Both the position numbers and the translations under genes were made by a program. Below are positions 1 through 64,000 of a DNA stretch of 64,000 nt, in pieces; the first letter of the stretch is position 1; each line of letters begins with the position of its first letter. The stretch comes from Caenorhabditis elegans (Eukaryota; Nematoda; Chromadorea; Rhabditida; Rhabditidae). The DNA lies in the NCBI RefSeq assembly GCF_000002985.6, contig NC_003283.11, forward strand, positions 4,402,001-4,466,000, written 5' to 3'. The notes beneath the pieces are model-generated. The model searched no databases, was not told the DNA's origin, and saw only the letters and a list, made by a program, of their open reading frames with translations.

Positions 1-748
1 GCAGCCTTCGTGCATCTATATGCACGGAACATGTATCACAAAAGAGCGTGTGAGAAACAGTATGCATTAGAAAAATTTGAATATGTGAGTCACTGCAATA
101 AAAATCGAAATTATCTGGAAAACAAGTGTTACAATAGGCTGAATCTCACAGGGCGGCCCATAATTACGAAACGAAAAACCGTCGCTTATTCCCGATAAGA
201 ACAATCAAAGATATTTTTACTGCTTATCTATAGATTTACAATTTGAGCCTGTAAAAATTTTTTTTATACACAATCCTCCCTAACGCGGCTCAAATAGGTA
301 AAAACTGTACACATTTTTTAAAAGTTTCCCACATTAAAAAGAATTTGTATAATAACAATTTTTACAGGCCCAAATATATCTGTACTGAAAACCTGGAACA
401 AAAATTGTATCGTTGTGGTAGAAAACTAGTCTGGTTCGATAGGCAATTTTTAAAAAATAATAATGAAAAAAATTTCCGAAATTTTTTTAGGTTGGTTATA
501 TTCGCGTAGTAAAAAAGTGTCCTACCTGAAAAATAAAATTTTTTTTATTTTTTCAGGTCGATGTATTACCGTCTCTGCAACTACTCTGCAAAAAATGTGC
601 AATGCATTGAGTTTTTTTTAGTATAATATTATAAAACTCGACATTTTTCCACAATTTTTTTGAACAGTCGGAAAAAATGTTTAAAAAAATTCACTAAATG
701 AATTTGGGATTTAATGCAATTTTTTATTACTTGTCATCATAAAAACAA
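1..748. other. AT-rich intergenic sequence, no gene seen
   Basis: This stretch lies downstream of the lectin-like gene. It holds homopolymer A/T runs and no reading frame with coding character. An open frame near the left edge starts at GTG and has no splice or family support. Confidence 0.5.
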
Positions 749-2482
749 TTAAGAAACAGGTGACGTTCTACAAAGTGCACCTCGAAGGCAGCTCCCGGCA
801 GCCCACGCAGTTGTTAATTGGCATCTGAAAAATTTAACAAGTGAGCCGTCGGCTGCAGTACTTTGAGTTAATAAAACTAATACCAATGAGGAATAAATAA
901 TGACAGTAAAAAAAGTATCTGAAATTGGAAGTTTCTTAAATTGAAAATTATACGTCTAATACAAATTTAGGGTGAGTGATTTGAATTTTCAATTTTTAAG
1001 AAAAAACGCATGAATATACGGCAATTTTTGAAAATTTTAAAATGTTTTTACAGTTTTTCAAAACAGGGGTAAACGTCAAACGATTTTTCCGGCAAATCGG
1101 CAAATTGCCAAAATTGAAATTGGCATAGTTATTTCCGTCTTATAAAAAAATCCTCCAAACATTTCCGGCAAATTTGATATCCGGCATTCGGCAAATCGGC
1201 AAGCCAGCAGTTTGCAGGAATTGAAAATTTCAGGCAAATCGGCAAACCGGCAACATGCCGAACGGCAACTTTCGCTCACCCATGCTTCACACCTTAAAAT
1301 TTTATTTTCCACTGGGCTCTTACCCGACTGCGTAAACTCCGGTCACAGTGGGATCTAAAAACAGACAATCGTTTGGATCACCTCTTTTCGCATCTACCAT
1401 GAAGTTTCCAAATACTGGACTAAGAGTTGGGTCAGAATAACTACAAATGTCTGCATTGTTAGTACAACTGCCATCGGTCCACAAATTTGCGGTATAGGTT
1501 GCTGGTGTACCTAATCCAACATTTGCGGTCGTGTATACTTGGCGCCAAGATTCTGGAAACAAATTGTGGAGTGAGATGTCCCGGTTAGGTGTCGGCTGCT
1601 CAAACCTTACCCTGAATGATTTCCAGCTCTTCGATTGAATACTGAGCAGACATCCCGTTTCCATCATCCTCTTGGCATAGTGACTGGGCTGCATTTCCAT
1701 TCATGCAGTAAGGGTCTGGGAAGGCGCGAGTCTAAATTTTTTGTTCTATATAACACTGTTTTCTTTGCACGACACCTCCCGGTTCCTACCTGCCCATAAA
1801 AAGACCCGGTAAGTGTCGGCTGCTACTCACCGATAAACAAACTGAATAATTCCCTCTTGTCACCAAAAATGAATCGACCGCACATTTCATATTAAACTGC
1901 CAAGTTAGTGATCCATCAGCCGAAAATGTTTTGATGAGGTTGTAGAGGGGGTCTTGAATTGTGGACTCTCCAAAAAATGGAGAATCGTTGTTGATTAAGC
2001 ATTGATCAGAGTCCATTGTTCTCTGAAACATAGACAATTGTGGGAGTTTGATTAACCAACCAATCCGCGACTCAGAGTCGCTGATTGGTTGGCGCTTTGC
2101 TTCTGGTTTAGCAAAGCAGACTAATTCAAACCCGGAAAGTGTCGGCCGCTTTCGCAAAACGCAAAACGTACTTTAAATGCAACTCTCCTTCCGGAACTCT
2201 CATCAAGCATTTTGACACTTGAAACAGAATCACTCGGGAATAAATAGCAGCTAGTGTCATAGTCAGAAACCATCTTAAAAGTTGAACTTAAATTGGAAAA
2301 AAATGTTGAAACCTCACCCAACAATCCTCCACCAAACATTTTGTAATGCAGTCTCCCAAACTGTCCCCTTCATACTTTATCGGATTACTGTAGGTGACGG
2401 GTGTCCCCCAGACCACTATCATTTTAACAGTTGGCGCAGTTACTAGAGCGATTATTAAAGGAAAAAGAAATATTAGAAGCAT
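749..2482 (-). CDS. CW-domain / C-type-lectin-like secreted protein, six exons
   Basis: Exons in coding order: 2318-2482, 2172-2273, 1831-2022, 1611-1731, 1324-1552, 749-824. The total is 885 nt (294 residues), in frame throughout. The product starts with a hydrophobic signal peptide (MLLIFLFPLIIALVTAP) and continues into a CW domain: residues like VWGTPV, DCITKC and TSCYLF are the landmarks of this nematode module. The C-terminal half has spaced cysteines (YCMNGN, LCQEDDG, DGSC, DICSY, NDCLF and a last exon reading GSCLRGALC), as in worm CW proteins that carry a lectin-like tail. The likely role is extracellular, possibly surface recognition or innate response, as for other clec-type genes; this is inferred from family. 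Two further in-frame ATGs lie upstream (to 2557), but the start at 2482 gives a clean signal peptide. Intron 1 ends in AAG rather than CAG. Intron 5 contains a GGCAAATCGGCAA repeat block. Confidence 0.75.
1080..1300. repeat. GGCAAATCGGCAAAC palindromic repeat block inside lectin-like gene intron
   Basis: Degenerate units of the form CGGCAAATCGGCAAATTGCC, in both orientations, fill most of the last intron of the lectin-like gene. The block includes a flank (CCGTCTTATAAAAAAATCC) also found beside copies near 2950 and 63260 in the opposite orientation. Confidence 0.75.
2040..2135. repeat. Short palindrome with CCAATC...GATTGG arms
   Basis: The intron between exons 2 and 3 of the lectin-like gene contains a hairpin with arms around AACCAACCAATC and GATTGGTTGGCG, followed by a smaller repeat of TTTGCTTC / GCAAAGCAG. 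Similar CCAATCAGCG-type modules appear near 54150, 55150 and 59060-59260. Confidence 0.55.
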
Positions 2483-2734
2483 AATAGAATGTTGGCTCAA
2501 TAATGTGGGATGCATTTGACCCCAATACATGTCTATGTCTCGGATGTTGCTAGGCAATGCGTTTTTTCGGGATTAAATACATGCATTTTTGAATAGAAAA
2601 TGAAACAAGGAACGAAGGTCTAAAATACCCTGTTTTCCTATATATTCTGCTAATATTGAAAGTTGATCTGAGAAAAAATAATTGCAACCGATTATCGTGT
2701 ATTTCCAAACAGGGATGGACAGCAATTGCTGCTC

Positions 2735-3270
2735 GGCAAATTTTTCGTCGGCAAATTCGGCAAATCGGCAAATTTCCAGTTTGCTGATTTGCCGAAGATT
2801 TTCATTTCCGGCAATTCGCTGATTTGCCGATTTGCCGGAAATTGTTATTTTCAGCAATTTGCTGATTTGCCGAAGATTTTCATTTCCGGCAAATTGCCGA
2901 TATGCGGCTTGCCGGATATCAATTTTCCGAAAGTTTTTAGATGGATTTTTTATTAGACGGAAACACTAAAACTATGCCTTTTTTTAATTTTTTTTCCCCC
3001 TTTTCATTAGATATTTTCATAGCATTTGCTTACTTTTCAAAATGAATTTAGGAACATTAATAGGATGCGTACAATTTTGCAGATTAAAATTGAAATTCTG
3101 AAACTATTAAAAAATGTGCAAAACCACAATTTGCCGAACTTTTTCGGGCAAATCGGCAATTTGTCGGTTTGCCGATTTGTCGGAAGTGTTCAATTCCGGC
3201 AATTTACCAATTTGCCGATTTGTCGAAAAAATTGTTTGCTGCCAACCCAAAGTCGACAATCCTAGAAAAA
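2735..3270. repeat. Composite repeat: two GGCAAATTTGCCGA arrays flanking a unique core
   Basis: Arrays at about 2735-2935 and 3125-3250 consist of units such as GCCGATTTGCCGGAAATT. They flank a core at about 2950-3110 that includes GCATTTGCTTACTTTTCAAA and AGGATGCGTACAATTTTGC. The same core and array arrangement recurs at 63200-63480 and, inverted, at 37800-38060. This identifies a dispersed composite element rather than a simple minisatellite. Open frames through it are repeat artefacts. Confidence 0.75.
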
Positions 3271-5818
3271 AAAAACAAAATCTAACAATTTATAAGTTGG
3301 GAAAGAACAAAATTATATTTCTTCACCAAAGCAACATTTACTACAGTAGAAGTTAGTTTTTCGCTCGTTTTTTGAACTCGATAAATCTCGAATTATCAAA
3401 TAGTCCTGAAAAAGTTCGATTACCGCCCACTCCTAGATCGTACTACACATATAGCGGGGGTACAGTAGCAAATGAGAAAGAATGCTAACAAATCAATTTG
3501 ATCAGTTCGCTGATGTGTGCTGAGCTCTCCGTTCGAATTGTTTGTATACTAATTTTGTAACTTTTTTTTTCAATGTTTGCTACATAATTTTCGCAATGTT
3601 CGTTTTGCGGACAATGACTAACCAGAAAAAGGCGGTGACCGTTTAAAAAACTCGGATGGTATTGCTAAGCTTAATCCGAACAGTAATCAATATTAGAAAC
3701 ACTGTTTGCAAAACGGTTCGGGAGGAAAAAGAAACGTCAGTTCTAGAACATTCTGGAAGTTTTATAAAATTTAGAAAACCCTGGAACTTTATGGATTTTG
3801 AACATTTCTGAAAGGTTAAAAAACATTTGGAAGCTCTTTGAAACTTGCTATATTTTAATGGAACCTTAGAGAATGTTCTGGAATTTTCTAGAACATTTCA
3901 GATCATGCCGGCAATTTTTTGCATTCTCTGGAATATTTTTAGTGTTCAGAACTTTTAATGAAATATTGCAGTTTTCTGGAATTCTCCAAATAAATTTTAA
4001 AAGATTTCTAAGCTTTTTTTTGGATTTTCTGAAAATATACCAATTTTCTAGAATATTTTAGATCCCTTTAAAAATTTCTGGAACGTTCTGAAACCAACAT
4101 TGCAAATTTGTAGAAAAAAAAAATCACGAATAACATCGATAGTCGATTTTCTATATTTCAAGCTTTCACAAAACGCCATTTTGCACTAAAAACAAAAATT
4201 TAAAACTTTGGAATCTAACAAATAAGTCTCATTGTTTCAGTTTCCAGCACCTTTTAATTTTTTTTGATAATCAAAAGTATTTCTTCTGTCCTCGGAAGTT
4301 CTATAATGTTTACAGTGCACAAATAAAATTGGAAGATTATATATAAGTAAATTTTCAGAAAAAGATCAAAAGAACCAGTGGCGTCGATGGAGACTTCATC
4401 AGTTCAGTATTTTGTTTTCATTTTTAAATGTTTTTTCCAAAGATCGGTTAATTTTTTTTGGTTGCAAAAGTGTGCCTTGTGGTTTTTGCACCGAAAAATC
4501 CTGTACTCAAAACCCTTTCCCAAAATAAATAGAAATCTTCCAAACTACACACACACACCTGCTCTTCCCGTTTAGAAAACTCCTTGTTTTTATTTACACC
4601 AAAACAAATACAAAACGGTTTGTGGTGACCATCAAAACCGTGTATGAGCACAAAAGAGCACGCACTTTTGGTGTTTGCTTCTCGGTCAGTTCATCGGATC
4701 TGACTGAATCAAAGAAGAGCTTTCCAAAAAAGAAGACACTTTTGTTCGCAAGATTGGTCTTGCTTTGACAGCTTATCTACCGTATTCCCTTTTGTAGTAT
4801 TGAACCCAACTGCATCTGTTTAAAAGATCATATTTCGGTTAATTTTGAAGATATTAATAAGTTAGCATGTATGTTCAAAATTATAGAAACAGAAACAGCA
4901 AATACTTTGCTAGTTTACAATTTTTGAATAGCACAGACGACAACCGAGATATGAGCTGTCAAAGTTGAACAATGGGGTGCAATATTAATAAAAAATCGGT
5001 TTATCTCGGCTGTTTCGACTTTATTTACAATTAGATCTTTCAATTAACTGCAAAATATTGCATTTTATGTCGTTTTTAGATAGGAAATTTTCGATATTTT
5101 GAAACTGAATAGAGCTATAAGTTTCTCAATATATATGAGACATAGTGCATCGACCAAAAACGCCTTATTGAACTTTACATAACAATAGACATTTGTAGCG
5201 ATCTCAACGAATAAAGTGTTGACCTCGAAAGAAAATTTAATTAGTAGTTTTCCTCTTAAACTATGATTGGATTGTTGGTGAAGCTACTGGGAAATAGGAA
5301 GGACGACCTGTATCGACCAATTTATCTTAAACGTTTCAACTAAAAAAAAATGCCGTTCGTATTTTCATAGTTTCTTCGTTGAACTATTTTTTGGCCATTT
5401 TCAAAATTCCAAATAAAAGTAAAAACCTTCAGTTTGGATGTAGCCAGTTTTATCAAAAAATTTTAACTGAATACTCAATGATCATATATTCAGTGTTACC
5501 CTATACTCAAGTTTCAACAAATCTACAGTAATCCTACAGTACCCGTCATTAGCACCCGACCACTACATTTTTCAAAACCTACAGTACCCTCGTGATATCT
5601 GACAACTCAATCAAAAGTCAATATGAGGTGTAACATCAAAGATTGTGACAGACGAACAGTTAAACGGTGTGGATTTTTTAACAAAAAATCAAAAAAACAT
5701 GTTCCAAGAATTAATTCATTCTTAACCTAGTTATATTTAATAGATTTCTGAAAATAGATGAACATACACTAAACCATAGGTTATTGATACAGCATTTTTA
5801 TTATTTGCAGCTTAATCA
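3271..5818. other. Intergenic region, no gene seen
   Basis: This is AT-rich sequence between the lectin-like gene and the nuclear receptor. It includes a run of diverged TTCTGGAA-like units (3760-4090), a short CA run near 4548, and parts of a dispersed repeat with CGAGATATGAGCTGTCAAAG near 4945. No exon chain with splice support was found. Confidence 0.5.
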
Positions 5819-8280
5819 ATGGAGCAGTCAAAAATGAATGTGAAGCCACAACCACTAGTAAGCGCCTGCCTGGTTTGTGGAGACCCAAATATTCAGCGCC
5901 ACTACGGAACCGTGTCCTGCAATGGTTGTAAAGGGTTTTTCAGAAGAAGGTCAGTTTTGATGGTGTGGATAGTTTTTTTTTTCAGAAAAAAGGATTTCAG
6001 TATATGGGAGAAAAGAACGTATAAATGCAGCTTCCACAATCAATGCTCAATTGAGCACAAGTACCGTAACCGCTGTAGAGCATGCCGACTGGAAAAGTGT
6101 TTTCGTGCTGGGATGGATGCTTCAGCAATTCGGAATAAAAGAGCCAAACGAAAATCACAACCTGAGTCCCCGTGTACGGAAGAAATCGAAAATCGAGCGC
6201 TGAGCTGGCAAACTGAAGCCATAATTGCGCTGTTAATGCAGAAGGTTTTGATTTTTATAGAAATGTAAAAATGTTTAAATACAATAAATTAAATTAATGA
6301 ACTGTTCAAAGGTGCATTACAATATTATTGAGATTTTTTCCAGAATGGTCAGACCCACAATAAGTTAAGCCAATTCAGTGGAGCGTCAGAGGTAAGCGGA
6401 GAGCTTTGGCTTAAATAAAATATCTTCAATGGGGAAGCTGTTTTAAAAATTGTATTGTTATTGCCCAAATTTACAAATATAACAAAAGAAAAACAGGAAA
6501 ATTCGTTAACATTCAGCATTTTTAGTCAGAAAAATCGACAAAAAACCTTACAGGTGGTGTTGTCGAATTTTTTATTGCTTTCTTGATTTAGGTACCTTAA
6601 GGCCTATGGGTAAAACATTTTAACCAAAGATAACTAACTTGTATACTCAAAATTAAACGGTGATTTCAAAAAAAAATCAGTTTCCAGCCGTTGCGACATT
6701 GGCAAGTCGGTCAAATTTCAAACTTTAACTAATTTTAGATCATTTTTGAGCCACAATAACGTTTTTTGAAAAGTTTTTGAGAAGTTTCATTATGAAATTC
6801 AGTTTTTTCAAACAATTTTGAGTATAAAAAAGCAACTAAAAAGATCGAAATCACCAGTTTAAAAATCGTAGGCCACGAGGCTCATTCAAATTGTTATCTT
6901 TTTTTTTAACTCGTTTTACTTTTGAGCACGAATACTGCAATTTGTAACAATTTCCCCATTGGCGATACTTCTTCTTTAAACTACTTCTAATCAAAAATCC
7001 AAAATTCAGTTCAATTTCTCGACTAGATCATTCGTCACATTAGAAACACTTCATCTGAATCGCCACCAATTACCAAATCGGATTTGGCTCGAGAATACGT
7101 TACCAGAGTATCAAGTGAGTTTTAGGATGTGCCCCCAAAAAAAAGTTCCTTTTATCAGATGCTGGTCCACGCTGATAAGAATGTGCTAATGAGCCTATCG
7201 ATTTTATCAGTTTGCTGGCTGACTAGCGCTTTTGAATCCTATAAATTCGAATGTGATGGTATTCTGTTTGCCGATGGGAGCTGGTTTCCAAGGGATCGGA
7301 AACTCAGGAGCCAGGTTTGCTCAAGGTAAAAAATGCCTACCTACCTGCCTACAAAGCAGGAATCACATCACAAAACTATGTAGTCTTACTTTGGTGTAAA
7401 GAAAAAGCAATGGCACCAGTTCCACGAAAAAAGAAGTTTGCTAAGCCTAAAATTCCTTTTTTTTTTAACCATGAGCAAGATCATTAAAGTGACCAAGTTT
7501 TTTAAGCTAAAGTAAATTGGCAAATACTTTTGTCAACTTTTTGTAACTTCCACTCTTTTTCAACTTGTGAACAGTGGCTATTTCATTTTGAATGAACTAG
7601 TTGAAAAATAGATAGTGTTATAGAATTTAAGAAATCTAGAAATTATTTTATCAAACAAAAGTGAGCATAATGTGTTGTAGTTATCCTATCAGAATGCTCT
7701 AAAAAGTTCAAAATCTATTACAGATGTGTAACGTACTTCGGATGTACAGTCGATTTATTCCTGACCCAAGTGGTATATCGGATAAAGGAGCTGAAAATCG
7801 ATGAGACCGAAATCACACTTTTGAAGGCGATATGCCACTTGCAACCCAGTCCTCAATTATCAAGACATGCCATTGAAATAGTAGCGAATGGACAGACAAA
7901 GTACAAAAAAGTTCTGTGTGAATATATTCGATCAAATACCGATGGGTATATGGATGCTTCCATACGACTGTGCAAGATTCTGCAGATCCTGCCGGAACTT
8001 GATGTGAGTGGAGTCTAATAAACCCTGTAGATGTCGGGCGCCACATTAGTTGCCACATTGACCGGTCATTGACCACGATAAAAATAAACATTTATTGGTT
8101 CCTCCCATTTCTTGGCATTTTCGTAAGGATTTTGATAGTGAAGATAAAATAAGATTTTTGCAGGCACTCGCCAAACTCGAAGAGGACAATGGACTGTTGG
8201 TTTCACTCAGTGGCATCGAACTCAATGCAGCTCGCCAGGAAGTGCTTCCAGGAAACAGTCTGATGGCAGTTTTGATTTAA
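5819..8280 (+). CDS. Nuclear hormone receptor (zinc-finger DBD plus ligand-binding domain)
   Basis: The DNA-binding domain spans two exons: 5819-5949 and 6001-6244. It has the two C4 fingers: [14 protein letters not shown], then [11 protein letters not shown], then YKCSF..C and [10 protein letters not shown]. Splicing out 5950-6000 restores [14 protein letters not shown]. Reading straight through is also open but inserts foreign residues. Later exons are 6344-6391, 7027-7114, 7159-7325, 7724-8003 and 8164-8280. They contain LBD-like stretches ([48 protein letters not shown]). A TTTGCAG just before the ATG could be a spliced-leader acceptor. The join between the exons ending at 7114 and starting at 7159 does not keep frame in my model, and the usual first LBD helices are not evident. 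I may have missed an exon, or the gene may be decaying. The product would be a nuclear transcription factor with unknown ligand. Confidence 0.75.
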
Positions 8281-8796
8281 CCACTTTTTCACGATTGTTT
8301 TATTGCTTTTTTAAATTTATTTTACCGCATTTTATATATTATTACTGCACCCCATGACTCAACTTTGACTTCTCTGTTGTTTTTAGTCTTGATAAATATT
8401 TGTCAATTGAAAAAATAACTTTTACTCCTTTTTCTACAGTCGTTGTTATTAATTATTATTATTATCTGTTGTAAAAAGTTGCAAATTTTTAAAAAGGGAC
8501 TGCATCTAAACTATAGAAAATGTTTTTAGCTAGTGCATTTTTTAGAAATTCGTGGCAACTTTTCTTGAAATCTTTTGACGAACTCTTGACTTTCAAATTA
8601 CAAATGAGGTAGCTTCATGTTGATCGAGAGATCATTCAGTGGCCCTCGTGAGCGAGAAATTCATTGAACAAACATACTATAAACAACACCATGTAACGTA
8701 GTATGTTTGCTCGCGGAGCTGCAGAAATGTGTTCATTTTCGCGCAGCAACGTAGTCCAAATTTGATACTTGTGTGATGATCACTTTGAAGCTGCAG

Positions 8797-10401
8797 GTAA
8801 GTACCAAAACGCCGATGAAGCATCCCTTGTTCCATCTCCAAAATTGTACACCTTCGAGCAAGCGTTCAATAACCCGAATTTGATCTTCAATAGGACAAAA
8901 CTCACGCCAACCGGAAAACGATTTGCAACATCTATCGACGTTATGCAGAATTTCCGAAGAGTATTCATACTATTCAAAGATGTTTTATCAGTGATTCCAG
9001 AGTTTTCGAAACTGTGTGAAAGTGATAAGGCAAACACATAAAATCTAGTTTAATAGTTCGACAAAGTCAGCTTGTTTTAGATGACTCTTGGGAAATCTCG
9101 TTTCTCTGTGTTCTATTGGTGGCTTCTATGCTGTTGGATAGCCAAATGTGGAAGCTCGGGTGTATGCTACTCAAACGGCTCATACTTTCCATTGGACACC
9201 AACTTTCAACCAATTCCAGATTTGAAGTGGGTATACCAGAAAAAAGTTCAAGAATTTTCAAAATTGCAGAGGTATCACCGAATTGGCAATCGAAGCGGTG
9301 TCAAAACCATTGGCAAGGCTGTGTCTTACTGAAGAGGAAATTTTGATTGGAAGCGTGTTTGCCGTGTTTTTTGAGTGTAAGTCTACTTCTACTTTTGCGT
9401 CTGCTTTTTTGCCTGCCTAACTATTTTCCGCCACCAACTCAATCGAAAAGTTTTTGGTATCAGTAGCAACTTTCTTAGAGTTCTCAAACACATACATGTA
9501 ACCAAAAAATCTATATAAGTTTAAAAAAATACGGTACTTCTATTCCTGGCCCCAAATAAAAAATGCTTTGGAGCTGCCATATGTTACTTGGGACTTGCTG
9601 AAAATATTGAAATGTTGCATAGTTTTTGGAAAGGGCATTTGCTTTTCAAATCTTCAATCCACCGAGTCCGCATCCGTGCTCTGCATATAGAGTTCCTATC
9701 GAGTTAGCCAACCATCCGAGGGACCTGAAAGTTAGTTTTTGAAAGAACTAAGTTCATTTATTTTTCGACAAAAGCAATCTGAAAACTACACAAATGTCAT
9801 AGAACTCACCACATTTCCGATACTTTCTCAGAAATCTAAGCAGAAATAGTCGAGAAATGAATGCAATTCGTTTTTTGTTGCTATTGTACAAACGTGAAGA
9901 AATGGGGCATTGCCAATAATAAATGAAAAAAAAAAAGTCTAAAATTCTAGGAGAAAAATGCGTGGAATCGTTTTTTTTTTCAAACAAAAAATTAATTTGT
10001 TTACCAAAAAATTTAAAAATCAAAAAAAAATTCCATCAAATATGTGCCTAACTCGAAACCATTCTTCAGATCCTCTCCCACCGAAAATGCCCCATGCGAG
10101 TACCCAAATTCTTTCTAACGCACGTGACCGTTACATACAATGTATGATAAATGTGTCATCATGTTCTGAAGTTCAAAGTGCGTTGCGTCTCGCCGAGATT
10201 TCATTGATTTTTCCATCAATTACGGTAGGCAAGTTGAATGGAATTAAAAACTCCAAATCTTTCCAAAACTTCATGACACCTAAAATCTTAAACTTTCAAA
10301 ACCTCGTGCACTTGACATCAGACAATATAAAGGTTTTGGATGCTATGCGAGTTTTGGAAGCCGATCAATTGTTTAGGGATGTATTTATTGTAAAGCCTTA
10401 A
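8797..10401 (+). pseudogene. Second nuclear receptor ligand-binding domain, no DBD, frameshifted
   Basis: Pieces of an NHR ligand-binding domain appear in order. About 8797-9030 encodes PSPKLYTFEQAFNNPNL through IPEFSKLCESDK. About 9081-9240 encodes DDSWEISFLCVLLVASML and then, one frame over, CYSNGSYFPLDTNFQP. About 9275-9375 encodes TELAIEAVSKPLARLCLTEE. About 10040-10401 encodes LSNARDRYIQCM, EISLIFPSI and ends ADQLFRDVFIVKP. The switch near 9150-9170 and the mismatch before 9275 have no usable splice sites, so the coding potential is broken. No zinc-finger exon is visible upstream. It probably arose by tandem duplication of an nhr gene and lost its DBD. A short intact product from the last exon is possible but unsupported. 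Confidence 0.55.
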
Positions 10402-10878
10402 TTTTATAGTTAACTTATTTAAATTTTGCCTCTTATGGATTGTATCTCGTTCAGGTCTTTCATCTTCTACCTCATTCTTGTTGCTTGTTCTCGTTATTAA
10501 AAAATTTTCATTATTTGTTATTTGCCAATTAACAATTTTGATAAAAATCAAGCGAACCAAATTTAAAAAAAAATTGTATTTTTTTCTGAAATCTTGAATT
10601 TTCTGAGATTTTTTTCCCTCTTTATCCCGCCCCAGCCCAACCTAAGCCTAAGCCTAAAAAAGATGCAGTTTAATAGGGAAAATACGCTGTCCATTCTTTC
10701 TGAAAAATTCTGGAAAATTCATCCTGAAAAAAGAAACATTCCCAAATATTAATAGGTTGAGATTTATTAATGTCAATCAGGCTTTCAAGTCAAGGTAACA
10801 CAAATGATCGAAAAATTGCACATCTTCGTTAAAGGTATTTGAATAAGAAATTATTAGTTCAAAAGTACACCAGTCTTC
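10402..10878. other. Intergenic spacer between nhr relic and ground-like gene
   Basis: These 3' ends converge here. The sequence is AT-rich with a short run of CCTAAGCCTAAGCCTAA (about 10640-10660). No gene was seen. Confidence 0.45.
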
Positions 10879-12578
10879 TTAAGAAGATTGTTTGAAAGCG
10901 AAGCACGTGGTTCCGTCCTTCTCAGTCTCACAATAGAGTTCAGTGTTCACGATGTACGAGAATGTTCCTTTTGAGCAGATGACGTCAACGCGTCCACCGA
11001 TAGCATCAGCGGCGGCGGTCTGGATTTGACGTTTGGCGACGGCAGTGCTTTCGTGGATGTTCTGAAGTATGTGGAAGGTTTATGAGAAAAGATTGGATGT
11101 GGAGATTGCTTATGAATCGATTAAAACCTGGAATAAAAACTTACAGCCACAATAATAGCCTTGAGATCTTCAGAATTACATTTGGGATCAAAAACATTCT
11201 CCTCTCTCTTCACACGAGCAACATATCCTTCAGACTGATCAACTCCAGTGTCAATATCCATAACATCCACATGTCTCTTGTGTGGAGCAGCATATGCTTG
11301 TGGTGGTGGAGCGACGATTGGCTGTGGTGGAGCTGATTGAACAGCAAATTGAGCTGGCTGAGCGGCGAAAGGTGCTGGAGCGGCGTAGGAAGATCCGAAG
11401 GATGATTGCTGTGCTGAAAATCACACTGTTACAAGAGTACAGAAAGAAATAGATTACGTTGATATTGTGGTTGTTGTTGGTATCCAGCTCCTCCAGCGGT
11501 GAATGTTGGAGCAGAGTAGGCTCTAGCATAGCCACCGCCTCCACATGGAGATGGTGGAGGTGGTGGTGGGCAAGCTGGTGGAGCAGAGCATCCACAGGAG
11601 GATCCTCCTCCGAAGAAGAATGCCTGGAAATTTTATGATTCATGATTTGAAGTAGAGTAGAGTTGGTTAGTAGGCTCTTCAGAACACCCTTATTTTCTCA
11701 ACTAATCTAGCACCCGGTTATTATATCTAGTTGAAAAGTTTGTATAATTGGGATTATAAAAAATGTTTAAAAGTTTAAATGAACTCTATAGAAATGTAGA
11801 GCATTTTGCAGAAAGTTTTAATTTTTTTTTAAAATTTTCTCTTATCTACGAAATTCTTAATTTTATTTAACGCTTTTTTTTTAATTTTCCAAAAAAAATT
11901 GGGAACATTTTTCCACAGCGGTGGAACAACATTTACAAAATCCATTTTTTCTCATCGTGTTTTTTATGGAAAATCACATCAAAAACAAATAAATATTTTA
12001 CTTTCTGAAAATAATTTAAAAAAATAATCGCAATGTGAAGAGTGAAAAATCATATTTTTGAAATTTTTAATAGAAAATAAGTTTGTCGTTAGAAAGTACA
12101 AATATTCCTCTATATTTTTATATAAATTCTCATAAAAATTAGACAAACCGATAAAAAATGGATTTTGTAAATGTGTCGCACATCTCTTATCTAAATAATA
12201 TAAAAATATATCATGATATCATAGTTAGCTATGATATTCAAAATCCCAAAATAAAAATACATCCAAATTTAAATAAATCATTTTGAAAAAGAGATAAATG
12301 TCAGAAAGCAAAATAACCCAAAATACCAAAAGCTTTTTGTGAAATACCTAATTTTGCTAAATTTTGACAGATTTTACCACGGTCATTTTTGATCTTATCA
12401 AAAAGTTGTCAACTAACAAAGTACGTGCAAAATATTTATCAACATATTGCCCATCAAAATTTTTTTGATAAAATTTAAGACAACCGAGATAGAAGCCGTC
12501 AAAGTAAAGCAATCGGGATGTAAGCCCTACCTGCGCCGTGGCAAATCCGACAATCAACAACACCGCAGTTCTCATCAT
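10879..12578 (-). CDS. grl-5: Ground-like domain secreted protein (hedgehog-related family)
   Basis: Exons in coding order: 12531-12578, 11458-11623, 11145-11413, 10879-11061. The total is 666 nt (221 residues), in frame. Residues 1-16 form a signal peptide (MMRTAVLLIVGFATAQ). The second exon encodes a Gly/Pro/Cys-rich linker (FFFGGGSSCGCSAPP, PPPPPPPSPCGGGG). The third is Gln/Ala/Pro-rich and ends in KRHVDVMD and VKREENVFDPKCNSEDL. The last two exons carry the ground-like domain, with CNSEDLKAIIV, a conserved cysteine in VDVICSKG, and ELYCETEKDGTTCFAF. Ground-like proteins are secreted relatives of the hedgehog-type nematode families, usually made by epithelia and linked to apical matrix. 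An ATG four codons upstream (12590) is also possible. A TATAAAT lies about 55 bp upstream (12631-12637). The 900-bp first intron ends in repeat-like sequence. The gene symbol is from memory of the region. Confidence 0.85.
11700..12530. repeat. Dispersed repeat in ground-like gene intron 1 (GTCAAAGTAAAGCAAT end)
   Basis: The intron is AT-rich. Its exon-proximal end (about 12345-12525) has CGAGATAGAAGCCGTCAAAG and GTAAAGCAATCGGG. A close match sits at 37680-37790 (CCGTCAAAGTAAAGCAATGG), and weaker ones near 4945 and 13260. This indicates a dispersed repeat family. Confidence 0.45.
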
Positions 12579-12599
12579 GGCTAGCAACAATGACGTCCA

Positions 12600-14021
12600 G
12601 TGAGGGATGAGAAAATATGTATGCTTGCCAATTTATAGCAGAGGTGTGTTATATCCTCTCGGTATCACAAATGCCCGCCTTGTTGCGACGTCTTCCTCGA
12701 AAAAACGGGTTCCAGGCAGATGGTAGAAAAAGAAGGAAGAAGACGGGATTTCATCTTTTTTCAACAGCGGATGAGATACGAGTCGCGAGAAAAGCAAAAG
12801 AAGGAGGCTAGTTAGCATCTATGTCACACCTTTAGGAACATACGAGAACAGCAGTAGAACAAGGAACTACTAATGATTCAATCGAATTCTAATTCAATTT
12901 CCAATTAAAGCTCTCCTCTCATCTCTAGGAAAAGCCAAACCAATCATTATCACAGAGACTTCTCCTCCCGATCCATCAAATAAATCGGATTGGATAGATA
13001 TTGCGTAAGGCTTTTTGCAGTCTTGAAGATGCGGGAAGCCGATGAAAAAAAAAAGAAAAATGGGAAAAACATAACGAGATTTTGCGTGCGCAATTCCATA
13101 AGCAGTTCAATGATGATGCCATTGGGGAAATGATATCGAAAATTGTATAATGATCAAGTAGGCTAGAAGATATGTAACAAGAGTTATATTTTTGAATATC
13201 GGTTTACCACAGCTGTTGTCCGCAGACCATTTTTTAGATACCATATTAGTATTGCATGTTCAACTTCGACAGATTATATCTCAGCTGTCATATGTTCTTC
13301 AAAAAAATTGCCAACTGTAAATTTATTCAGTACATATGAAATCAATATCAACAATTTTACTTTCAAATAAAAATAGAATTTTAGAAAAATTTTTGGCTTT
13401 TGATTTGCCAATTTTTATTTCAAAATGACAAAATGAGTAAAGAATAATATAAGTTACTTATAGGGCTTCCATGTATGTATGTGTTAAAACGCCTACCTGT
13501 CTGAACTTAAGGCGACCTCAGCCTGCCTCAATATGCCTCAAAATGCCTTAAAGGTCGGCCTCAATACGAGCCGTATGCATAACTTGATTTTCAAGAAAAT
13601 GATAGAAATTCGAAAACTCACGACAACATGTAAAAGGTTTCAGGCAGGCGTCAGGCGGCCCTGAAACCGCGCCTGGCTAGTAGGCCTACTGCCTACTGCC
13701 TACTATGAAAGCCTAGTTTCTTCATTTGTTCAAAAGTTGAACAATTCTAGAAAACTATCCTCATAAACTTGGTAATTACAGTTTCAAATCATTTCTCTGC
13801 CAGTGTAACAATTTTATCGTGTCAAAAGTTATTCTCCATAGGTTACTCTGCAAATTTTGTCCAATGTTAAACAATCATCAAAGAAAATGCATTTAAACAA
13901 TTTATTGAAAAATTTACAGCTAAAGTCAGAGACTTTGAAATTTGGTGAAATTATTTTTATTGAAAAAAATTGGCAGTGGTAAATTGATACTTGAAAATTG
14001 ATAGACTTGGAACTTCAAATT
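12600..14021. other. Intergenic region with a GCCTGCC-rich repeat
   Basis: About 13457-13720 is a repeat with GGGCTTCCATG at one end and AAGCCTAGT at the other. It is rich in TAGGCAGGC / GCCTGCCTA units (ACGCCTACCTGTCTG, GTTTCAGGCAGGCGTCAGGC). An inverted relative lies at 21237-21405. The rest holds no recognised gene; the CT/GA-rich stretch near 12700-12800 lies upstream of the ground-like promoter. Confidence 0.5.
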
Positions 14022-14799
14022 CTATTGCTTTCTGTGACGGAATCTACGAATCGCGTCGAGAGAAAGAGCACGACGTTGGAAATGACGGTTATGGGCGGTG
14101 CGAGCCTTTGCACGTTGACGATCTGAAAAAATATTATAAAAATTTCAAAGCCTTCTTTCTGATTGACTTACAAGATCCAGCAGAGTTTGAAGTGTAATCC
14201 ATAGCTGTTGCCGAATACGAAGCAGGTGCTGGAGCATAATTCGTCTCAGTGGGTGCCTCGAAGTTAGAAGTATATCCGGATGGGGATGGTGCTGAGTAAG
14301 ATGGCTTCTGGGCATAGTCAGATGGTGGGGAAGCCACTGGATATTTCTTCGGTGCGGTGTAGCTTGGAACAGAGTAAGATGGAGTCGTATCATAGGATGA
14401 TGGTGTTGTCTCGTAAGTTGGAGCAATTGGGTACTTCTTACTTGCGGCGTGACTTTGAACTAGGTATGATGGAGTTGTTTCATAAGATGGTGTGGTTTCA
14501 TATGTTGGTGCAATTGGGTACTTCTTTGAAACTTGGTAGCTTGGTTCTGGATAAGAAGGAGTTGTTTCGTAGGAAGCTGTAGTTGGGTAAGTTGGAGCTT
14601 CAGTTGGGTATGTTGGTGGTGCAGTTGAGTAAGCAGGCTTCTGAGCATAATCGTTGGGAGGCATTTGATAGGTTGGCGCAACTGGGTACTTCTTCGCAGT
14701 TGGGTAGGATGGAGGTGGTGTTGGATAGGTGTCCGGAACTCTATATCCACATTGAACGAGGACCACGAGAAGTGATGAGAAAAGGATGAAAGAACGCAT
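14022..14799 (-). CDS. Secreted Pro/Tyr-rich protein with basic C-terminal exon (family member A)
   Basis: Exon 1 is 14172-14799 and exon 2 is 14022-14122 (729 nt, 242 residues), joined by a phase-1 intron. Residues 1-17 are a signal peptide (MRSFILFSSLLVVLVQC) followed by GYRVPDTYPTPPPSYPT. The middle is built of YPIAPTYETTPSYETTPSY-like repeats. Exon 2 encodes a strongly basic tail starting YRQRAKARTAHNRHFQRR and ending RRFRHRKQ. This is the longest member of the first eight. A TATATA box lies 35-40 bp upstream (about 14834) and an AATAAA on the minus strand at 13956-13961. Function is not recognised. Composition fits an extracellular, intrinsically disordered matrix protein. Confidence 0.8.
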
Positions 14800-15815
14800 T
14801 GCAGGGAAAATTGTGGTTGGTATATGTTTCCCATGTTTATATACACTTGAAAATGTTAAACTCTGACCAAAAGACACTAAATGAGAATTGAAATGGTCGT
14901 TAGAGAAAATAGCTATTCTTCCTGGAAAGTCATAGCTATTAATTGGCAAAGAACGTTTCTATTTCCATTACTATAGTATGCTTCCTACCTGACTTGGTAC
15001 AAATAAGTCAATAATGGTTTTTTTTTAATTTGAAAGCGAAAAAAATTAAGTTTGGATAATAGATTTTGGAAATTATTTCGTCAATTTTTGCGATGTAATA
15101 ACCTTTTTTTCCAACAAAAAAGTTTGAAGTTATTATATTTCAAAGCATGGCAAAAATTTTAATTTAAGAATTTATTCTATAAAAACAAACGTACATATAA
15201 TAATACTTTTCAAAAAATTGTTGAAGTTTTTTTACAGTCAAAAGTGTTAAAAACTCTGTTTTCACTTATCATGTCTTTGGAAGTCGATAGAATTTTTTTT
15301 TCAAAGGACTTTACAGCTTAATTGTGTTTAAACTCTACGTAGACTCTTCAACATTTAAAATTACTCTCAGGAAGTCACATTTTTGGAAAGTTAGACAATT
15401 TACAAAATCTTTAACTGAAAACTTTGTAGCTTTTTATCATAATATTCGGAAGTGTTTAAGCATAATCCTGGGCATTTAAATGAAACCTGTGTTATTTGAC
15501 CTATTATGAATTGTTCGAAAACGTTGCTGCATACGAGAACTGTCAAGTAGAAAAAAGCCGATCTGAAATATTTTCAGGAAAATTTTTAAATTAAAATTAG
15601 TGGTCAAAATTTAAAACTTTTTCAATTTTTTTCTCGAAAAAAAATCTGCATTTTTTGAGAAAAAAGCTCAGACAAAAAATATTTTTTTTGATTTTTTTCC
15701 AGCTTTCTCCATTAATGTGAACGGTTTAATAATATTATAGCATTCTGAACATTTTATTCGCATTAAGCCGATAAATGTTGTTGAGAGAACAAAAAATGGC
15801 GACAATCCTAAATTT
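14800..15815. other. Intergenic spacer, no gene seen
   Basis: AT-rich sequence with the promoter of family member A at its left end. No repeat of note and no coding signal. Confidence 0.45.
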
Positions 15816-16216
15816 TCACTGCTTCTTCTGCTGGAATCTCTTGATTGGTTGGAGCTCACGATGCAGGTATTGTCGATTGTGAGCAGTTCGTGCTTTTGCT
15901 CTTTTGCGAGCTGAAAATTTAACGTTTTATTTTATTTTTAAAAAACCAAAAACTTACACTCTGAAGTAGATACGGAATCTTCTGCGGCGTTATCCTCGTC
16001 GCTAAAGAATTTTGAAACTTCGGCTGATGGAGCCGCCACAGCGGAATAAGTTGGCTTCACTTCACTTTCGGCTGGAGAAGATTTGTATGTCAAAGCAACT
16101 GGATACTTTTTTGCAGTTGGATACAATGGCGGAGGAGTTGGATAGCTATCCAAAACTGGGTACTCACAATGAACCAGAACAGCCATCAGCCCAGAGAAGA
16201 AAATAAGAGAACGCAT
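15816..16216 (-). CDS. Secreted Pro/Tyr-rich protein with basic C-terminal exon (family member B)
   Basis: Exon 1 is 15958-16216, exon 2 is 15816-15910 (354 nt, 117 residues). The signal peptide is MRSLIFFSGLMAVLVHC. The middle (YPTPPPLYPTAKKYPVALTY) is short and lacks the later repeats. It then becomes acidic (FFSDEDNAAEDSVSTSE) just before the phase-1 intron. Exon 2 gives SRKRAKARTAHNRQYLHREL and ends KRFQQKKQ. The acidic stretch directly before the basic tail is shared by most members and may neutralise it in the precursor. ACTATAAAA lies about 25-30 bp upstream. No function is recognised. Confidence 0.8.
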
Positions 16217-17453
16217 TTCTATTTCAGTAAGCTACTGAATTTATTTTTATAGTGTTCCAGTATCAACTTTGAACATTTAGTTTCAAAAAAAATTCAATTA
16301 ATTTTAATGGCAATTAAATTCGCGATAGTAGTCAGGAACCGCCCGAAAATCATTTTCCGTCGAGTAAAACATTGTTAGTTCATTTGTGTTGTGGAAAATA
16401 GTAAAATCTGAATTGTAGAAGTTTTATTGGTTTCTGCAGAGAAATAAGAAGAAGAAGATCCATGATCATGTGACGCCCATCTTTGATGCAATCTTTAAAC
16501 TTTTGGTAAGTTATGAGAAAATTGAGAGAAGAATTTTAGAAGTCTAGGTTTCCGATTTGATATATTGCTTTTAATTTTTTCATTGCCTGCTCAGTCAAGA
16601 GCGAGTCACGGCAACTTGGTCCAAAACCATTTCTAATTAGTAAACTCTCAAAAACCACAACTAATTAGCTTAAAATCATTGCTAATTAGCAAAAATAAGC
16701 TAATTTACAATGGTTTTAAGCTATTTAGTTGTGGTTTTTGAGAGTTTACTAATTAGAAATGGTTTTGGACCGAGTTGCCGTGACTCGCTCTTGACTGAGT
16801 ATAGAAGGAGCATCCTCGACTGGAAAATACCGAAAAGTGTAGATTCTGATTTTACGCGGGAATTCAAATTTGGTTTTTGTATTAATTTAATTGTTCGCGT
16901 GCTTATTGCAATCTTTTTTTTGATAACTTTCGGTGTATTTTCACATGCTACAAAAAAGCGCAGAAATTCCAAATTTTTAAAAATTTTTAAACGAACTTTT
17001 ATCACTGCTAACAGAATTCTCCAGTTTTCTCTTTATGCTTTGGTAAATACTTACTAAATATTTTCAGTAATTTTCCCATTGACAATGCTCCTTCCTTATC
17101 TATGTCAGATTTTTCATTCTCAGATTTCCTGAGATTAATTTTTGTTTCTTTTTTCCGATTGTTCAGAACAGAATGCTCTAAATTATGCATACTCGGTGGG
17201 AGAGGGATCTCTGGAAAAAATATTTGGTCAAAAAAATTAGAATTTCCTTTTGGTTAACCTCACTTGATTTTACAAAATGTGGGCTACCCGTTTTTGAGAA
17301 AAACTCGCACCAAATTTCGGGCCATGTTAAAAGTATATTTCTTTTCTAGAAATTGACATTTCAAACTATTTCAAAAAAAATCTTGAATTAAAAAAATTGC
17401 TTTATTTTTTTCAGTAAAAAATTTACAAAATCTTGAACCAAAACGATTTTAAT
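16217..17453. other. Intergenic region containing a 208-bp palindrome
   Basis: Apart from the palindrome at 16591-16798 this stretch is AT-rich. An open frame at 16710-17057 starts inside the palindrome and shows no family features. Confidence 0.45.
16591..16798. repeat. Foldback element with about 100-bp near-perfect arms
   Basis: The left arm begins TCAGTCAAGAGCGAGTCACG and the right arm ends CGTGACTCGCTCTTGACTGA. Internal arms share CCATTTCTAATTAGTAAACT and its complement. The loop is very short, around TTAGCAAAAATAAGCTAA. It is probably a non-autonomous palindromic repeat. Confidence 0.85.
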
Positions 17454-17867
17454 CTATTGTTTCTTCTGTTGGAATCTCTTGATTGGTTGGAGAGCACGTC
17501 GTTGGAATTGGCGATTGTGTGCGGTACGTGCCTTGGCTCGCTTGCGATCTGAAATTTTGAAAAATTGTTAGTCTTTTGTTTGAAGCTGTCTTTTACATTC
17601 GGATGTTGCGGAGGCACTGGTAGCTGATTCAGATTCAGTATCTTCTTGATTGTCACTTGAAGTATAAGCAGATGGAGCTGGTGGTGGTTGAGCAGAGTAG
17701 GATGGTGTAGATGGATATGTTGGAGCGACTGGGTACTTCTTCGGAGTTGGGTAGGATGGTGGTGGTGTTGGATAGGATGGTGTAGTTGGATAGCTATTCT
17801 CAGCAACTGGGTATCCACATTGAACAAGGATGACCAAGAGAGCAGAGGAGATGATGAAGGAACGCAT
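17454..17867 (-). CDS. Secreted Pro/Tyr-rich protein with basic C-terminal exon (family member C)
   Basis: Exon 1 is 17597-17867, exon 2 is 17454-17548 (366 nt, 121 residues). The signal peptide MRSFIISSALLVILVQC is followed by GYPVAENSYPTTPSYPTPPP, a KKYPVAPTYP repeat, and an acidic/Ser stretch (SSDNQEDTESESATSAS). Exon 2 encodes YRKRAKARTAHNRQFQRR and ends QPIKRFQQKKQ. It is almost identical to the gene at 18275-18688, which lies head to head on the other strand. A TATATAAG is 35-40 bp upstream (17902-17909) and the minus-strand AATAAA is at 17401-17406. Function unknown. Confidence 0.85.
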
Positions 17868-18227
17868 TGTTGGAGTGATGTTTCCTGTAAGGTTTCGGGA
17901 ACTTATATACTATGCCATCTTCAACTTTGATCAATTGGAACTGGAACCAGTATCCCCTTGTGATAGCTAGTTGGAAAACCCATTTCAAACAAGGGAGGTG
18001 AACTTTGGCATTTTGTAGTTTTGTAGGTAGTAGTAGTAGATTTCAGGAGTGATAAGAATTAGTTTTGCAGGCAATGCCAAAATGACCAAGCAGAATACGT
18101 TCTTAAATCTTCATATTGTACACCAAAGAACATGTATTAGTTACAGAAACCTCATAAAATAAACTACTCTTACAATTAGCTCCCTTTTTTTCAGTTCACT
18201 TCCAAAAGTTCATAGTAGATTTTTCGT

Positions 18228-18236
18228 ATAAAAGGT
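18228..18236 (+). promoter_or_regulatory. TATA box of family member D
   Basis: TATAAAAGG about 40 bp before the ATG. Comparable boxes precede the other members: 14834 (A), 16241 (B), 17902 (C), 21995 (E), 22304 (F), 26320 (H) and 27700 (I). Strong TATA elements are typical of highly and stage-specifically transcribed worm genes. Confidence 0.6.
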
Positions 18237-18274
18237 ATTTCAGGACTTCAGTCGTTATCAATTTCAACATCAAA

Positions 18275-18688
18275 ATGCGTTCCTTCATCATCTTCTCTAC
18301 CCTTTTGGTCATCCTTGTTCAATGTGGATACCCAGTTGCTGAGAATAGCTATCCAACTACACCATCCTATCCAACACCACCACCATCCTACCCAACTCCG
18401 AAGAAGTATCCAGTCGCTCCAACATACCCATCTACACCATCCTACTCTGCTCCACCAGCTCAATCTGCTTATTCTTCAAGTGACAATCAAGAAGATACTG
18501 AATCTGAATCAGTTACTGGTGCTGCTTCAACATCGGAGTGTAAGGGAAAACATCAATTTCTGACTAAAAATTCAATAAATAAATATTTTACAGATCGCAA
18601 GCGCGCCAAGGCACGTACCGCGCACAATCGGCAATTCCAACGACGTGCTCTCCAGCCAATCAAGAGATTCCAACAGAAGAAGCAATAG
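18275..18688 (+). CDS. Secreted Pro/Tyr-rich protein with basic C-terminal exon (family member D)
   Basis: Exon 1 is 18275-18539, exon 2 is 18594-18688 (360 nt, 119 residues). It has the same architecture and nearly the same sequence as the divergent partner at 17454-17867. Differences include loss of one short proline segment (SYSAPPAQSAYSSSD) and a different intron. The ATG sits about 40 bp after a TATAAAAGG (18228-18236), and an AATAAA lies at 18739-18744. The acidic SDNQEDTESES stretch precedes the basic exon 2 (YRKRAKARTAHNRQFQRR). The 407-bp spacer between the two ATGs probably holds both promoters. Confidence 0.85.
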   Translation: MRSFIIFSTLLVILVQCGYPVAENSYPTTPSYPTPPPSYPTPKKYPVAPTYPSTPSYSAPPAQSAYSSSDNQEDTESESVTGAASTSECKGKHQFLTKNSINKYFTDRKRAKARTAHNRQFQRRALQPIKRFQQKKQ

Positions 18689-18738
18689 ATTTAGTAGTTT
18701 TAGTGCAAATTGCACTGTGATTTTTTAAAACTTGAACA

Positions 18739-18744
18739 AATAAA
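18739..18744 (+). terminator. Polyadenylation signal AATAAA of family member D
   Basis: AATAAA 50 bp after the stop codon, in the expected place for a short 3' UTR. Confidence 0.6.
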
Positions 18745-19068
18745 CATTTCATAATTCAACTCATTTTTCTCAACTCAACATCAACTTAGAAATGTTATGT
18801 GTGAAGCAGTAACAGATTTTTAAAATTGAACTCATGGTGAATGCTTTCAACATTCTCCAAAACTTGCATTGAATGGTGTGGAGCATTTCCAAAAGTTTAA
18901 CAAAATCACCCGATGTTTTTGCATCCAAGACCAATTTTCAATAAGAAAAATAATCGATGTTTGATTACAAGTATGGTGTTCTTTTTTCAAAATTTTGAAC
19001 ATAAATTTTATTTTCAATCAAAGTGGAACATGAAAAGAAAAGAAAAAAGTCATTAAAACATCAGAAAA

Positions 19069-19575
19069 TTAAGCAACTTCTACGGCACCTCCCTCAGCAG
19101 CATCCTGTTCGTCCGTATTGATTCCGAAAATCTCTCTGAGTTCAGCTGTCGTTTTGCCCTTTGCCATGTTGGATACAGTCTTACAACCATAGTACATAAG
19201 ACCCTTGATGTCAAGGAAGTTTGACGCCAGAATCAAATCGAACAGAGCTTCATCCTCAATTTTCAAGAACTTTTGATCCCATTCTGGAATGGTGAGGGTC
19301 TTGAGAACATTCATATTGTCCTCTGGAATTGCATCGGCGTTGTGCTTCTCACACCATTCAGCGACCTTCTCCATAGTCTTTCCATTCACATTAGTAACTG
19401 GAATTGGATCACGGGTCTCAATGTTTTCAATGGTATAACCGAGATTCTCAATGAGATTGCTGAGAGTCTTCGATTGTTGGACGGCTTTCTCGCTCATTTT
19501 TGTCACGACTCCATCGTTTGAAATGATCTTGTAAAAGATTTGGGCGGCTGGAGCATCGGAAACTGGAGCAGACAT
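19069..19575 (-). CDS. skr-14: Skp1-related protein (SCF ubiquitin ligase adaptor)
   Basis: A single exon encodes 168 residues. The N-terminal POZ-type fold is recognisable (YKIISNDGVVTKMSEKAVQQ; SNLIENLGY; PIPVTNVNGKTM; VAEWCEKHNADA), followed by the Skp1 C-terminal helices (WDQKFLKIEDEALFDLILAS, NFLDIKGLMYYGCKTV, MAKGKTTAELREIFGI). Skp1 proteins bridge CUL-1 and F-box proteins in SCF E3 ligases. The usual last helix containing WCE is absent; the protein ends in a short acidic tail (NTDEQDAAEGGAVEVA). It is divergent from, and 851 bp away from, the paralogue at 20427. The assignment of the skr number rests on memory of length and locus and may be swapped with the neighbour. Confidence 0.88.
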   Translation of the reverse strand: MSAPVSDAPAAQIFYKIISNDGVVTKMSEKAVQQSKTLSNLIENLGYTIENIETRDPIPVTNVNGKTMEKVAEWCEKHNADAIPEDNMNVLKTLTIPEWDQKFLKIEDEALFDLILASNFLDIKGLMYYGCKTVSNMAKGKTTAELREIFGINTDEQDAAEGGAVEVA

Positions 19576-20426
19576 GGTGATGAGTATGTCGATTCTGAAA
19601 ATTGAATTCTTAGATTGCGAGATGACTGGAAAATAGAAAATAGGTAAAGGTATCGATGGCAAACCTAACTGACTAGATTTAAACTAAAATTAAATGAGAT
19701 TTTGGAAGATTATCGGAGTAAAAAAAAATTTTGACGTCACCTACAACAAGAGTGTAATAAGGTTGTAAGGCAGGCAAAAAAGGATAGAAACAGGAAAAGC
19801 AGATAGAAAACACCAGATCCAAGACAAGGAAAATTGCATAATGAATGGGTGAGTACAGACAATGCACACCGTTCTGTCAGACGCGCCGTTGAAAATGAAT
19901 CGATAAGTTGCACAATGTGTTATAGAGTCCCCTCAGCCGAGCTAAAGACGAAGAACAGCTGCAAATATAGTAGTGTGTATGTACATTTTCCAATCAATAA
20001 CTGACTTACCGCGCGTCCGATGGGTTACATTTGCAGCGTTCTCGTCGTTTAGCGAAAACAGTCTGTTCGATGGTCATTCTGTCGTTTGGCTCTCATCGCG
20101 AGCAGTCGCAATTTATTTTCTCTTACTTTTCTTTTTTCTTATGTTTTTTCCTCGTTTTCTACAGTCCTGGTCAAAAAGATATTCCTTTTATTTAGCAGTT
20201 TTGATAATTTTGAAATTTTTCAAATGGTTATAACTCTACTAAAAATGCAATTTTTCGTGAAGAACGAATGTTGAAAATATATGTGAACCAAAATTCAATT
20301 CTTTCTCGGTAGTTTCCCATTTTTCATTCTATCATTCCGCAATTTTACTCTCTTAAACTTCATCTGCACTCTTCAGCATATCTATATTGATTTATATCTT
20401 TCCAGAAATCACCCTAACTTTCAAAA

Positions 20427-21011
20427 ATGTCTGCTGAAGCCGCCGCCGTCGAAGTTCAAGCCAACGAGGCTCCAATTGTCGCCCCAATCATGTACAAGGT
20501 CGAATCAAGTGATGGACAAGTCTATGAAATCAGTGATGAAGCAGTAAAGCAGTCGAACACCCTCTCCAATCTGATTTCTACATGTGTTGCCAATGATGTT
20601 GCTTCAATGGATCCAATTCCAATTACCAATGTCACCGGAAACATCATGAAGATGGTCATTGAGTGGTGTGAGAAACACAAAGGAGAAACACTTCCAGTTG
20701 AAGATGACAGTGTTCCCAAGAACATCACTGTTCCAGAATGGGATACCAACTTCTTGAAAATCGACAACGACGTGCTCTTCGACTTGATTGTTGCCTCCAA
20801 CTTCCTTGATGTGCCTGGATTGATGAGCTATGCATGCAAGATGGTCGCCAACATGGCTATCGGAAAGTCCCCTGATGAGATGAGAGTTCTCTTTGCAATT
20901 CCAACTGATGAGGAGGATGAAGCTGCCGAGAAGGCTGCAAAGGAGAAGGCTGAAGCTGAGAAAAAGGCAATCACAGAGAAGGACGCAGCTGAACCATCAA
21001 CTTCCAAGTAA
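20427..21011 (+). CDS. skr-7: Skp1-related protein (SCF ubiquitin ligase adaptor)
   Basis: A single exon encodes 194 residues. It has the same POZ and Skp1 segments as its divergent neighbour: YKVESSDGQVYEISDEAVKQ, PIPITNVTGNIMKMVIEWCE, VPEWDTNFLKIDNDVLFDLI, ASNFLDVPGLMSYACKMVAN and KSPDEMRVLFAIPTDEEDE. The canonical WCE-containing last helix is replaced by a charged Ala/Lys/Glu helix (about residues 170-190), probably a coiled or single alpha helix. An Ala-rich N-terminal extension (AEAAAVEVQANEAPIV) precedes the POZ fold. Codon use is clearly that of a well-expressed worm gene. AATAAA follows at 21046-21051. The specific skr number is from memory. Confidence 0.88.
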   Translation: MSAEAAAVEVQANEAPIVAPIMYKVESSDGQVYEISDEAVKQSNTLSNLISTCVANDVASMDPIPITNVTGNIMKMVIEWCEKHKGETLPVEDDSVPKNITVPEWDTNFLKIDNDVLFDLIVASNFLDVPGLMSYACKMVANMAIGKSPDEMRVLFAIPTDEEDEAAEKAAKEKAEAEKKAITEKDAAEPSTSK

Positions 21012-21618
21012 CTCCCACGTTCTAAATTTTCCGAGTTTTTGATCAAATAAATTCATTTCGCTGTCATTAAACGTTTTTAATCAAAAGAATTGTACGTACA
21101 GAAAAAAGTGTTGTCCTAAAATGATAAATTATTGTGTGAGGCTCGAGGCTCAAGGTGGTTCCAAAATACAAATTTATAGAACAAGACGTTTTGAAAATTT
21201 CTCGAAAATTTTTAATCATAGTTCACAGGAAGGTGCTGGCTTCCATGGTAGGCAGGGGCGGTTTCAGGGCCTGACGCCTGCCCGAAACCTGCCCGCCTTA
21301 TGCCGGCCTTTCGCATAGGCGCGGATTGAGGCGAGAGGCGGGCGGAGGTCGCATTAAGGTCAGACAGGCAGGTGTTAAACGCCTATATAGAAGCCCTAGT
21401 CCGCTCCTAATTTAAATATTTTTCCGTAGTCGGCCGGGAAATTGTGGTGTTATTTAGTTATTTTTTGGATCAGAATTTTTGGATGTGCAGCAAATTTGCT
21501 GTAATAAAATTTGCGAAGAAGCTTCCCAAATCAAAAAATTTTCGAAAAAATGATTTATTGAATGGCTTATCGGGAAAACTTTTAAAGCGAAAAATAAATT
21601 CAATTTATTTTTGAAATT
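21012..21618. repeat. Spacer with GCCTGCC-rich repeat (about 21237-21405)
   Basis: GGCTTCCATGGTAGGCAGG at one end and ATATAGAAGCCCTAGT at the other bracket a GC-richer element with CCTGACGCCTGCCCGAAACC. It is an inverted relative of the element near 13457-13720. The rest of the spacer is AT-rich. Confidence 0.6.
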
Positions 21619-21947
21619 TTATTGTTTTTTCTGTTGGAATCTTCTGATTGGCTGAAGAGCACGGCGATGGAATTTGCGGTTTTGGACGGTACGGGCTTTG
21701 GCACGTTTGCGGACTGAAAAATGTATACTCAAAACTTTGAACATACTTAATTTCGATAAAACTCACATTCTACATTAGATTCAGTATCAACAGAACCTTC
21801 ACTATTACTGATAGAGCTTGCCGAGTAGACAGATGCAGATGGATATGAAGGAGCAACTGGATAAGATGCTGGATATGCATCAGGAACTGGGTATCCACAT
21901 TGAGCAAGGACAACCAAGAAGGCAGAGAAAATGATGAGGACTTGCAT
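21619..21947 (-). CDS. Secreted Tyr/Ser-rich protein with basic C-terminal exon (family member E)
   Basis: Exon 1 is 21767-21947, exon 2 is 21619-21713 (276 nt, 91 residues), with the same phase-1 intron as its relatives. The signal peptide is MQVLIIFSAFLVVLAQC, then GYPVPDAYPASYPVAPSYPS and an acidic end (SISNSEGSVDTESNVE). Exon 2 gives FRKRAKARTVQNRKFHRR and ends IRRFQQKKQ. The TATATAAG box is about 45 bp upstream. A copy with a nonsense mutation lies at 24157-24477, and the two share downstream flank as well (TTTATTGAATGGCTTATCGG against TTTATTGATTGGCTCATCGG). Confidence 0.8.
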
Positions 21948-22352
21948 TGTTGAAACTGGAAGTTGAATGATTTTCAGGTGAAGTTTTGATTTCTTATATA
22001 CTACTCCGTGCTACTATGGTCGGAAAAGTGAAATTGAGAAAAGTTCAGTAATCGAAGCAAGGTGTAAAGCCATAAAAGATGGAATAATGGGGTTTCTGCA
22101 ACTGTAACGGAACAATCTTTTGACCAGAAAGTTCAAACTTTAATGTGGAAAACTTTTTTGTGTTTTACCCTGGGAGGACATTTCAGTTATTATTTTGAAC
22201 ATTATTATGGGATGCGTTTGAAATGAAAATAATTTCTTTCAACAGCCAAAAAAGAAATTAGATTTCCACTTGATTTTTGATTCCTTGAAAAATGTGCCCT
22301 GGTGTATATATATAAGAAGGTCAAGAACAAAGTTTTACCACATTTTAAAAAA

Positions 22353-22689
22353 ATGCGCACTTTCATTATTTTCTCCGCACTCCTGGTAATCCTTGTTCAA
22401 TGTGGATATCCAACTAGCTACCCAGTTGCTCCAAGCTTTGCTCCGCGAGGCATCGTCCCACGATCTCTCCCCGAGCAACCACCAAGCAGATTCACTGACT
22501 GGACTGTGACGACGGATTCTGAATCGGATAACTCTGAATGTGAGATCTACGCTGAGGATTTGAGATTTAAAATTTAAAATTAAATTTCAGTCCGCAAACG
22601 TGCCAAGGCTCGCACCGCCCGTAACCGGAAATTCTAACGTCGTGCATGCACTTCAACCAATTAGGAGATTTCAACAGAGGGAGCATTAA
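22353..22689 (+). pseudogene. Family member F with nonsense codon and 4-bp insertion in the basic exon
   Basis: Exon 1 (22353-22539) is intact: MRTFIIFSALLVILVQC, GYPTSYPVAPSF, then an acidic end (TTDSESDNSE). Exon 2 starts at 22591 with FRKRAKARTARNRKF and then meets TAA at 22635-22637, where the relatives have a Gln codon. Eight bases further, TGCA is duplicated (22643-22650), shifting the frame. The remaining sequence would otherwise encode LQPIRRFQQREH and stop at 22689. Translation as it stands gives 77 residues lacking the last third of the tail. It may be a decayed copy or a shortened but working one. A strong TATA (22304-22314) remains. Confidence 0.65.
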
Positions 22690-24156
22690 AATTTGAATAC
22701 GTGTTGATAAGAATAAATTTTCAAAATTAAAGTTTCTATCGGATAAACATTTTTTAAAAAAACGTTGCAAATCTGTGAAATTGGCATGAACTTAAAATAG
22801 AAAATATATGTATGGATATGGAGAAATCTGTATCTCACAAATTTTGTCAAGTGGTGTTGTTTGGAGAACTGAGTGTCGTAGCTCTGAAAAATAATTTTTC
22901 AGCTTTCAAAACTCTTCTAAAATCAGAAATGTTTTCATTCAGATATTCTAGCATATTTAGTGTCTACATATAGGCAATTTTTTATCGGTACCGTCTAATT
23001 GCACAATGGAAACTTTTTTTAACTTCATGGTCATGTTCGTTATATAAACCATGTGATTATGTTTTAAAACAATTTTCAAACTCTGAAAATTCTCACCTGC
23101 CTACAAGGCGACATATGTCTACCTACCTTTTGCCTACCTATTTTAATAGTTTATCAAGCCTCTTTTGTGATTTAAGTACAGTTTTGCTCAATAGGTGCAT
23201 AAATTATTGCCAAAATCGTAATAAATAACTGAAAATCAGCATTGAAGCCTCACAAAATCACAATTCTCAAGATGTAATTTATTGAAATTGGGAAGCTGTT
23301 AAAAAAATATTTAATATTAGTTTTTGACCTTTTACTGTGTCTTCTTTTGGAATTATCTATGATAGAAGTGTACGCTTTGGCACATTTTCGGTTTAAAACT
23401 TAAAGTTATATGTTACTTTGATCACTGAAAAAATGAATCTCCTTTGTATTTTACAAAAAAAGTTGAACTAGAACTAATGAGGTTCTTTTTATCATTAGGA
23501 TGTAACAATGTGAACTTTCGAACTGTTGATTGGTTGCTCGGCATTTGGCTCTAGCTTCTTGCCCAAGTTTAGCCCAAAAAATATTAACTTGGATCAGAAG
23601 CTGTCTAAACTTGGACAAAAGTTTGGCAAAAGTTTGGCAAAACTTGGATTCAAGCTTTACCAAAGTCTAACCCAAGTTTCACCCAACTCTTGCCAAGCTT
23701 TGGGCCAAGTTTGAAACGAAATAAGAAAAGTTAGGGCCAAAGTTTGGCAAGAGTTGGGTGAAACTTTGGTTAGACTTTGGTAAAGCTTGAATCCAAGTTT
23801 TGCCAAAGTTTTGCCTAACTTTTGCCCAAGTTTAGACAGCTTCTGATCCAAGTGAATATTTTTTGGGCTAAACTTGGGCAAGAAGCTAGAGCCAAATTCC
23901 GAGTGGTGTTTGGAGTGTTGGAATTGTTTCAGTAAGTAAAAGTTTAAAGCAATTTTATTTGGAAAATATGTTTTTCTGAGAAAAACAAACTAATTTATTG
24001 CTTCTTCTGTTGAAATTTTAAATTTAATTGCATATTACTTTATTTAAATTTTCAACAACCAAACACAACACATTTTTTTTTGAAAAAAATATTTATTGAT
24101 TGGCTCATCGGGAAAACTTTTAAAGCAAAAAATTGTTTCAATTTATTTTAAAAATT
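22690..24156. other. Intergenic region with a 365-bp foldback
   Basis: No gene was seen. It contains short GCCTACCTGCC-type repeat pieces near 23100-23150 and the large foldback at 23538-23902. Confidence 0.45.
23538..23902. repeat. Foldback element built from TTGGCAAAAGTTTGGC units
   Basis: The left arm starts TCGGCATTTGGCTCTAGC and the right arm ends GCTAGAGCCAAATTCCGA. Both arms are full of short units like CCCAAGTTTAGCCC, AACTTGGACAAAAGTTTGGC. The arms are about 175 bp each and nearly perfect complements. It may have arisen from a minisatellite like those near 57.8 and 60.2 kb. Confidence 0.85.
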
Positions 24157-24477
24157 TTATTGCTTCTTCTGTTGGAATCTTCTGATTGGCTGAAGAGCAC
24201 GGCGATGGAATTTGCGGTTCTGGACGGTTCGGGCTTTGGCACGCTTGCGGACTGAAAATCTTTTACTTCAAGTTTAGGACAATTGATATAACTCACATTC
24301 TACATTAGATTCAGTATCAATAGAACCTTCACTATCACTGATAGAGCTTGCCGAGTAGTCAGATGCAGATGGATATGAAGGAGCAATTGGATAAGATGCT
24401 GGTTATGCATCAGGAACTGGATATCCACATTGAGCAAGGACAACCAGGAAGGCAGAGAAAATGATGAGGACTTGCAT
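24157..24477 (-). pseudogene. Family member G: near-copy of member E with an internal stop
   Basis: Exon 1 (24297-24477) and exon 2 (24157-24251) have exactly the lengths of member E (181 and 95 nt). The signal peptide MQVLIIFSAFLVVLAQC and tail (FRKRAKARTVQNRKFHRR) match E. At 24403-24405 the codon corresponding to Tyr in PDAYPASY is TAA, so the product would stop after about 24 residues. Splice sites remain good. Retention of an otherwise intact frame indicates a recent loss. Confidence 0.75.
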
Positions 24478-25826
24478 TGTTGAAACTGGAAGTTGTTGGT
24501 GTATAGTCTTAAAACTTACGCTCTTAAATACTATTTCTACTTTGATTTGTGTTCGAAAAGATGCCTACACTCACAAATGTAGTAGTATTGCAGAGGAAAG
24601 GTGAACCCATAAACTAAAATTTATGGGTTCCTGCTGGTGTAATAATGTGAACTTCTGAACCGAAACAAGGTGTGTCCGAATAGTTTCTGAAATTTGGTTA
24701 TTGATGTGTCCTGTTCTGGTCCAAACTTATAAAATTCAGAATGGGTTACAATTTTTTTAGGTTTAAAAAATTTTTAGCTGTTTCAGCACGGAATGTGCAG
24801 CCTTTTCAGCGCCATCAGAGTCCTTACGGAACTTTAAAAACACACACATACGGTGCTGAAAACTTTAATGTGGAATAGTTCCAGTGGAATAAATATTTAA
24901 AATTTTGGAAAATTGGTGCCAAGCAGGGGTGCGCGGCAATTGCCGTCCGGCGATTCTACAAAATGAGCTAGGAGATGAGCATTCTCCCAATATTTTTCAT
25001 TAAACTTTTGTGATAAAAAATAGAAAAATATTTTCTGTGTCTGAAAATGATTTTTAGTTGACCTGCAACAACTGAAAAAATTCTCAAAAATTGTCATAAC
25101 GTAGAAAATTGCCGGCATTTTTTGTTGATAATTTGACTGATTTTTTCCGGCAGTTTTCAACTTTGGGGCGGCCTTTGAGCACTTTTTTCAGTTTCTACAA
25201 GTCGATAAAAATTATTTTCAGACAGAGATAGTAAATTACTAAGCCTTGAAAGCCTTTTCTAATATTTTTTTTAATTCGTCGTTTTATATTTTAGCTATTT
25301 CTTAATTATCTTGAAACATGCAAGAATGCTCTAAATTTGCCAAAACGTCGGCGTTTTTTAAAAATTAATTTGGCAAAATATCAAAACACTGCATGAACTT
25401 TTTAAAAGTCTAAAACATTTTGAATTTTTTTTTCAAATCCATCGGGGAGAGCGCTAATCGGAAGTTTTCCCCAATTTTCAAATTTGTTGAAGTTGTCTAT
25501 TGCTGAAAATGTAAAGATTTTTCAAGAAAATTTCCAAATTCAACCTGGCCATAATCGGTCATTTTCTCACAAAAATGCCAAATTTTTCGAGGTTCGAGAC
25601 AATTTGAGCTTAAAAAAGGAAATTTCTGCCACAGAGTAGAACATTTTAAACTTTATAAATATATACCAATTGTAATTTCCGATTTTCGGAAGCTGCTGGG
25701 TTTTTTTTATTAATTTTTAATTTATTTAATTTTTGACTCTTTTATATTTTGAATGAAATAAATTTCTATCACATCTAAAAAATGTTTATTTCATTTTCAA
25801 AAGCATATATTCAATCACATAGCAAT
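24478..25826. other. Intergenic region, no gene seen
   Basis: AT-rich sequence. A small GGCGGCCTTTG / GCGGCAATTGCCG fragment near 24940 resembles the dispersed GGCAATTGCC repeat. No supported gene. Confidence 0.45.
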
Positions 25827-26286
25827 TTATTGTTTCTTCTGTTGGAATCTTCTGATTGGGGTGAGAGCACGACGTTGGAATTTGCGATTGTGGGCGGTAC
25901 GTGCCTTGGCGCGTTTGCGGTCTGAAATTTGATTCTTGGAGGTTTTTAGAAAACTTTTCAATCGCACGATTAATTTGCTGCTCCAACTCACACTCAGAAT
26001 TTGGAGAAGCAGTGGTGTACTCAGAGTCCGATGCTACCTCGTTATCGCTGAACGAGCTGGAGGAGTAGACGGATGGAGCTGGTGGTGGTGGAGCAGAATA
26101 CGATGGCTTCTGGGCATAAGCTGGTGGGGATGGATATGTTGGAGCGACTGGGTACTTCTTCGGAGTTGGGTAGGATGGTGGTGGTGTTGGATAGGATGGT
26201 GTAGTTGGATAGCTATTCTCAGCAACTGGGTATCCACATTGAACAAGGATGACCAAGAGAGCAGAGGAGATGATGAAGGAACGCAT
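25827..26286 (-). CDS. Secreted Pro/Tyr-rich protein with basic C-terminal exon (family member H)
   Basis: Exon 1 is 25992-26286, exon 2 is 25827-25921 (390 nt, 129 residues). The first 60 residues (MRSFIISSALLVILVQC, GYPVAENSYPTTPSY, KKYPVAPTYPSPP) are essentially identical to members C and D. It then differs: YAQKPSYSAPPPPAPSVYSS and an acidic end (SDNEVASDSEYTTAS). Exon 2 encodes YRKRAKARTAHNRKFQRR and ends IRRFQQKKQ. The upstream CCAATATAAAAGG combines a CCAAT and a TATA element. The minus-strand AATAAA is at 25785-25790. The near-identity of exon 1 starts suggests recent duplication or gene conversion. Confidence 0.83.
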
Positions 26287-26999
26287 TGTTCGGAAGATCA
26301 GTGATTTGACAAGCATCCAGTACACCTTTTATATTGGCTGCGAAAGGTGACTTTTGACCAACAAAACTAGTATCCGGATGATGAATAGCATAGTAAATAA
26401 CAATTTGATGGGTAGGGGTTCTGCTAGAAAAGAACAATTGGTTCCCTAATGTATTTTTCATTTTTTGGCGAGAGTTTCAGAGATGAAACTTGAAAAAAAT
26501 CTAATAGATTTTTGAAACTAGTTTGGAGAATGTTGTATTTGGGCACGAAACTACCAGAAAAACATTTCGTTGAACATTGAACCTGACTATAACATCTTTC
26601 AGTAATATATTAATTAAGAATTTCAACGTAACTTTTTCTATAAAATTGGAATAGTTTTAATTTACCGACAATAATTGTAAAACATTTTTAGAATTTTCTG
26701 ATGGTTTTTTTGATTAAAAAAATTTCCGAAAAAATTTCAAACGGCTGATTTGTTTTCGAAACAAATGGTTTTTAAAAGGTTAAATTAAAGTCAAATGATA
26801 ATTTATTTTTTGCCCATTTTTTAGTATAACTGACTACTACAGCCGGAAAATGCAAAAATGTTAAGTGAGTCATTCTTTTGCGGGGAAATTTTAAAAAATA
26901 ATTCAGCCATTTTTTTTGTCCGTCTGAAAATTTAAATTTAACGTTTTATCAAAATCAAAGACCATTTATTGAAAGAAATTGAAAAAATAATTTTGCAGT
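26287..26999. other. Spacer, promoter of family member H, otherwise nothing seen
   Basis: AT-rich sequence. No repeat or coding signal was recognised beyond the TATA region near 26320. Confidence 0.4.
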
Positions 27000-27648
27000 T
27001 TATTGTTTGGCTTTCTTTTGGAATCTGAATCTTCTAATCGGTTGAAGGTGACGGCGTTGATGGAGTCTGCGGTTTGGAGCAGTACGAGCACGAGCACGAG
27101 CGCGAGCCTTGGCTTTGGCACGTCGGCGGTCTGGAAATTCAAATTTTCTAGTTATTCAGGTTACAACGAAAAAACTCACATCCTGAAGATGCTCCAGCTC
27201 CGGTGGCTGCGGGGGTTCCAGCGGAAGCAGAATTATAAGTTCCGTAGTTCAAGGAGTTTCCACCGACGATTCCTCCAGACGACAAAGATCCTCCGTAGGT
27301 TGGGGAAGATCCACCGTAATTTGTAGATGAAGATGATGAGCCCACGATTTGAGCATCAGTTGGTGGTGCAGGTGGTGATGCTGCAACATTTGAAGTAACT
27401 GAAGCATCATCTGACGAGTAGCCACTGGGCGCCGGTGGTGGTGGTAGTGGAGGTGCTGTTACAGGTGCCGAGTTCTGAGGGAAGCTGTGCTTCGTAGCAT
27501 ATGCTCCAGGAGCAGTTGGATAGGACTGCTTCGGGACTACATAGGAATCCGATGGCGGTGGTGGTGTTGGGTAACTGTTCTGAGCAACTGGGTAACCGCA
27601 TTGAACACCAATTAGGAGTAGGGTAGTGGAAAGAATGAAGAATTTCAT
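27000..27648 (-). CDS. Secreted Gly/Pro/Ser-rich protein with long Arg-rich tail (family member I)
   Basis: Exon 1 is 27180-27648, exon 2 is 27000-27130 (600 nt, 199 residues). The start (MKFFILSTTLLLIGVQC, GYPVAQNSYPTPPPPSDSY) follows the family, but the middle becomes Ser/Gly-rich (SSSSSTNYGGSSPTYGGS). This resembles the glycine-rich genes next door. Exon 2 is longer than in other members because of an AlaArg expansion (YRRRAKAKARARARARTAP) before the conserved LQPIRRF ending. GGAACGGTATAAAAG lies about 50 bp upstream and the minus-strand AATAAA at 26965-26970. It is a diverged outer member of the cluster. Confidence 0.8.
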
Positions 27649-29820
27649 GATGGCTAAGAGCTGTTGAACAACTCATGGTCTAACCTTGTCTCATGTGCAC
27701 TTTTATACCGTTCCAGTCGTCACCTTTGACCACTTATTTAGAAACCGGAAAGTGGGAGGAAGGTGACTATTCGTTATTCAACGACTATTCCTAATTTCAC
27801 ACCTTTTGTACCGCCCTGAACGACCTCTAGTTGGGGGGAATTCGAGAAATGCAAAGCCTGTGATTTAAATTGGAACTTTCTTACACGAGAAAGTTATGAA
27901 TTGGTTCCAGTAGTATTTTGAATAAATAACATAGAGTATTGTGTATTTCTTGAAATTTGAAGTTTTGAAAAATTAGCAAAAACAAGGTTTTGCTCCCGAG
28001 TTTTTTTTTGAAGTTTTACTAGCAGCGGCAATACTGCAAAGAATTTAATTTAAAAGGTGTTTGTTCTTGAGTCTAAAAAAAATTGAAAAATAATTAAATC
28101 TTTAATTTTTCCTCCCATTTTCAACAAAAACGGGTAAAAACATATGCCCGATTTTATTTTTTATTTTATAAATGTGGTATTTTAAAAAATGTAATGATTT
28201 AACAATTCTCATTTTCACTTTTGTTTTCTTCAAGTTACATGAAATAATGGTGTCCTTATTTGAATATGACATTTTCTGAACTGAAAAGTCGATTAAAGAC
28301 CAATGAAACATATTTAGTTGTGTAGACTAAAGGAACTTGAGAGAAAACCCAAAATATTTGCAAACTTTTTTTTTCTTAAATATTTGAAGTACTTCACAAG
28401 AACAGTACACGTTTGTAGTTTGGACTTGAATTGCGTGTCGAGGGCCTGAAAAAAATTAAGCACATAGTTTAGTTCCAGTGGAATACATGACTTAGCTGGA
28501 AATTAAAATATTCAAAATATTTTATTGTTCTGTTAAAGTTCTCAACAAACCGTTAAGGAAAGTATTTCAGCTCACTTTCAGGCTTCCAAATAAAACAGAT
28601 GCCATTTAAAACAGGACCTTTCAAAAAGGCCGCTACAAAAAAATTAGCCGCAGACGAGCATTTTGAACTAGAAAAAACTCGATCTCGAATTGTATTGCAC
28701 TTATTCATTATTTTAGAGGCCCACCAAGTTGCTTCAAATTTTATTTTTGAAAATGTTCATATTTTCGGGTATTTCAAAATAGGCAAAAAATTCTTGAAGC
28801 TTTTCGGAGAACATTTTTTTTTGAAAAAAATAACTGAAAAATCTCCATATCCAGTTGGCTTAAAAAAGCTTCAACTTTTTTTAAACAAAAAAACCGAAAA
28901 GCTTTCAAAATATCTGTCTACTTCGAGTTTCCCTAAAAAATCAGAACAGTTTTCTAAAATTATCATTTGGAGCAATTTGACGGGCTTCTGAAGTTGGGAT
29001 ACTTCAAAAATTGAATTATTTGTAGATGAATATGACTTCACGGGATTCAATAAAGGGCTGACAATCATCGAAATTTTCTGGAAATTCGATCATACGACAT
29101 TGGTCGAGTTTTAAGATTTTTGGCGTTTTTTATAATTTGACAATTATCGAGTTCAAAAATGTTAGAAAAAAAACAACAACAAATTCCAAGCAAAAATTCC
29201 TACTTTCCTACTAATTTTTACTGTAAATGTTTTTTCACTCTCATAAAAATGTGCAATTTCTCCTCCTATGAACTGGACATTTTTTTTTGAAAGTTCAACA
29301 ATTGCCGTTTCCGTCTAAGTCATTAAATCTAATATTTTAAATCCTGTACACTTTTTCAGGCCATTCTTGGAATTTTGCTTACATTGGAAATTTCAAGAAA
29401 ATTCAAACTCCCAAATACTTCAAAAGTTTAATGGGATAATCTGATTTCTGAATTCTAAACCCGGAATTCCTAAACACTTTTTTTCACGTGGCCTCTCTCT
29501 CTCTCTCTCTATCCACTTCAAAATGTCCACTTGGGGGACACTAACTTCCGGGAGTTGATCATCGGTTTCTAGCGAAAAAGAATGACCTTAAACCGAAACC
29601 ATTTCCACGTGCCAAACTTCACCCACTTGTCGTTTGTATTCTGAATTGTTTGTACATTAATGGAATTCAAAAAGAACCTTGAGACAAAAAGTGTTTATAT
29701 TTTTTCTTTACAACTATTGAAAATTGAACTAGGATTTCAAAAAAAAAGGGAGAACTGTCGAGATGATGAGAAAGTTTAAAACATGTACAGACAGGGACCA
29801 TAGCTTAAAGACGATGAAGT
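27649..29820. other. Intergenic region, no supported gene
   Basis: AT-rich sequence with a CT dinucleotide run at about 29493-29512. An ATG-initiated open frame at 28599-28991 begins with a Lys-rich stretch but soon becomes low-complexity Phe/Lys sequence. I do not support it as a gene. Confidence 0.45.
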
Positions 29821-31178
29821 TTAAGCCTTTGAGAGGTGCTTGCGATATCCAGATGAAGAAGAAGCGGAGGTCTCGACAACTTGCTCAGTTCCTTGGGATC
29901 CGTATTCCTGGAACAAACACCTTTTTAGTTAAGTTTTAAAATAATTTGAATTACCTGAGTTTGAGCTGCTGGTGCAGATTCAAAAGTTTGAGTTGGAGCT
30001 GGAGCGGCCTCGAAAGTCTGTTGTTGAACAACGGTCTCCTGTTGAGCTTGAACTGGGGCTTGCTCCTGGTAGGTCGAAACTGGAGCTGGTGCAGAGACGA
30101 TAGCGGTTTGTTGTTGTTGTTGGTATCCTTGTTGGCCTCCTCCGGATACAGCTGCTGGTCCTGGGCCTTGTTGGTATCCAGCTCCTCCTTGGGCTCCTCC
30201 GAATCCCCCGGCTCCTCCTTGAGATCCACCGAATCCTCCTTGGGATCCTCCAGCATATCCACCGGATCCTCCTTGAGCTCCTCCGAATCCTCCGGCTCCT
30301 CCTTGTCCAGCTCCTGCGTATCCTCCAGCTCCTCCTTGGGATCCACCGAATCCTCCGGCTCCTCCTTGTCCAGCTCCAGCGTATCCTCCGGATCCTCCTT
30401 GAGCTCCTCCGAATCCTCCGGCTCCTCCTTGTCCAGCTCCTGCGTATCCTCCAGCTCCTCCTTGGGATCCACCGAATCCTCCGGCTCCTCCTTGTCCAGC
30501 TCCAGCGTATCCTCCAGCTCCTCCTTGGGATCCTCCGAATCCTCCTTGGCCGGCTCCAGCGTATCCACCGGATCCTCCTTGAGCTCCTCCGAATCCTCCT
30601 TGTCCGGCTCCAGCATATCCTCCAGCTCCTCCTTGGGATCCTCCGTATCCTCCTTGTCCAGCTCCAGCGTATCCACCGGATCCTCCTTGAGCTCCTCCGA
30701 ATCCTCCTTGTCCGGCTCCGGCGTATCCACCGGATCCTCCTTGAGCTCCTCCGAATCCTCCTTGTCCGGCTCCGGCGTATCCTCCGGCTCCTCCTTGGGA
30801 TCCTCCGAATCCTCCTTGTTCGGCTCCGGCATATCCTCCTTGGGATCCTCCAAATCCTCCGGCTCCTCCGTAACCTCCTCCTCCGATGGCTGGTGCAGCT
30901 TGGTACGCTCCTCCAGCTCCACCTCCATATCCGCCTCCATATCCTCCTCCGATTGGAGCTGGTGGCGGTGGTGGTGGTGGTGGTGGAGCGTAGGCAGCAG
31001 CAGCTGGAGCAACAGCGTATCCGCCGCCGCCACCGCCACCTCCTCCGCATCCTCCTCCGCAGGCTGGCTTTGGTGCACAGCATCCGCCGCCACCGCCACC
31101 TCCTCCGAGGCCGAGAAGTGAGAAGAGGAATGCGTTAGAGCATCCGAAGAGGGCGAGAAGGACTACGGTCTTCATCAT
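29821..31178 (-). CDS. Large glycine-rich secreted repeat protein
   Basis: Exon 1 is 29955-31178, exon 2 is 29821-29907 (1311 nt, 436 residues) with a 47-nt phase-0 intron. The signal peptide is MMKTVVLLALFGCSNAFLFS. A Cys/Gly segment follows (CCAPKPACGGGCGGG), then polyproline. Residues about 110-335 are some 17 repeats of GGYAGAGQGGFGGAQGGS type. After that comes a Gln-rich region (QQGYQQQQQ) and an Ala/Gln/Glu tail. Exon 2 ends GYRKHLSKA. Aromatic/Gly spacing of this kind is typical of disordered, self-associating cuticle or lining proteins. A TATATAAAAGG sits about 210 bp upstream (31390-31400). Very regular codons keep all frames open on both strands, so antisense frames here are artefacts. 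Confidence 0.85.
30180..30880 (-). repeat. Coding tandem repeat (about 36-54 bp units) in glycine-rich gene
   Basis: GGA-rich units encode GGYAGAGQGG and FGGAQGGSGG. Copies differ mainly by synonymous or Ser/Ala changes, and higher-order pairs (AGGFGGSQGG / AGGFGGAQGG) repeat. This points to recent unequal exchange, and length variation between strains is likely. Confidence 0.8.
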
Positions 31179-32991
31179 GGTGCTACTGGAAATATTTGGA
31201 GTTTTAGAATCAGACGTTTAACATAATGAAGATTAGAATGACAATTTGGCAATCAGACACATGAAATAGCTGATATGGAAATTGACTGACACTAAATAAA
31301 CATCTCCATAAATTAAACAATGTTGGAAAATGTAAGTTCTCAAATGCTAAAGCTGAAACTGATGCCTTTTCCATCCTCACAACCTTTCCTTTTATATACC
31401 CTACTTTTTTTTTTGAGCGCACCTTCATATGATTTGTGTAAGAGTGTCGTATCGACGTCACCCGAACCGTCTGCATCTCTTCCCAATATCCACTCCGATT
31501 TGTGGACATGATAAGCAGTCTATGCCTTTTTCCCAACCTACACCGATGCCTAGGTGATGATCATTAACCTAAGCTGTGTGTTGGGTGAAGAAAAATGTCA
31601 AGAACTGGATCATCAACGGAAATATAGTAGATGGCAGCTGAGAATCAAAAAAACAACACCGTTGGCAGGCAGAAGCTTCTGCTGTTACTACAGTCTTCTG
31701 CCTTGTTGCGCATGGCATTTTCACTGCAAAAATCGTTCAACGTAACATGTTTTATCGACTGTTTATTGTGGGTGTGTAAACCTGGAATATGAAAAGGTGT
31801 TACACAGGACAATAAGGAAGACTCCTTTAAAAGAGTAAAACGTGATCTTGTTGGCGATCTTTATATAAATCAACACGGAAGAATTGCAGATGAAGATTAG
31901 GATGTAAAAGTATAAAAGTCGTTCGGAAGTCGGCAGAAGACAGGAGAAGGTTGTATAGACACCGGTCCTCTAGCTTAGGTAGATCAAAAAGTAAATTCCA
32001 GAATATTTTGGCAAACGTACGAAATTGAGTATTTCAGTAGGATAATCTACATATTTTTGAATGAAAAATTAATATATCAAGAAATGTAGGAAGAAGTTAG
32101 TTCAGTCTGAACATACGACTTATTTTTGTTGAAATGTTTGAAAATTATCCAAAATAAGTTCAAAAGACTTCAGGTCATTTTTAAATTTTTCAGAAAAAAA
32201 GTATCATTTTAAGATTAGCCGAACATTTTTGTACGTATCTACACTAATTTTTTAATGCAAAAACTTGGGTTATCATGTCATGTGGAAATGAGCAGTTTTG
32301 TAGAAAGAGAACAAAATTTTGTGTGGAATAGTTTTGTTTAACCCTTGAATTTTTCATATTGGCAAAAAACAATTTTAATTTCATTCACAAATGTTAAAAC
32401 TAGGTATTTTATGTACCCTCTGAGACCACTGCTGAATTGTTAAGACAAATTTCAAATTTCGATTTGAACTTTGTTTTTGCGTACCATTTCTACTGTGATT
32501 ACTTTATTTTGAAAAGTTATATCTCGGTTATTTTTAAAAATATCAATAGGCAATTGCATTAGTTGAGAGTTTTTAAGCAGTCCAACGACTGAAAAAAATT
32601 GTGGAAACTTGTGAATTTTTAAGTTTTAGAGATAATTGACTTTGAATGTATGAAACTTTGATCTTCCGATTTTTCTTTTTTTAAATGTTGCTTTTTTTGA
32701 ATTTTTAAACACAAAAAGTTCCGTTCAAAATTGATATTTATATTTTTCTTTGAACCAATTTTCACTTTTATAACAATGTTCTAAAACAAAAATTCCTGCT
32801 ATTTTTCTCACATGCTGCCTCGAGATTCAGATGATTATCCCGTGTTTTTTTTTCATAAGTCTATAAGAATACAAACTCAAATCAAGAGAACAAAGTTCAT
32901 TGAAAGACCAAATTTTGACTCATTAACGAGAAATATACAGAAAAAACCATAAAACCAAAAAAAAAACAGTTAGAGAAATATATCATCGAAT
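31179..32991. other. Spacer between the two glycine-rich genes
   Basis: It holds the upstream region of the first glycine-rich gene (TATA at 31390-31400). Two further TATA-like sites, near 31860 (TTTATATAAATC) and 31910 (GTATAAAAG), have no recognised gene next to them. The remainder is AT-rich. Confidence 0.4.
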
Positions 32992-33927
32992 CTATGCCTT
33001 GGCGGCCTTCTTGAGGTGGAATCTCTGGCGGTATCCGGAAGCGGAAGTCTCAACGACTTGCTCGGCAACAGCTGGCTGCTGGGCTCCGTACTCGGCGGCT
33101 GGCTGAGCTTGAGCTGGGGCGGCTTCGAAGGTTTGTTGGACAGTCTCTTGTTGGGCTTGGACTGGAGCCTGCTCTCCGTATGAGGCAGCTGGAGCCTGCT
33201 CTTGGACTGGAGCTGGGGCTTGCTCTTGGACTGGGGCTTGTTGCTGTTGTTGGTATCCTTGTCCGACTTGTTGTTGCTCAGTGACGACGGCGGCTGGGGC
33301 TTGTTGCTGGTATCCGGCTCCTTGAGCTGGGGCTTGTTGCTGGTATCCGGCTCCTTGAGCTGGGGCTTGTTGCTGGTATCCGGCTCCTCCTCCGACAGCT
33401 GGTCCTTGTTGGTATCCGGCTCCTTGGGCTGGGGCTCCTCCTTGGTATCCAGCTCCTCCTCCGATTGGTCCAGCGTATCCTCCCTGAGCTCCTCCTCCGA
33501 TTGGTCCGGCTCCGGCGTATCCTCCCTGAGCTCCTCCTCCGATTGGTCCAGCTCCGGCGTATCCTCCCTGAGCTCCTCCTCCGATTGGTCCAGCTCCGGC
33601 GTAACCTCCTTGAGCTCCACCGAATCCTCCTCCAATTGGTCCAGCTCCGGCGTATGAGCCTCCTCCTCCGATGGCTGGGGCGGCTTGGTAAGCTCCTCCG
33701 AATCCTCCAGCTCCTCCGTATCCACCTCCTGGTTGAGCGTATCCTCCACCGATTGGTGCTTGTGGGGCGACGGCGTAACCTCCGGCAGCTGGAGCACCTC
33801 CTCCGCATCCTCCACCGCATGGTGGTGGTGGTGGTGGGGCACAGCAGCCACCGCCACCTCCTCCGAGAAGGTTGAAGAGGAAGGCGTTAGAGCATCCGAA
33901 GAGAGCAACGAAGACGATGTACTTCAT
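32992..33927 (-). CDS. Glycine-rich secreted repeat protein, single exon
   Basis: The product has 311 residues. Signal peptide MKYIVFVALFGCSNAFLFN is almost the same as the neighbour at 31178, as is the Cys segment (CCAPPPPPPCGGGCGGG). The middle has repeats of GGYAGAGPIGGGAQ, then AGYQQQAPAQG. The C-terminal third is Ala/Gln/Glu-rich and ends ASGYRQRFHLKKAAKA. It is clearly a paralogue of the other glycine-rich gene but without its terminal intron. CTTTATATA (TATATAAAG on the coding strand) lies at 34124-34132, about 200 bp upstream. It is probably extracellular and disordered. Its N-terminal Cys/Pro/Gly layout also resembles the linker of the ground-like gene at 10879-12578. Confidence 0.85.
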   Translation of the reverse strand: MKYIVFVALFGCSNAFLFNLLGGGGGGCCAPPPPPPCGGGCGGGAPAAGGYAVAPQAPIGGGYAQPGGGYGGAGGFGGAYQAAPAIGGGGSYAGAGPIGGGFGGAQGGYAGAGPIGGGAQGGYAGAGPIGGGAQGGYAGAGPIGGGAQGGYAGPIGGGAGYQGGAPAQGAGYQQGPAVGGGAGYQQQAPAQGAGYQQQAPAQGAGYQQQAPAAVVTEQQQVGQGYQQQQQAPVQEQAPAPVQEQAPAASYGEQAPVQAQQETVQQTFEAAPAQAQPAAEYGAQQPAVAEQVVETSASGYRQRFHLKKAAKA

Positions 33928-36900
33928 TCTGCAAAGTTCATTTGTAAAAATAAGCAGGGTGAAAATGAAGTAGACGGTAAGAAAAGATTTAAAAAAAAAT
34001 TATACATTTCAATAAAATGAAAGAAAAAACATATAAAAAAGAGAAAAAATAGTAGTAGCGAAAATCTGAGAATACACAAAAGAAAATCGTATTAAATTGA
34101 ATAATTCCGTCTGAACCAATCGGCTTTATATATGGTGCCAATGGATCATGAAACCTTGCGTAACACTTTCTAAACGAGAGATCGCACCTACCGAAGAGAC
34201 CCCAGAGAGCCAAGCCCCTCCCCTCTTCACAGCTTCACCTCATTTTTTTGGGCGGGTACTTCCAAGTGGGGAAGATAACTATCTCAATTACCGGTTTTGG
34301 CGGCCATTCTGTGATTGTTCTCATTGAGGTTTTTTTCTTGAATAATTCGAGAAGGAGGTTAAGTCAAGTGTAAGACCTCCTTTATGAGGTTTTGGATGTG
34401 TAAACAAACGGTATACAAATGTTAAGTGGATAGTTTTTGTATCAAGAGGTTTGGTGGAACTTAGAAATTAGTTTCTATAGTACCAATTAATCTGCCAATC
34501 ATTTTGGTAGAAGTATAGGAGAGTAGATTACACAAAGCTTATAAATGACCATTGGAACTTCCGGTTTCACTAAGTGACGCCGCGAAACTTTAATATATGA
34601 ATTTGCAACATTTATGGGTTATTACGTAAGAAAATCGGCGTCGGTCTGTTTGTAGGCGTTCATGTAGGCGTCCAAGCACCTGCCTGACGGTAAGGCGACC
34701 TCACGCCTTCTGCTAAAAAACTTGTATTTTTCACTTTCTTTGGATTTCATTTTCTTCAAAATTTAGGTAAAATAAGAAATTTTGAAATTTGTGCCGACAC
34801 GTTTCAGGCAGGCACGCCAAAACTGTACCTGCCTGCCAAGAAATTTTCTTGCCTCATGCCTGCCTGCCTACCAAGGCATTTTTTAGTTTTTTTTTGTGTT
34901 TTGACGAAAAATCGGGATTTTGGTGTCTTTTTGACAGCAAAAAATTAAATGATTTTTTTTCGAAAAAGTTAAAAAAAACCAAAAAATATTAGAATATCCA
35001 CTTGGACTTTCACCGTAGGCAGGCGAGCATTCAGTTCTGCCTACCTAACTTGTACCTGCCTGCCTAGTGTCTCCTAACTCTGGTGTTTGGTAGTTTTTGA
35101 TGCTTTCACAGAGTTGGTTTACATCTGTGAAAAAACGTGAAGAGAATTCAGGTGAATTTTGAATGTAGACGCGTAGGCACAGTCCAAGCGTAGTAGGCAC
35201 AATGCAGGCATGGTAGACTTAATACATTGTGTCCTGTCCTCGATGGGCTCAGGTTCACTGAGTCATAACTCGCACATCACGAATTTACTCCGATTTAAGA
35301 TTTTTTTTTTCTGAAAATAATCGTGATTTTCTGCACCTTCTCTCCTTTCATTTTTCACCATATTAGTAAAATTGATAACCCAATAAGTGAAAGCCTTTTC
35401 TATGTTTTACGCAGTTTTTTTGCCTTTCCAGCATTACGTAACTTTCTATCCTCTTTCTCCCTCATTCTCCTATCTCTTCATTTTTTCTAGAAACCTGCCG
35501 TTATCTTTTGTTTTTGACGCAACCGTGTTCACCTTCTCTAGCCCCATATTTCGCGTTGCCATTGGAAAATAAATCCTTCCGCTTCTTGAAAAAATCCTGT
35601 TCCTTTCGTTTGCCAAAGCTATTTGGCAAAAAAAATTTGAGGAAAACCCTGATCTTTATCAGTGCTTTTGTTCCGTGTGCTACCCCCACCGATTTTGCAT
35701 AACAAGGACAATTTTTTTAGAGTATAACAGGATATTTGTCGATTCAAATCAGTTTGTGTCTTATTTTTTTTTGTGTGAAGGTCGTATTGAAATTTGGATC
35801 AGCATATTCTTTTCTATTTTACTGCTTCGGCAACTTAAATTTTCAGAAACCGGCATATGTCGGTTGCCAAGTTTTTGGCATTTGGTAAGCTTATGTATAT
35901 TGAGAGGAAAAAAGAAAGTATATACCGTTGCTTGCTGAAAATTTGGCAATTTTTCAAATCAATTGTCGGTTGCCAAAATATCCGACGCCGCATAGCCCCA
36001 AAAGTTTGAATCTCCAATTTGAAAAAAAAAATCTGAAAATTATTTATATGTTTTATTAAAAACTAATTGGCACATTTTCCCCGTGAGAAAGTACAGTTTT
36101 TAATTAAAATTTTGGAAAATTCCAGTTATAGTCATTATTTTAAAATTTTTTACTCTGCAAATTTCAATACTATAACGTACAAAACTTTCTTCATGTTTTT
36201 GCTAAAAGTTTAACAAAAAATTTGTTGTGTAAGAATTTTCCAAATATACAATTTTAACAAGAAAACAGTAAAACAATTAATATATTTCAGTATTGAAAAA
36301 TTGAAACATCCATAAATTTAAAAAAATTGATTATAAAAACTTAAATTATATTATTTTCGGAAATTTGTAGCTTTTTGTCTTTATAAATATACTCATGCGG
36401 TACAGTTGGGCATTCCAAATTTTCTTTTTTTTTTGATAAAAAAAACTCATCAGTTTTCCAGCATGTCTTTGTAGTTAAAACAATTTTTCTGTTCCGGGGT
36501 TTTCAAATTATTTTTTAAATACATTTTTAAATAGCTTAAAAAGTTAAATTTTTATTGATTTCATAATACAGTTTTAGTTGAAATCCTTCATCAACATTTC
36601 TATAGATCACTAAATTCTCAACATAATTTTTGATTCCTTGTTACGCAACGTCATTCAGCTTTTGCTTGATGCTTGACCTCTACGGCTACCGGGGGACGAT
36701 GCGCATTTAAGCAAGGCCTTTGTTTCAGTTTTACCATCGCCTAGGTGTTAGCTGAATTCTTGCAAAGTTAACAAGTTTTTACTGCCTTTTTATCAGATTT
36801 CTTACTAGGAGACTTCATTGTCTGATGATCTTTGTAAGTTAGATAATATTTTTTTGTTTAAAGCTGATTGGAATACCTTGATCATTAGTCACCTAAAAAT

Positions 36901-37161
36901 AAAATGTCGATAGGACATTTTTCTATCTTTTAAAAAAAATAGTTTATTAGGATCAAAAATATGTTCAAAAACCCTAGGTTTATTTGTATACATTTGAAAA
37001 GGTGTATGTCTAAAAAGGGAATATAAGGGCAAATTTGCCATTGCTTTTATTGTTCAAATTTACATGTCTATCAAATTGACATCAAACTACAAAAGGAACA
37101 ACACAAAATTCTCACAAAAAAAGTGAGACTAATGTGAAGTAAAGGAATAAAATGAACAAGG
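33928..37161. other. Long intergenic region, no supported gene
   Basis: Contains the promoter of the glycine-rich gene at its left end. A GCCTGCC/GTAGGCAGG-rich repeat tract runs from about 34640 to 35240. After that come AT-rich stretches. A patch near 36640-36740 is GC-richer (CTACGGCTACCGGGGGACGA) but gives no coding or RNA structure I can defend. Confidence 0.4.
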
Positions 37162-40100
37162 TCACCGACATGATGGTGCAGAGTGGAAGAGTTTCCAGAC
37201 ATTTACCAATGGAAACATTATTGCAGAACCAGTGAACGATCCGATCTGAAATTTAACTGATTATTTTAAAGGTGGGAATTTAGTCTAAACACACACCAAA
37301 GTGACCACATATCAAAATAAAACACCAAAATTTTTTGATTTTTGAAAATTTTTAATGTTAGGTGCCAAAATGTTGACTTTTTGAGATATTTTGAAAATGT
37401 AGACAAATAATTGAAATTTTAAATTTTAATTTAAAAAAAACTCGTAGAGAACACCTTTTGGTCAATTTTTCAAATTATGAAATTCGGAAACTTAGTTTTC
37501 AGCTAATACTATTTTTTAAATGTAACTTAAAAAATTTAATAATAGTTAAAAAATAGTTTTAAAAAAATTTAATAGTTAAAAAAAAAGTTTTCTCGCCATA
37601 GAAGCGGTTTTTAATAAGTTTCCAATTTTTTGAAACATGATTAATTGAGATAGTAAAACATTTTTCAGCGGTGGTAATAATTTGCAAGATCAGGTTAATG
37701 TCAACATTTTCGTTGTTGAAACAATGTTTATAAAATCGAAAAGACATGGAATATAAACCGTCAAAGTAAAGCAATGGGAGTAAAAGGTGCATTGGGAAAA
37801 CTACGGTATCGCAAGGGGTAGGGCGGCAAACGATTTTTTCCGGCAAATCGGTAAATTGCCGGAATAGAAAATTTCCAGCAAACCTGCAAATTGCCGATTT
37901 ACCGGGAAAATGACAAATTGTGGTTTTGCACATTTTTTTGAAAGTCTCAGAATTTCACTTTCAATCGGCAAAATTGTACGCATCCTATGAAAACTTGCCG
38001 AAAATAAAAGTTTCTGGCAAATCGGCAAACCGGCAATTTGTCGACCAATTGCCGCCCACCTCTGGGTATAGCCATATTCTCATTTCCTACGCCTAGGCGG
38101 GATTGATTGTGCAAAACCAATTTCAAATCCCAAGCAGAGAATATAAATTTTTGAATTTCCCGACTACCAGTCCTACCTGTATAAACGCTCCACACCAGAA
38201 TAACCTCGACTCCTTCTGATTTCCTTCCCGTAATAATGCGGCAAACATGACACGAAGATATGAGTGCAGTCCAGCTGCTATCAAGGAACTTGCTATCTGA
38301 AGCACTCAAGAGGATCATGATGTAACTTCAGAGAATTTTGCTCACTGAGATAATAGTACCCGCAGTTTCAGAATTAAATATCCAATTTGGAGATAGTGCA
38401 GCTAAATAGATAATTACTGCAGTTGTTAGCGAAGAGCATAATGTTAGAAATGCTAGAATTGGTAGACTTCGGATTTTCACAAAGAATTGTAGATACGATG
38501 CCAGTGGAGATATCACATTGGATAATGTAACCGCATAGTGGTAGGTGTTCTGAAAAGATGTTTCTAAGGAGAAGCCTTGAAACTATATGAGACTTTGAGC
38601 TTAAATCCATTAATGTAATACTTGATGAGATAGTGGGATTCTATAAAGTTTCTGTTCAAAATTATCCAACACTGTTGTTTGGCTAGACCTGCTTAAAAGC
38701 AGCTTTAACTTACCCAGTTTATGTTATAAGTTATCGAATTCCCCGGTCAAACTCGGGACTTGACTACATTGTAAGGTATACTTTTCAGAATTAACCACAC
38801 CGAATCATTTGACATTTTTAATGTTTTTAGCTAAAAGACCAATGAATAACTTACCTGTGAGTACACAAGTGTTGCATAACTTTGTACACTTGTCACAATT
38901 CCATTCATTTGTGCGTTGACCAACGCAGTAGTTAATAGTAAAAATGCAAGTCGGGCACCGGTTGCACTACTGCTGTCAGGTATACTAGATGTTTCCTGAA
39001 AACTGAAAAATTTTTGATGAGAGGTTGAAAATGAGTAGTAAGTTTTTTTTAGAAATAAAAAATTGGAATTTATAGAATTCAATTAAAAATAAATTTTTAA
39101 AAATGTTTGGATTTTTTAGAATTTTTTGGATTTTTTTTTAGAATTTTAGAATTTTCCGAGAGTCTTAGAATTACAAAAAAGATAAAATTTTTAGAACTTT
39201 TCAGAATTTTTGGGGTTTAAAAATTTTTTGGAATTTTTTTTAGAATTTTAGAATTTTCCAAGACCTTTTAAGAATTAAAAAATGACAGAATTTGAAAAAA
39301 AATTTTCAGCATTTTTAGAATTTTTAAAGAATTTTTTGGGATTAAAAATTGTTTTTTTTTTTTAATTTTTTAGAATTTATTTTTATTTTCCGGGTTATTT
39401 ATATTCTGGCAGAATGGTATGTACCTCAATGGGCCTAAAATTATTACTCGGATTACCTGCTTTCCGTATTAACTTCGTTCACATCCGTTGTAGAATCACC
39501 TTGTATAATTTGAATTGAATGTTTCGGTTCTGGCTCCACTTGGCTTCTGAAGATTTTTGATATTTCGAATCCAACTTTTATAAAAACTCACGAATTCTTA
39601 TGAGCTCCGATCTTATATAACACTAGGAATGCTGCAACTGCCGCGCATGTAAAGAAGAAATTAATAAGGAAGAACATGGAAACTGAGAATCTTGGTGGAT
39701 AATAATGTGGAGTTTTGTTATCATCACACCAGTAATTCGAAGTTCCTTGTATGAGAGATAGTAGACTTGGAATTAGAGCACTTAAGCCCATTCCTACAAA
39801 ATATGCATTCAAGAATGACGGATGAAATTGTGCCATAAAAGGGAGAAATAATACACTGGAGATTGCATCAACGATGGCTAATCCGAAGAGAAGAAGGTAA
39901 AGAGGCCATGATCGGATGGCTCCAAATATGTATCCAGTGTCGTCCCAGAAGAAGCAGAGACCTGAAAACTCGATTATTTTATGTTAGGGAAAGCAAAATT
40001 ATAAGAACTCGGAAATACTATTTTAGACCATAAACTGTTTTTATCTCTAAAAAGTGTTGTTTTCTCAGAATGCTCATATTTTAACGGTATTTCAATACTT

Positions 40101-41089
40101 TTTTTAAGTATCACTATTTTCGAATTCACCCGTTTTTTTTAAAAATTATATTATCCAAACGTAAAACATTGCGTCAAAAATACGGCACCCAGTCTCGACA
40201 CGATATATAAAAGGTGTGGCTCTTTACTCTCTGGAGCATGCCATTTTTCAAAAAAATATTTTGCCCCTTAACCTTTTTTCAAATATGAGATTGCACTTAC
40301 CCAATTGACAAATACATGCTAACACCATAAATATGAAAATCAGGGGTACTGTAGGTATTGTCATTTTGATTCCTTTATGAATTATTGAATAGATTAGCGG
40401 ACCCAGGCACGCGATCTAAAAAATTAATTTGTGGAATTAATTTTTCTTTTTATGAACATTCGGAAAATATTCATTTTAAAACATACCCTTGATTATATCG
40501 TAATTTCACTAGATTTTGACATGCCATTTTAAAGGCGCGTGGATTTGTTCAGATGGGTCTCGGCGCGCAAAAACTTAGTTTTTAGCAAAAACGGTAGTTT
40601 TTTTTTAGATCTGCGGGTGATCCCTCATTTACTCTTTGCATTTCTCAATGATAATTATTTTCAGATAATTTTTTGTTTTATATTCATTTTTCCGTTGAAA
40701 ATTCGACATGAAAACTGATTTTTAAAACGTGTTCAACAGAAAATAATAATACAAAATCGACAAAATCCGCTAAAAAATTATTTTAGTTACAAAATTCCAG
40801 GAGAAAGCCGCCTCAAAAATTCAAAAAAAAATTACCATAAATTTTTTTGCGCGCCGAGACCCATCCAATTAAATCCATGCGCCTTTAACAAAAACGAATG
40901 TATATTAATCGGCTTTTTTCCAGTAATTTCGACTACCTGAACAATAGCAGATAAATAACTGGGTAAGTTCCATCCTTCGGGAAGTTTCGCTGTCAAAAGT
41001 GACAATTCCATCCAAACACTATTCGTCCCAATCCATGAGCTGGATCCGAAAATTGCCACGAGGCAAAATGTGAACAGGAACGTTTTCAT
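37162..41089 (-). CDS. rft-1/rft-2: Riboflavin transporter (SLC52/RFVT family), downstream paralogue
   Basis: Exons in coding order: 40937-41089, 40301-40415, 39592-39961, 39457-39546, 38855-39002, 38346-38549, 38177-38296, 37162-37245. The total is 1284 nt (427 residues), in frame. The multi-pass protein shows family landmarks: FGSSSWIGTNSVWMELSLL, LPEGWNLPSYL, SWPLYLLLFGLAIVDAISSV, FLPFMAQFHPSFLNAYFVGM, LVNAQMNGIVTSVQSYA, NTYHYAVTLSNVISPLASY and SLIAAGLHSYLR. It should import riboflavin across the plasma membrane, mainly in gut, as for other SLC52 proteins. The loop after the sixth predicted helix is short. Phase shows that the first of two tandem acceptors (TTTTCAG TTTTCAG) is used at 39002. 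Intron 1 holds a 360-bp palindrome. The paralogue upstream starts 434 bp away. I cannot tell which of rft-1 and rft-2 this is. Confidence 0.88.
37680..38060. repeat. Dispersed repeats in last intron: CCGTCAAAGTAAAGCAATGG unit plus GGCAAATCGGCAA composite
   Basis: The left part (37680-37790) matches the repeat near 12345-12525. The right part (37820-38060) is the GGCAAATTGCCGG array with the AATTGTACGCATCCTATGAA core, in the opposite orientation to 2735-3270. Confidence 0.6.
40529..40888. repeat. Palindromic element in intron 1 of the riboflavin transporter
   Basis: The left end AAAGGCGCGTGGATTTGTTC plus GGGTCTCGGCGCGCAAAA is mirrored by TTTTTGCGCGCCGAGACCCA and AAATCCATGCGCCTTT at the right end. 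The interior is AT-rich and less conserved. Confidence 0.8.
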
Positions 41090-41522
41090 GAGTCTAGACA
41101 GGTCGAATAATTTTTGAGAAGAGAAATCGTATTAGAAAACGTCGAATAATCATATAGAACTCATACGAAAATGTGAAATTAAATTGATAACTGCCTAGGT
41201 ACACTGCTAAAGATAAGAGAAGAATGACGAAAAAGACAAAAAAATTGTGTTTCACTGCTGCTGCTGATGCAAAACCTGTAAGAGTGTTGGGAATGAGAAA
41301 AATATGGGATTAAAATGTTTTACTACACTGTTGTGTATGACGGGAGGGGGTTTCGGTTCAATATAGTACATACATGAATCACAGTTGCAAAATTACAGGC
41401 AAAAAAATCTCAACAACCTATTAAATACAAACTTAACAAAGAAAATTAAAGAAAATTAATAAATATTAGTATTACAACATGCGAAAAAACGAAAAAAAAA
41501 CGAAAAGAGTAACAGAAATGAG

Positions 41523-44500
41523 CTAAGAGATTGATTTGCATTGCGGAGCCGATGTGAACAAATGAGCAATATTGACCAGCGGAAACATGACTGCCGAGCC
41601 GATGAAGGAACCAATCTGGAAACGTGGGAAATTTGAATAGGGAAATTGAAAACGAACGTGGGAAACATTTTTCAGTGGTCTCAAGTGGTTTTGAACACGG
41701 GTGGTTGGTAATTGTCGTTCGGCAAATCGGCAAACTTCCGGTTGATTTTCCGGAATTTTTGATTTCCGACAAATTGCCGGAATTTTTGATTTTTGGCAAA
41801 TTGCCGGTTTGCCGGAAATTTTGATTTCCGGCAGATTGCTGATTTGCCGAAAGTTTTTTATTCGGACAGTTTGCCGGAAATTTCAATTCCGACAATTTGC
41901 AGATTTGCCGTAAATTTCAATTCCGGCAAGTTGCCGGTTTGCCGGAAGTATTCAATTCCGGCAAGTTACCGATTTGTCGGAAGTCTTCAATTCGGACAGT
42001 TTGCCAGAAGTTTTCGATTCCGGCAACATGCCGGAACTTTTAAATTCCGGCAATTTGCCGATCTGCCGGACCTATTAAATTCCGGCAATTTGCCGATTTG
42101 CCGGAACTTTTAAATTCCGGCAATTTGCCGCCTACCCCTGATTTTGAACCACTTTTTCAAACTTTTGGATGTGACATTTGAACTTTTTGAAATCGAGTAG
42201 TTACCTGAATAAAAACTCCACACCAAAACAGCCTAGATTCACTCTGATGTCCCTCTCGGAGTAGGGATGCAAACACAACACGAAGATACGAGTGAAGACC
42301 TGCAGCGATTAGTGATCCTCCGATCTGCAATTAATATGTGTATGTAGTGTTAGATATATAACACCTCTACATACTGATAGAGCACTTCCAATAGTGACCG
42401 AATTAAAAATAAGATTCGGAGACAATGCGGCCAGGTACACAATGAAGGCAGTCATTGCAGTGGAGCATGCGGTGAGAATCGCCAGAACTGGAATACTCCG
42501 AACACTGATGAAGAACGGAAGGAATGAAGAGAGAGGGCTCACAACGTTGGATAATGTGACAGCGAAGTGATAGGTGGCCTGGAAACGTTTTTGCGGTTAC
42601 ATATTATGGGTGCACGTGGTGCCAGCCTGTCCCATTGCGATTTGATCTACAGAAAATGCGGGAATTATTTGCCCAAAAAATGTGACGTCAGCACGTTCTT
42701 TAACCATGCGGAATCAGTTGAGAACTCTGCCGCATTTTTTGTAGATCAACGTAATTCAAGCCAAAATAAGACACTCTGACACCACGTGTGGGTGGCAAAT
42801 ACGAATTTTCGGCGTTTCGATAATTCGGAAATTTGAGAGTGTTCAAAAAGTTCCAAAAATTTTTTGTGCAAAAAAAGAGCAAAAAACATAATTTTTTCTG
42901 TTGTAAATGTTTTTAACGAAGAAATATTACAGGAACTCAAAATTCTGAGAATGCGTATTGCACAACTTATTTGACGCTCAAAATATCTCATAGCGAAAAC
43001 TACAGTAATTCTTCAAATTGCTACTGTAGCGCTTGTGTCGATTTACGGGCACGATTTTCGGGTTTTTTTTTTGATTTTTCGATGTTTTTGAGGGAAAATT
43101 GAAAACTGAAAAACGAAAAATTTTCGATTTTTATACAAAAATGAGCTCAAAATGTTCGTGTTTTTTACTTCTTTTTAGAAGAATTTTGTATATTTTTTTC
43201 TCATCGGGAAAAATCGATTTTTTCGGGTTAAAATTCCAAATTTTACCGGAAAAACCAATTTTTTTGGGTTGAAATATATTTTCGATTTTTAATTTTCCCT
43301 CAAAAACATCGAAAAAATCGAAAAATGACACCCGTAATCGACACAAGCGCTACAGTAGTCATTTAAAGAATTACTGTAATTTTCGCTACGAGATATTTTG
43401 CGCGTCAAATATGTTGCACAATACGCATTTTGTGTTCCTGTAATAAAATTTATGAATAAATTCTATAAATTAATAAATTTTTTTTTTAATTGGAAATCGG
43501 AAAACGAAAAATTTTCGATTTTTCGAATTTTGACTTTAAAAAAATCCAAAAAATCCATTTTTTCAATAATTTCTCTATTTTTTCAAAAATATATTCGTAC
43601 TTTTTCAACTAAAAAGCAACATATTTTCACATTTTCTATATATTTTTCTAGTTTTTAGATTTTTGGGGGAAAAAAGCTTTTTGCAAGAAATTTTTTAATC
43701 AAATTTCCGAAATGTATCAATTGTCAAAAAATATTACCAAGACTCGAAATTTTGTGCGCCAAAAGTACGGTACCCGGTCTTAACACGAAAGTTTATTGTT
43801 AAATGCAAAAAGATGTGCGCCTTTGAAGATTACTGTAATATCAAGAATTTCCATCGATTATTCATACTTTTTCTCACAATTAATGAAAAACTTATGTGAG
43901 ATTTTGAAAAAGCCTACAGTAAAAGTTAAAGGCGCACACCTTTTTTCATTTAACAAAAATTGTCGTGTCGAGACCGGGTACCGTACTTTTGGCGGAAAAA
44001 TCGAAAAATTTCGTGCCTGGATAATATCATGAAACCGTAATTTGTATTTCTATTACCTGTGAATAAGGTAACGCCGCATAACTCTGCACACTTGTAATAA
44101 TTCCATTCATTTGTGCATTAACCAATGCTGTTGTGAAGAGAAGAAACGTAAATTTGACTCCAGTTATATAATCGACTGGATGTGGTTCTGAGTCGTCGTT
44201 GATCATTGCGGAGCGCTGGAAAATTTTCGGATTTTGGAATTTTGGTAAATATTAAAATTTAAGTTAGTTTTCGTGTTATATCATTAATAAAACTTATGTT
44301 TTCATAATTAGTAAGTAATTAATTATTATTCCGACGCGAAATTTTGCGCCAAAATTACGGTACCTGGTCTCGAAACGACAAATTTTTTATAAATGAAAAT
44401 GGGTGTGCGCCTTTAAAAAGAGTACTGTAATTTCAAATTTGTGCGGAATTTTCAGCGATTTCTTAAATTTTTAGGTATTAAAAATACATTTATTCAAAAA

Positions 44501-47500
44501 AAAAAAACATGAACGTTAAAAATTGTAAGAGTTCACGTAGTACCAGGCTGTCCCATCACGGTTTGATCTACAAAAATGCGGGAATTTTTTGCTCAAAAAA
44601 ATGTGACGTCAGCACGTTCTTAATCATGCAAAATCAGTTGAGAAATCTGCGTGTCTTCTCCCGCATTTTTTGTAGATCAACGTAGATCAATCCGAAATGA
44701 GGCACTCTGAGACCACGTGAGAGTTTAGGAAAAGCGGTTGGAATTTTTTTTTAAATTAAAATATTTTATTGAATATTTTGGAATGGTGAATTTAAAAATT
44801 GTTTCGAAAAATCGGGAAAACGAAAAAATTTCGATTTTTCGATTGATATCCAAAAATTGATTTTTTTTTTTCGATTTTTCAAGCATCAGAAATCGATTAA
44901 AATTCCACAACAACAAGAGTTACAGTACTCTTTAAAGGCGCACACCCGTTTGCATTTAACAAAGAATTTGTCGTGTCGAGACCAGATACCGTATTTTTCG
45001 CGCCAAAATCGACGTGGTAATACCTACCTCAAGGTAGTTTGCATCACGGAAACTTTTTTGTAGCTCCTGCAGAAATGAAATTTGAAAATTTTTTAGGTGC
45101 TTAAAATCCCTAATTATTATTTTTTCAATTTTTAAATGTTCAATTGTCATATATTTATATTTTTAGAATCAAGAACAAGTATTACAGAAACACAACATTT
45201 TGATAATACGTATTACGCAACATATCTGACGCGCAAAATATCTCGTGGCGAAAACTACAGTAATCCTTTAAATGGCTACTGTAGCGCTTGTGCCGATTTA
45301 GGGGCTCCCGATTTTTGAAATGAATATCCTTTCGAATATTAACTGTCCAGAGAGTGTAGTCAGCTGAAGAGACATAGACATCCGGGATCCCAAGGGCCGG
45401 GCACGGGAAGAGACGGCTTGTATCGATTTATAGTTTGTTGCCTGCTGACCGTAAATCGACACAAATCGTCCCGGATGTATATGTCTCTTCAGCTGACTAC
45501 ACTCTCAGGACAGTTAATATTCGAAAAGAAATTCAAATTCATATTCGAAATCGAGCCCCCGTAAATCGACGACGAGGAATCAACTAAGACTCCGCCTACT
45601 TTCTTTTTGTCTTCCGCCGGACACCGCAAAATGACAAGAGTGGGTAACACCTGGCGGCCGACAACCCACGGGTTCCGCGACTCGTTATGAAGAAAGTAAA
45701 TTAAGCCACGCCCTTCAAAAACACACCAACTGAATGGGCGTGGCTTAATTTACTTTATTCATAACGAGTCGCGGAACCCGTGGGTTGTCGGCCGTCAGGT
45801 ATTACCCACTCTTTTCATTTTGCGGTGTCCGGCGGAAGACAAAAAGAAACTAGGCGGAGTCTTAGTTGATTCCAGCATCTCCCGAATTTTTCATCTCTCG
45901 ATTCGAGCCAATTTTCGGCATCCAAAATCAAGAGGGTATTTTTCGCGGGTTTGACTGGATTCAAATTTGAGGTGACAGTTTTAATATTTTGATAATAAGA
46001 ATTACTGTAGTTTTCGCTATGAGATATTTTGCGAGTCAAATACATATGTTGTATAATACGCATTCTTAAAATGTTGTGTTCCCGTGTCATTTTTCGATTT
46101 TCTCGATGTTTTTGAGGAAAAATTAAAAATCGAAAATATAAATACTTCAACCCAAAAAATCGATTTTTCCCGATGAGAAAAAATATACAAAATTCTTCTA
46201 AAAAGAAGTAAAAAACACCGACATTTTGAGCTCATTCTTGACAAAAAATCGAAAATTTTTCGTTTTTCAGTTTTCAATTTTCCCTCAAAAACATCGAAAA
46301 ATCAAAAAAAAAAACATAAATCGACACAAGCGCTACAGTAGTCATTTAAAGAATTACTGTAGTTTTCGCCACGAGATATCTTGCGCGTCAAATATGTTGT
46401 GTGGTACGCATTTCTTTTGTCTTTAAAGTTAATCCTTTAATCTTTAAATACCTCTCTGAACGTTACATCCAATTCTGAAACAATTGCATCAATTGCTGGT
46501 GCTCCAGTCTCATGAATCTCAATTGGAGATTCATCTTCATCATCACCTTTTCTTGAAGAACTCGTGTTATTCAGATCCTTTTTCAGCGGAGTTCCCTCAT
46601 TCGGCTCCTTTTTATTCGGCGTCGCGAAATGAGTATGCGCGCCAGAACGGTAGAGCGCAATAAATGCGAACAGCGCGACACAGGTGAATGAGAAAATCAC
46701 GAAAAAGAATATAGAAACCGAGAAATTCGGCGGAAATCTCTCTGCGACGCCTTTCTCGTCACATTTGAACATCGATGTTCCCTGAGCCAACGAGAGTAGG
46801 CTCGGAGCAAGTGAGCTTAAGCCCATTCCAACGAAATAGGCATTCAGGTAGGCCGGATGAAATTGTGCCATGAACGGCATGAAAAGCACATTTGACATTG
46901 CATTAACGATGGCTAATCCGAAAAGTAGTGAGTAGAGAGGCCATGAACGTGGTGCACCGAATATTTCCGAATAGTCGCTCCAGAAAAATGAGAGTCCCAG
47001 TTGACAACAGCATGCTAGTGATAATAGAGCAATTATAAGAGGAGCAGTAGGAATTGTGAATGATTTGACGCCTTTGTGCAGAATTGTGTAGATCAATGGT
47101 ACTATACAAGCGATCTGAAAAAAAAATTAGTTACATTTCGGAAACCATGTTTTAAAATCGAAAAATCGAATATTTTCGTTTTTTCCAATTTTCCGCTAGT
47201 CACGTGATGTCCGAGTGTTTCATTTCGGTTTGATCTACGTAGATCTACAAAAAATGCGACAGAGTTCTCAACTGATTTCGCATGGTTAGGAATGTGCTGA
47301 CGTCACATTTTTTTGGGCAAAAAATCCCGCATTTTTTGTAGATCAAAGCGTAATGTGGCAGCATGGTGGCTAGTTCTAAAATTTTTCAGTTTTTCAAAAA
47401 TTAGCTCAAAGTTTAGGTCTTTTTCTTCTTTTTTGAAGAATTTTTTATGTTTTTTCTCATCAATGTAAACAAAATTCGATAAAAATCATATTTTATGGTT

Positions 47501-48549
47501 AGTTTTCTGAACTTTTTTTTCGAATTTTCAGAAAATCGAAAATTTTCGTTTTTTTTTCCGATTTTCTATCGAAAACATCGAAAAATTGAAAAACGACATT
47601 CTTGACGGGAACACAAAGTTATGAGAATGCGTATTACACAACATATTTGACGCGCAAAATATCTCGCACCGAAAAAGAAAACTACAGTAATTCTTTAAAT
47701 TACTACTGTAGCGCTTGTGTCGATTTACGGGGCTCGGTTTTTGCACTTTTTCCAATATCGAGCCCGTAAATCGACACAAGCGCTGCCGTATCCATTTAAA
47801 GGATTACTGTAGTTTTCGCTACGAGATATTTTGCGCGTCAAATATGTTGTGAAATACGCATTTTCAGAATTTAGTGTTCCCGTAATAAAGTCGTGTTAAA
47901 ATTTCGTTTTAAATGATAGAAAATATGCCATAATGTTTTTTTTTGGTTTTTTGCAAAAATAAATTTTTTGGGTCAAAAAAATTTATAATTGTGAATTTAA
48001 AAAGTGAAAATAGATTTTTTTTTTTGGTTTTTTGGCCAAATTTGTGACCGAAAATAACTTTTAAAAAATGTTTTTGTTCAAATTTTTTTCCATTTTTTAT
48101 AAATAAAAAATCGAGCTGATTATTTTGACCTAATTCCGAAATTTTCGCGTTTTTTAGCTAAATTCATCCGTTTCCTTGATTTTTTCTGCGATATATTGAT
48201 TTTAAACTTCGGTTTTCAACTTTTTAGGCATTTTTCCACGATAGAAACCTGCTGAAACGTTAAAATTATCTTAAAATCGATAATTTTAGAGTAATAGACT
48301 TTTTTTTTGGGGGAAAATGTTTGAAAACGGTATTTAAAATCAAGAAAAACTGACGAATTCAGCCAGAAAATGGGAAAAATGCTGAAATTATTTTACCTGA
48401 ACAACTCCCGCCAAATAACTCGGCAAATTCCATTGCTCCGGGAGCTCTGAAGTGAGCAGCGGCAGCTGCATCCACACACTATTCGTTCCCATCCATGAAC
48501 TCGACCCGAAAAGTGCCACTAGGATAAATGTGGCCGCCGAGCAACCCAT
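41523..48549 (-). CDS. rft-1/rft-2: Riboflavin transporter (SLC52/RFVT family), upstream paralogue
   Basis: Exons in coding order: 48397-48549, 46452-47114, 45028-45066, 44057-44215, 42375-42578, 42205-42324, 41523-41615. The total is 1431 nt (476 residues), in frame. Landmarks match the neighbour: FGSSSWMGTNSVWMQLPLL, LPEQWNLPSYLAGVV, FMPFMAQFHPAYLNAYFVGM, LVNAQMNGIITSVQSYA, TYHFAVTLSNVVSPLSS, SLIAAGLHSYLRVVFA and IGSFIGSAVMFPLVN. The main difference is a longer hydrophilic central loop (GAHTHFATPNKKEPNE through VSELDVTFRE plus a 13-residue exon). This loop could carry regulatory or sorting signals. TTTTGCAG lies eight bases before the ATG, a possible spliced-leader site. Introns are unusually large for a worm gene because they carry nested palindromes. 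It could share an operon with the gene at 37162-41089, but the 434-bp gap is long for that. Confidence 0.88.
41715..42130. repeat. GCCGGAATTTTTGATTTCCGGCAAATT array in last intron
   Basis: About 15-20 diverged units of GGCAAATTGCCGGTTTGCCGG spaced by AAATTTTGATTC / AAGTCTTCAATTC. Open frames across it are artefacts. It is the same family as 1080-1300 and 2735-3270, but here an array without the unique core. Confidence 0.8.
42613..42788. mobile_element. MITE-like element, CACGTGGTGCCAG ends
   Basis: Begins CACGTGGTGCCAGCCTGTCC and ends ACTCTGACACCACGTG. Internal hallmarks are TTTGATCTACA, AATGCGGGAAT, TGTGACGTCAGCACGTTCTT and CGCATTTTTTGTAGATCAA. There is no coding capacity. It sits in an intron of the riboflavin transporter. 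Confidence 0.8.
42926..43445. repeat. Large palindrome with TACTGTAGCGCTTGTGTCGA arms
   Basis: The left arm has GAATGCGTATTGCACAACTT, CTCATAGCGAAAACTACAGT and GCGCTTGTGTCGATTTACGG. The right arm repeats these in reverse complement to 43440. The middle is made of GAAAATCGAAAA-type runs, themselves palindromic. Related arms occur at 45175-45320, 45985-46085, 46313-46415 and 47607-47888. Confidence 0.85.
43744..44013. repeat. Palindrome with GCGCCAAAAGTACGGTACCC arms
   Basis: The left arm has TGCGCCAAAAGTACGGTACC, GGTCTTAACACGA and TGTGCGCCTTTGAA. The right arm has AAAGGCGCACACCTTTTT, GTCGTGTCGAGACCGGGTAC and CCGTACTTTTGGCGG. This is a non-coding dispersed inverted repeat within the intron. Confidence 0.85.
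44338..45012. repeat. Second copy of the GTACGGTACC palindrome, split by a MITE
   Basis: The left arm (about 44338-44440) and right arm (about 44905-45012) match the element at 43744-44013. A MITE-like element (44534-44719) and GAAAATCG-type sequence lie between the arms, so this copy is longer. It ends 16 bp from the 39-nt exon at 45028-45066. Confidence 0.75.
44534..44719. mobile_element. MITE-like element nested in a palindrome
   Basis: Begins CACGTAGTACCAGGCTGTCC and ends GGCACTCTGAGACCACGTG. The interior shares TTTGATCTACAAAAATGCGG and TGTGACGTCAGCACGTTC with the copy at 42613. Confidence 0.75.
45331..45525. repeat. Foldback with GTGTAGTCAGCTGAAGAGAC arms
   Basis: The left arm is TTCGAATATTAACTGTCC, then GTGTAGTCAGCTGAAGAGAC. 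The right arm is GTCTCTTCAGCTGACTACAC and GGACAGTTAATATTCGAA. The arms are about 60 bp around a GC-richer centre (GGGCCGGGCACGGGAAGAG). Confidence 0.85.
45574..45878. repeat. Foldback with about 145-bp arms, GC-rich ends
   Basis: The left arm runs AATCAACTAAGACTCCGCCT through CGGGTTCCGCGACTCGTTAT. The right arm returns as ATAACGAGTCGCGGAACCCG through AGGCGGAGTCTTAGTTGATT. The central loop is short (CAAAAACACACCAACTGAA). The arms are nearly identical and would form a stable hairpin in the pre-mRNA. Confidence 0.88.
47201..47370. mobile_element. MITE-like element, one end degraded
   Basis: Begins CACGTGATGTCCGAGTGTTT and contains GATCTACAAAAAATGCGACA and TGCTGACGTCACATTTTTTT. The right end (GTGGCAGCATGGTGGC) has lost the CACGTG. 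It lies in intron 1 of the upstream riboflavin transporter. Confidence 0.65.
47607..47888. repeat. Compact palindrome with GCGCTTGTGTCGATTTACGG arms
   Basis: Left: GGGAACACAAAG, GAATGCGTATTACACAACAT, GCGCTTGTGTCGATTTACGG. Right: the reverse complement ending in AAATACGCATTTTCAG and AGTGTTCCCG. The loop is only about 20 bp. This is the cleanest copy of the family in the window. Confidence 0.85.
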
Positions 48550-49281
48550 TTCTGCCTGCAAAATAGACGGTTTTGGGCTTAAATTGAAGGGAAAAAAATT
48601 AATAAACGTCATTTGAAGTGTTTTATTGCGAAATTTTCTTGTTTTGAGCAAAGAAAATCGGAGAAATTTGAGCTCAGCGATAAAAAATAAATAATAAGAA
48701 AAATAATGCATCCGCGCTCCACTGCTAATATAATTTGCGCGCGTGTTTAAAAAAGGGGGGGAGGCAAGAGAAAATCGGGAAAAAACTCAATTAAATCCAA
48801 TGTTTCTCTCTCTACTTTCAATATAAATCTTAAAGCTTTTGAAACAATAACAAAAAAAAAATATTTCAAATAAATTTCTCTGACGTTTGTTTTGCAGCCA
48901 GTCAATGTGAAGAACAAATAATGTCAATATAAAATAAAACTGATAAGAATTTCTTATCGTCTTTTTTTTTCAGATTGATCGATCGACTTGTGATGCAAAT
49001 TCTCAGTTAATCCCTCAATGAAAAATATGAAATTGCAATTAATTGAATTTAAAAATTGCTTTATTGCATACAAATTTTGACATGAATAATTCGGAAGCAA
49101 TCACATGACACGCGAACCGCAGAAAATGGAACAGATAATATTATTTGAACGGAATTTTCAAATTAGTCAGGGTTCAGATACTCGTAAATAATAAACATAA
49201 AAAAGGAAAGCCAATTTTCTTCAAAAATTATAAATTATTTCTGGCTCTACAGAGATCCGTAAAATTACACGTAACCGGAAT
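48550..49281. other. Spacer between riboflavin transporter start and GPCR end
   Basis: The transporter's upstream region includes a short GC-rich patch (GCGCGCGTG, then GGGGGGGAGGCAAG, about 48738-48765). After that comes AT-rich sequence downstream of the GPCR. No other gene. Confidence 0.45.
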
Positions 49282-52200
49282 TTATTTATGTGGCATTGAG
49301 AATACACCATAAATAATTGGATTCACTACAGTGTTCACACAAATTGCCGCATTCAGAAAACTGAGAAAATGTCGGAGCTCTTCCATAATCGGCATCCCGA
49401 ACAAATTAAGCACTGTGAACAGATTATATGGGCTCCAGATGCACAGATAAGCCACGATTATCAAAGCAGCTTGCCGTTTCGCGTGTTGCTTGGCTCTGTG
49501 GATAGTGCTCACTGCCATTGCTCCGAACTTTGATCCTCCACCAGTGGAAGCTCGTGATCTTATGGATCCTTGACGCGTTGGGTGGGAGTTATGAGATTCG
49601 AAGTCGTAAGATGACGAGGATCTCAGAGCAAATGATTCTTCCTGTTGAAGTAGATAAGTCGACCTTGTCGGGGATCTCGTCGTAGTCGACTGAGTCTCAT
49701 CGATAGTCATAATGTCAGATGATTTGACTCGGAAATTGAAGCAAGATGTTGATGCCTTGTCTGAAACGAGAAAATATTGTTAAAATGAACTCTGAATAAT
49801 GTGGCCAATTACCTTGCTTGAGATGACCTTGAAGGATGAGTAACACAACTATATAACTGCCGATGATGACGATACACGGGATCCAGAAGACGAATAGAAA
49901 ATGATTGATTGCGTACATCTTCTCCCATCGTTCCATCGAAGCGGCTTCTTCGTCGATTTGTTCTCGTCGGATGTCTGTGGTCGCAGGATCGTGGTACTCG
50001 ATACGCTTCTCGTGAAGGAAGATCATGAAGATTGTGGCGCATTGTCTGAAATTTGAAATAATCATTTTTGTCAATTAATTATATATTTTTTTAGTTCAAC
50101 GTTTGTTGGTCTCTGCCAATTAAACGGTGGTAGTGTGTATTTTTTCCATCTCTACGACTTCAAAGGAGGAACGTGGTGGTGCCAGGCTGTCCCACTATGT
50201 TTTGATCTACAAAAAATGCGGAATTTTTTGCCCAAAAAAAGTGACGTCAGCACGTTCTTAACCATGCTAAATCAGATCAGAACTATGCGTCTCTTCTTCT
50301 GCATTTTTTGTAGATCTACGTTGATCAAGCCGAAATGAGACACTCTGGCACCATGCGAGGAGGGCGCATTAATGCGAGATGGTCTCGCCACGCGTCAGCC
50401 ATTGGCTTTTGGGGGCTCGCAGCGAAACCAATACGTGGCGCGTGGTGAGACCATTTCATATAAATCCGCCCTCCTTTAAAATCGCAGAAGTGAACAAAAT
50501 ACACAGCACGTGGTGTCAGAGTGTCTCATTTTGGCTTGATCTACGTAGATCTACAAAAAATGCGGGAGAAAGGACGCAGAGTTCTCATCTGATTTTGCAT
50601 GGTTAAGAACGTGCTGATGTCACTTTTTTTGGGCAAAAAATTCCGCATTTTTTGTAGATCAAAACATAGTGGGACAGCCTGGGACCACGTGCGGTTTTGT
50701 AGTTAAAGGTTTGCTAAAACTTATAGAGGAAAATAAAAACTCTTTTTTCTCTTAAAGCTATACACTTGAACACTTCAAAAACTCACTTGAAATCAATATT
50801 CTCATAAGGGCTAGTCGTTGTGAACACCACCGCCTGTGGAAGTGACAACAAGAACGCCAAAACCCATCCGCATCCAAGAAGGTTCCGACATCTGATGTAA
50901 GCTTTCCGATGAGCATTCAAAGAGCTTATGTTATAGGCTCCAAACACTCGATCAATTGCAATACACGCGATCACAAAAGAGTTGAGATAAAAGGAGAACG
51001 TGGAGAAGAAGGCACAGGCTCTGCACAAAAACTCTCCGCCATACCATTGATATGTGATAAGCCAGATGATTTGTTTTGGGACATAAAGGAAGAGAGTCAT
51101 CAAATCGGCTAGATTAAGCGTTATTCGGAGAAGGAGGATTTGGCTTTTCGCTTTGTGAGTTCTTGAGAAGGCACGGAGAGATCTGGAGAGAGCCATGAGA
51201 TTCAATGGGCCACCAATGAAGAATACGATTACGTAGATGCATACTTCGATCTGGAAAGATAGAGGTAAGTTTTTTGAATCAAGTGGGGTGCCTGCCTACA
51301 AAGCCTACAAAGCCTACTTGCATTGAAGGCAACCTAAGTAAGTTGTTCAGCACGTGGTGCCAAAGTGTCCCATTTCGGCTTGATCTATGAGAATTGCGGG
51401 AATTTAGACGCGTTTTCTCCACTGATTTTGCATGGTTAAGAGAATGCTGACGTCACATTTTTCTGGTCAAAAAATTCCGCATTTTTGTAGATCAAACCGT
51501 AATGGGACAACCTGGCAACACGTGGTTCAGTGAAAAATTGTATTTCCTCTACTCGGAGTGCACCTAACTTTGAAAGACTATATCTCGGTTGATTTTGAAG
51601 ATATCGTGAAATAATTAACTGCAAAACTATAGAAAAAGAATTGAAAATTATTTTGTCAGTTGACAGTTTGTTACAAAAACGAAAGGTAACCGAGATATGT
51701 CCCTTTTTCCGTCAAAAACCCACAATTGCTGAAGCAGTTATCTCGTCATAATCGACAGAAATCATAGGGAATATTCAAGAAGGAGGAAAATAAAACAAGA
51801 ATGGTTGTCAAAAAAATCCGAGGCTAGGAACTAATCTCGGATTTTCGCGTCAGCTTAAAAAAAATAAAGCCAATTTTTTGTGTGGGTATAATATTTTTTG
51901 TGATCTTCCCCCCACCCTTTCTACATATGCCTCATTATTTTTTCACAGCATTTATATGCCTACTTTCAGTTAGAAAAACAAGTAGGTCAGTAAACTAAAC
52001 TTATTAGATTTTGCCAGCTCTGATCATGAACTTATGAACTCGAATTTAATTAGGCCTGGTCTAACTTTATTAGGCCTTGTTTTTAGTTCAAAGTTTATAT
52101 GATTTTTGCTTAAAGTTACGTGATCTTGGTTCAGTAGGACAATAAACGTCATTTAATGTTTCATCCGGAAATATTAGGGATTTTTATAGTAGTGTCTAAA

Positions 52201-52730
52201 TAGACAGGAAACATCAGAGTGTAATGAAGAGATACGCAAAAGTTTGGAAAATAGGTAGAAAATAGGCAGGCAGGTAGGCATTTTTTCAACCAAAAACTTG
52301 TTTATTGCTATAGTCTTAAAACGTTCTGAAGTGTCAAACTAATATTTGAGGCCCATTTTATAAAATAGGCCCAGTTCAGCTGGGGTCCAGGTCAGGACTG
52401 GCACCTAGGCCAGATATGAATATGAGGTACATTCTGAACTTTTCACTTTTTAAAACTTGCTTTTACGGGCCACAGACGCAAAATTTTGATCGTGAGGTTA
52501 TGATCCTTTTTTGGTTTTTGGTCTACATACTTGCTCCCCAAGAAAAATGAAATTAATTCAAAAATTATTAGTCGCAACAGAAACTCCAATATTTTCCTAC
52601 TTTAAAAAATTTTAATCCAGAAAGTTCAACTCACCTTGATTCTTAAAATCTCTGAAATCTCCTCGGCTTCCTTGAGTGCATGTGCCTCTTGAAGCTCTTC
52701 TAGCGTCAGATTTTCATTGGAATAGCTCAT
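49282..52730 (-). CDS. Peptide-type 7TM receptor (GnRH/AKH-receptor-like)
   Basis: Exons in coding order: 52635-52730, 50787-51250, 49813-50045, 49282-49760. The total is 1272 nt (423 residues), in frame. The N-terminus is short and acidic. TM1-TM4 lie in exon 2: ICIYVIVFFIGG-like start, LRITLNLADLMTLFLYVPKQ, QWYGGEFLCRACAF, and CIAIDRVFGAYN as the DRY box variant. Exon 3 has the loop cysteine (KQCATIFMIFL) and TM5 (VFWIPCIVIIGSYIVVLLIL). Exon 4 has a Ser/Thr/Arg-rich third loop, TM6 (IIVAYLCIWSPYNLF) and TM7 (NAAICVNTVVNPIIYGVF). The LNLADL, QWYGG..CR and PIIYG motifs are those of the GnRH/AKH/vasopressin receptor clan. The ligand is unknown. The C-terminal tail is very short (SMPHK), unlike many arrestin-regulated receptors. 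Introns contain MITE copies. Confidence 0.8.
50171..50357. mobile_element. MITE-like element in GPCR intron
   Basis: Begins ACGTGGTGGTGCCAGGCTG and ends GACACTCTGGCACCATGCG, with TTTTGATCTACAAAAAATGC and GTGACGTCAGCACGTTCTTA inside. It is inverted relative to the copy at 50507-50691. Confidence 0.75.
50357..50475. repeat. Short palindrome between two inverted MITE copies
   Basis: GAGGAGGGCGCATTAATGCG and GATGGTCTCGCCACGCG are mirrored by CGCGTGGTGAGACCATTTC and CCGCCCTCCTTTAAA. Together with the two MITE copies it forms a 520-bp symmetrical structure. Confidence 0.7.
50507..50691. mobile_element. MITE-like element in GPCR intron, opposite orientation
   Basis: Begins CACGTGGTGTCAGAGTGTCT and ends GACAGCCTGGGACCACGTG. 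Internal sequence is the reverse complement of the 50171 copy, including CATAGTGGGACAGCCTGG, which both share exactly. Confidence 0.8.
51351..51524. mobile_element. MITE-like element in GPCR intron 1
   Basis: Begins CACGTGGTGCCAAAGTGTCC and ends GGACAACCTGGCAACACGTG, with TGCTGACGTCACATTTTTCT inside. Same orientation as 50507. Confidence 0.78.
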
Positions 52731-53934
52731 CAAACTAAAAACAAAAAACAAAAGTTAATTAGCTGGAGCTAGAGTTGGAACGAAAAAAAGAAAAGGCGGA
52801 AGAAAAGCTTTGTAGTTTAATCTGCAAGGTGACAAATTTTCTCAAAAAACTTTTTTTTAAGACACATGATATTAAAAAGATTTTCCAATACCAAATCGAA
52901 CAAAAATCACAAAAACCCTAAAAAAAGGAACAATGAAAATTGTGAAGAGCCTGAAGGTGTGGGGGAGTTGCAGAAGAATAGGAGGCGTGTAATCAACTTA
53001 ACGAGTGTGTGAAAAACGTCTCCTCTCTTCTTAAAACTGCGTCACATATACACATCTTCAGAATAAGGAAGAAAAGAATGGAAAAGTTCTTGTTAAAAAA
53101 AAGATGATGATGATGAAGCTGGTGTGTACGCCGAGCACAAAGAAAGGGATACACTATGCAAATCGGGAGAGAGGGCGGGGCGCGCGGGGCGGAGTTCCCC
53201 ACGGCGGGCAGGTGTACCGACGGTGTGTTTCTGAACTTTTTCTAGAAAAGTAATCAATCAGGAAAAAATTTAAGAATTCGGTAGTAATCAATCAAATCGG
53301 TTTTTGGGAAGAAATGTTTAGGGAATAAGGAATTGGGAAAAAAGGGAGCCTGGAGCTGGATTTATTGTAGAAGTAACTTTGGTACAAGCTCAAATGAAAT
53401 ATATAGCTCAAGCATTATGCCAGCCGTATGCCTGCTTCAAGCCTACTATGTGCCTGCTTCATGCCTGCCTCATGACTGCTTGCCTACCTACGTGCCATTC
53501 TTCAGTTTCCGCCAAATTGGCGTGAATAAGTTATTTGCCTCAAATGACATGAAACAGTATCAAAATACCAAATATAACTGTAAAAATGGTGACAAAAATT
53601 TTCCGAAATGTTGATTTTTTTAATTTTGTCAAAAACAAATTAGACAAGGCTGTTATATTTGAATTCCGGCGCAAATTTAATATCATAAGTTTTCCATTTG
53701 TGCAGTTTCCGGACATTTTTTTTTTCGTTTTGCGTTCTTTGAACCATCTTTCTTCACATTTTCAAACATTTGTTCAGCAGAAAATTCATGTGAAATTTTC
53801 ATAATTTGTAAAATTCACTTAGACCTGATAATTTAAAATTAATTTTTGCGTTTTTTAAAGTTAAAAAAACTTAAAAACTTAGAAACGCAAAAATATCAAA
53901 ACTAGGTCATCAGGTCACATTTGCGCGGGAATTC
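52731..53934. other. GPCR upstream region with a GC-rich patch
   Basis: About 53164-53222 is strikingly GC-rich for this window (GGGCGGGGCGCGCGGGGCGG) and lies about 450 bp upstream of the GPCR start codon. It could mark a promoter or a noncoding first exon. Around 53400-53500 there is a TGCCTGCTTCA/TGCCTACC repeat tract. No other gene seen. Confidence 0.45.
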
Positions 53935-54110
53935 CACGTGGTGTCAAAGTGTCCCATTTCGGTTTGATCTTCAAAAAATGCGGAAGAAGAGACGCAGACT
54001 TTTCAACTGATTTCGCATGGTTTAGAGTGTGCTGACGTCACATTTTCCTGGGGTAAAGTTCGCGCATTTTTTGTAGATCAAACCGTAATGAGACAGCCTG
54101 ACACCACGTG
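53935..54110. mobile_element. MITE-like element
   Basis: Begins CACGTGGTGTCAAAGTGTCC and ends GACAGCCTGACACCACGTG. Contains TTCAAAAAATGCGGAAGAAG and GTGTGCTGACGTCACATTTT. It is intergenic, and both CACGTG ends are intact. Confidence 0.8.
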
Positions 54111-56735
54111 AAATTCAAACACAATTCGATCCCTCGTAAGATGGCTGCCGACCAATCGGAAGCGCAGCCACGCCTTCTTCGCGTTTGCTGATTGGTCGCA
54201 CGTGTTCGACTACTTTTGGACCAATTAGAGAAATCTTATTATTAGTTATTTTGTTTTCTTTTTTATTTTCTTTTTTGTTTCCAGCTTGTTTTCTAAATTA
54301 AGCCTCATAAAAAAGGTTCATCTTTCTCACGGATATAAAATGATCCCTAGATGAACATCTCCTCTAATTGTTTTTTTTTCTTTTCATTAGATTTGTGATC
54401 ATCTAAAAAAAAAGCTTCGGTACCCCTACGCAATAATTCCACAAAAAACCCTTCACGAAATTCATGAAATATTCAAGAAAATATGGGAACTACAACTTGC
54501 TGCATACTTTTGTGTCTAATTAGATTAGGCCATAAACTGGTAGTATATGGAAGGATAGAGTTGAAAAGAGCACGTCGACATGCGGCTTGGGAGCACACAG
54601 AGCACAACAATAATTAGTCTGGAGCCGGGGGACTAAGTTTCACAGAAAGACTTCTCGTTGACATGGAAATATCCTAGACATGTGTACATTTCCACTTGAA
54701 ATGCACATTGTTTTAACATAAAATTTTTGAATTTTTGAAACTTCGCGGGAAAATGTTTTGATCAAAAATCCTTATGATGTCAGGTGACAGTTTTTTAGAT
54801 CGCTCGCCTTATAATTATCACGTTTCGAGCAGCTGATTTTCGGTTGGAAATGGAAAGGGTAGCCTGGTAATTTAGAGTATCATAAGACGGTGTTGACACG
54901 GAAGGAAATGTGATGTTTTTTATTTTCAGAGGTATATAATAGCAAAGAAAAATAGTATATGCAGATTGTTAGGTTTTTTTCGCACACTAGGGGAGTCAGC
55001 GACTTACATAGTTTAGGCAATAGAATAAGAATTGAACGTGAATTTAGAAAAACAAAAGAGTATTTTGTAGTTTACTCCAAGACGTGAGTTTTGACACAAA
55101 ATCATGTTTTGTCTGGACGGAGGAGTTTGTGAAATCGAATTTCCACCAAAATGAAATCTGCGACCAATCAGCGGTTTGCTACTCCCACTTTTGAACCGAC
55201 GCTGATTGGTGGGCAATGTGCTTTTAAACTGACCTAGAAAGTAGGCGCGAAAATTTATTTCTGCCTTTGAGGTGGTCTTCTACCTACACGCGAGCCCGGT
55301 TGGTGCTGATTCTGTTTATTTTCTGTCATATCGTCAATGGGAAACTTATTTAATATCACTTGTATGTTTCTAAAATGTCCAAAAATTATCGTAAAATGTT
55401 TATAAAATTTCTGCAAAAATATCAAGCAATTTTGAATTTTTGGCCATCTACCAAAACGTTAACTGAAAATTGTGAAAATCGCCAAAAATGTTTTCATCAT
55501 TTCTAAATGTAACTTTCAGAAAAATAATTGACATTAGAAAATTGGAAATTTGGGAGTTTAACCTGGCAATTTAGTTCAATGAAAAAAGTAGGCGTAATGT
55601 AGGCAGGCTTACGACTGGCCAGAAGAACTAGCTGTTAATATGCCAAAAACTAGCCTTTTTTACTTAGTTTTTCATTACTAATTGTAAGTATGTATATTAG
55701 TTTCAAAATCATCTTTCTGTTAGCTTCTGCGGATTTTGTAAAAATTCGTTCACAGTTTCCATTGATCCCATAATCACATATGTTTATCACTTGTTTGCGG
55801 CTAAAATTCCTAAGAAATTTTTCAGATGTGTTCGAAAGGCTAAAAGTCTAAGTGACGTTAAGCTTGAGTCATGGTTGCATTCATATATAAAACATTGTTC
55901 TTCAAGAACATTACTCACGGCGAAGTTTAGGTGATTAGTCTAATAGCCAAAGAGTATCTGAAATCAAGAATACAACTTTGGAACACGATTAGAAAATCAG
56001 GCGATCACAATAATAAAGATTCCCAAATATTTCCTGATTAATTTGAATGATCAAGTTACTAGTTGGTTTTCAACAAAAAAAAACCAAACAAGCTCGCATC
56101 ATCATTGTTATCCCGACAAGGAATACATAATTGATGATTTCAGAAATTGAGGGATTTCGGAGATTTTGTTCTTCTTTTTTCGAGAAGGTGGATTTCAAGA
56201 AGTGTGAGAAAAAACAAAACGAATGTAAAACAAAGAATAGTGAGGATTTGAAAAATGTGTTCATTCATAAAAATCATAATGTTAAATTCTCTGAAATATT
56301 GTTTATTTTTTCTCGAAAGCAAACGCCGTACTATAAATAACGAACACACCAAAAAACAATGTTCAGATTTTAAATGGTTCACTAATGCTTGGTGTTCAAT
56401 GTTGTCCTCGTTTTGCAAAATCAAAAACAGAAAACAAATTCAGGCTGTTTAGACCCACGAGGACGTTAAGAAAATAAAAAATAAAAAGTTAAAGATTTTC
56501 TAGAAGTTTTTCAGAAAACGAAAAAAAATGCAACTATCTATCTAGGGATTGGGCATTCTACAAGACCCATAAAAATATTAAATAAAACTTTTTTGAAAAT
56601 ATTTAAAACTTGAAAATACTTTTTTAAAAATTAAAAAATATCGAATAAAGAGCTATTTTTTCTTATTTTTATGGAATTTCCTAGTAAGAAATATATTTTT
56701 TTTTGTGCCACTCACAGTGATCATGGCTTTTCCGA
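54111..56735. other. Intergenic region, no gene seen
   Basis: Contains two CCAATCAGCG-type modules (about 54140-54220 and 55150-55220) and AT-rich sequence. Open frames near 56100-56450 are low-complexity and lack splice or family support. Confidence 0.4.
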
Positions 56736-56739
56736 AAAA

Positions 56740-57140
56740 CTAGAATCTTCCGCAACCGGGAACTGTCGGCAGAAAAAACTTAACTTTTCGGCAACCGGAA
56801 ACCGAGTTGCCGGAAATTTTTTAAACCGGCAATTGCCGAAATTGTCGATTTGCCGGAAATTTTGAAAACCGGCAATTGCCGAAATTGTAGATTTGCCGGC
56901 AATTCTGAAAACCGGCAATTGCCGAAATTGTCGATTGCCGGAAATTTTGAAAACCGGCAATTTCCGAAATTGTAGATTTGCCGGCAATTCTGAAAACCGC
57001 CAATTGCCGAAATTGTCGATTTGCCGGAAATTTTGAAACCCGGCAATTGCCGGAAACTTCGAAACCCCTGCAATCCTCGAAATTGCCGATTGCCGGAAAT
57101 TTTGAAAACCGGCAATTTCCGAAATTGTCCATTGCCGAAA
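56740..57140. repeat. Tandem array of AAACCGGCAATTGCCGAAATTGTCGA units
   Basis: About eight to nine units of roughly 40-43 bp: CCGGCAATTGCCGAAATTG then TCGATTTGCCGGAAATTTTG. Each unit contains the palindrome CGGCAATTGCCG. It resembles the intronic GGCAAATTGCC arrays but is more regular. Open frames rich in GNCRF are artefacts. Confidence 0.85.
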
Positions 57141-57819
57141 ATCAGAAATGCCGGAAATGCAAATTTGATACTTTTTCTATATTTAAGAGCTCAAACATAA
57201 ATTAACTTTTAACTGAGCGGTCTAGGTAGGCATTTTAATACCTACCTACAACTCATATTAGCTCCGGAACTGAAGATTTATTCGAAAAAAACTTATTTTC
57301 CTCGAAGCACACTTTATAAATGATACCTCTTTCTTTTCTAGCAAAACATCGAGGTGGCATTTTTCTTGCACGTGCATGTGCTGCAATATAATAAACGGTG
57401 TGAATTGAAAGAAAATAAGCGACACGCGACATATACACAACGCTTAATGAGACGCTTTTGACGAAGGGATGAGTAGAATGAATGAAAAAAGAAAACAATC
57501 GCCGCGCGAGAATCGAATTCAGAGAATAAGGGAGATGCTTTTGAGAAAATAAAAATTAAAGATGAATCTGACACGTTGGTCTTTGTTCGGCTTAAATAGC
57601 GCGGAGAGCTTACTCGGAAGGTGACTAACAAGGAGAGAGTAATTTTAGAATAAATAATAGAATACACAAATATATTTTTAGAATTTCCTGATTGCTAGAG
57701 GTTTGGAAAGGAAAGTTCTGGAATTTTTTGAAAGGTATTCGAGTTTTTTGACAGGTTTTCGGGATTGTACTAGCCTATTAACTGTATGTTAGAGTTCACA
57801 CAGGTGCAAATTTTTACGA
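57141..57819. other. Intergenic stretch of mixed composition
   Basis: About 57280-57640 is less AT-rich, with CAACGCTTAATGAGACGC and CAATCGCCGCGCGAGAATCG. It looks unlike neighbouring repeat DNA. I see no splice-supported exon, so it may be regulatory or part of an unrecognised transcript. Confidence 0.3.
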
Positions 57820-57824
57820 TTTTT

Positions 57825-58395
57825 GGACATTTTCCAAAATTTTGACAGTGTACCAAATTTTTGTAAACTTACCAAAATTTGGCAACTTAACAGATTTGGG
57901 CAATTAACAGTTCATCAAAAAATGTTCACCAAAAAAATGCATTTACCTAAACTTGACAATTTACCAAAATGTGGCAACATACCAAAATTTGGCATTTTAC
58001 CTTAATCTGGTAATTTACCGAAATTTGGAGATTTACCTGAATTTGCAAATCACCGATTTTCGAAAAATTACCAAAACATGGTGATTCACCAAACTTTTGA
58101 AATTTACCAAACTTTGGCAATTTACCACGTTTTGGCAGTTTACCGAAACTTTGCAATTTATCTAAATTTGTTAATTTACCAAAATTCGGCAACTTACCAA
58201 AATTTGCCAGTTTACCAAAATTTGACAATACCTATTTCTGGTAATTTGCCTAAATTTGGCAGTTTACCAAATTTTGAAAATTCGCCAAAATTTGACGATT
58301 TACCTAAATTTGGCAATATACCAAAATTTGGAAATTTTTCAAGATCTGGTAATTTACCGAAATTTGGCAGTTCGCCGAATTTTCCAGTTTACTTA
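57825..58395. repeat. Degenerate minisatellite, AATTTACCAAAATTTGGC units
   Basis: About 30 diverged units of 18-21 bp, for example TTTACCAAAATTTGGCAA with substitutions at several positions. Each contains the short palindrome CCAAAATTTGG. The array is noncoding despite open frames. Confidence 0.85.
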
Positions 58396-59039
58396 AATGG
58401 TAGTCATGCGTTTTGTTCCCTATGCTAGAAATTTTTTCAGTTACCTATATATGAGGATTTATTTAGTTCTGGGTATTTCAGACTTTTTTAAAATGATTTT
58501 AAAAGGTCCCAAGAAGTTACAAATATCAGTGTTTTTGGCAAACGTTTGAAATTAGTTCTGAGAACTAAATTTCATTTTTTGTTCCCAAAATCCTTCTGAG
58601 AACGGATTGAAATTAGTGTGATTTATCATTCTGAAAATGAAATTAATTTTTTTCTGCCAATAATTGCTTCTGATTAGTATATTATAGCTAAAAATCTAAA
58701 AATACGCCCAATGCAAGTGACACACTTGCTCAAGTGCATTACGTATGCAGTCTTCCCCGTGTATCCTAGGAGGTTTCAATGGAAATTATTTGCAAGAGAA
58801 AAAACTATGACAAATGCACGTTTTGTTCCATCCTTTTCCATGTTTTTTTGGTTATCGGGAAAAGTTTGAAATTTTTGAAATCAAGGGCTTCAAAAATTAG
58901 TGAAATTAGTTCTGTTTGGAAATTATGATTAGTAGACAGAGACGCCTAAAAAAATATTGAAAGGCTTTTTACATTTTTAGATTACTTTTGGGATTTTATT
59001 AGAAATTTCCAAAACTCTCTGAGTTCTTTAAATTGAAAA

Positions 59040-59270
59040 AATAGCATAACTTGAACTTGGCGTGCCGACCAATTAGCAATGTGCGAGGGGCGTGCCTAAT
59101 AGCGATGATTGGTCGATGATGATGTTCCAATTTTCACCATGAAAACGTGATTCAAAAATCTGCTCAAATTCAAACCAATCAGCGACTTTGAACTTCGCAC
59201 ACTCTATATGATTGGTTAAAAAGTGGGCGGAGTAAATCGCTGATTGGTCCTCATTTTAGAGGAAGTTCAA
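59040..59270. repeat. Cluster of CCAATCAGCGA / TCGCTGATTGG modules
   Basis: GACCAATTAGCAATGTGCG, CGATGATTGGTCGATG, AAACCAATCAGCGACTTTG and AATCGCTGATTGGTCC occur in about 230 bp, in both orientations. They match the modules near 2050, 54150 and 55150. Confidence 0.6.
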
Positions 59271-59444
59271 ATATGGAAGTTAGTTAGAATTGGAAATTTT
59301 TAATTTTTTCCGCAATTTTTTAATTTTTATTTTGTGGTTTTTCAGCATGTTTGAATTTTTCGAGAATTTTATGAAGAATTTTATGATTGATCTATTTTCC
59401 AATATTAGGAATAAAAAAGTGTATTGGTACTTTTTGAAAAGTGG

Positions 59445-59500
59445 GTACCACGGTTTGATCTACAAAAAATGCGGGATTTTTTCTGACACCACGTGGCGTG
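59445..59500. mobile_element. Truncated MITE-like element
   Basis: Only the ends remain: TACCACGGTTTGATCTACAA and AAATGCGGGATT on one side, then TCTGACACCACGTGG. About 120 bp of the interior is missing compared with 53935-54110. Confidence 0.65.
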
Positions 59501-60179
59501 CCTGGATTTTAAAGTTTTCTTCCTTTGAGCCATATTTCAAGTTCCAGAATTTTCAAACTTCGATAGAAACTGTGTCCAGTTATTGGAAAAAATTCGAAAA
59601 CTATGGTACCTCTCAAAAAAATTATTGAAAAATCTCAGTAACTGCAAAAAAATGTACCGGCTCCATAATCCGAAGTAAATATTTTAAATCAAAAATTAAA
59701 ATCAAAACTTATAGTTTAAGAGCACAAAGAGTATCTTGCAACCCTTCAAAAAAGGACAATAGAACGTAGAAAAAATGTAAATGCCAAGTGCACATTTTTT
59801 CCTTTTTTCCTTCTCCTCCTTTTCTCCGTTCAGTGTGCTAATGCACTCAATTTCCATTTCCTCTTTTTGTGCTCTAAGACGGTTCGTTGCTCTTTTAGTT
59901 TGAGCTTAGCTTCTTAAGAAGACTTCGAATGACGAAGCGTGTCGAAAGAAAAAAATCCGAGTTTTTGTCTAGAAGATTAGATGACTAGGAACATGAACAC
60001 CTACATCCGGATTTGTATTTCTATTTTGCGGGGGGCGCATTGAAATATTGAAACGATATTCAAATTGTAGGGGCACTTAGCATGTGATTTTTTGGTATGT
60101 TTAAAATAGTATACGACACTATAAAAAATGTCTGGATAAAATACTTGAAAACCGAAACCGAAATAAATTTGACGTGGTG

Positions 60180-60435
60180 GGGCAGTGGAAAAAAGTTGTC
60201 AAGGTTTGGCAAGAAGTTGGAAAACTTTGACTAGAAATTGCCAAAGTTTGGCTTAAAGTACCAAAGTATGACATGAAGTTTCCAAAATTTGACAAAAAGT
60301 TGCAAAAGTTTAACAAGAAATTGGAAATATTTGGCAAAAATTTACACAGCTTGGCAGGAAGGTAGGCAGGAGCATTCAACAAAATGTTGCCCAATTTTGA
60401 CACAAAATTGCCATAAGTTTGACAAGAGTTGCCCG
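60180..60435. repeat. Minisatellite of AAGTTTGGCAAGAAGTTG units
   Basis: About 12 diverged units of 20-22 bp (AAAGTTTGGCAAGAAGTTGG, AAAATTTGACAAAAAGTTGC). It is similar in core (TTTGGCAA) to the foldback at 23538 and the array at 57825. Confidence 0.75.
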
Positions 60436-61059
60436 AGCAAGCAAAAAATTCTAAACATAAAAAAAACCCTACAGTAATTGGTTTGTTTTGCAGGATATCT
60501 TTACCTTCAAGTGCCGAGCTGCAAATGAATTTTTAAGTGATATCGAATAATTAAATACGAGGAGTGCTTGAGAATTTTCAATTGCCTATGGGATTCAAAA
60601 TTGTATAGAACTAAAAATTGTATTTATGGAATGCACGTAAGCAGCTTAGTTTTGCAAAATACGGGGGACAAGAGGGACAAAGTAGGAAACACCCATATAA
60701 TTTTAGGTTGAGAAATTTTAAGAATTGTTTTCTAATTTCAGAGAAATTCTAAGAAATTAGGATGGAAACAAAAAAAATGAGCGATTGATACAAAAAGTTT
60801 TACCAAAAAAAAAGGAAAAAATCCAGGTTCTGAAAATACATCAAAATTCAAAAAAAATTAGGTAGTTTGTAACAAGTTTCTTCTACTTTTAAAAATTTTC
60901 TAGGTGTCAAAAATAGTCATTCACATCATTTGGAATACGAAAATCGCCAAAATAGAACCAGAAAAACAACAATCGTCAGAATTTTGCTTCCTTCAACCCA
61001 AAAATGTCAAAACACAGAACACTAGTCGGCTCTATGTAATATTCAAATTTTATAATCTT

Positions 61060-61155
61060 TTAATCATAATTTTCATTGACTAGCGAGTCATTTCCTCTTG
61101 TCGGATTAGTGGTGTTCGCTTTTTCAGAACTTCCTATTTCGTCACTCACAAAAAA
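61060..61155 (-). CDS. Possible terminal coding exon of a gene lying further right
   Basis: On the minus strand an acceptor-like CTTTTAG at 61156-61162 is followed by 31 open codons and a stop. The peptide begins FFVSDEIGSSEKANTT and ends NDSLVNENYD. Residue composition (Asn, Ser, Glu, Asp, Thr) is typical of a receptor or channel C-terminal tail and unlike the Phe/Lys-rich noise around it. No upstream exon was found in the remaining 2.8 kb, so it would need a long intron. Treat as a lead, not a gene. Confidence 0.25.
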   Translation of the reverse strand, partial: FFVSDEIGSSEKANTTNPTRGNDSLVNENYD

Positions 61156-61159
61156 CTAA

Positions 61160-63190
61160 AAGACAATGAAAATCTAGGTTCATGAGAACTTAAAACAATC
61201 TTTAGACTAAAGAGGATACAAAAAAATGAAAGAAAAGAAATGAACATGACTAGGATCATGATGACAGGCTCATATTACAAACATGAGAGATTTGAGGGGA
61301 CGGGGGCAGTAGTAGGTATACATTTTAACTTGACACGTTTAACTTCTTGAGCTTATGCATTGAAAAATACAACACAAAGTTGCTGACCGTGACGCCAAGA
61401 AGTGTGTATTAGTGTTTGCAACTTTATGCATACATCTCGGGAAAAGAACCGAAATATACGCTGTCCAAGGTTATACGACACTTGTATTTGATTTGGAATT
61501 GGCACAAATTTACCAAAAAAGCGGTTTAAAATAGCTAACTCAAACAATTAAGCTGCGGGCAAAGATTTTTGAACTAGAAAAAAATTCGATCTGAAAAATG
61601 TTCGGTGATTTGTTTTCTGAATTTTTTTTTCAAAAGTTTTGCCTTACGATTAAAACGTAAAAATTAACAATTTCTGCAAAATGTTTTTTTTTCTGAACAA
61701 GAAACATGGATTAGAGAACCTTTATAATATTGATGAAATTCGTGTTAGGTCAGGGAAAATATGAAATTAATTTTTAATGATTTTTTAACTGTAAGAATAT
61801 TTATCAAATTTTTTTCATATATTTTTTATGGTTTTTTGAAATCAATTTCGCAAAAAATATGACTAATTTTCAAATTTCCGCGCAAATAAATAAACTAGTT
61901 TCGAGGCTTTTTTTTACTTATACAAAAACATAATTTGTTCAATTTTCAATGTTTAATTATATATTTTTTAGCTCAATTTTAGAGTTTCAGCAATTTTTTC
62001 CATTTATTTATAACGAAAAAATGGTTGAAAATTTGACAAATTATGCCTAAAAGTATAAAACAAAGCAAAAATTAATAAAAACCAATAATTCCGACCGAAA
62101 ATCGGGAAAAATAATTTAGCCCTTATCCAAAATGTTTGAAAAGTTAAAAAAAATTATTTAAAAAGTTTTTTTTTAAATTTTATAATTGTTATAAAAATTT
62201 AAATGGACTGTGAATAATGTATTTATTCGAAAAAAAAGCGCCATCGAGTTTCTTTCATCTAGTTTTCATTCAAAAATTATCATTAATCGACAAAAAAACC
62301 AAAAAAAAAATTAAATTCAGCTGAAATTCGCTAGAAAACAGTTTTTTTTTTGGAGAATAAGCTGCTATTTGTGAAATTTATCAAATGAAATAGAAAAAAA
62401 TAGAAGAATTTCAATATATCTCCAAACCACGGAAAAATAAATTTGAAGGCCGAAAAGCGTTCATTACGATTCCAGACACATATCATCAATGTCTCTTCTT
62501 ATTCTCATCGCTTTTTTCCATCTACTAAATAATCTATTTAGCGATCTTTGAGCATTCCCGGAAATTACGACACACACAAATTGAGGAATCAGGGAAGGAA
62601 AGACAAATTATTCAGACACCTCAGGATCACATGTTCCCTTAGATTAATTGAAATCTTGGGGAGTTGGTTGAGAAAATAAAAGTTCAAAGGCAGAAAGTTC
62701 GAATAACATAAAATTAAAAAAGAAAAAAAAACATAGATGAAGGTGACAATTTGTAAAGGTCTTAAAATGACGACGAATAAGTCTAATAGAGGTTGTCCTT
62801 CAAGGAGACGGGCAATTAAAAATGAAGTAGGTGGGTAGAAGACGAACTTTCAATGTTTTTTTTTCAGTTAGTTTCAATGAGCATATCACATTCTAAGTGT
62901 CTAGTGGATAGGAGGGCCTGAAAAAATCGTATGATTCAATAAAAAGTTAACGAATTGAAAAAAAAACATTCAAAAAAATTTTTAACGACGATATTACCGT
63001 AATTCACACAACTTTTATTAAGACCGTCTTATTTGAAAAAAAAATTCGTGAAAATGGTATAATTACCACAAGGAAATATTTTTATCAAATCGGATTTTAA
63101 AAAAATTAATATTTTCTGTATGTCTTTAGTATATTTGACTAATGTTTAAAAACATAAAAGTATGCAAAAAACAGTTTCTGAAGCTGCTGT
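61160..63190. other. AT-rich sequence, no gene seen
   Basis: Long A and T runs and no repeats of note. It could be an intron of the gene suggested at 61060-61155 or plain intergenic DNA. Confidence 0.4.
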
Positions 63191-63194
63191 TTAA

Positions 63195-63480
63195 AACTTT
63201 TGGCAAATTGTCAATCCGCCATTTGCCGAACATCAATTTGCCGGAAATGGTTAGAGGGATTTTTTATAAGACGGAAAAACTTAAAAATGTGCCTTTCTGA
63301 AATTTTGCTTCCCTTTTTGTCTAGATATTTTCACAGAATTTGCTTACTTTTCAAAATAGATGTAGGAACATTTATAGGATGCGTACAACTTTGCCGATTA
63401 AAATTGAAATATTGAAAATTTCAAAACATCAGTTTTCCGTAAAATGCCGGTTTGCCGATTGGCCGGAAGCTTTCAATTTC
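63195..63480. repeat. Composite GGCAAATTGCC repeat with unique core
   Basis: GCATTTGCCGAAC and AATTTGCCGGAAATGG are followed by AATTTGCTTACTTTTCAAAA and TAGGATGCGTACAACTTTGC. Then come GCCGGTTTGCCGATTGGCCG. The order and orientation are the same as at 2735-3270. Confidence 0.75.
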
Positions 63481-63689
63481 GACTTTATTAGCAAAAAAAC
63501 TGTTCTCGTTTATTTGGCAGGTAGGCACGTATGTAGGCTCAATGCAGGCGAAAGTCACCGTTGAAATCAGGCAGGATATATCGGTTTTTTGTTGAAAAAT
63601 TAAACCCTCCCCCCACGGTTTCCAGGTTTTTTTGAACCAAAATTATGAAATTCGATGAAAAGTGTATTAATTACCATAGTAATGTAAAA

Positions 63690-63738
63690 AATATATGTAA
63701 TGTAATGTAATGTAATGTGATGAAATGTAATGTAAAAA
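63690..63738. repeat. ATGTA microsatellite
   Basis: About eight to nine copies of the pentamer TGTAA with two variants (TGTGA, TGAAA). Confidence 0.85.
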
Positions 63739-64000
63739 TCAAAAGTTATGGCAAAATTTTTCTAAAATAAAGAGCAGAAATCACTTTTTTTGAACTAGAC
63801 TTTACCTTTCTCAAACCCAAACTCGAAACATTTCACACCTCACCTATTTTTGGGTTGTCGCAATAAAAAAAACACCTTTTTTCTCTCCAAATTTCCCCCA
63901 AAATTGGGGGTGTATTTATGATCAATGTTCAATTGGTTCAACCACCTACACGTGTACTTTGAAATATTCATAAAAATGAGAAAAGCGGTTGACAAATAAA
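63739..64000. other. Right edge, no gene seen
   Basis: AT-rich sequence with a run of CCCCCAAAATTGGGGG symmetry near 63895-63910. No supported feature. Confidence 0.35.

Follow-up and report, generated by a model that had tools for sequence, protein, structure and literature searches.

A local Caenorhabditis elegans gene cluster encoding putatively secreted proteins with a conserved polycationic tail exon, possibly of glue or coat type

Nine related two-exon loci (A–I) were found at positions 14022–27648 of the window, by which we mean the whole 64,000-nt stretch analysed (C. elegans V:4402001-4466000, clone Y47D7A). In all of them the second exon is basic and, judging from the pattern of substitutions, it is under purifying selection at the protein level, beyond the conservation left by recent duplication. 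Our leading, still tentative reading is that the cluster may represent a local C. elegans family with rapid turnover, made up of disordered secreted proteins of glue or coat type that carry a polycationic docking tail and are possibly male-specific. WormBase presumably lists predictions for these genes already, and the literature searched yielded no account of them as a family.

The two-exon organization proposed in the earlier note, with a phase-1 intron in front of a basic exon, was borne out by gene models derived from sequence alone, and a single short intron of 45–70 nt in this phase is present in 9/9 of them. That note had counted nine genes; nine loci are indeed there, but only seven are intact, since F and G carry stops. 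Signal peptides, also claimed for each locus, are recognizable by inspection as a hydrophobic N-terminus in all nine. Lengths of the second exon including the stop codon agreed with those given previously: 95 nt in B, C, D, E, G and H, 101 nt in A, 131 nt in I and 99 nt in F, that is 95 plus a 4-bp insertion. Orientation is mixed, D and F being on the plus strand and the remaining loci on the minus strand. Five of the seven intact proteins have 91–129 aa, A has 242 aa and I has 199 aa.

Locus A (minus strand) consists of a 628-nt exon 1 with four KKYP[VI]A repeats (14172..14799) and a tail exon at 14022..14122. It is followed by B (minus; exon 1 at 15958..16216, tail at 15816..15910) and C (minus; 17597..17867 and 17454..17548). 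Head-to-head with C lies D (plus; 18275..18539 and 18594..18688), forming an inverted repeat with 405 nt between the arms. Further along are E (minus; 21767..21947 and 21619..21713) and the broken F (plus; 22353..22539 and 22591..22689), in which an in-frame stop within the tail precedes the 4-bp insertion. In broken G (minus; 24297..24477 and 24157..24251) exon 1 is interrupted by a stop at codon 25 and the tail exon is still open. The array ends with H (minus; 25992..26286 and 25827..25921) and I (minus; 27180..27648 and 27000..27130), the latter having a Ser/Gly-rich middle without an acidic run and an expanded AKA/RAR stretch in its tail. Two very weak matches of the DNA tail profile, at 23350-23391 (E 2.5) and 23996-24016 (E 0.44), are possible relics of the family.

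Tails of the seven intact members have a net charge of +10 to +19 and a pI of 12. The DNA profile built from the A–H tails retrieves these eight by construction, and it finds the tail of I, which had been left out of it, with E 5e-9. Between the tails of C and D there are 5 synonymous changes and no amino-acid change, and exactly the same numbers were obtained for E and G, so that in the two close pairs pooled 10/10 differences are synonymous (rough p about 2e-7 under neutrality). The pN/pS value of the tail is below that of the middle in 9/9 pairs, which are non-independent, with Fisher p<0.05 in 3/9; in C-H (0.20 vs 0.25) and D-H (0.17 vs 0.27) tail and middle hardly differ. Across seven tails, those of C and D being identical, 14 columns are invariant. 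Residues T, N, L, I and F are among them, and thus the conservation extends beyond charge.

The middle part of the proteins contains 7–15% Tyr and 14–26% Pro, and there is no cysteine downstream of the leader. An acidic run was expected in every locus. This holds for five of the seven intact members (B, C, D, E and H), in which the 30 residues directly preceding the tail have a net charge of -4 to -6, with A reaching just -3 and I 0. The supposed free variation of the middle was contradicted by the data: over roughly their first 158 coding nt C, D and H are almost the same at the DNA level (104 bases are common to all three), and pN/pS of the middle is 0.25–0.72 in eight of the nine pairs compared, E-G being the exception with 1.66. 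In C and H the first 158 coding nt are identical while the flanks are unalike, a pattern suggestive of gene conversion.

A TATA-like box is located 35–59 nt upstream of the ATG in 9/9 loci (against 9% of 100-nt stretches drawn at random from outside the cluster) and AATAAA is present within 120 nt downstream of the stop in 9/9 (against 13% of random 120-nt windows), so the loci look like complete transcription units. In the core promoters of B (16244..16272), C (17902..17932) and I (27700..27731), all on the minus strand, the TATA box is combined with the elements TCAAAGTTGA, GATCAAAGTTGA and GGTCAAAGGTGA, respectively. The pattern GRTCAAAGKTGA plus TATA gave two genome matches, both within the cluster, and 0 in the control. 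Looser TCAAAGKTSA plus TATA gave six, three of them in the cluster, as compared with 12 for the reversed control pattern, and downstream of the three non-cluster matches no evident secreted ORF was seen. Based on these numbers the element marks the cluster and was rejected as a general code. With up to two mismatches it occurs in 6/9 cluster promoters vs 3.1% of random 160-nt windows, a proportion that is partly circular, because the consensus was derived from these very promoters, and partly reflects ancestry.

The opinion that the family carries no described domain was upheld. Pfam gave no domain above the cut-off (best sub-threshold E 0.01 and 0.026) and 0 families with the tail alone. Weak contact of three of the seven members with the Drosophila family New_glue PF21827 (14.7 bits vs a cut-off of 31) is probably compositional. 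Matches in NCBIfam were well under the cut-off (best E 0.0027), and the best one among PDB sequences had E 0.16. Among the best candidates scored in the genome, 8 matches of the tail query at E<=10, 16 of the D protein and 8 of the I protein were all in the cluster. A pattern search of bacterial and archaeal genomes gave 128 matching stretches, of which 0 were confirmed.

A possible connection with males comes from hpo-37 (Y47D7A.10), published as 462- and 606-fold higher in males and named among C. elegans male-specific secreted families in PMC3439400. It is listed as a gene of unknown function, and its RNAi makes worms sensitive to pore-forming toxin. With grl-5 (Y47D7A.5; ground-like domain at 10.9 kb), skr-14 (Y47D7A.8; Skp1 genes at 19–21 kb) and rft-2 (Y47D7A.14; start near 48.5 kb by primer) as anchors, Y47D7A.10 falls on H or G. 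Thus clone-number order suggests that hpo-37 is a cluster member, assuming that plus-strand genes are numbered separately; rft-1 (Y47D7A.16) at 41 kb breaks this order. If hpo-37 does belong here, its male specificity would make a male secretion probable. The RNAi phenotype came from a screen of Cry5B-fed worms, which is odd for a male-only gene, presuming that hermaphrodites were scored. The promoter element was also sought in front of presumably male-specific galectins, which we take to be the F46A8 and F49F1 groups, with clone names assigned from chromosome position. From 16 candidate starts nine with an MRL leader were used and seven dropped. At up to two mismatches the element was present in 0/9, which speaks against the male reading, although with paralogues the test is weak; at three mismatches it was found in 6/9, the control at up to three being 19% of 150-nt windows.

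As the sequence shows, each protein combines a hydrophobic leader, a Tyr/Pro-rich body, usually an acidic spacer and a tail encoded by a separate exon. Under the preferred glue or coat reading the tail may dock the protein on polyanions, such as glycosaminoglycans or mucin-type glycans, or alternatively on acidic spacers of sibling proteins, while the body would supply cohesion, possibly via tyrosine crosslinks. Composition and Tyr-Pro repeats are compatible with a matrix- or glue-type protein. Copy number and repeat number might be tuned by duplication and gene conversion, and secretion, if the numbering of hpo-37 is a reliable guide, would take place in the male reproductive tract or male tail. 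The lack of a strong acidic spacer in A and of any in I counts against this scheme. A narrower version is in our opinion doubtful. It supposes that the male secretes disordered Tyr/Pro polymers which share a swappable cationic docking exon and are anchored through it to anionic glycans (for instance, on the vulval surface or in a mucin mating plug), with gene conversion under sexual selection homogenising or remodelling their bodies.

It is also possible, though we lean away from it, that these are ordinary disordered proteins of the apical matrix (cuticle or pharyngeal cuticle), produced by both sexes at molts in the manner of IDPA/IDPB/IDPC/APPG. The surroundings of the cluster agree with this, as matrix-type neighbours are represented by grl-5 and two Gly-rich proteins at 30 and 33 kb with hydrophobic leaders and a short basic tail at the end. 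The C-terminal SGYR motif of the latter was tried as a general tag and rejected (12 genome vs 7 control matches, none convincing beyond the two neighbours). Co-regulation with collagens, pqn-5 and abu-6 is seen for Y47D7A.13; by its number, however, this is probably the Gly-rich 33-kb gene, outside the family. Besides, the cluster middles are poor in Gly (0–5% in six of the seven intact members, 12% in I) and in Gln+Asn (1–8% in all seven), and Y47D7A is not mentioned in the main text, taken without the supplement, of PMC9629831.

It seems unlikely that the proteins are precursors of a secreted cationic peptide with an antimicrobial or signalling role, in which the acidic segment would neutralise the tail until the chain is cut at the basic exon boundary. 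An acidic segment does adjoin the tail in five of the seven intact members, a dibasic pair stands at the exon boundary in six of them, further pairs occur inside the tail, and the toxin sensitivity after hpo-37 RNAi would fit, provided that this gene is a member. However, a furin-type RXXR is absent from the acidic/basic boundary in 7/7 intact copies, A has RQR there, B is devoid of an internal RR, and neither A nor I has a propiece that is clearly acidic. In each tail even the 18 consecutive residues with the highest amphipathicity are hydrophilic (mean Eisenberg -0.50 to -0.73) and AlphaFold2 models a helix at residues 2–18 with a mean pLDDT of 70, at best a modest cationic helix, while long repeat bodies would be left without a role. 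The cationic effector peptide offered as an option by the earlier note is weakened accordingly. Least probable to our mind is a tandem array that has little function and is decaying as its duplicates drift towards loss: two of nine loci are broken, weak relics may exist and the middle of E-G has evolved with the high pN/pS given above, but tail changes in C-D and E-G are synonymous only, and both TATA and AATAAA are retained everywhere.

If the glue or coat reading is right, the cluster would offer a genetically easy C. elegans system for studying charged, sequence-specific anchors of disordered adhesive polymers, as well as a model for the evolution of such arrays by gene conversion and loss, and the strongly male-specific hpo-37 would gain a concrete biochemical hypothesis. 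Even if these proteins are not glue, they provide a tidy case of an exon conserved by purifying selection and joined to a disordered body under loose constraint.

Adhesives of the mussel foot protein 1 type are built of Tyr/Pro/Lys repeats. The worm proteins resemble them in repeated Lys-Tyr-Pro and Ser-Tyr-Pro units, a likeness of composition without homology. Within C. elegans, the pharyngeal cuticle families IDPA/IDPB/IDPC/APPG are described in the main text of PMC9629831 as secreted, disordered, low-complexity paralogues, IDPC-2 undergoing phase separation in vitro and IDPC-1 being Y47D3B.6. By description, rather than by sequence, the cluster proteins are similar, and 5' primers of IDPA-3 and IDPB-3 are absent from the window. 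Male-specific secreted families named in PMC3439400 (C-type lectins, galactose-binding lectins, scl-8, try-5) have named folded domains, unlike the cluster, and would be linked to it through hpo-37. The closest layout is that of Drosophila ng ('new glue') genes, which, according to PMC10835880 and PMC6352337, are intronless, Ala/Thr-rich, with runs of at least 3 Thr, and encode fewer than 180 aa. Like ng, the worm genes form a small family of short secreted proteins with a low-complexity middle, and the conserved, Arg/Lys-rich C-terminus and the signal peptide of ng have their counterparts in the highly charged tails and the hydrophobic N-termini. The size limit is observed by five of the seven intact members and exceeded by A and I. 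Unlike ng, the worm genes have a phase-1 intron and a Tyr/Pro body, with no TTT in the seven intact proteins. Thus the two are analogous in layout, without demonstrated homology. The same papers report inversions and gene conversion for the Drosophila salivary glue genes Sgs3b/7/8, likewise a small family, and premature stops in several Sgs genes.

Nine two-exon genes for small, predicted secreted-type proteins (loci A–I, 14022–27648) were modeled from sequence alone in the window region (C5, 4402001–4466000), which corresponds to clone Y47D7A. Only D and F are encoded on the plus strand; the other seven loci are on the minus strand. Two skr genes are located inside the cluster (19.1–21.0 kb), which is flanked by the ground-like gene grl-5 and by two Gly-rich proteins with hydrophobic leaders. 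The latter (29821–31178 and 32992–33927, minus strand) both end with VVETSAS..SGYR followed by short basic tails (SGYRKHLSKA and SGYRQRFHLKKAAKA), which resemble the start Y-R-[KQR]-R of the A–I family tail. The two-exon structure with a phase-1 intron, proposed in the earlier note, was reproduced in the models of all nine loci, with introns of 45–70 nt. A TATA-like box was found 35–59 nt upstream of ATG in 9/9 loci (9% of random 100-nt stretches contain it), and AATAAA no further than 120 nt from the stop codon, also in 9/9 (13% of random 120-nt windows); for the cluster promoter element with up to two mismatches the control rate was 3.1%. By these models the family is coding, with seven intact loci encoding 91–242 amino acids and two broken copies: F, where the tail exon contains an in-frame stop and, after it, a 4-bp insertion, and G, interrupted at codon 25 by a stop. 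In locus D the intron (18540–18593, 54 nt) is in frame and stop-free, so that its retention would still yield a cationic tail. Tandem signal-peptide galectin genes (L058–L068, contig C1 at 11.24 Mb and C4 at 4.14 Mb), presumably male-specific, served as a comparison set for promoters; among nine starts with an MRL leader, TATA is 45–48 nt upstream of ATG in eight, and block CTATAAAACATG is common to six.

The basic exon 2, or tail, had been described as the most constant part of the family, and this agrees with pN/pS values that are lower in the tail than in the middle in all nine pairs compared, though the pairs are not independent; the difference reached Fisher p<0.05 in three of them (E–G, B–C and C–E) and was small for C–H and D–H. 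Tail exons differ by five synonymous and no amino-acid changes both in C–D and in E–G, and for 10 synonymous changes out of 10 the rough p under neutrality is 2e-7. This pattern of substitutions indicates that the tail is under selection. Fourteen columns, including T, N, L, I and F, are invariant across seven tails, so the conservation goes beyond charge. AlphaFold2 gave a weak indication of a helix at residues 2–18 (mean pLDDT 70). The middle, rich in Tyr (7–15%) and Pro (14–26%), is indeed less constrained, but it does not vary freely as suggested: its pN/pS is 0.25–0.72 in 8/9 pairs, reaching 1.66 only in E–G, where G is a broken locus. Cysteine is absent after the leader, and the unit KKYP[VI]A occurs in four copies in A, once each in B, C, D and H, and not in E and I.

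Loci C and H share an identical tract that begins 4 bases upstream of the ATG and covers the first 158 bases of coding sequence (rough p 1e-6 at the synonymous divergence of the tail). Since the flanks on both sides of this tract are unalike and the two tails are 11 changes apart, we read it as probable gene conversion across 8.4 kb, with copying of part of an exon as the alternative. The head-to-head pair C and D makes up an inverted repeat whose arms are 405 nt apart. Another inverted repeat lies between B and C (16590–16799, arms of 101 nt, 95% complementary, 8-nt gap), and a third one at 23537–23903 (arms of 170 nt, 95% complementary, 27-nt gap) includes an Rfam match to mir-266 (23745–23827, minus strand); the miRNA annotated there may belong to a long transposon-type hairpin. 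Possible decayed fragments of the tail exon were registered at 23350–23391 and 23996–24016 (E 2.5 and 0.44), and tandem arrays of TTGCCGGAAATT-like units at two distant sites (41774–42130 and 56803–57142).

According to PMC3048360, hpo-37 is Y47D7A.10, and its RNAi gave 56% survival on the pore-forming toxin Cry5B vs 104% on buffer; in PMC3439400 it is classed as male-specific (462-fold in young adults, 606-fold in adults). Y47D7A numbers rise along the minus strand (.5, or grl-5, at 10.9–12.6 kb;.8, or skr-14, at 19–21 kb;.14, or rft-2, starting at about 48.5 kb), and this order is broken by.16 (rft-1) at 41 kb, which may be a later addition. Six minus-strand candidates between.8 and.14 (E, G, H, I and the two Gly-rich genes) compete for five numbers; judged by numbering, hpo-37 is therefore quite likely to be H or G, provided that the numbering keeps to this order and treats plus-strand genes separately. 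By the same rule, Y47D7A.13 is probably the Gly-rich 33-kb gene, so that its joint rise with collagens, pqn-5 and abu-6 would be uninformative on the A–I family.

Tentatively, one can assume that the family members are secreted, disordered proteins of a glue or coat type which dock through a polycationic exon and may be male-specific; their secretion, disorder, docking, crosslinking and sex of expression are all presumed. Coding status, tail selection, the identical C–H tract and the two broken copies are established. Cuticle-matrix proteins, a somewhat less probable alternative, would differ from glue or coat mainly in the site and timing of expression. A precursor of cationic peptides is improbable; the sequence falls short on two features that this model itself expects, a convertase site at the acidic/basic boundary and an anionic propiece in every member. 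No description of these genes as a family was found in the Y47D7A passages covered, from main texts of mostly open-access papers, and literature on hpo-37, on hpo-37 with male genes and on a Tyr/Pro-rich secreted male family added nothing.

No additional copies were found outside the cluster in the C. elegans genome (100,286,401 bases, 7 contigs), nor any in bacterial and archaeal genomes. In line with the earlier failure to recognize a described domain, all Pfam matches of the seven intact members were below cut-off: CCDC106 (best E 0.01) and New_glue (E 0.026, 14.7 bits vs a cut-off of 31) in three members each, and two others in one member each. The New_glue match may at most point to a similar layout. 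PMC10835880 defines Drosophila ng proteins by their length, a signal peptide, a middle of Ala/Thr type and a C-terminus rich in Arg and Lys; conversion and inversion are described there for neighboring Sgs genes. The worm family differs in length (A and I), Thr runs, the presence of an intron and its score relative to the Pfam cut-off, and is therefore not a member of the ng group; at most, it may be built like ng genes.
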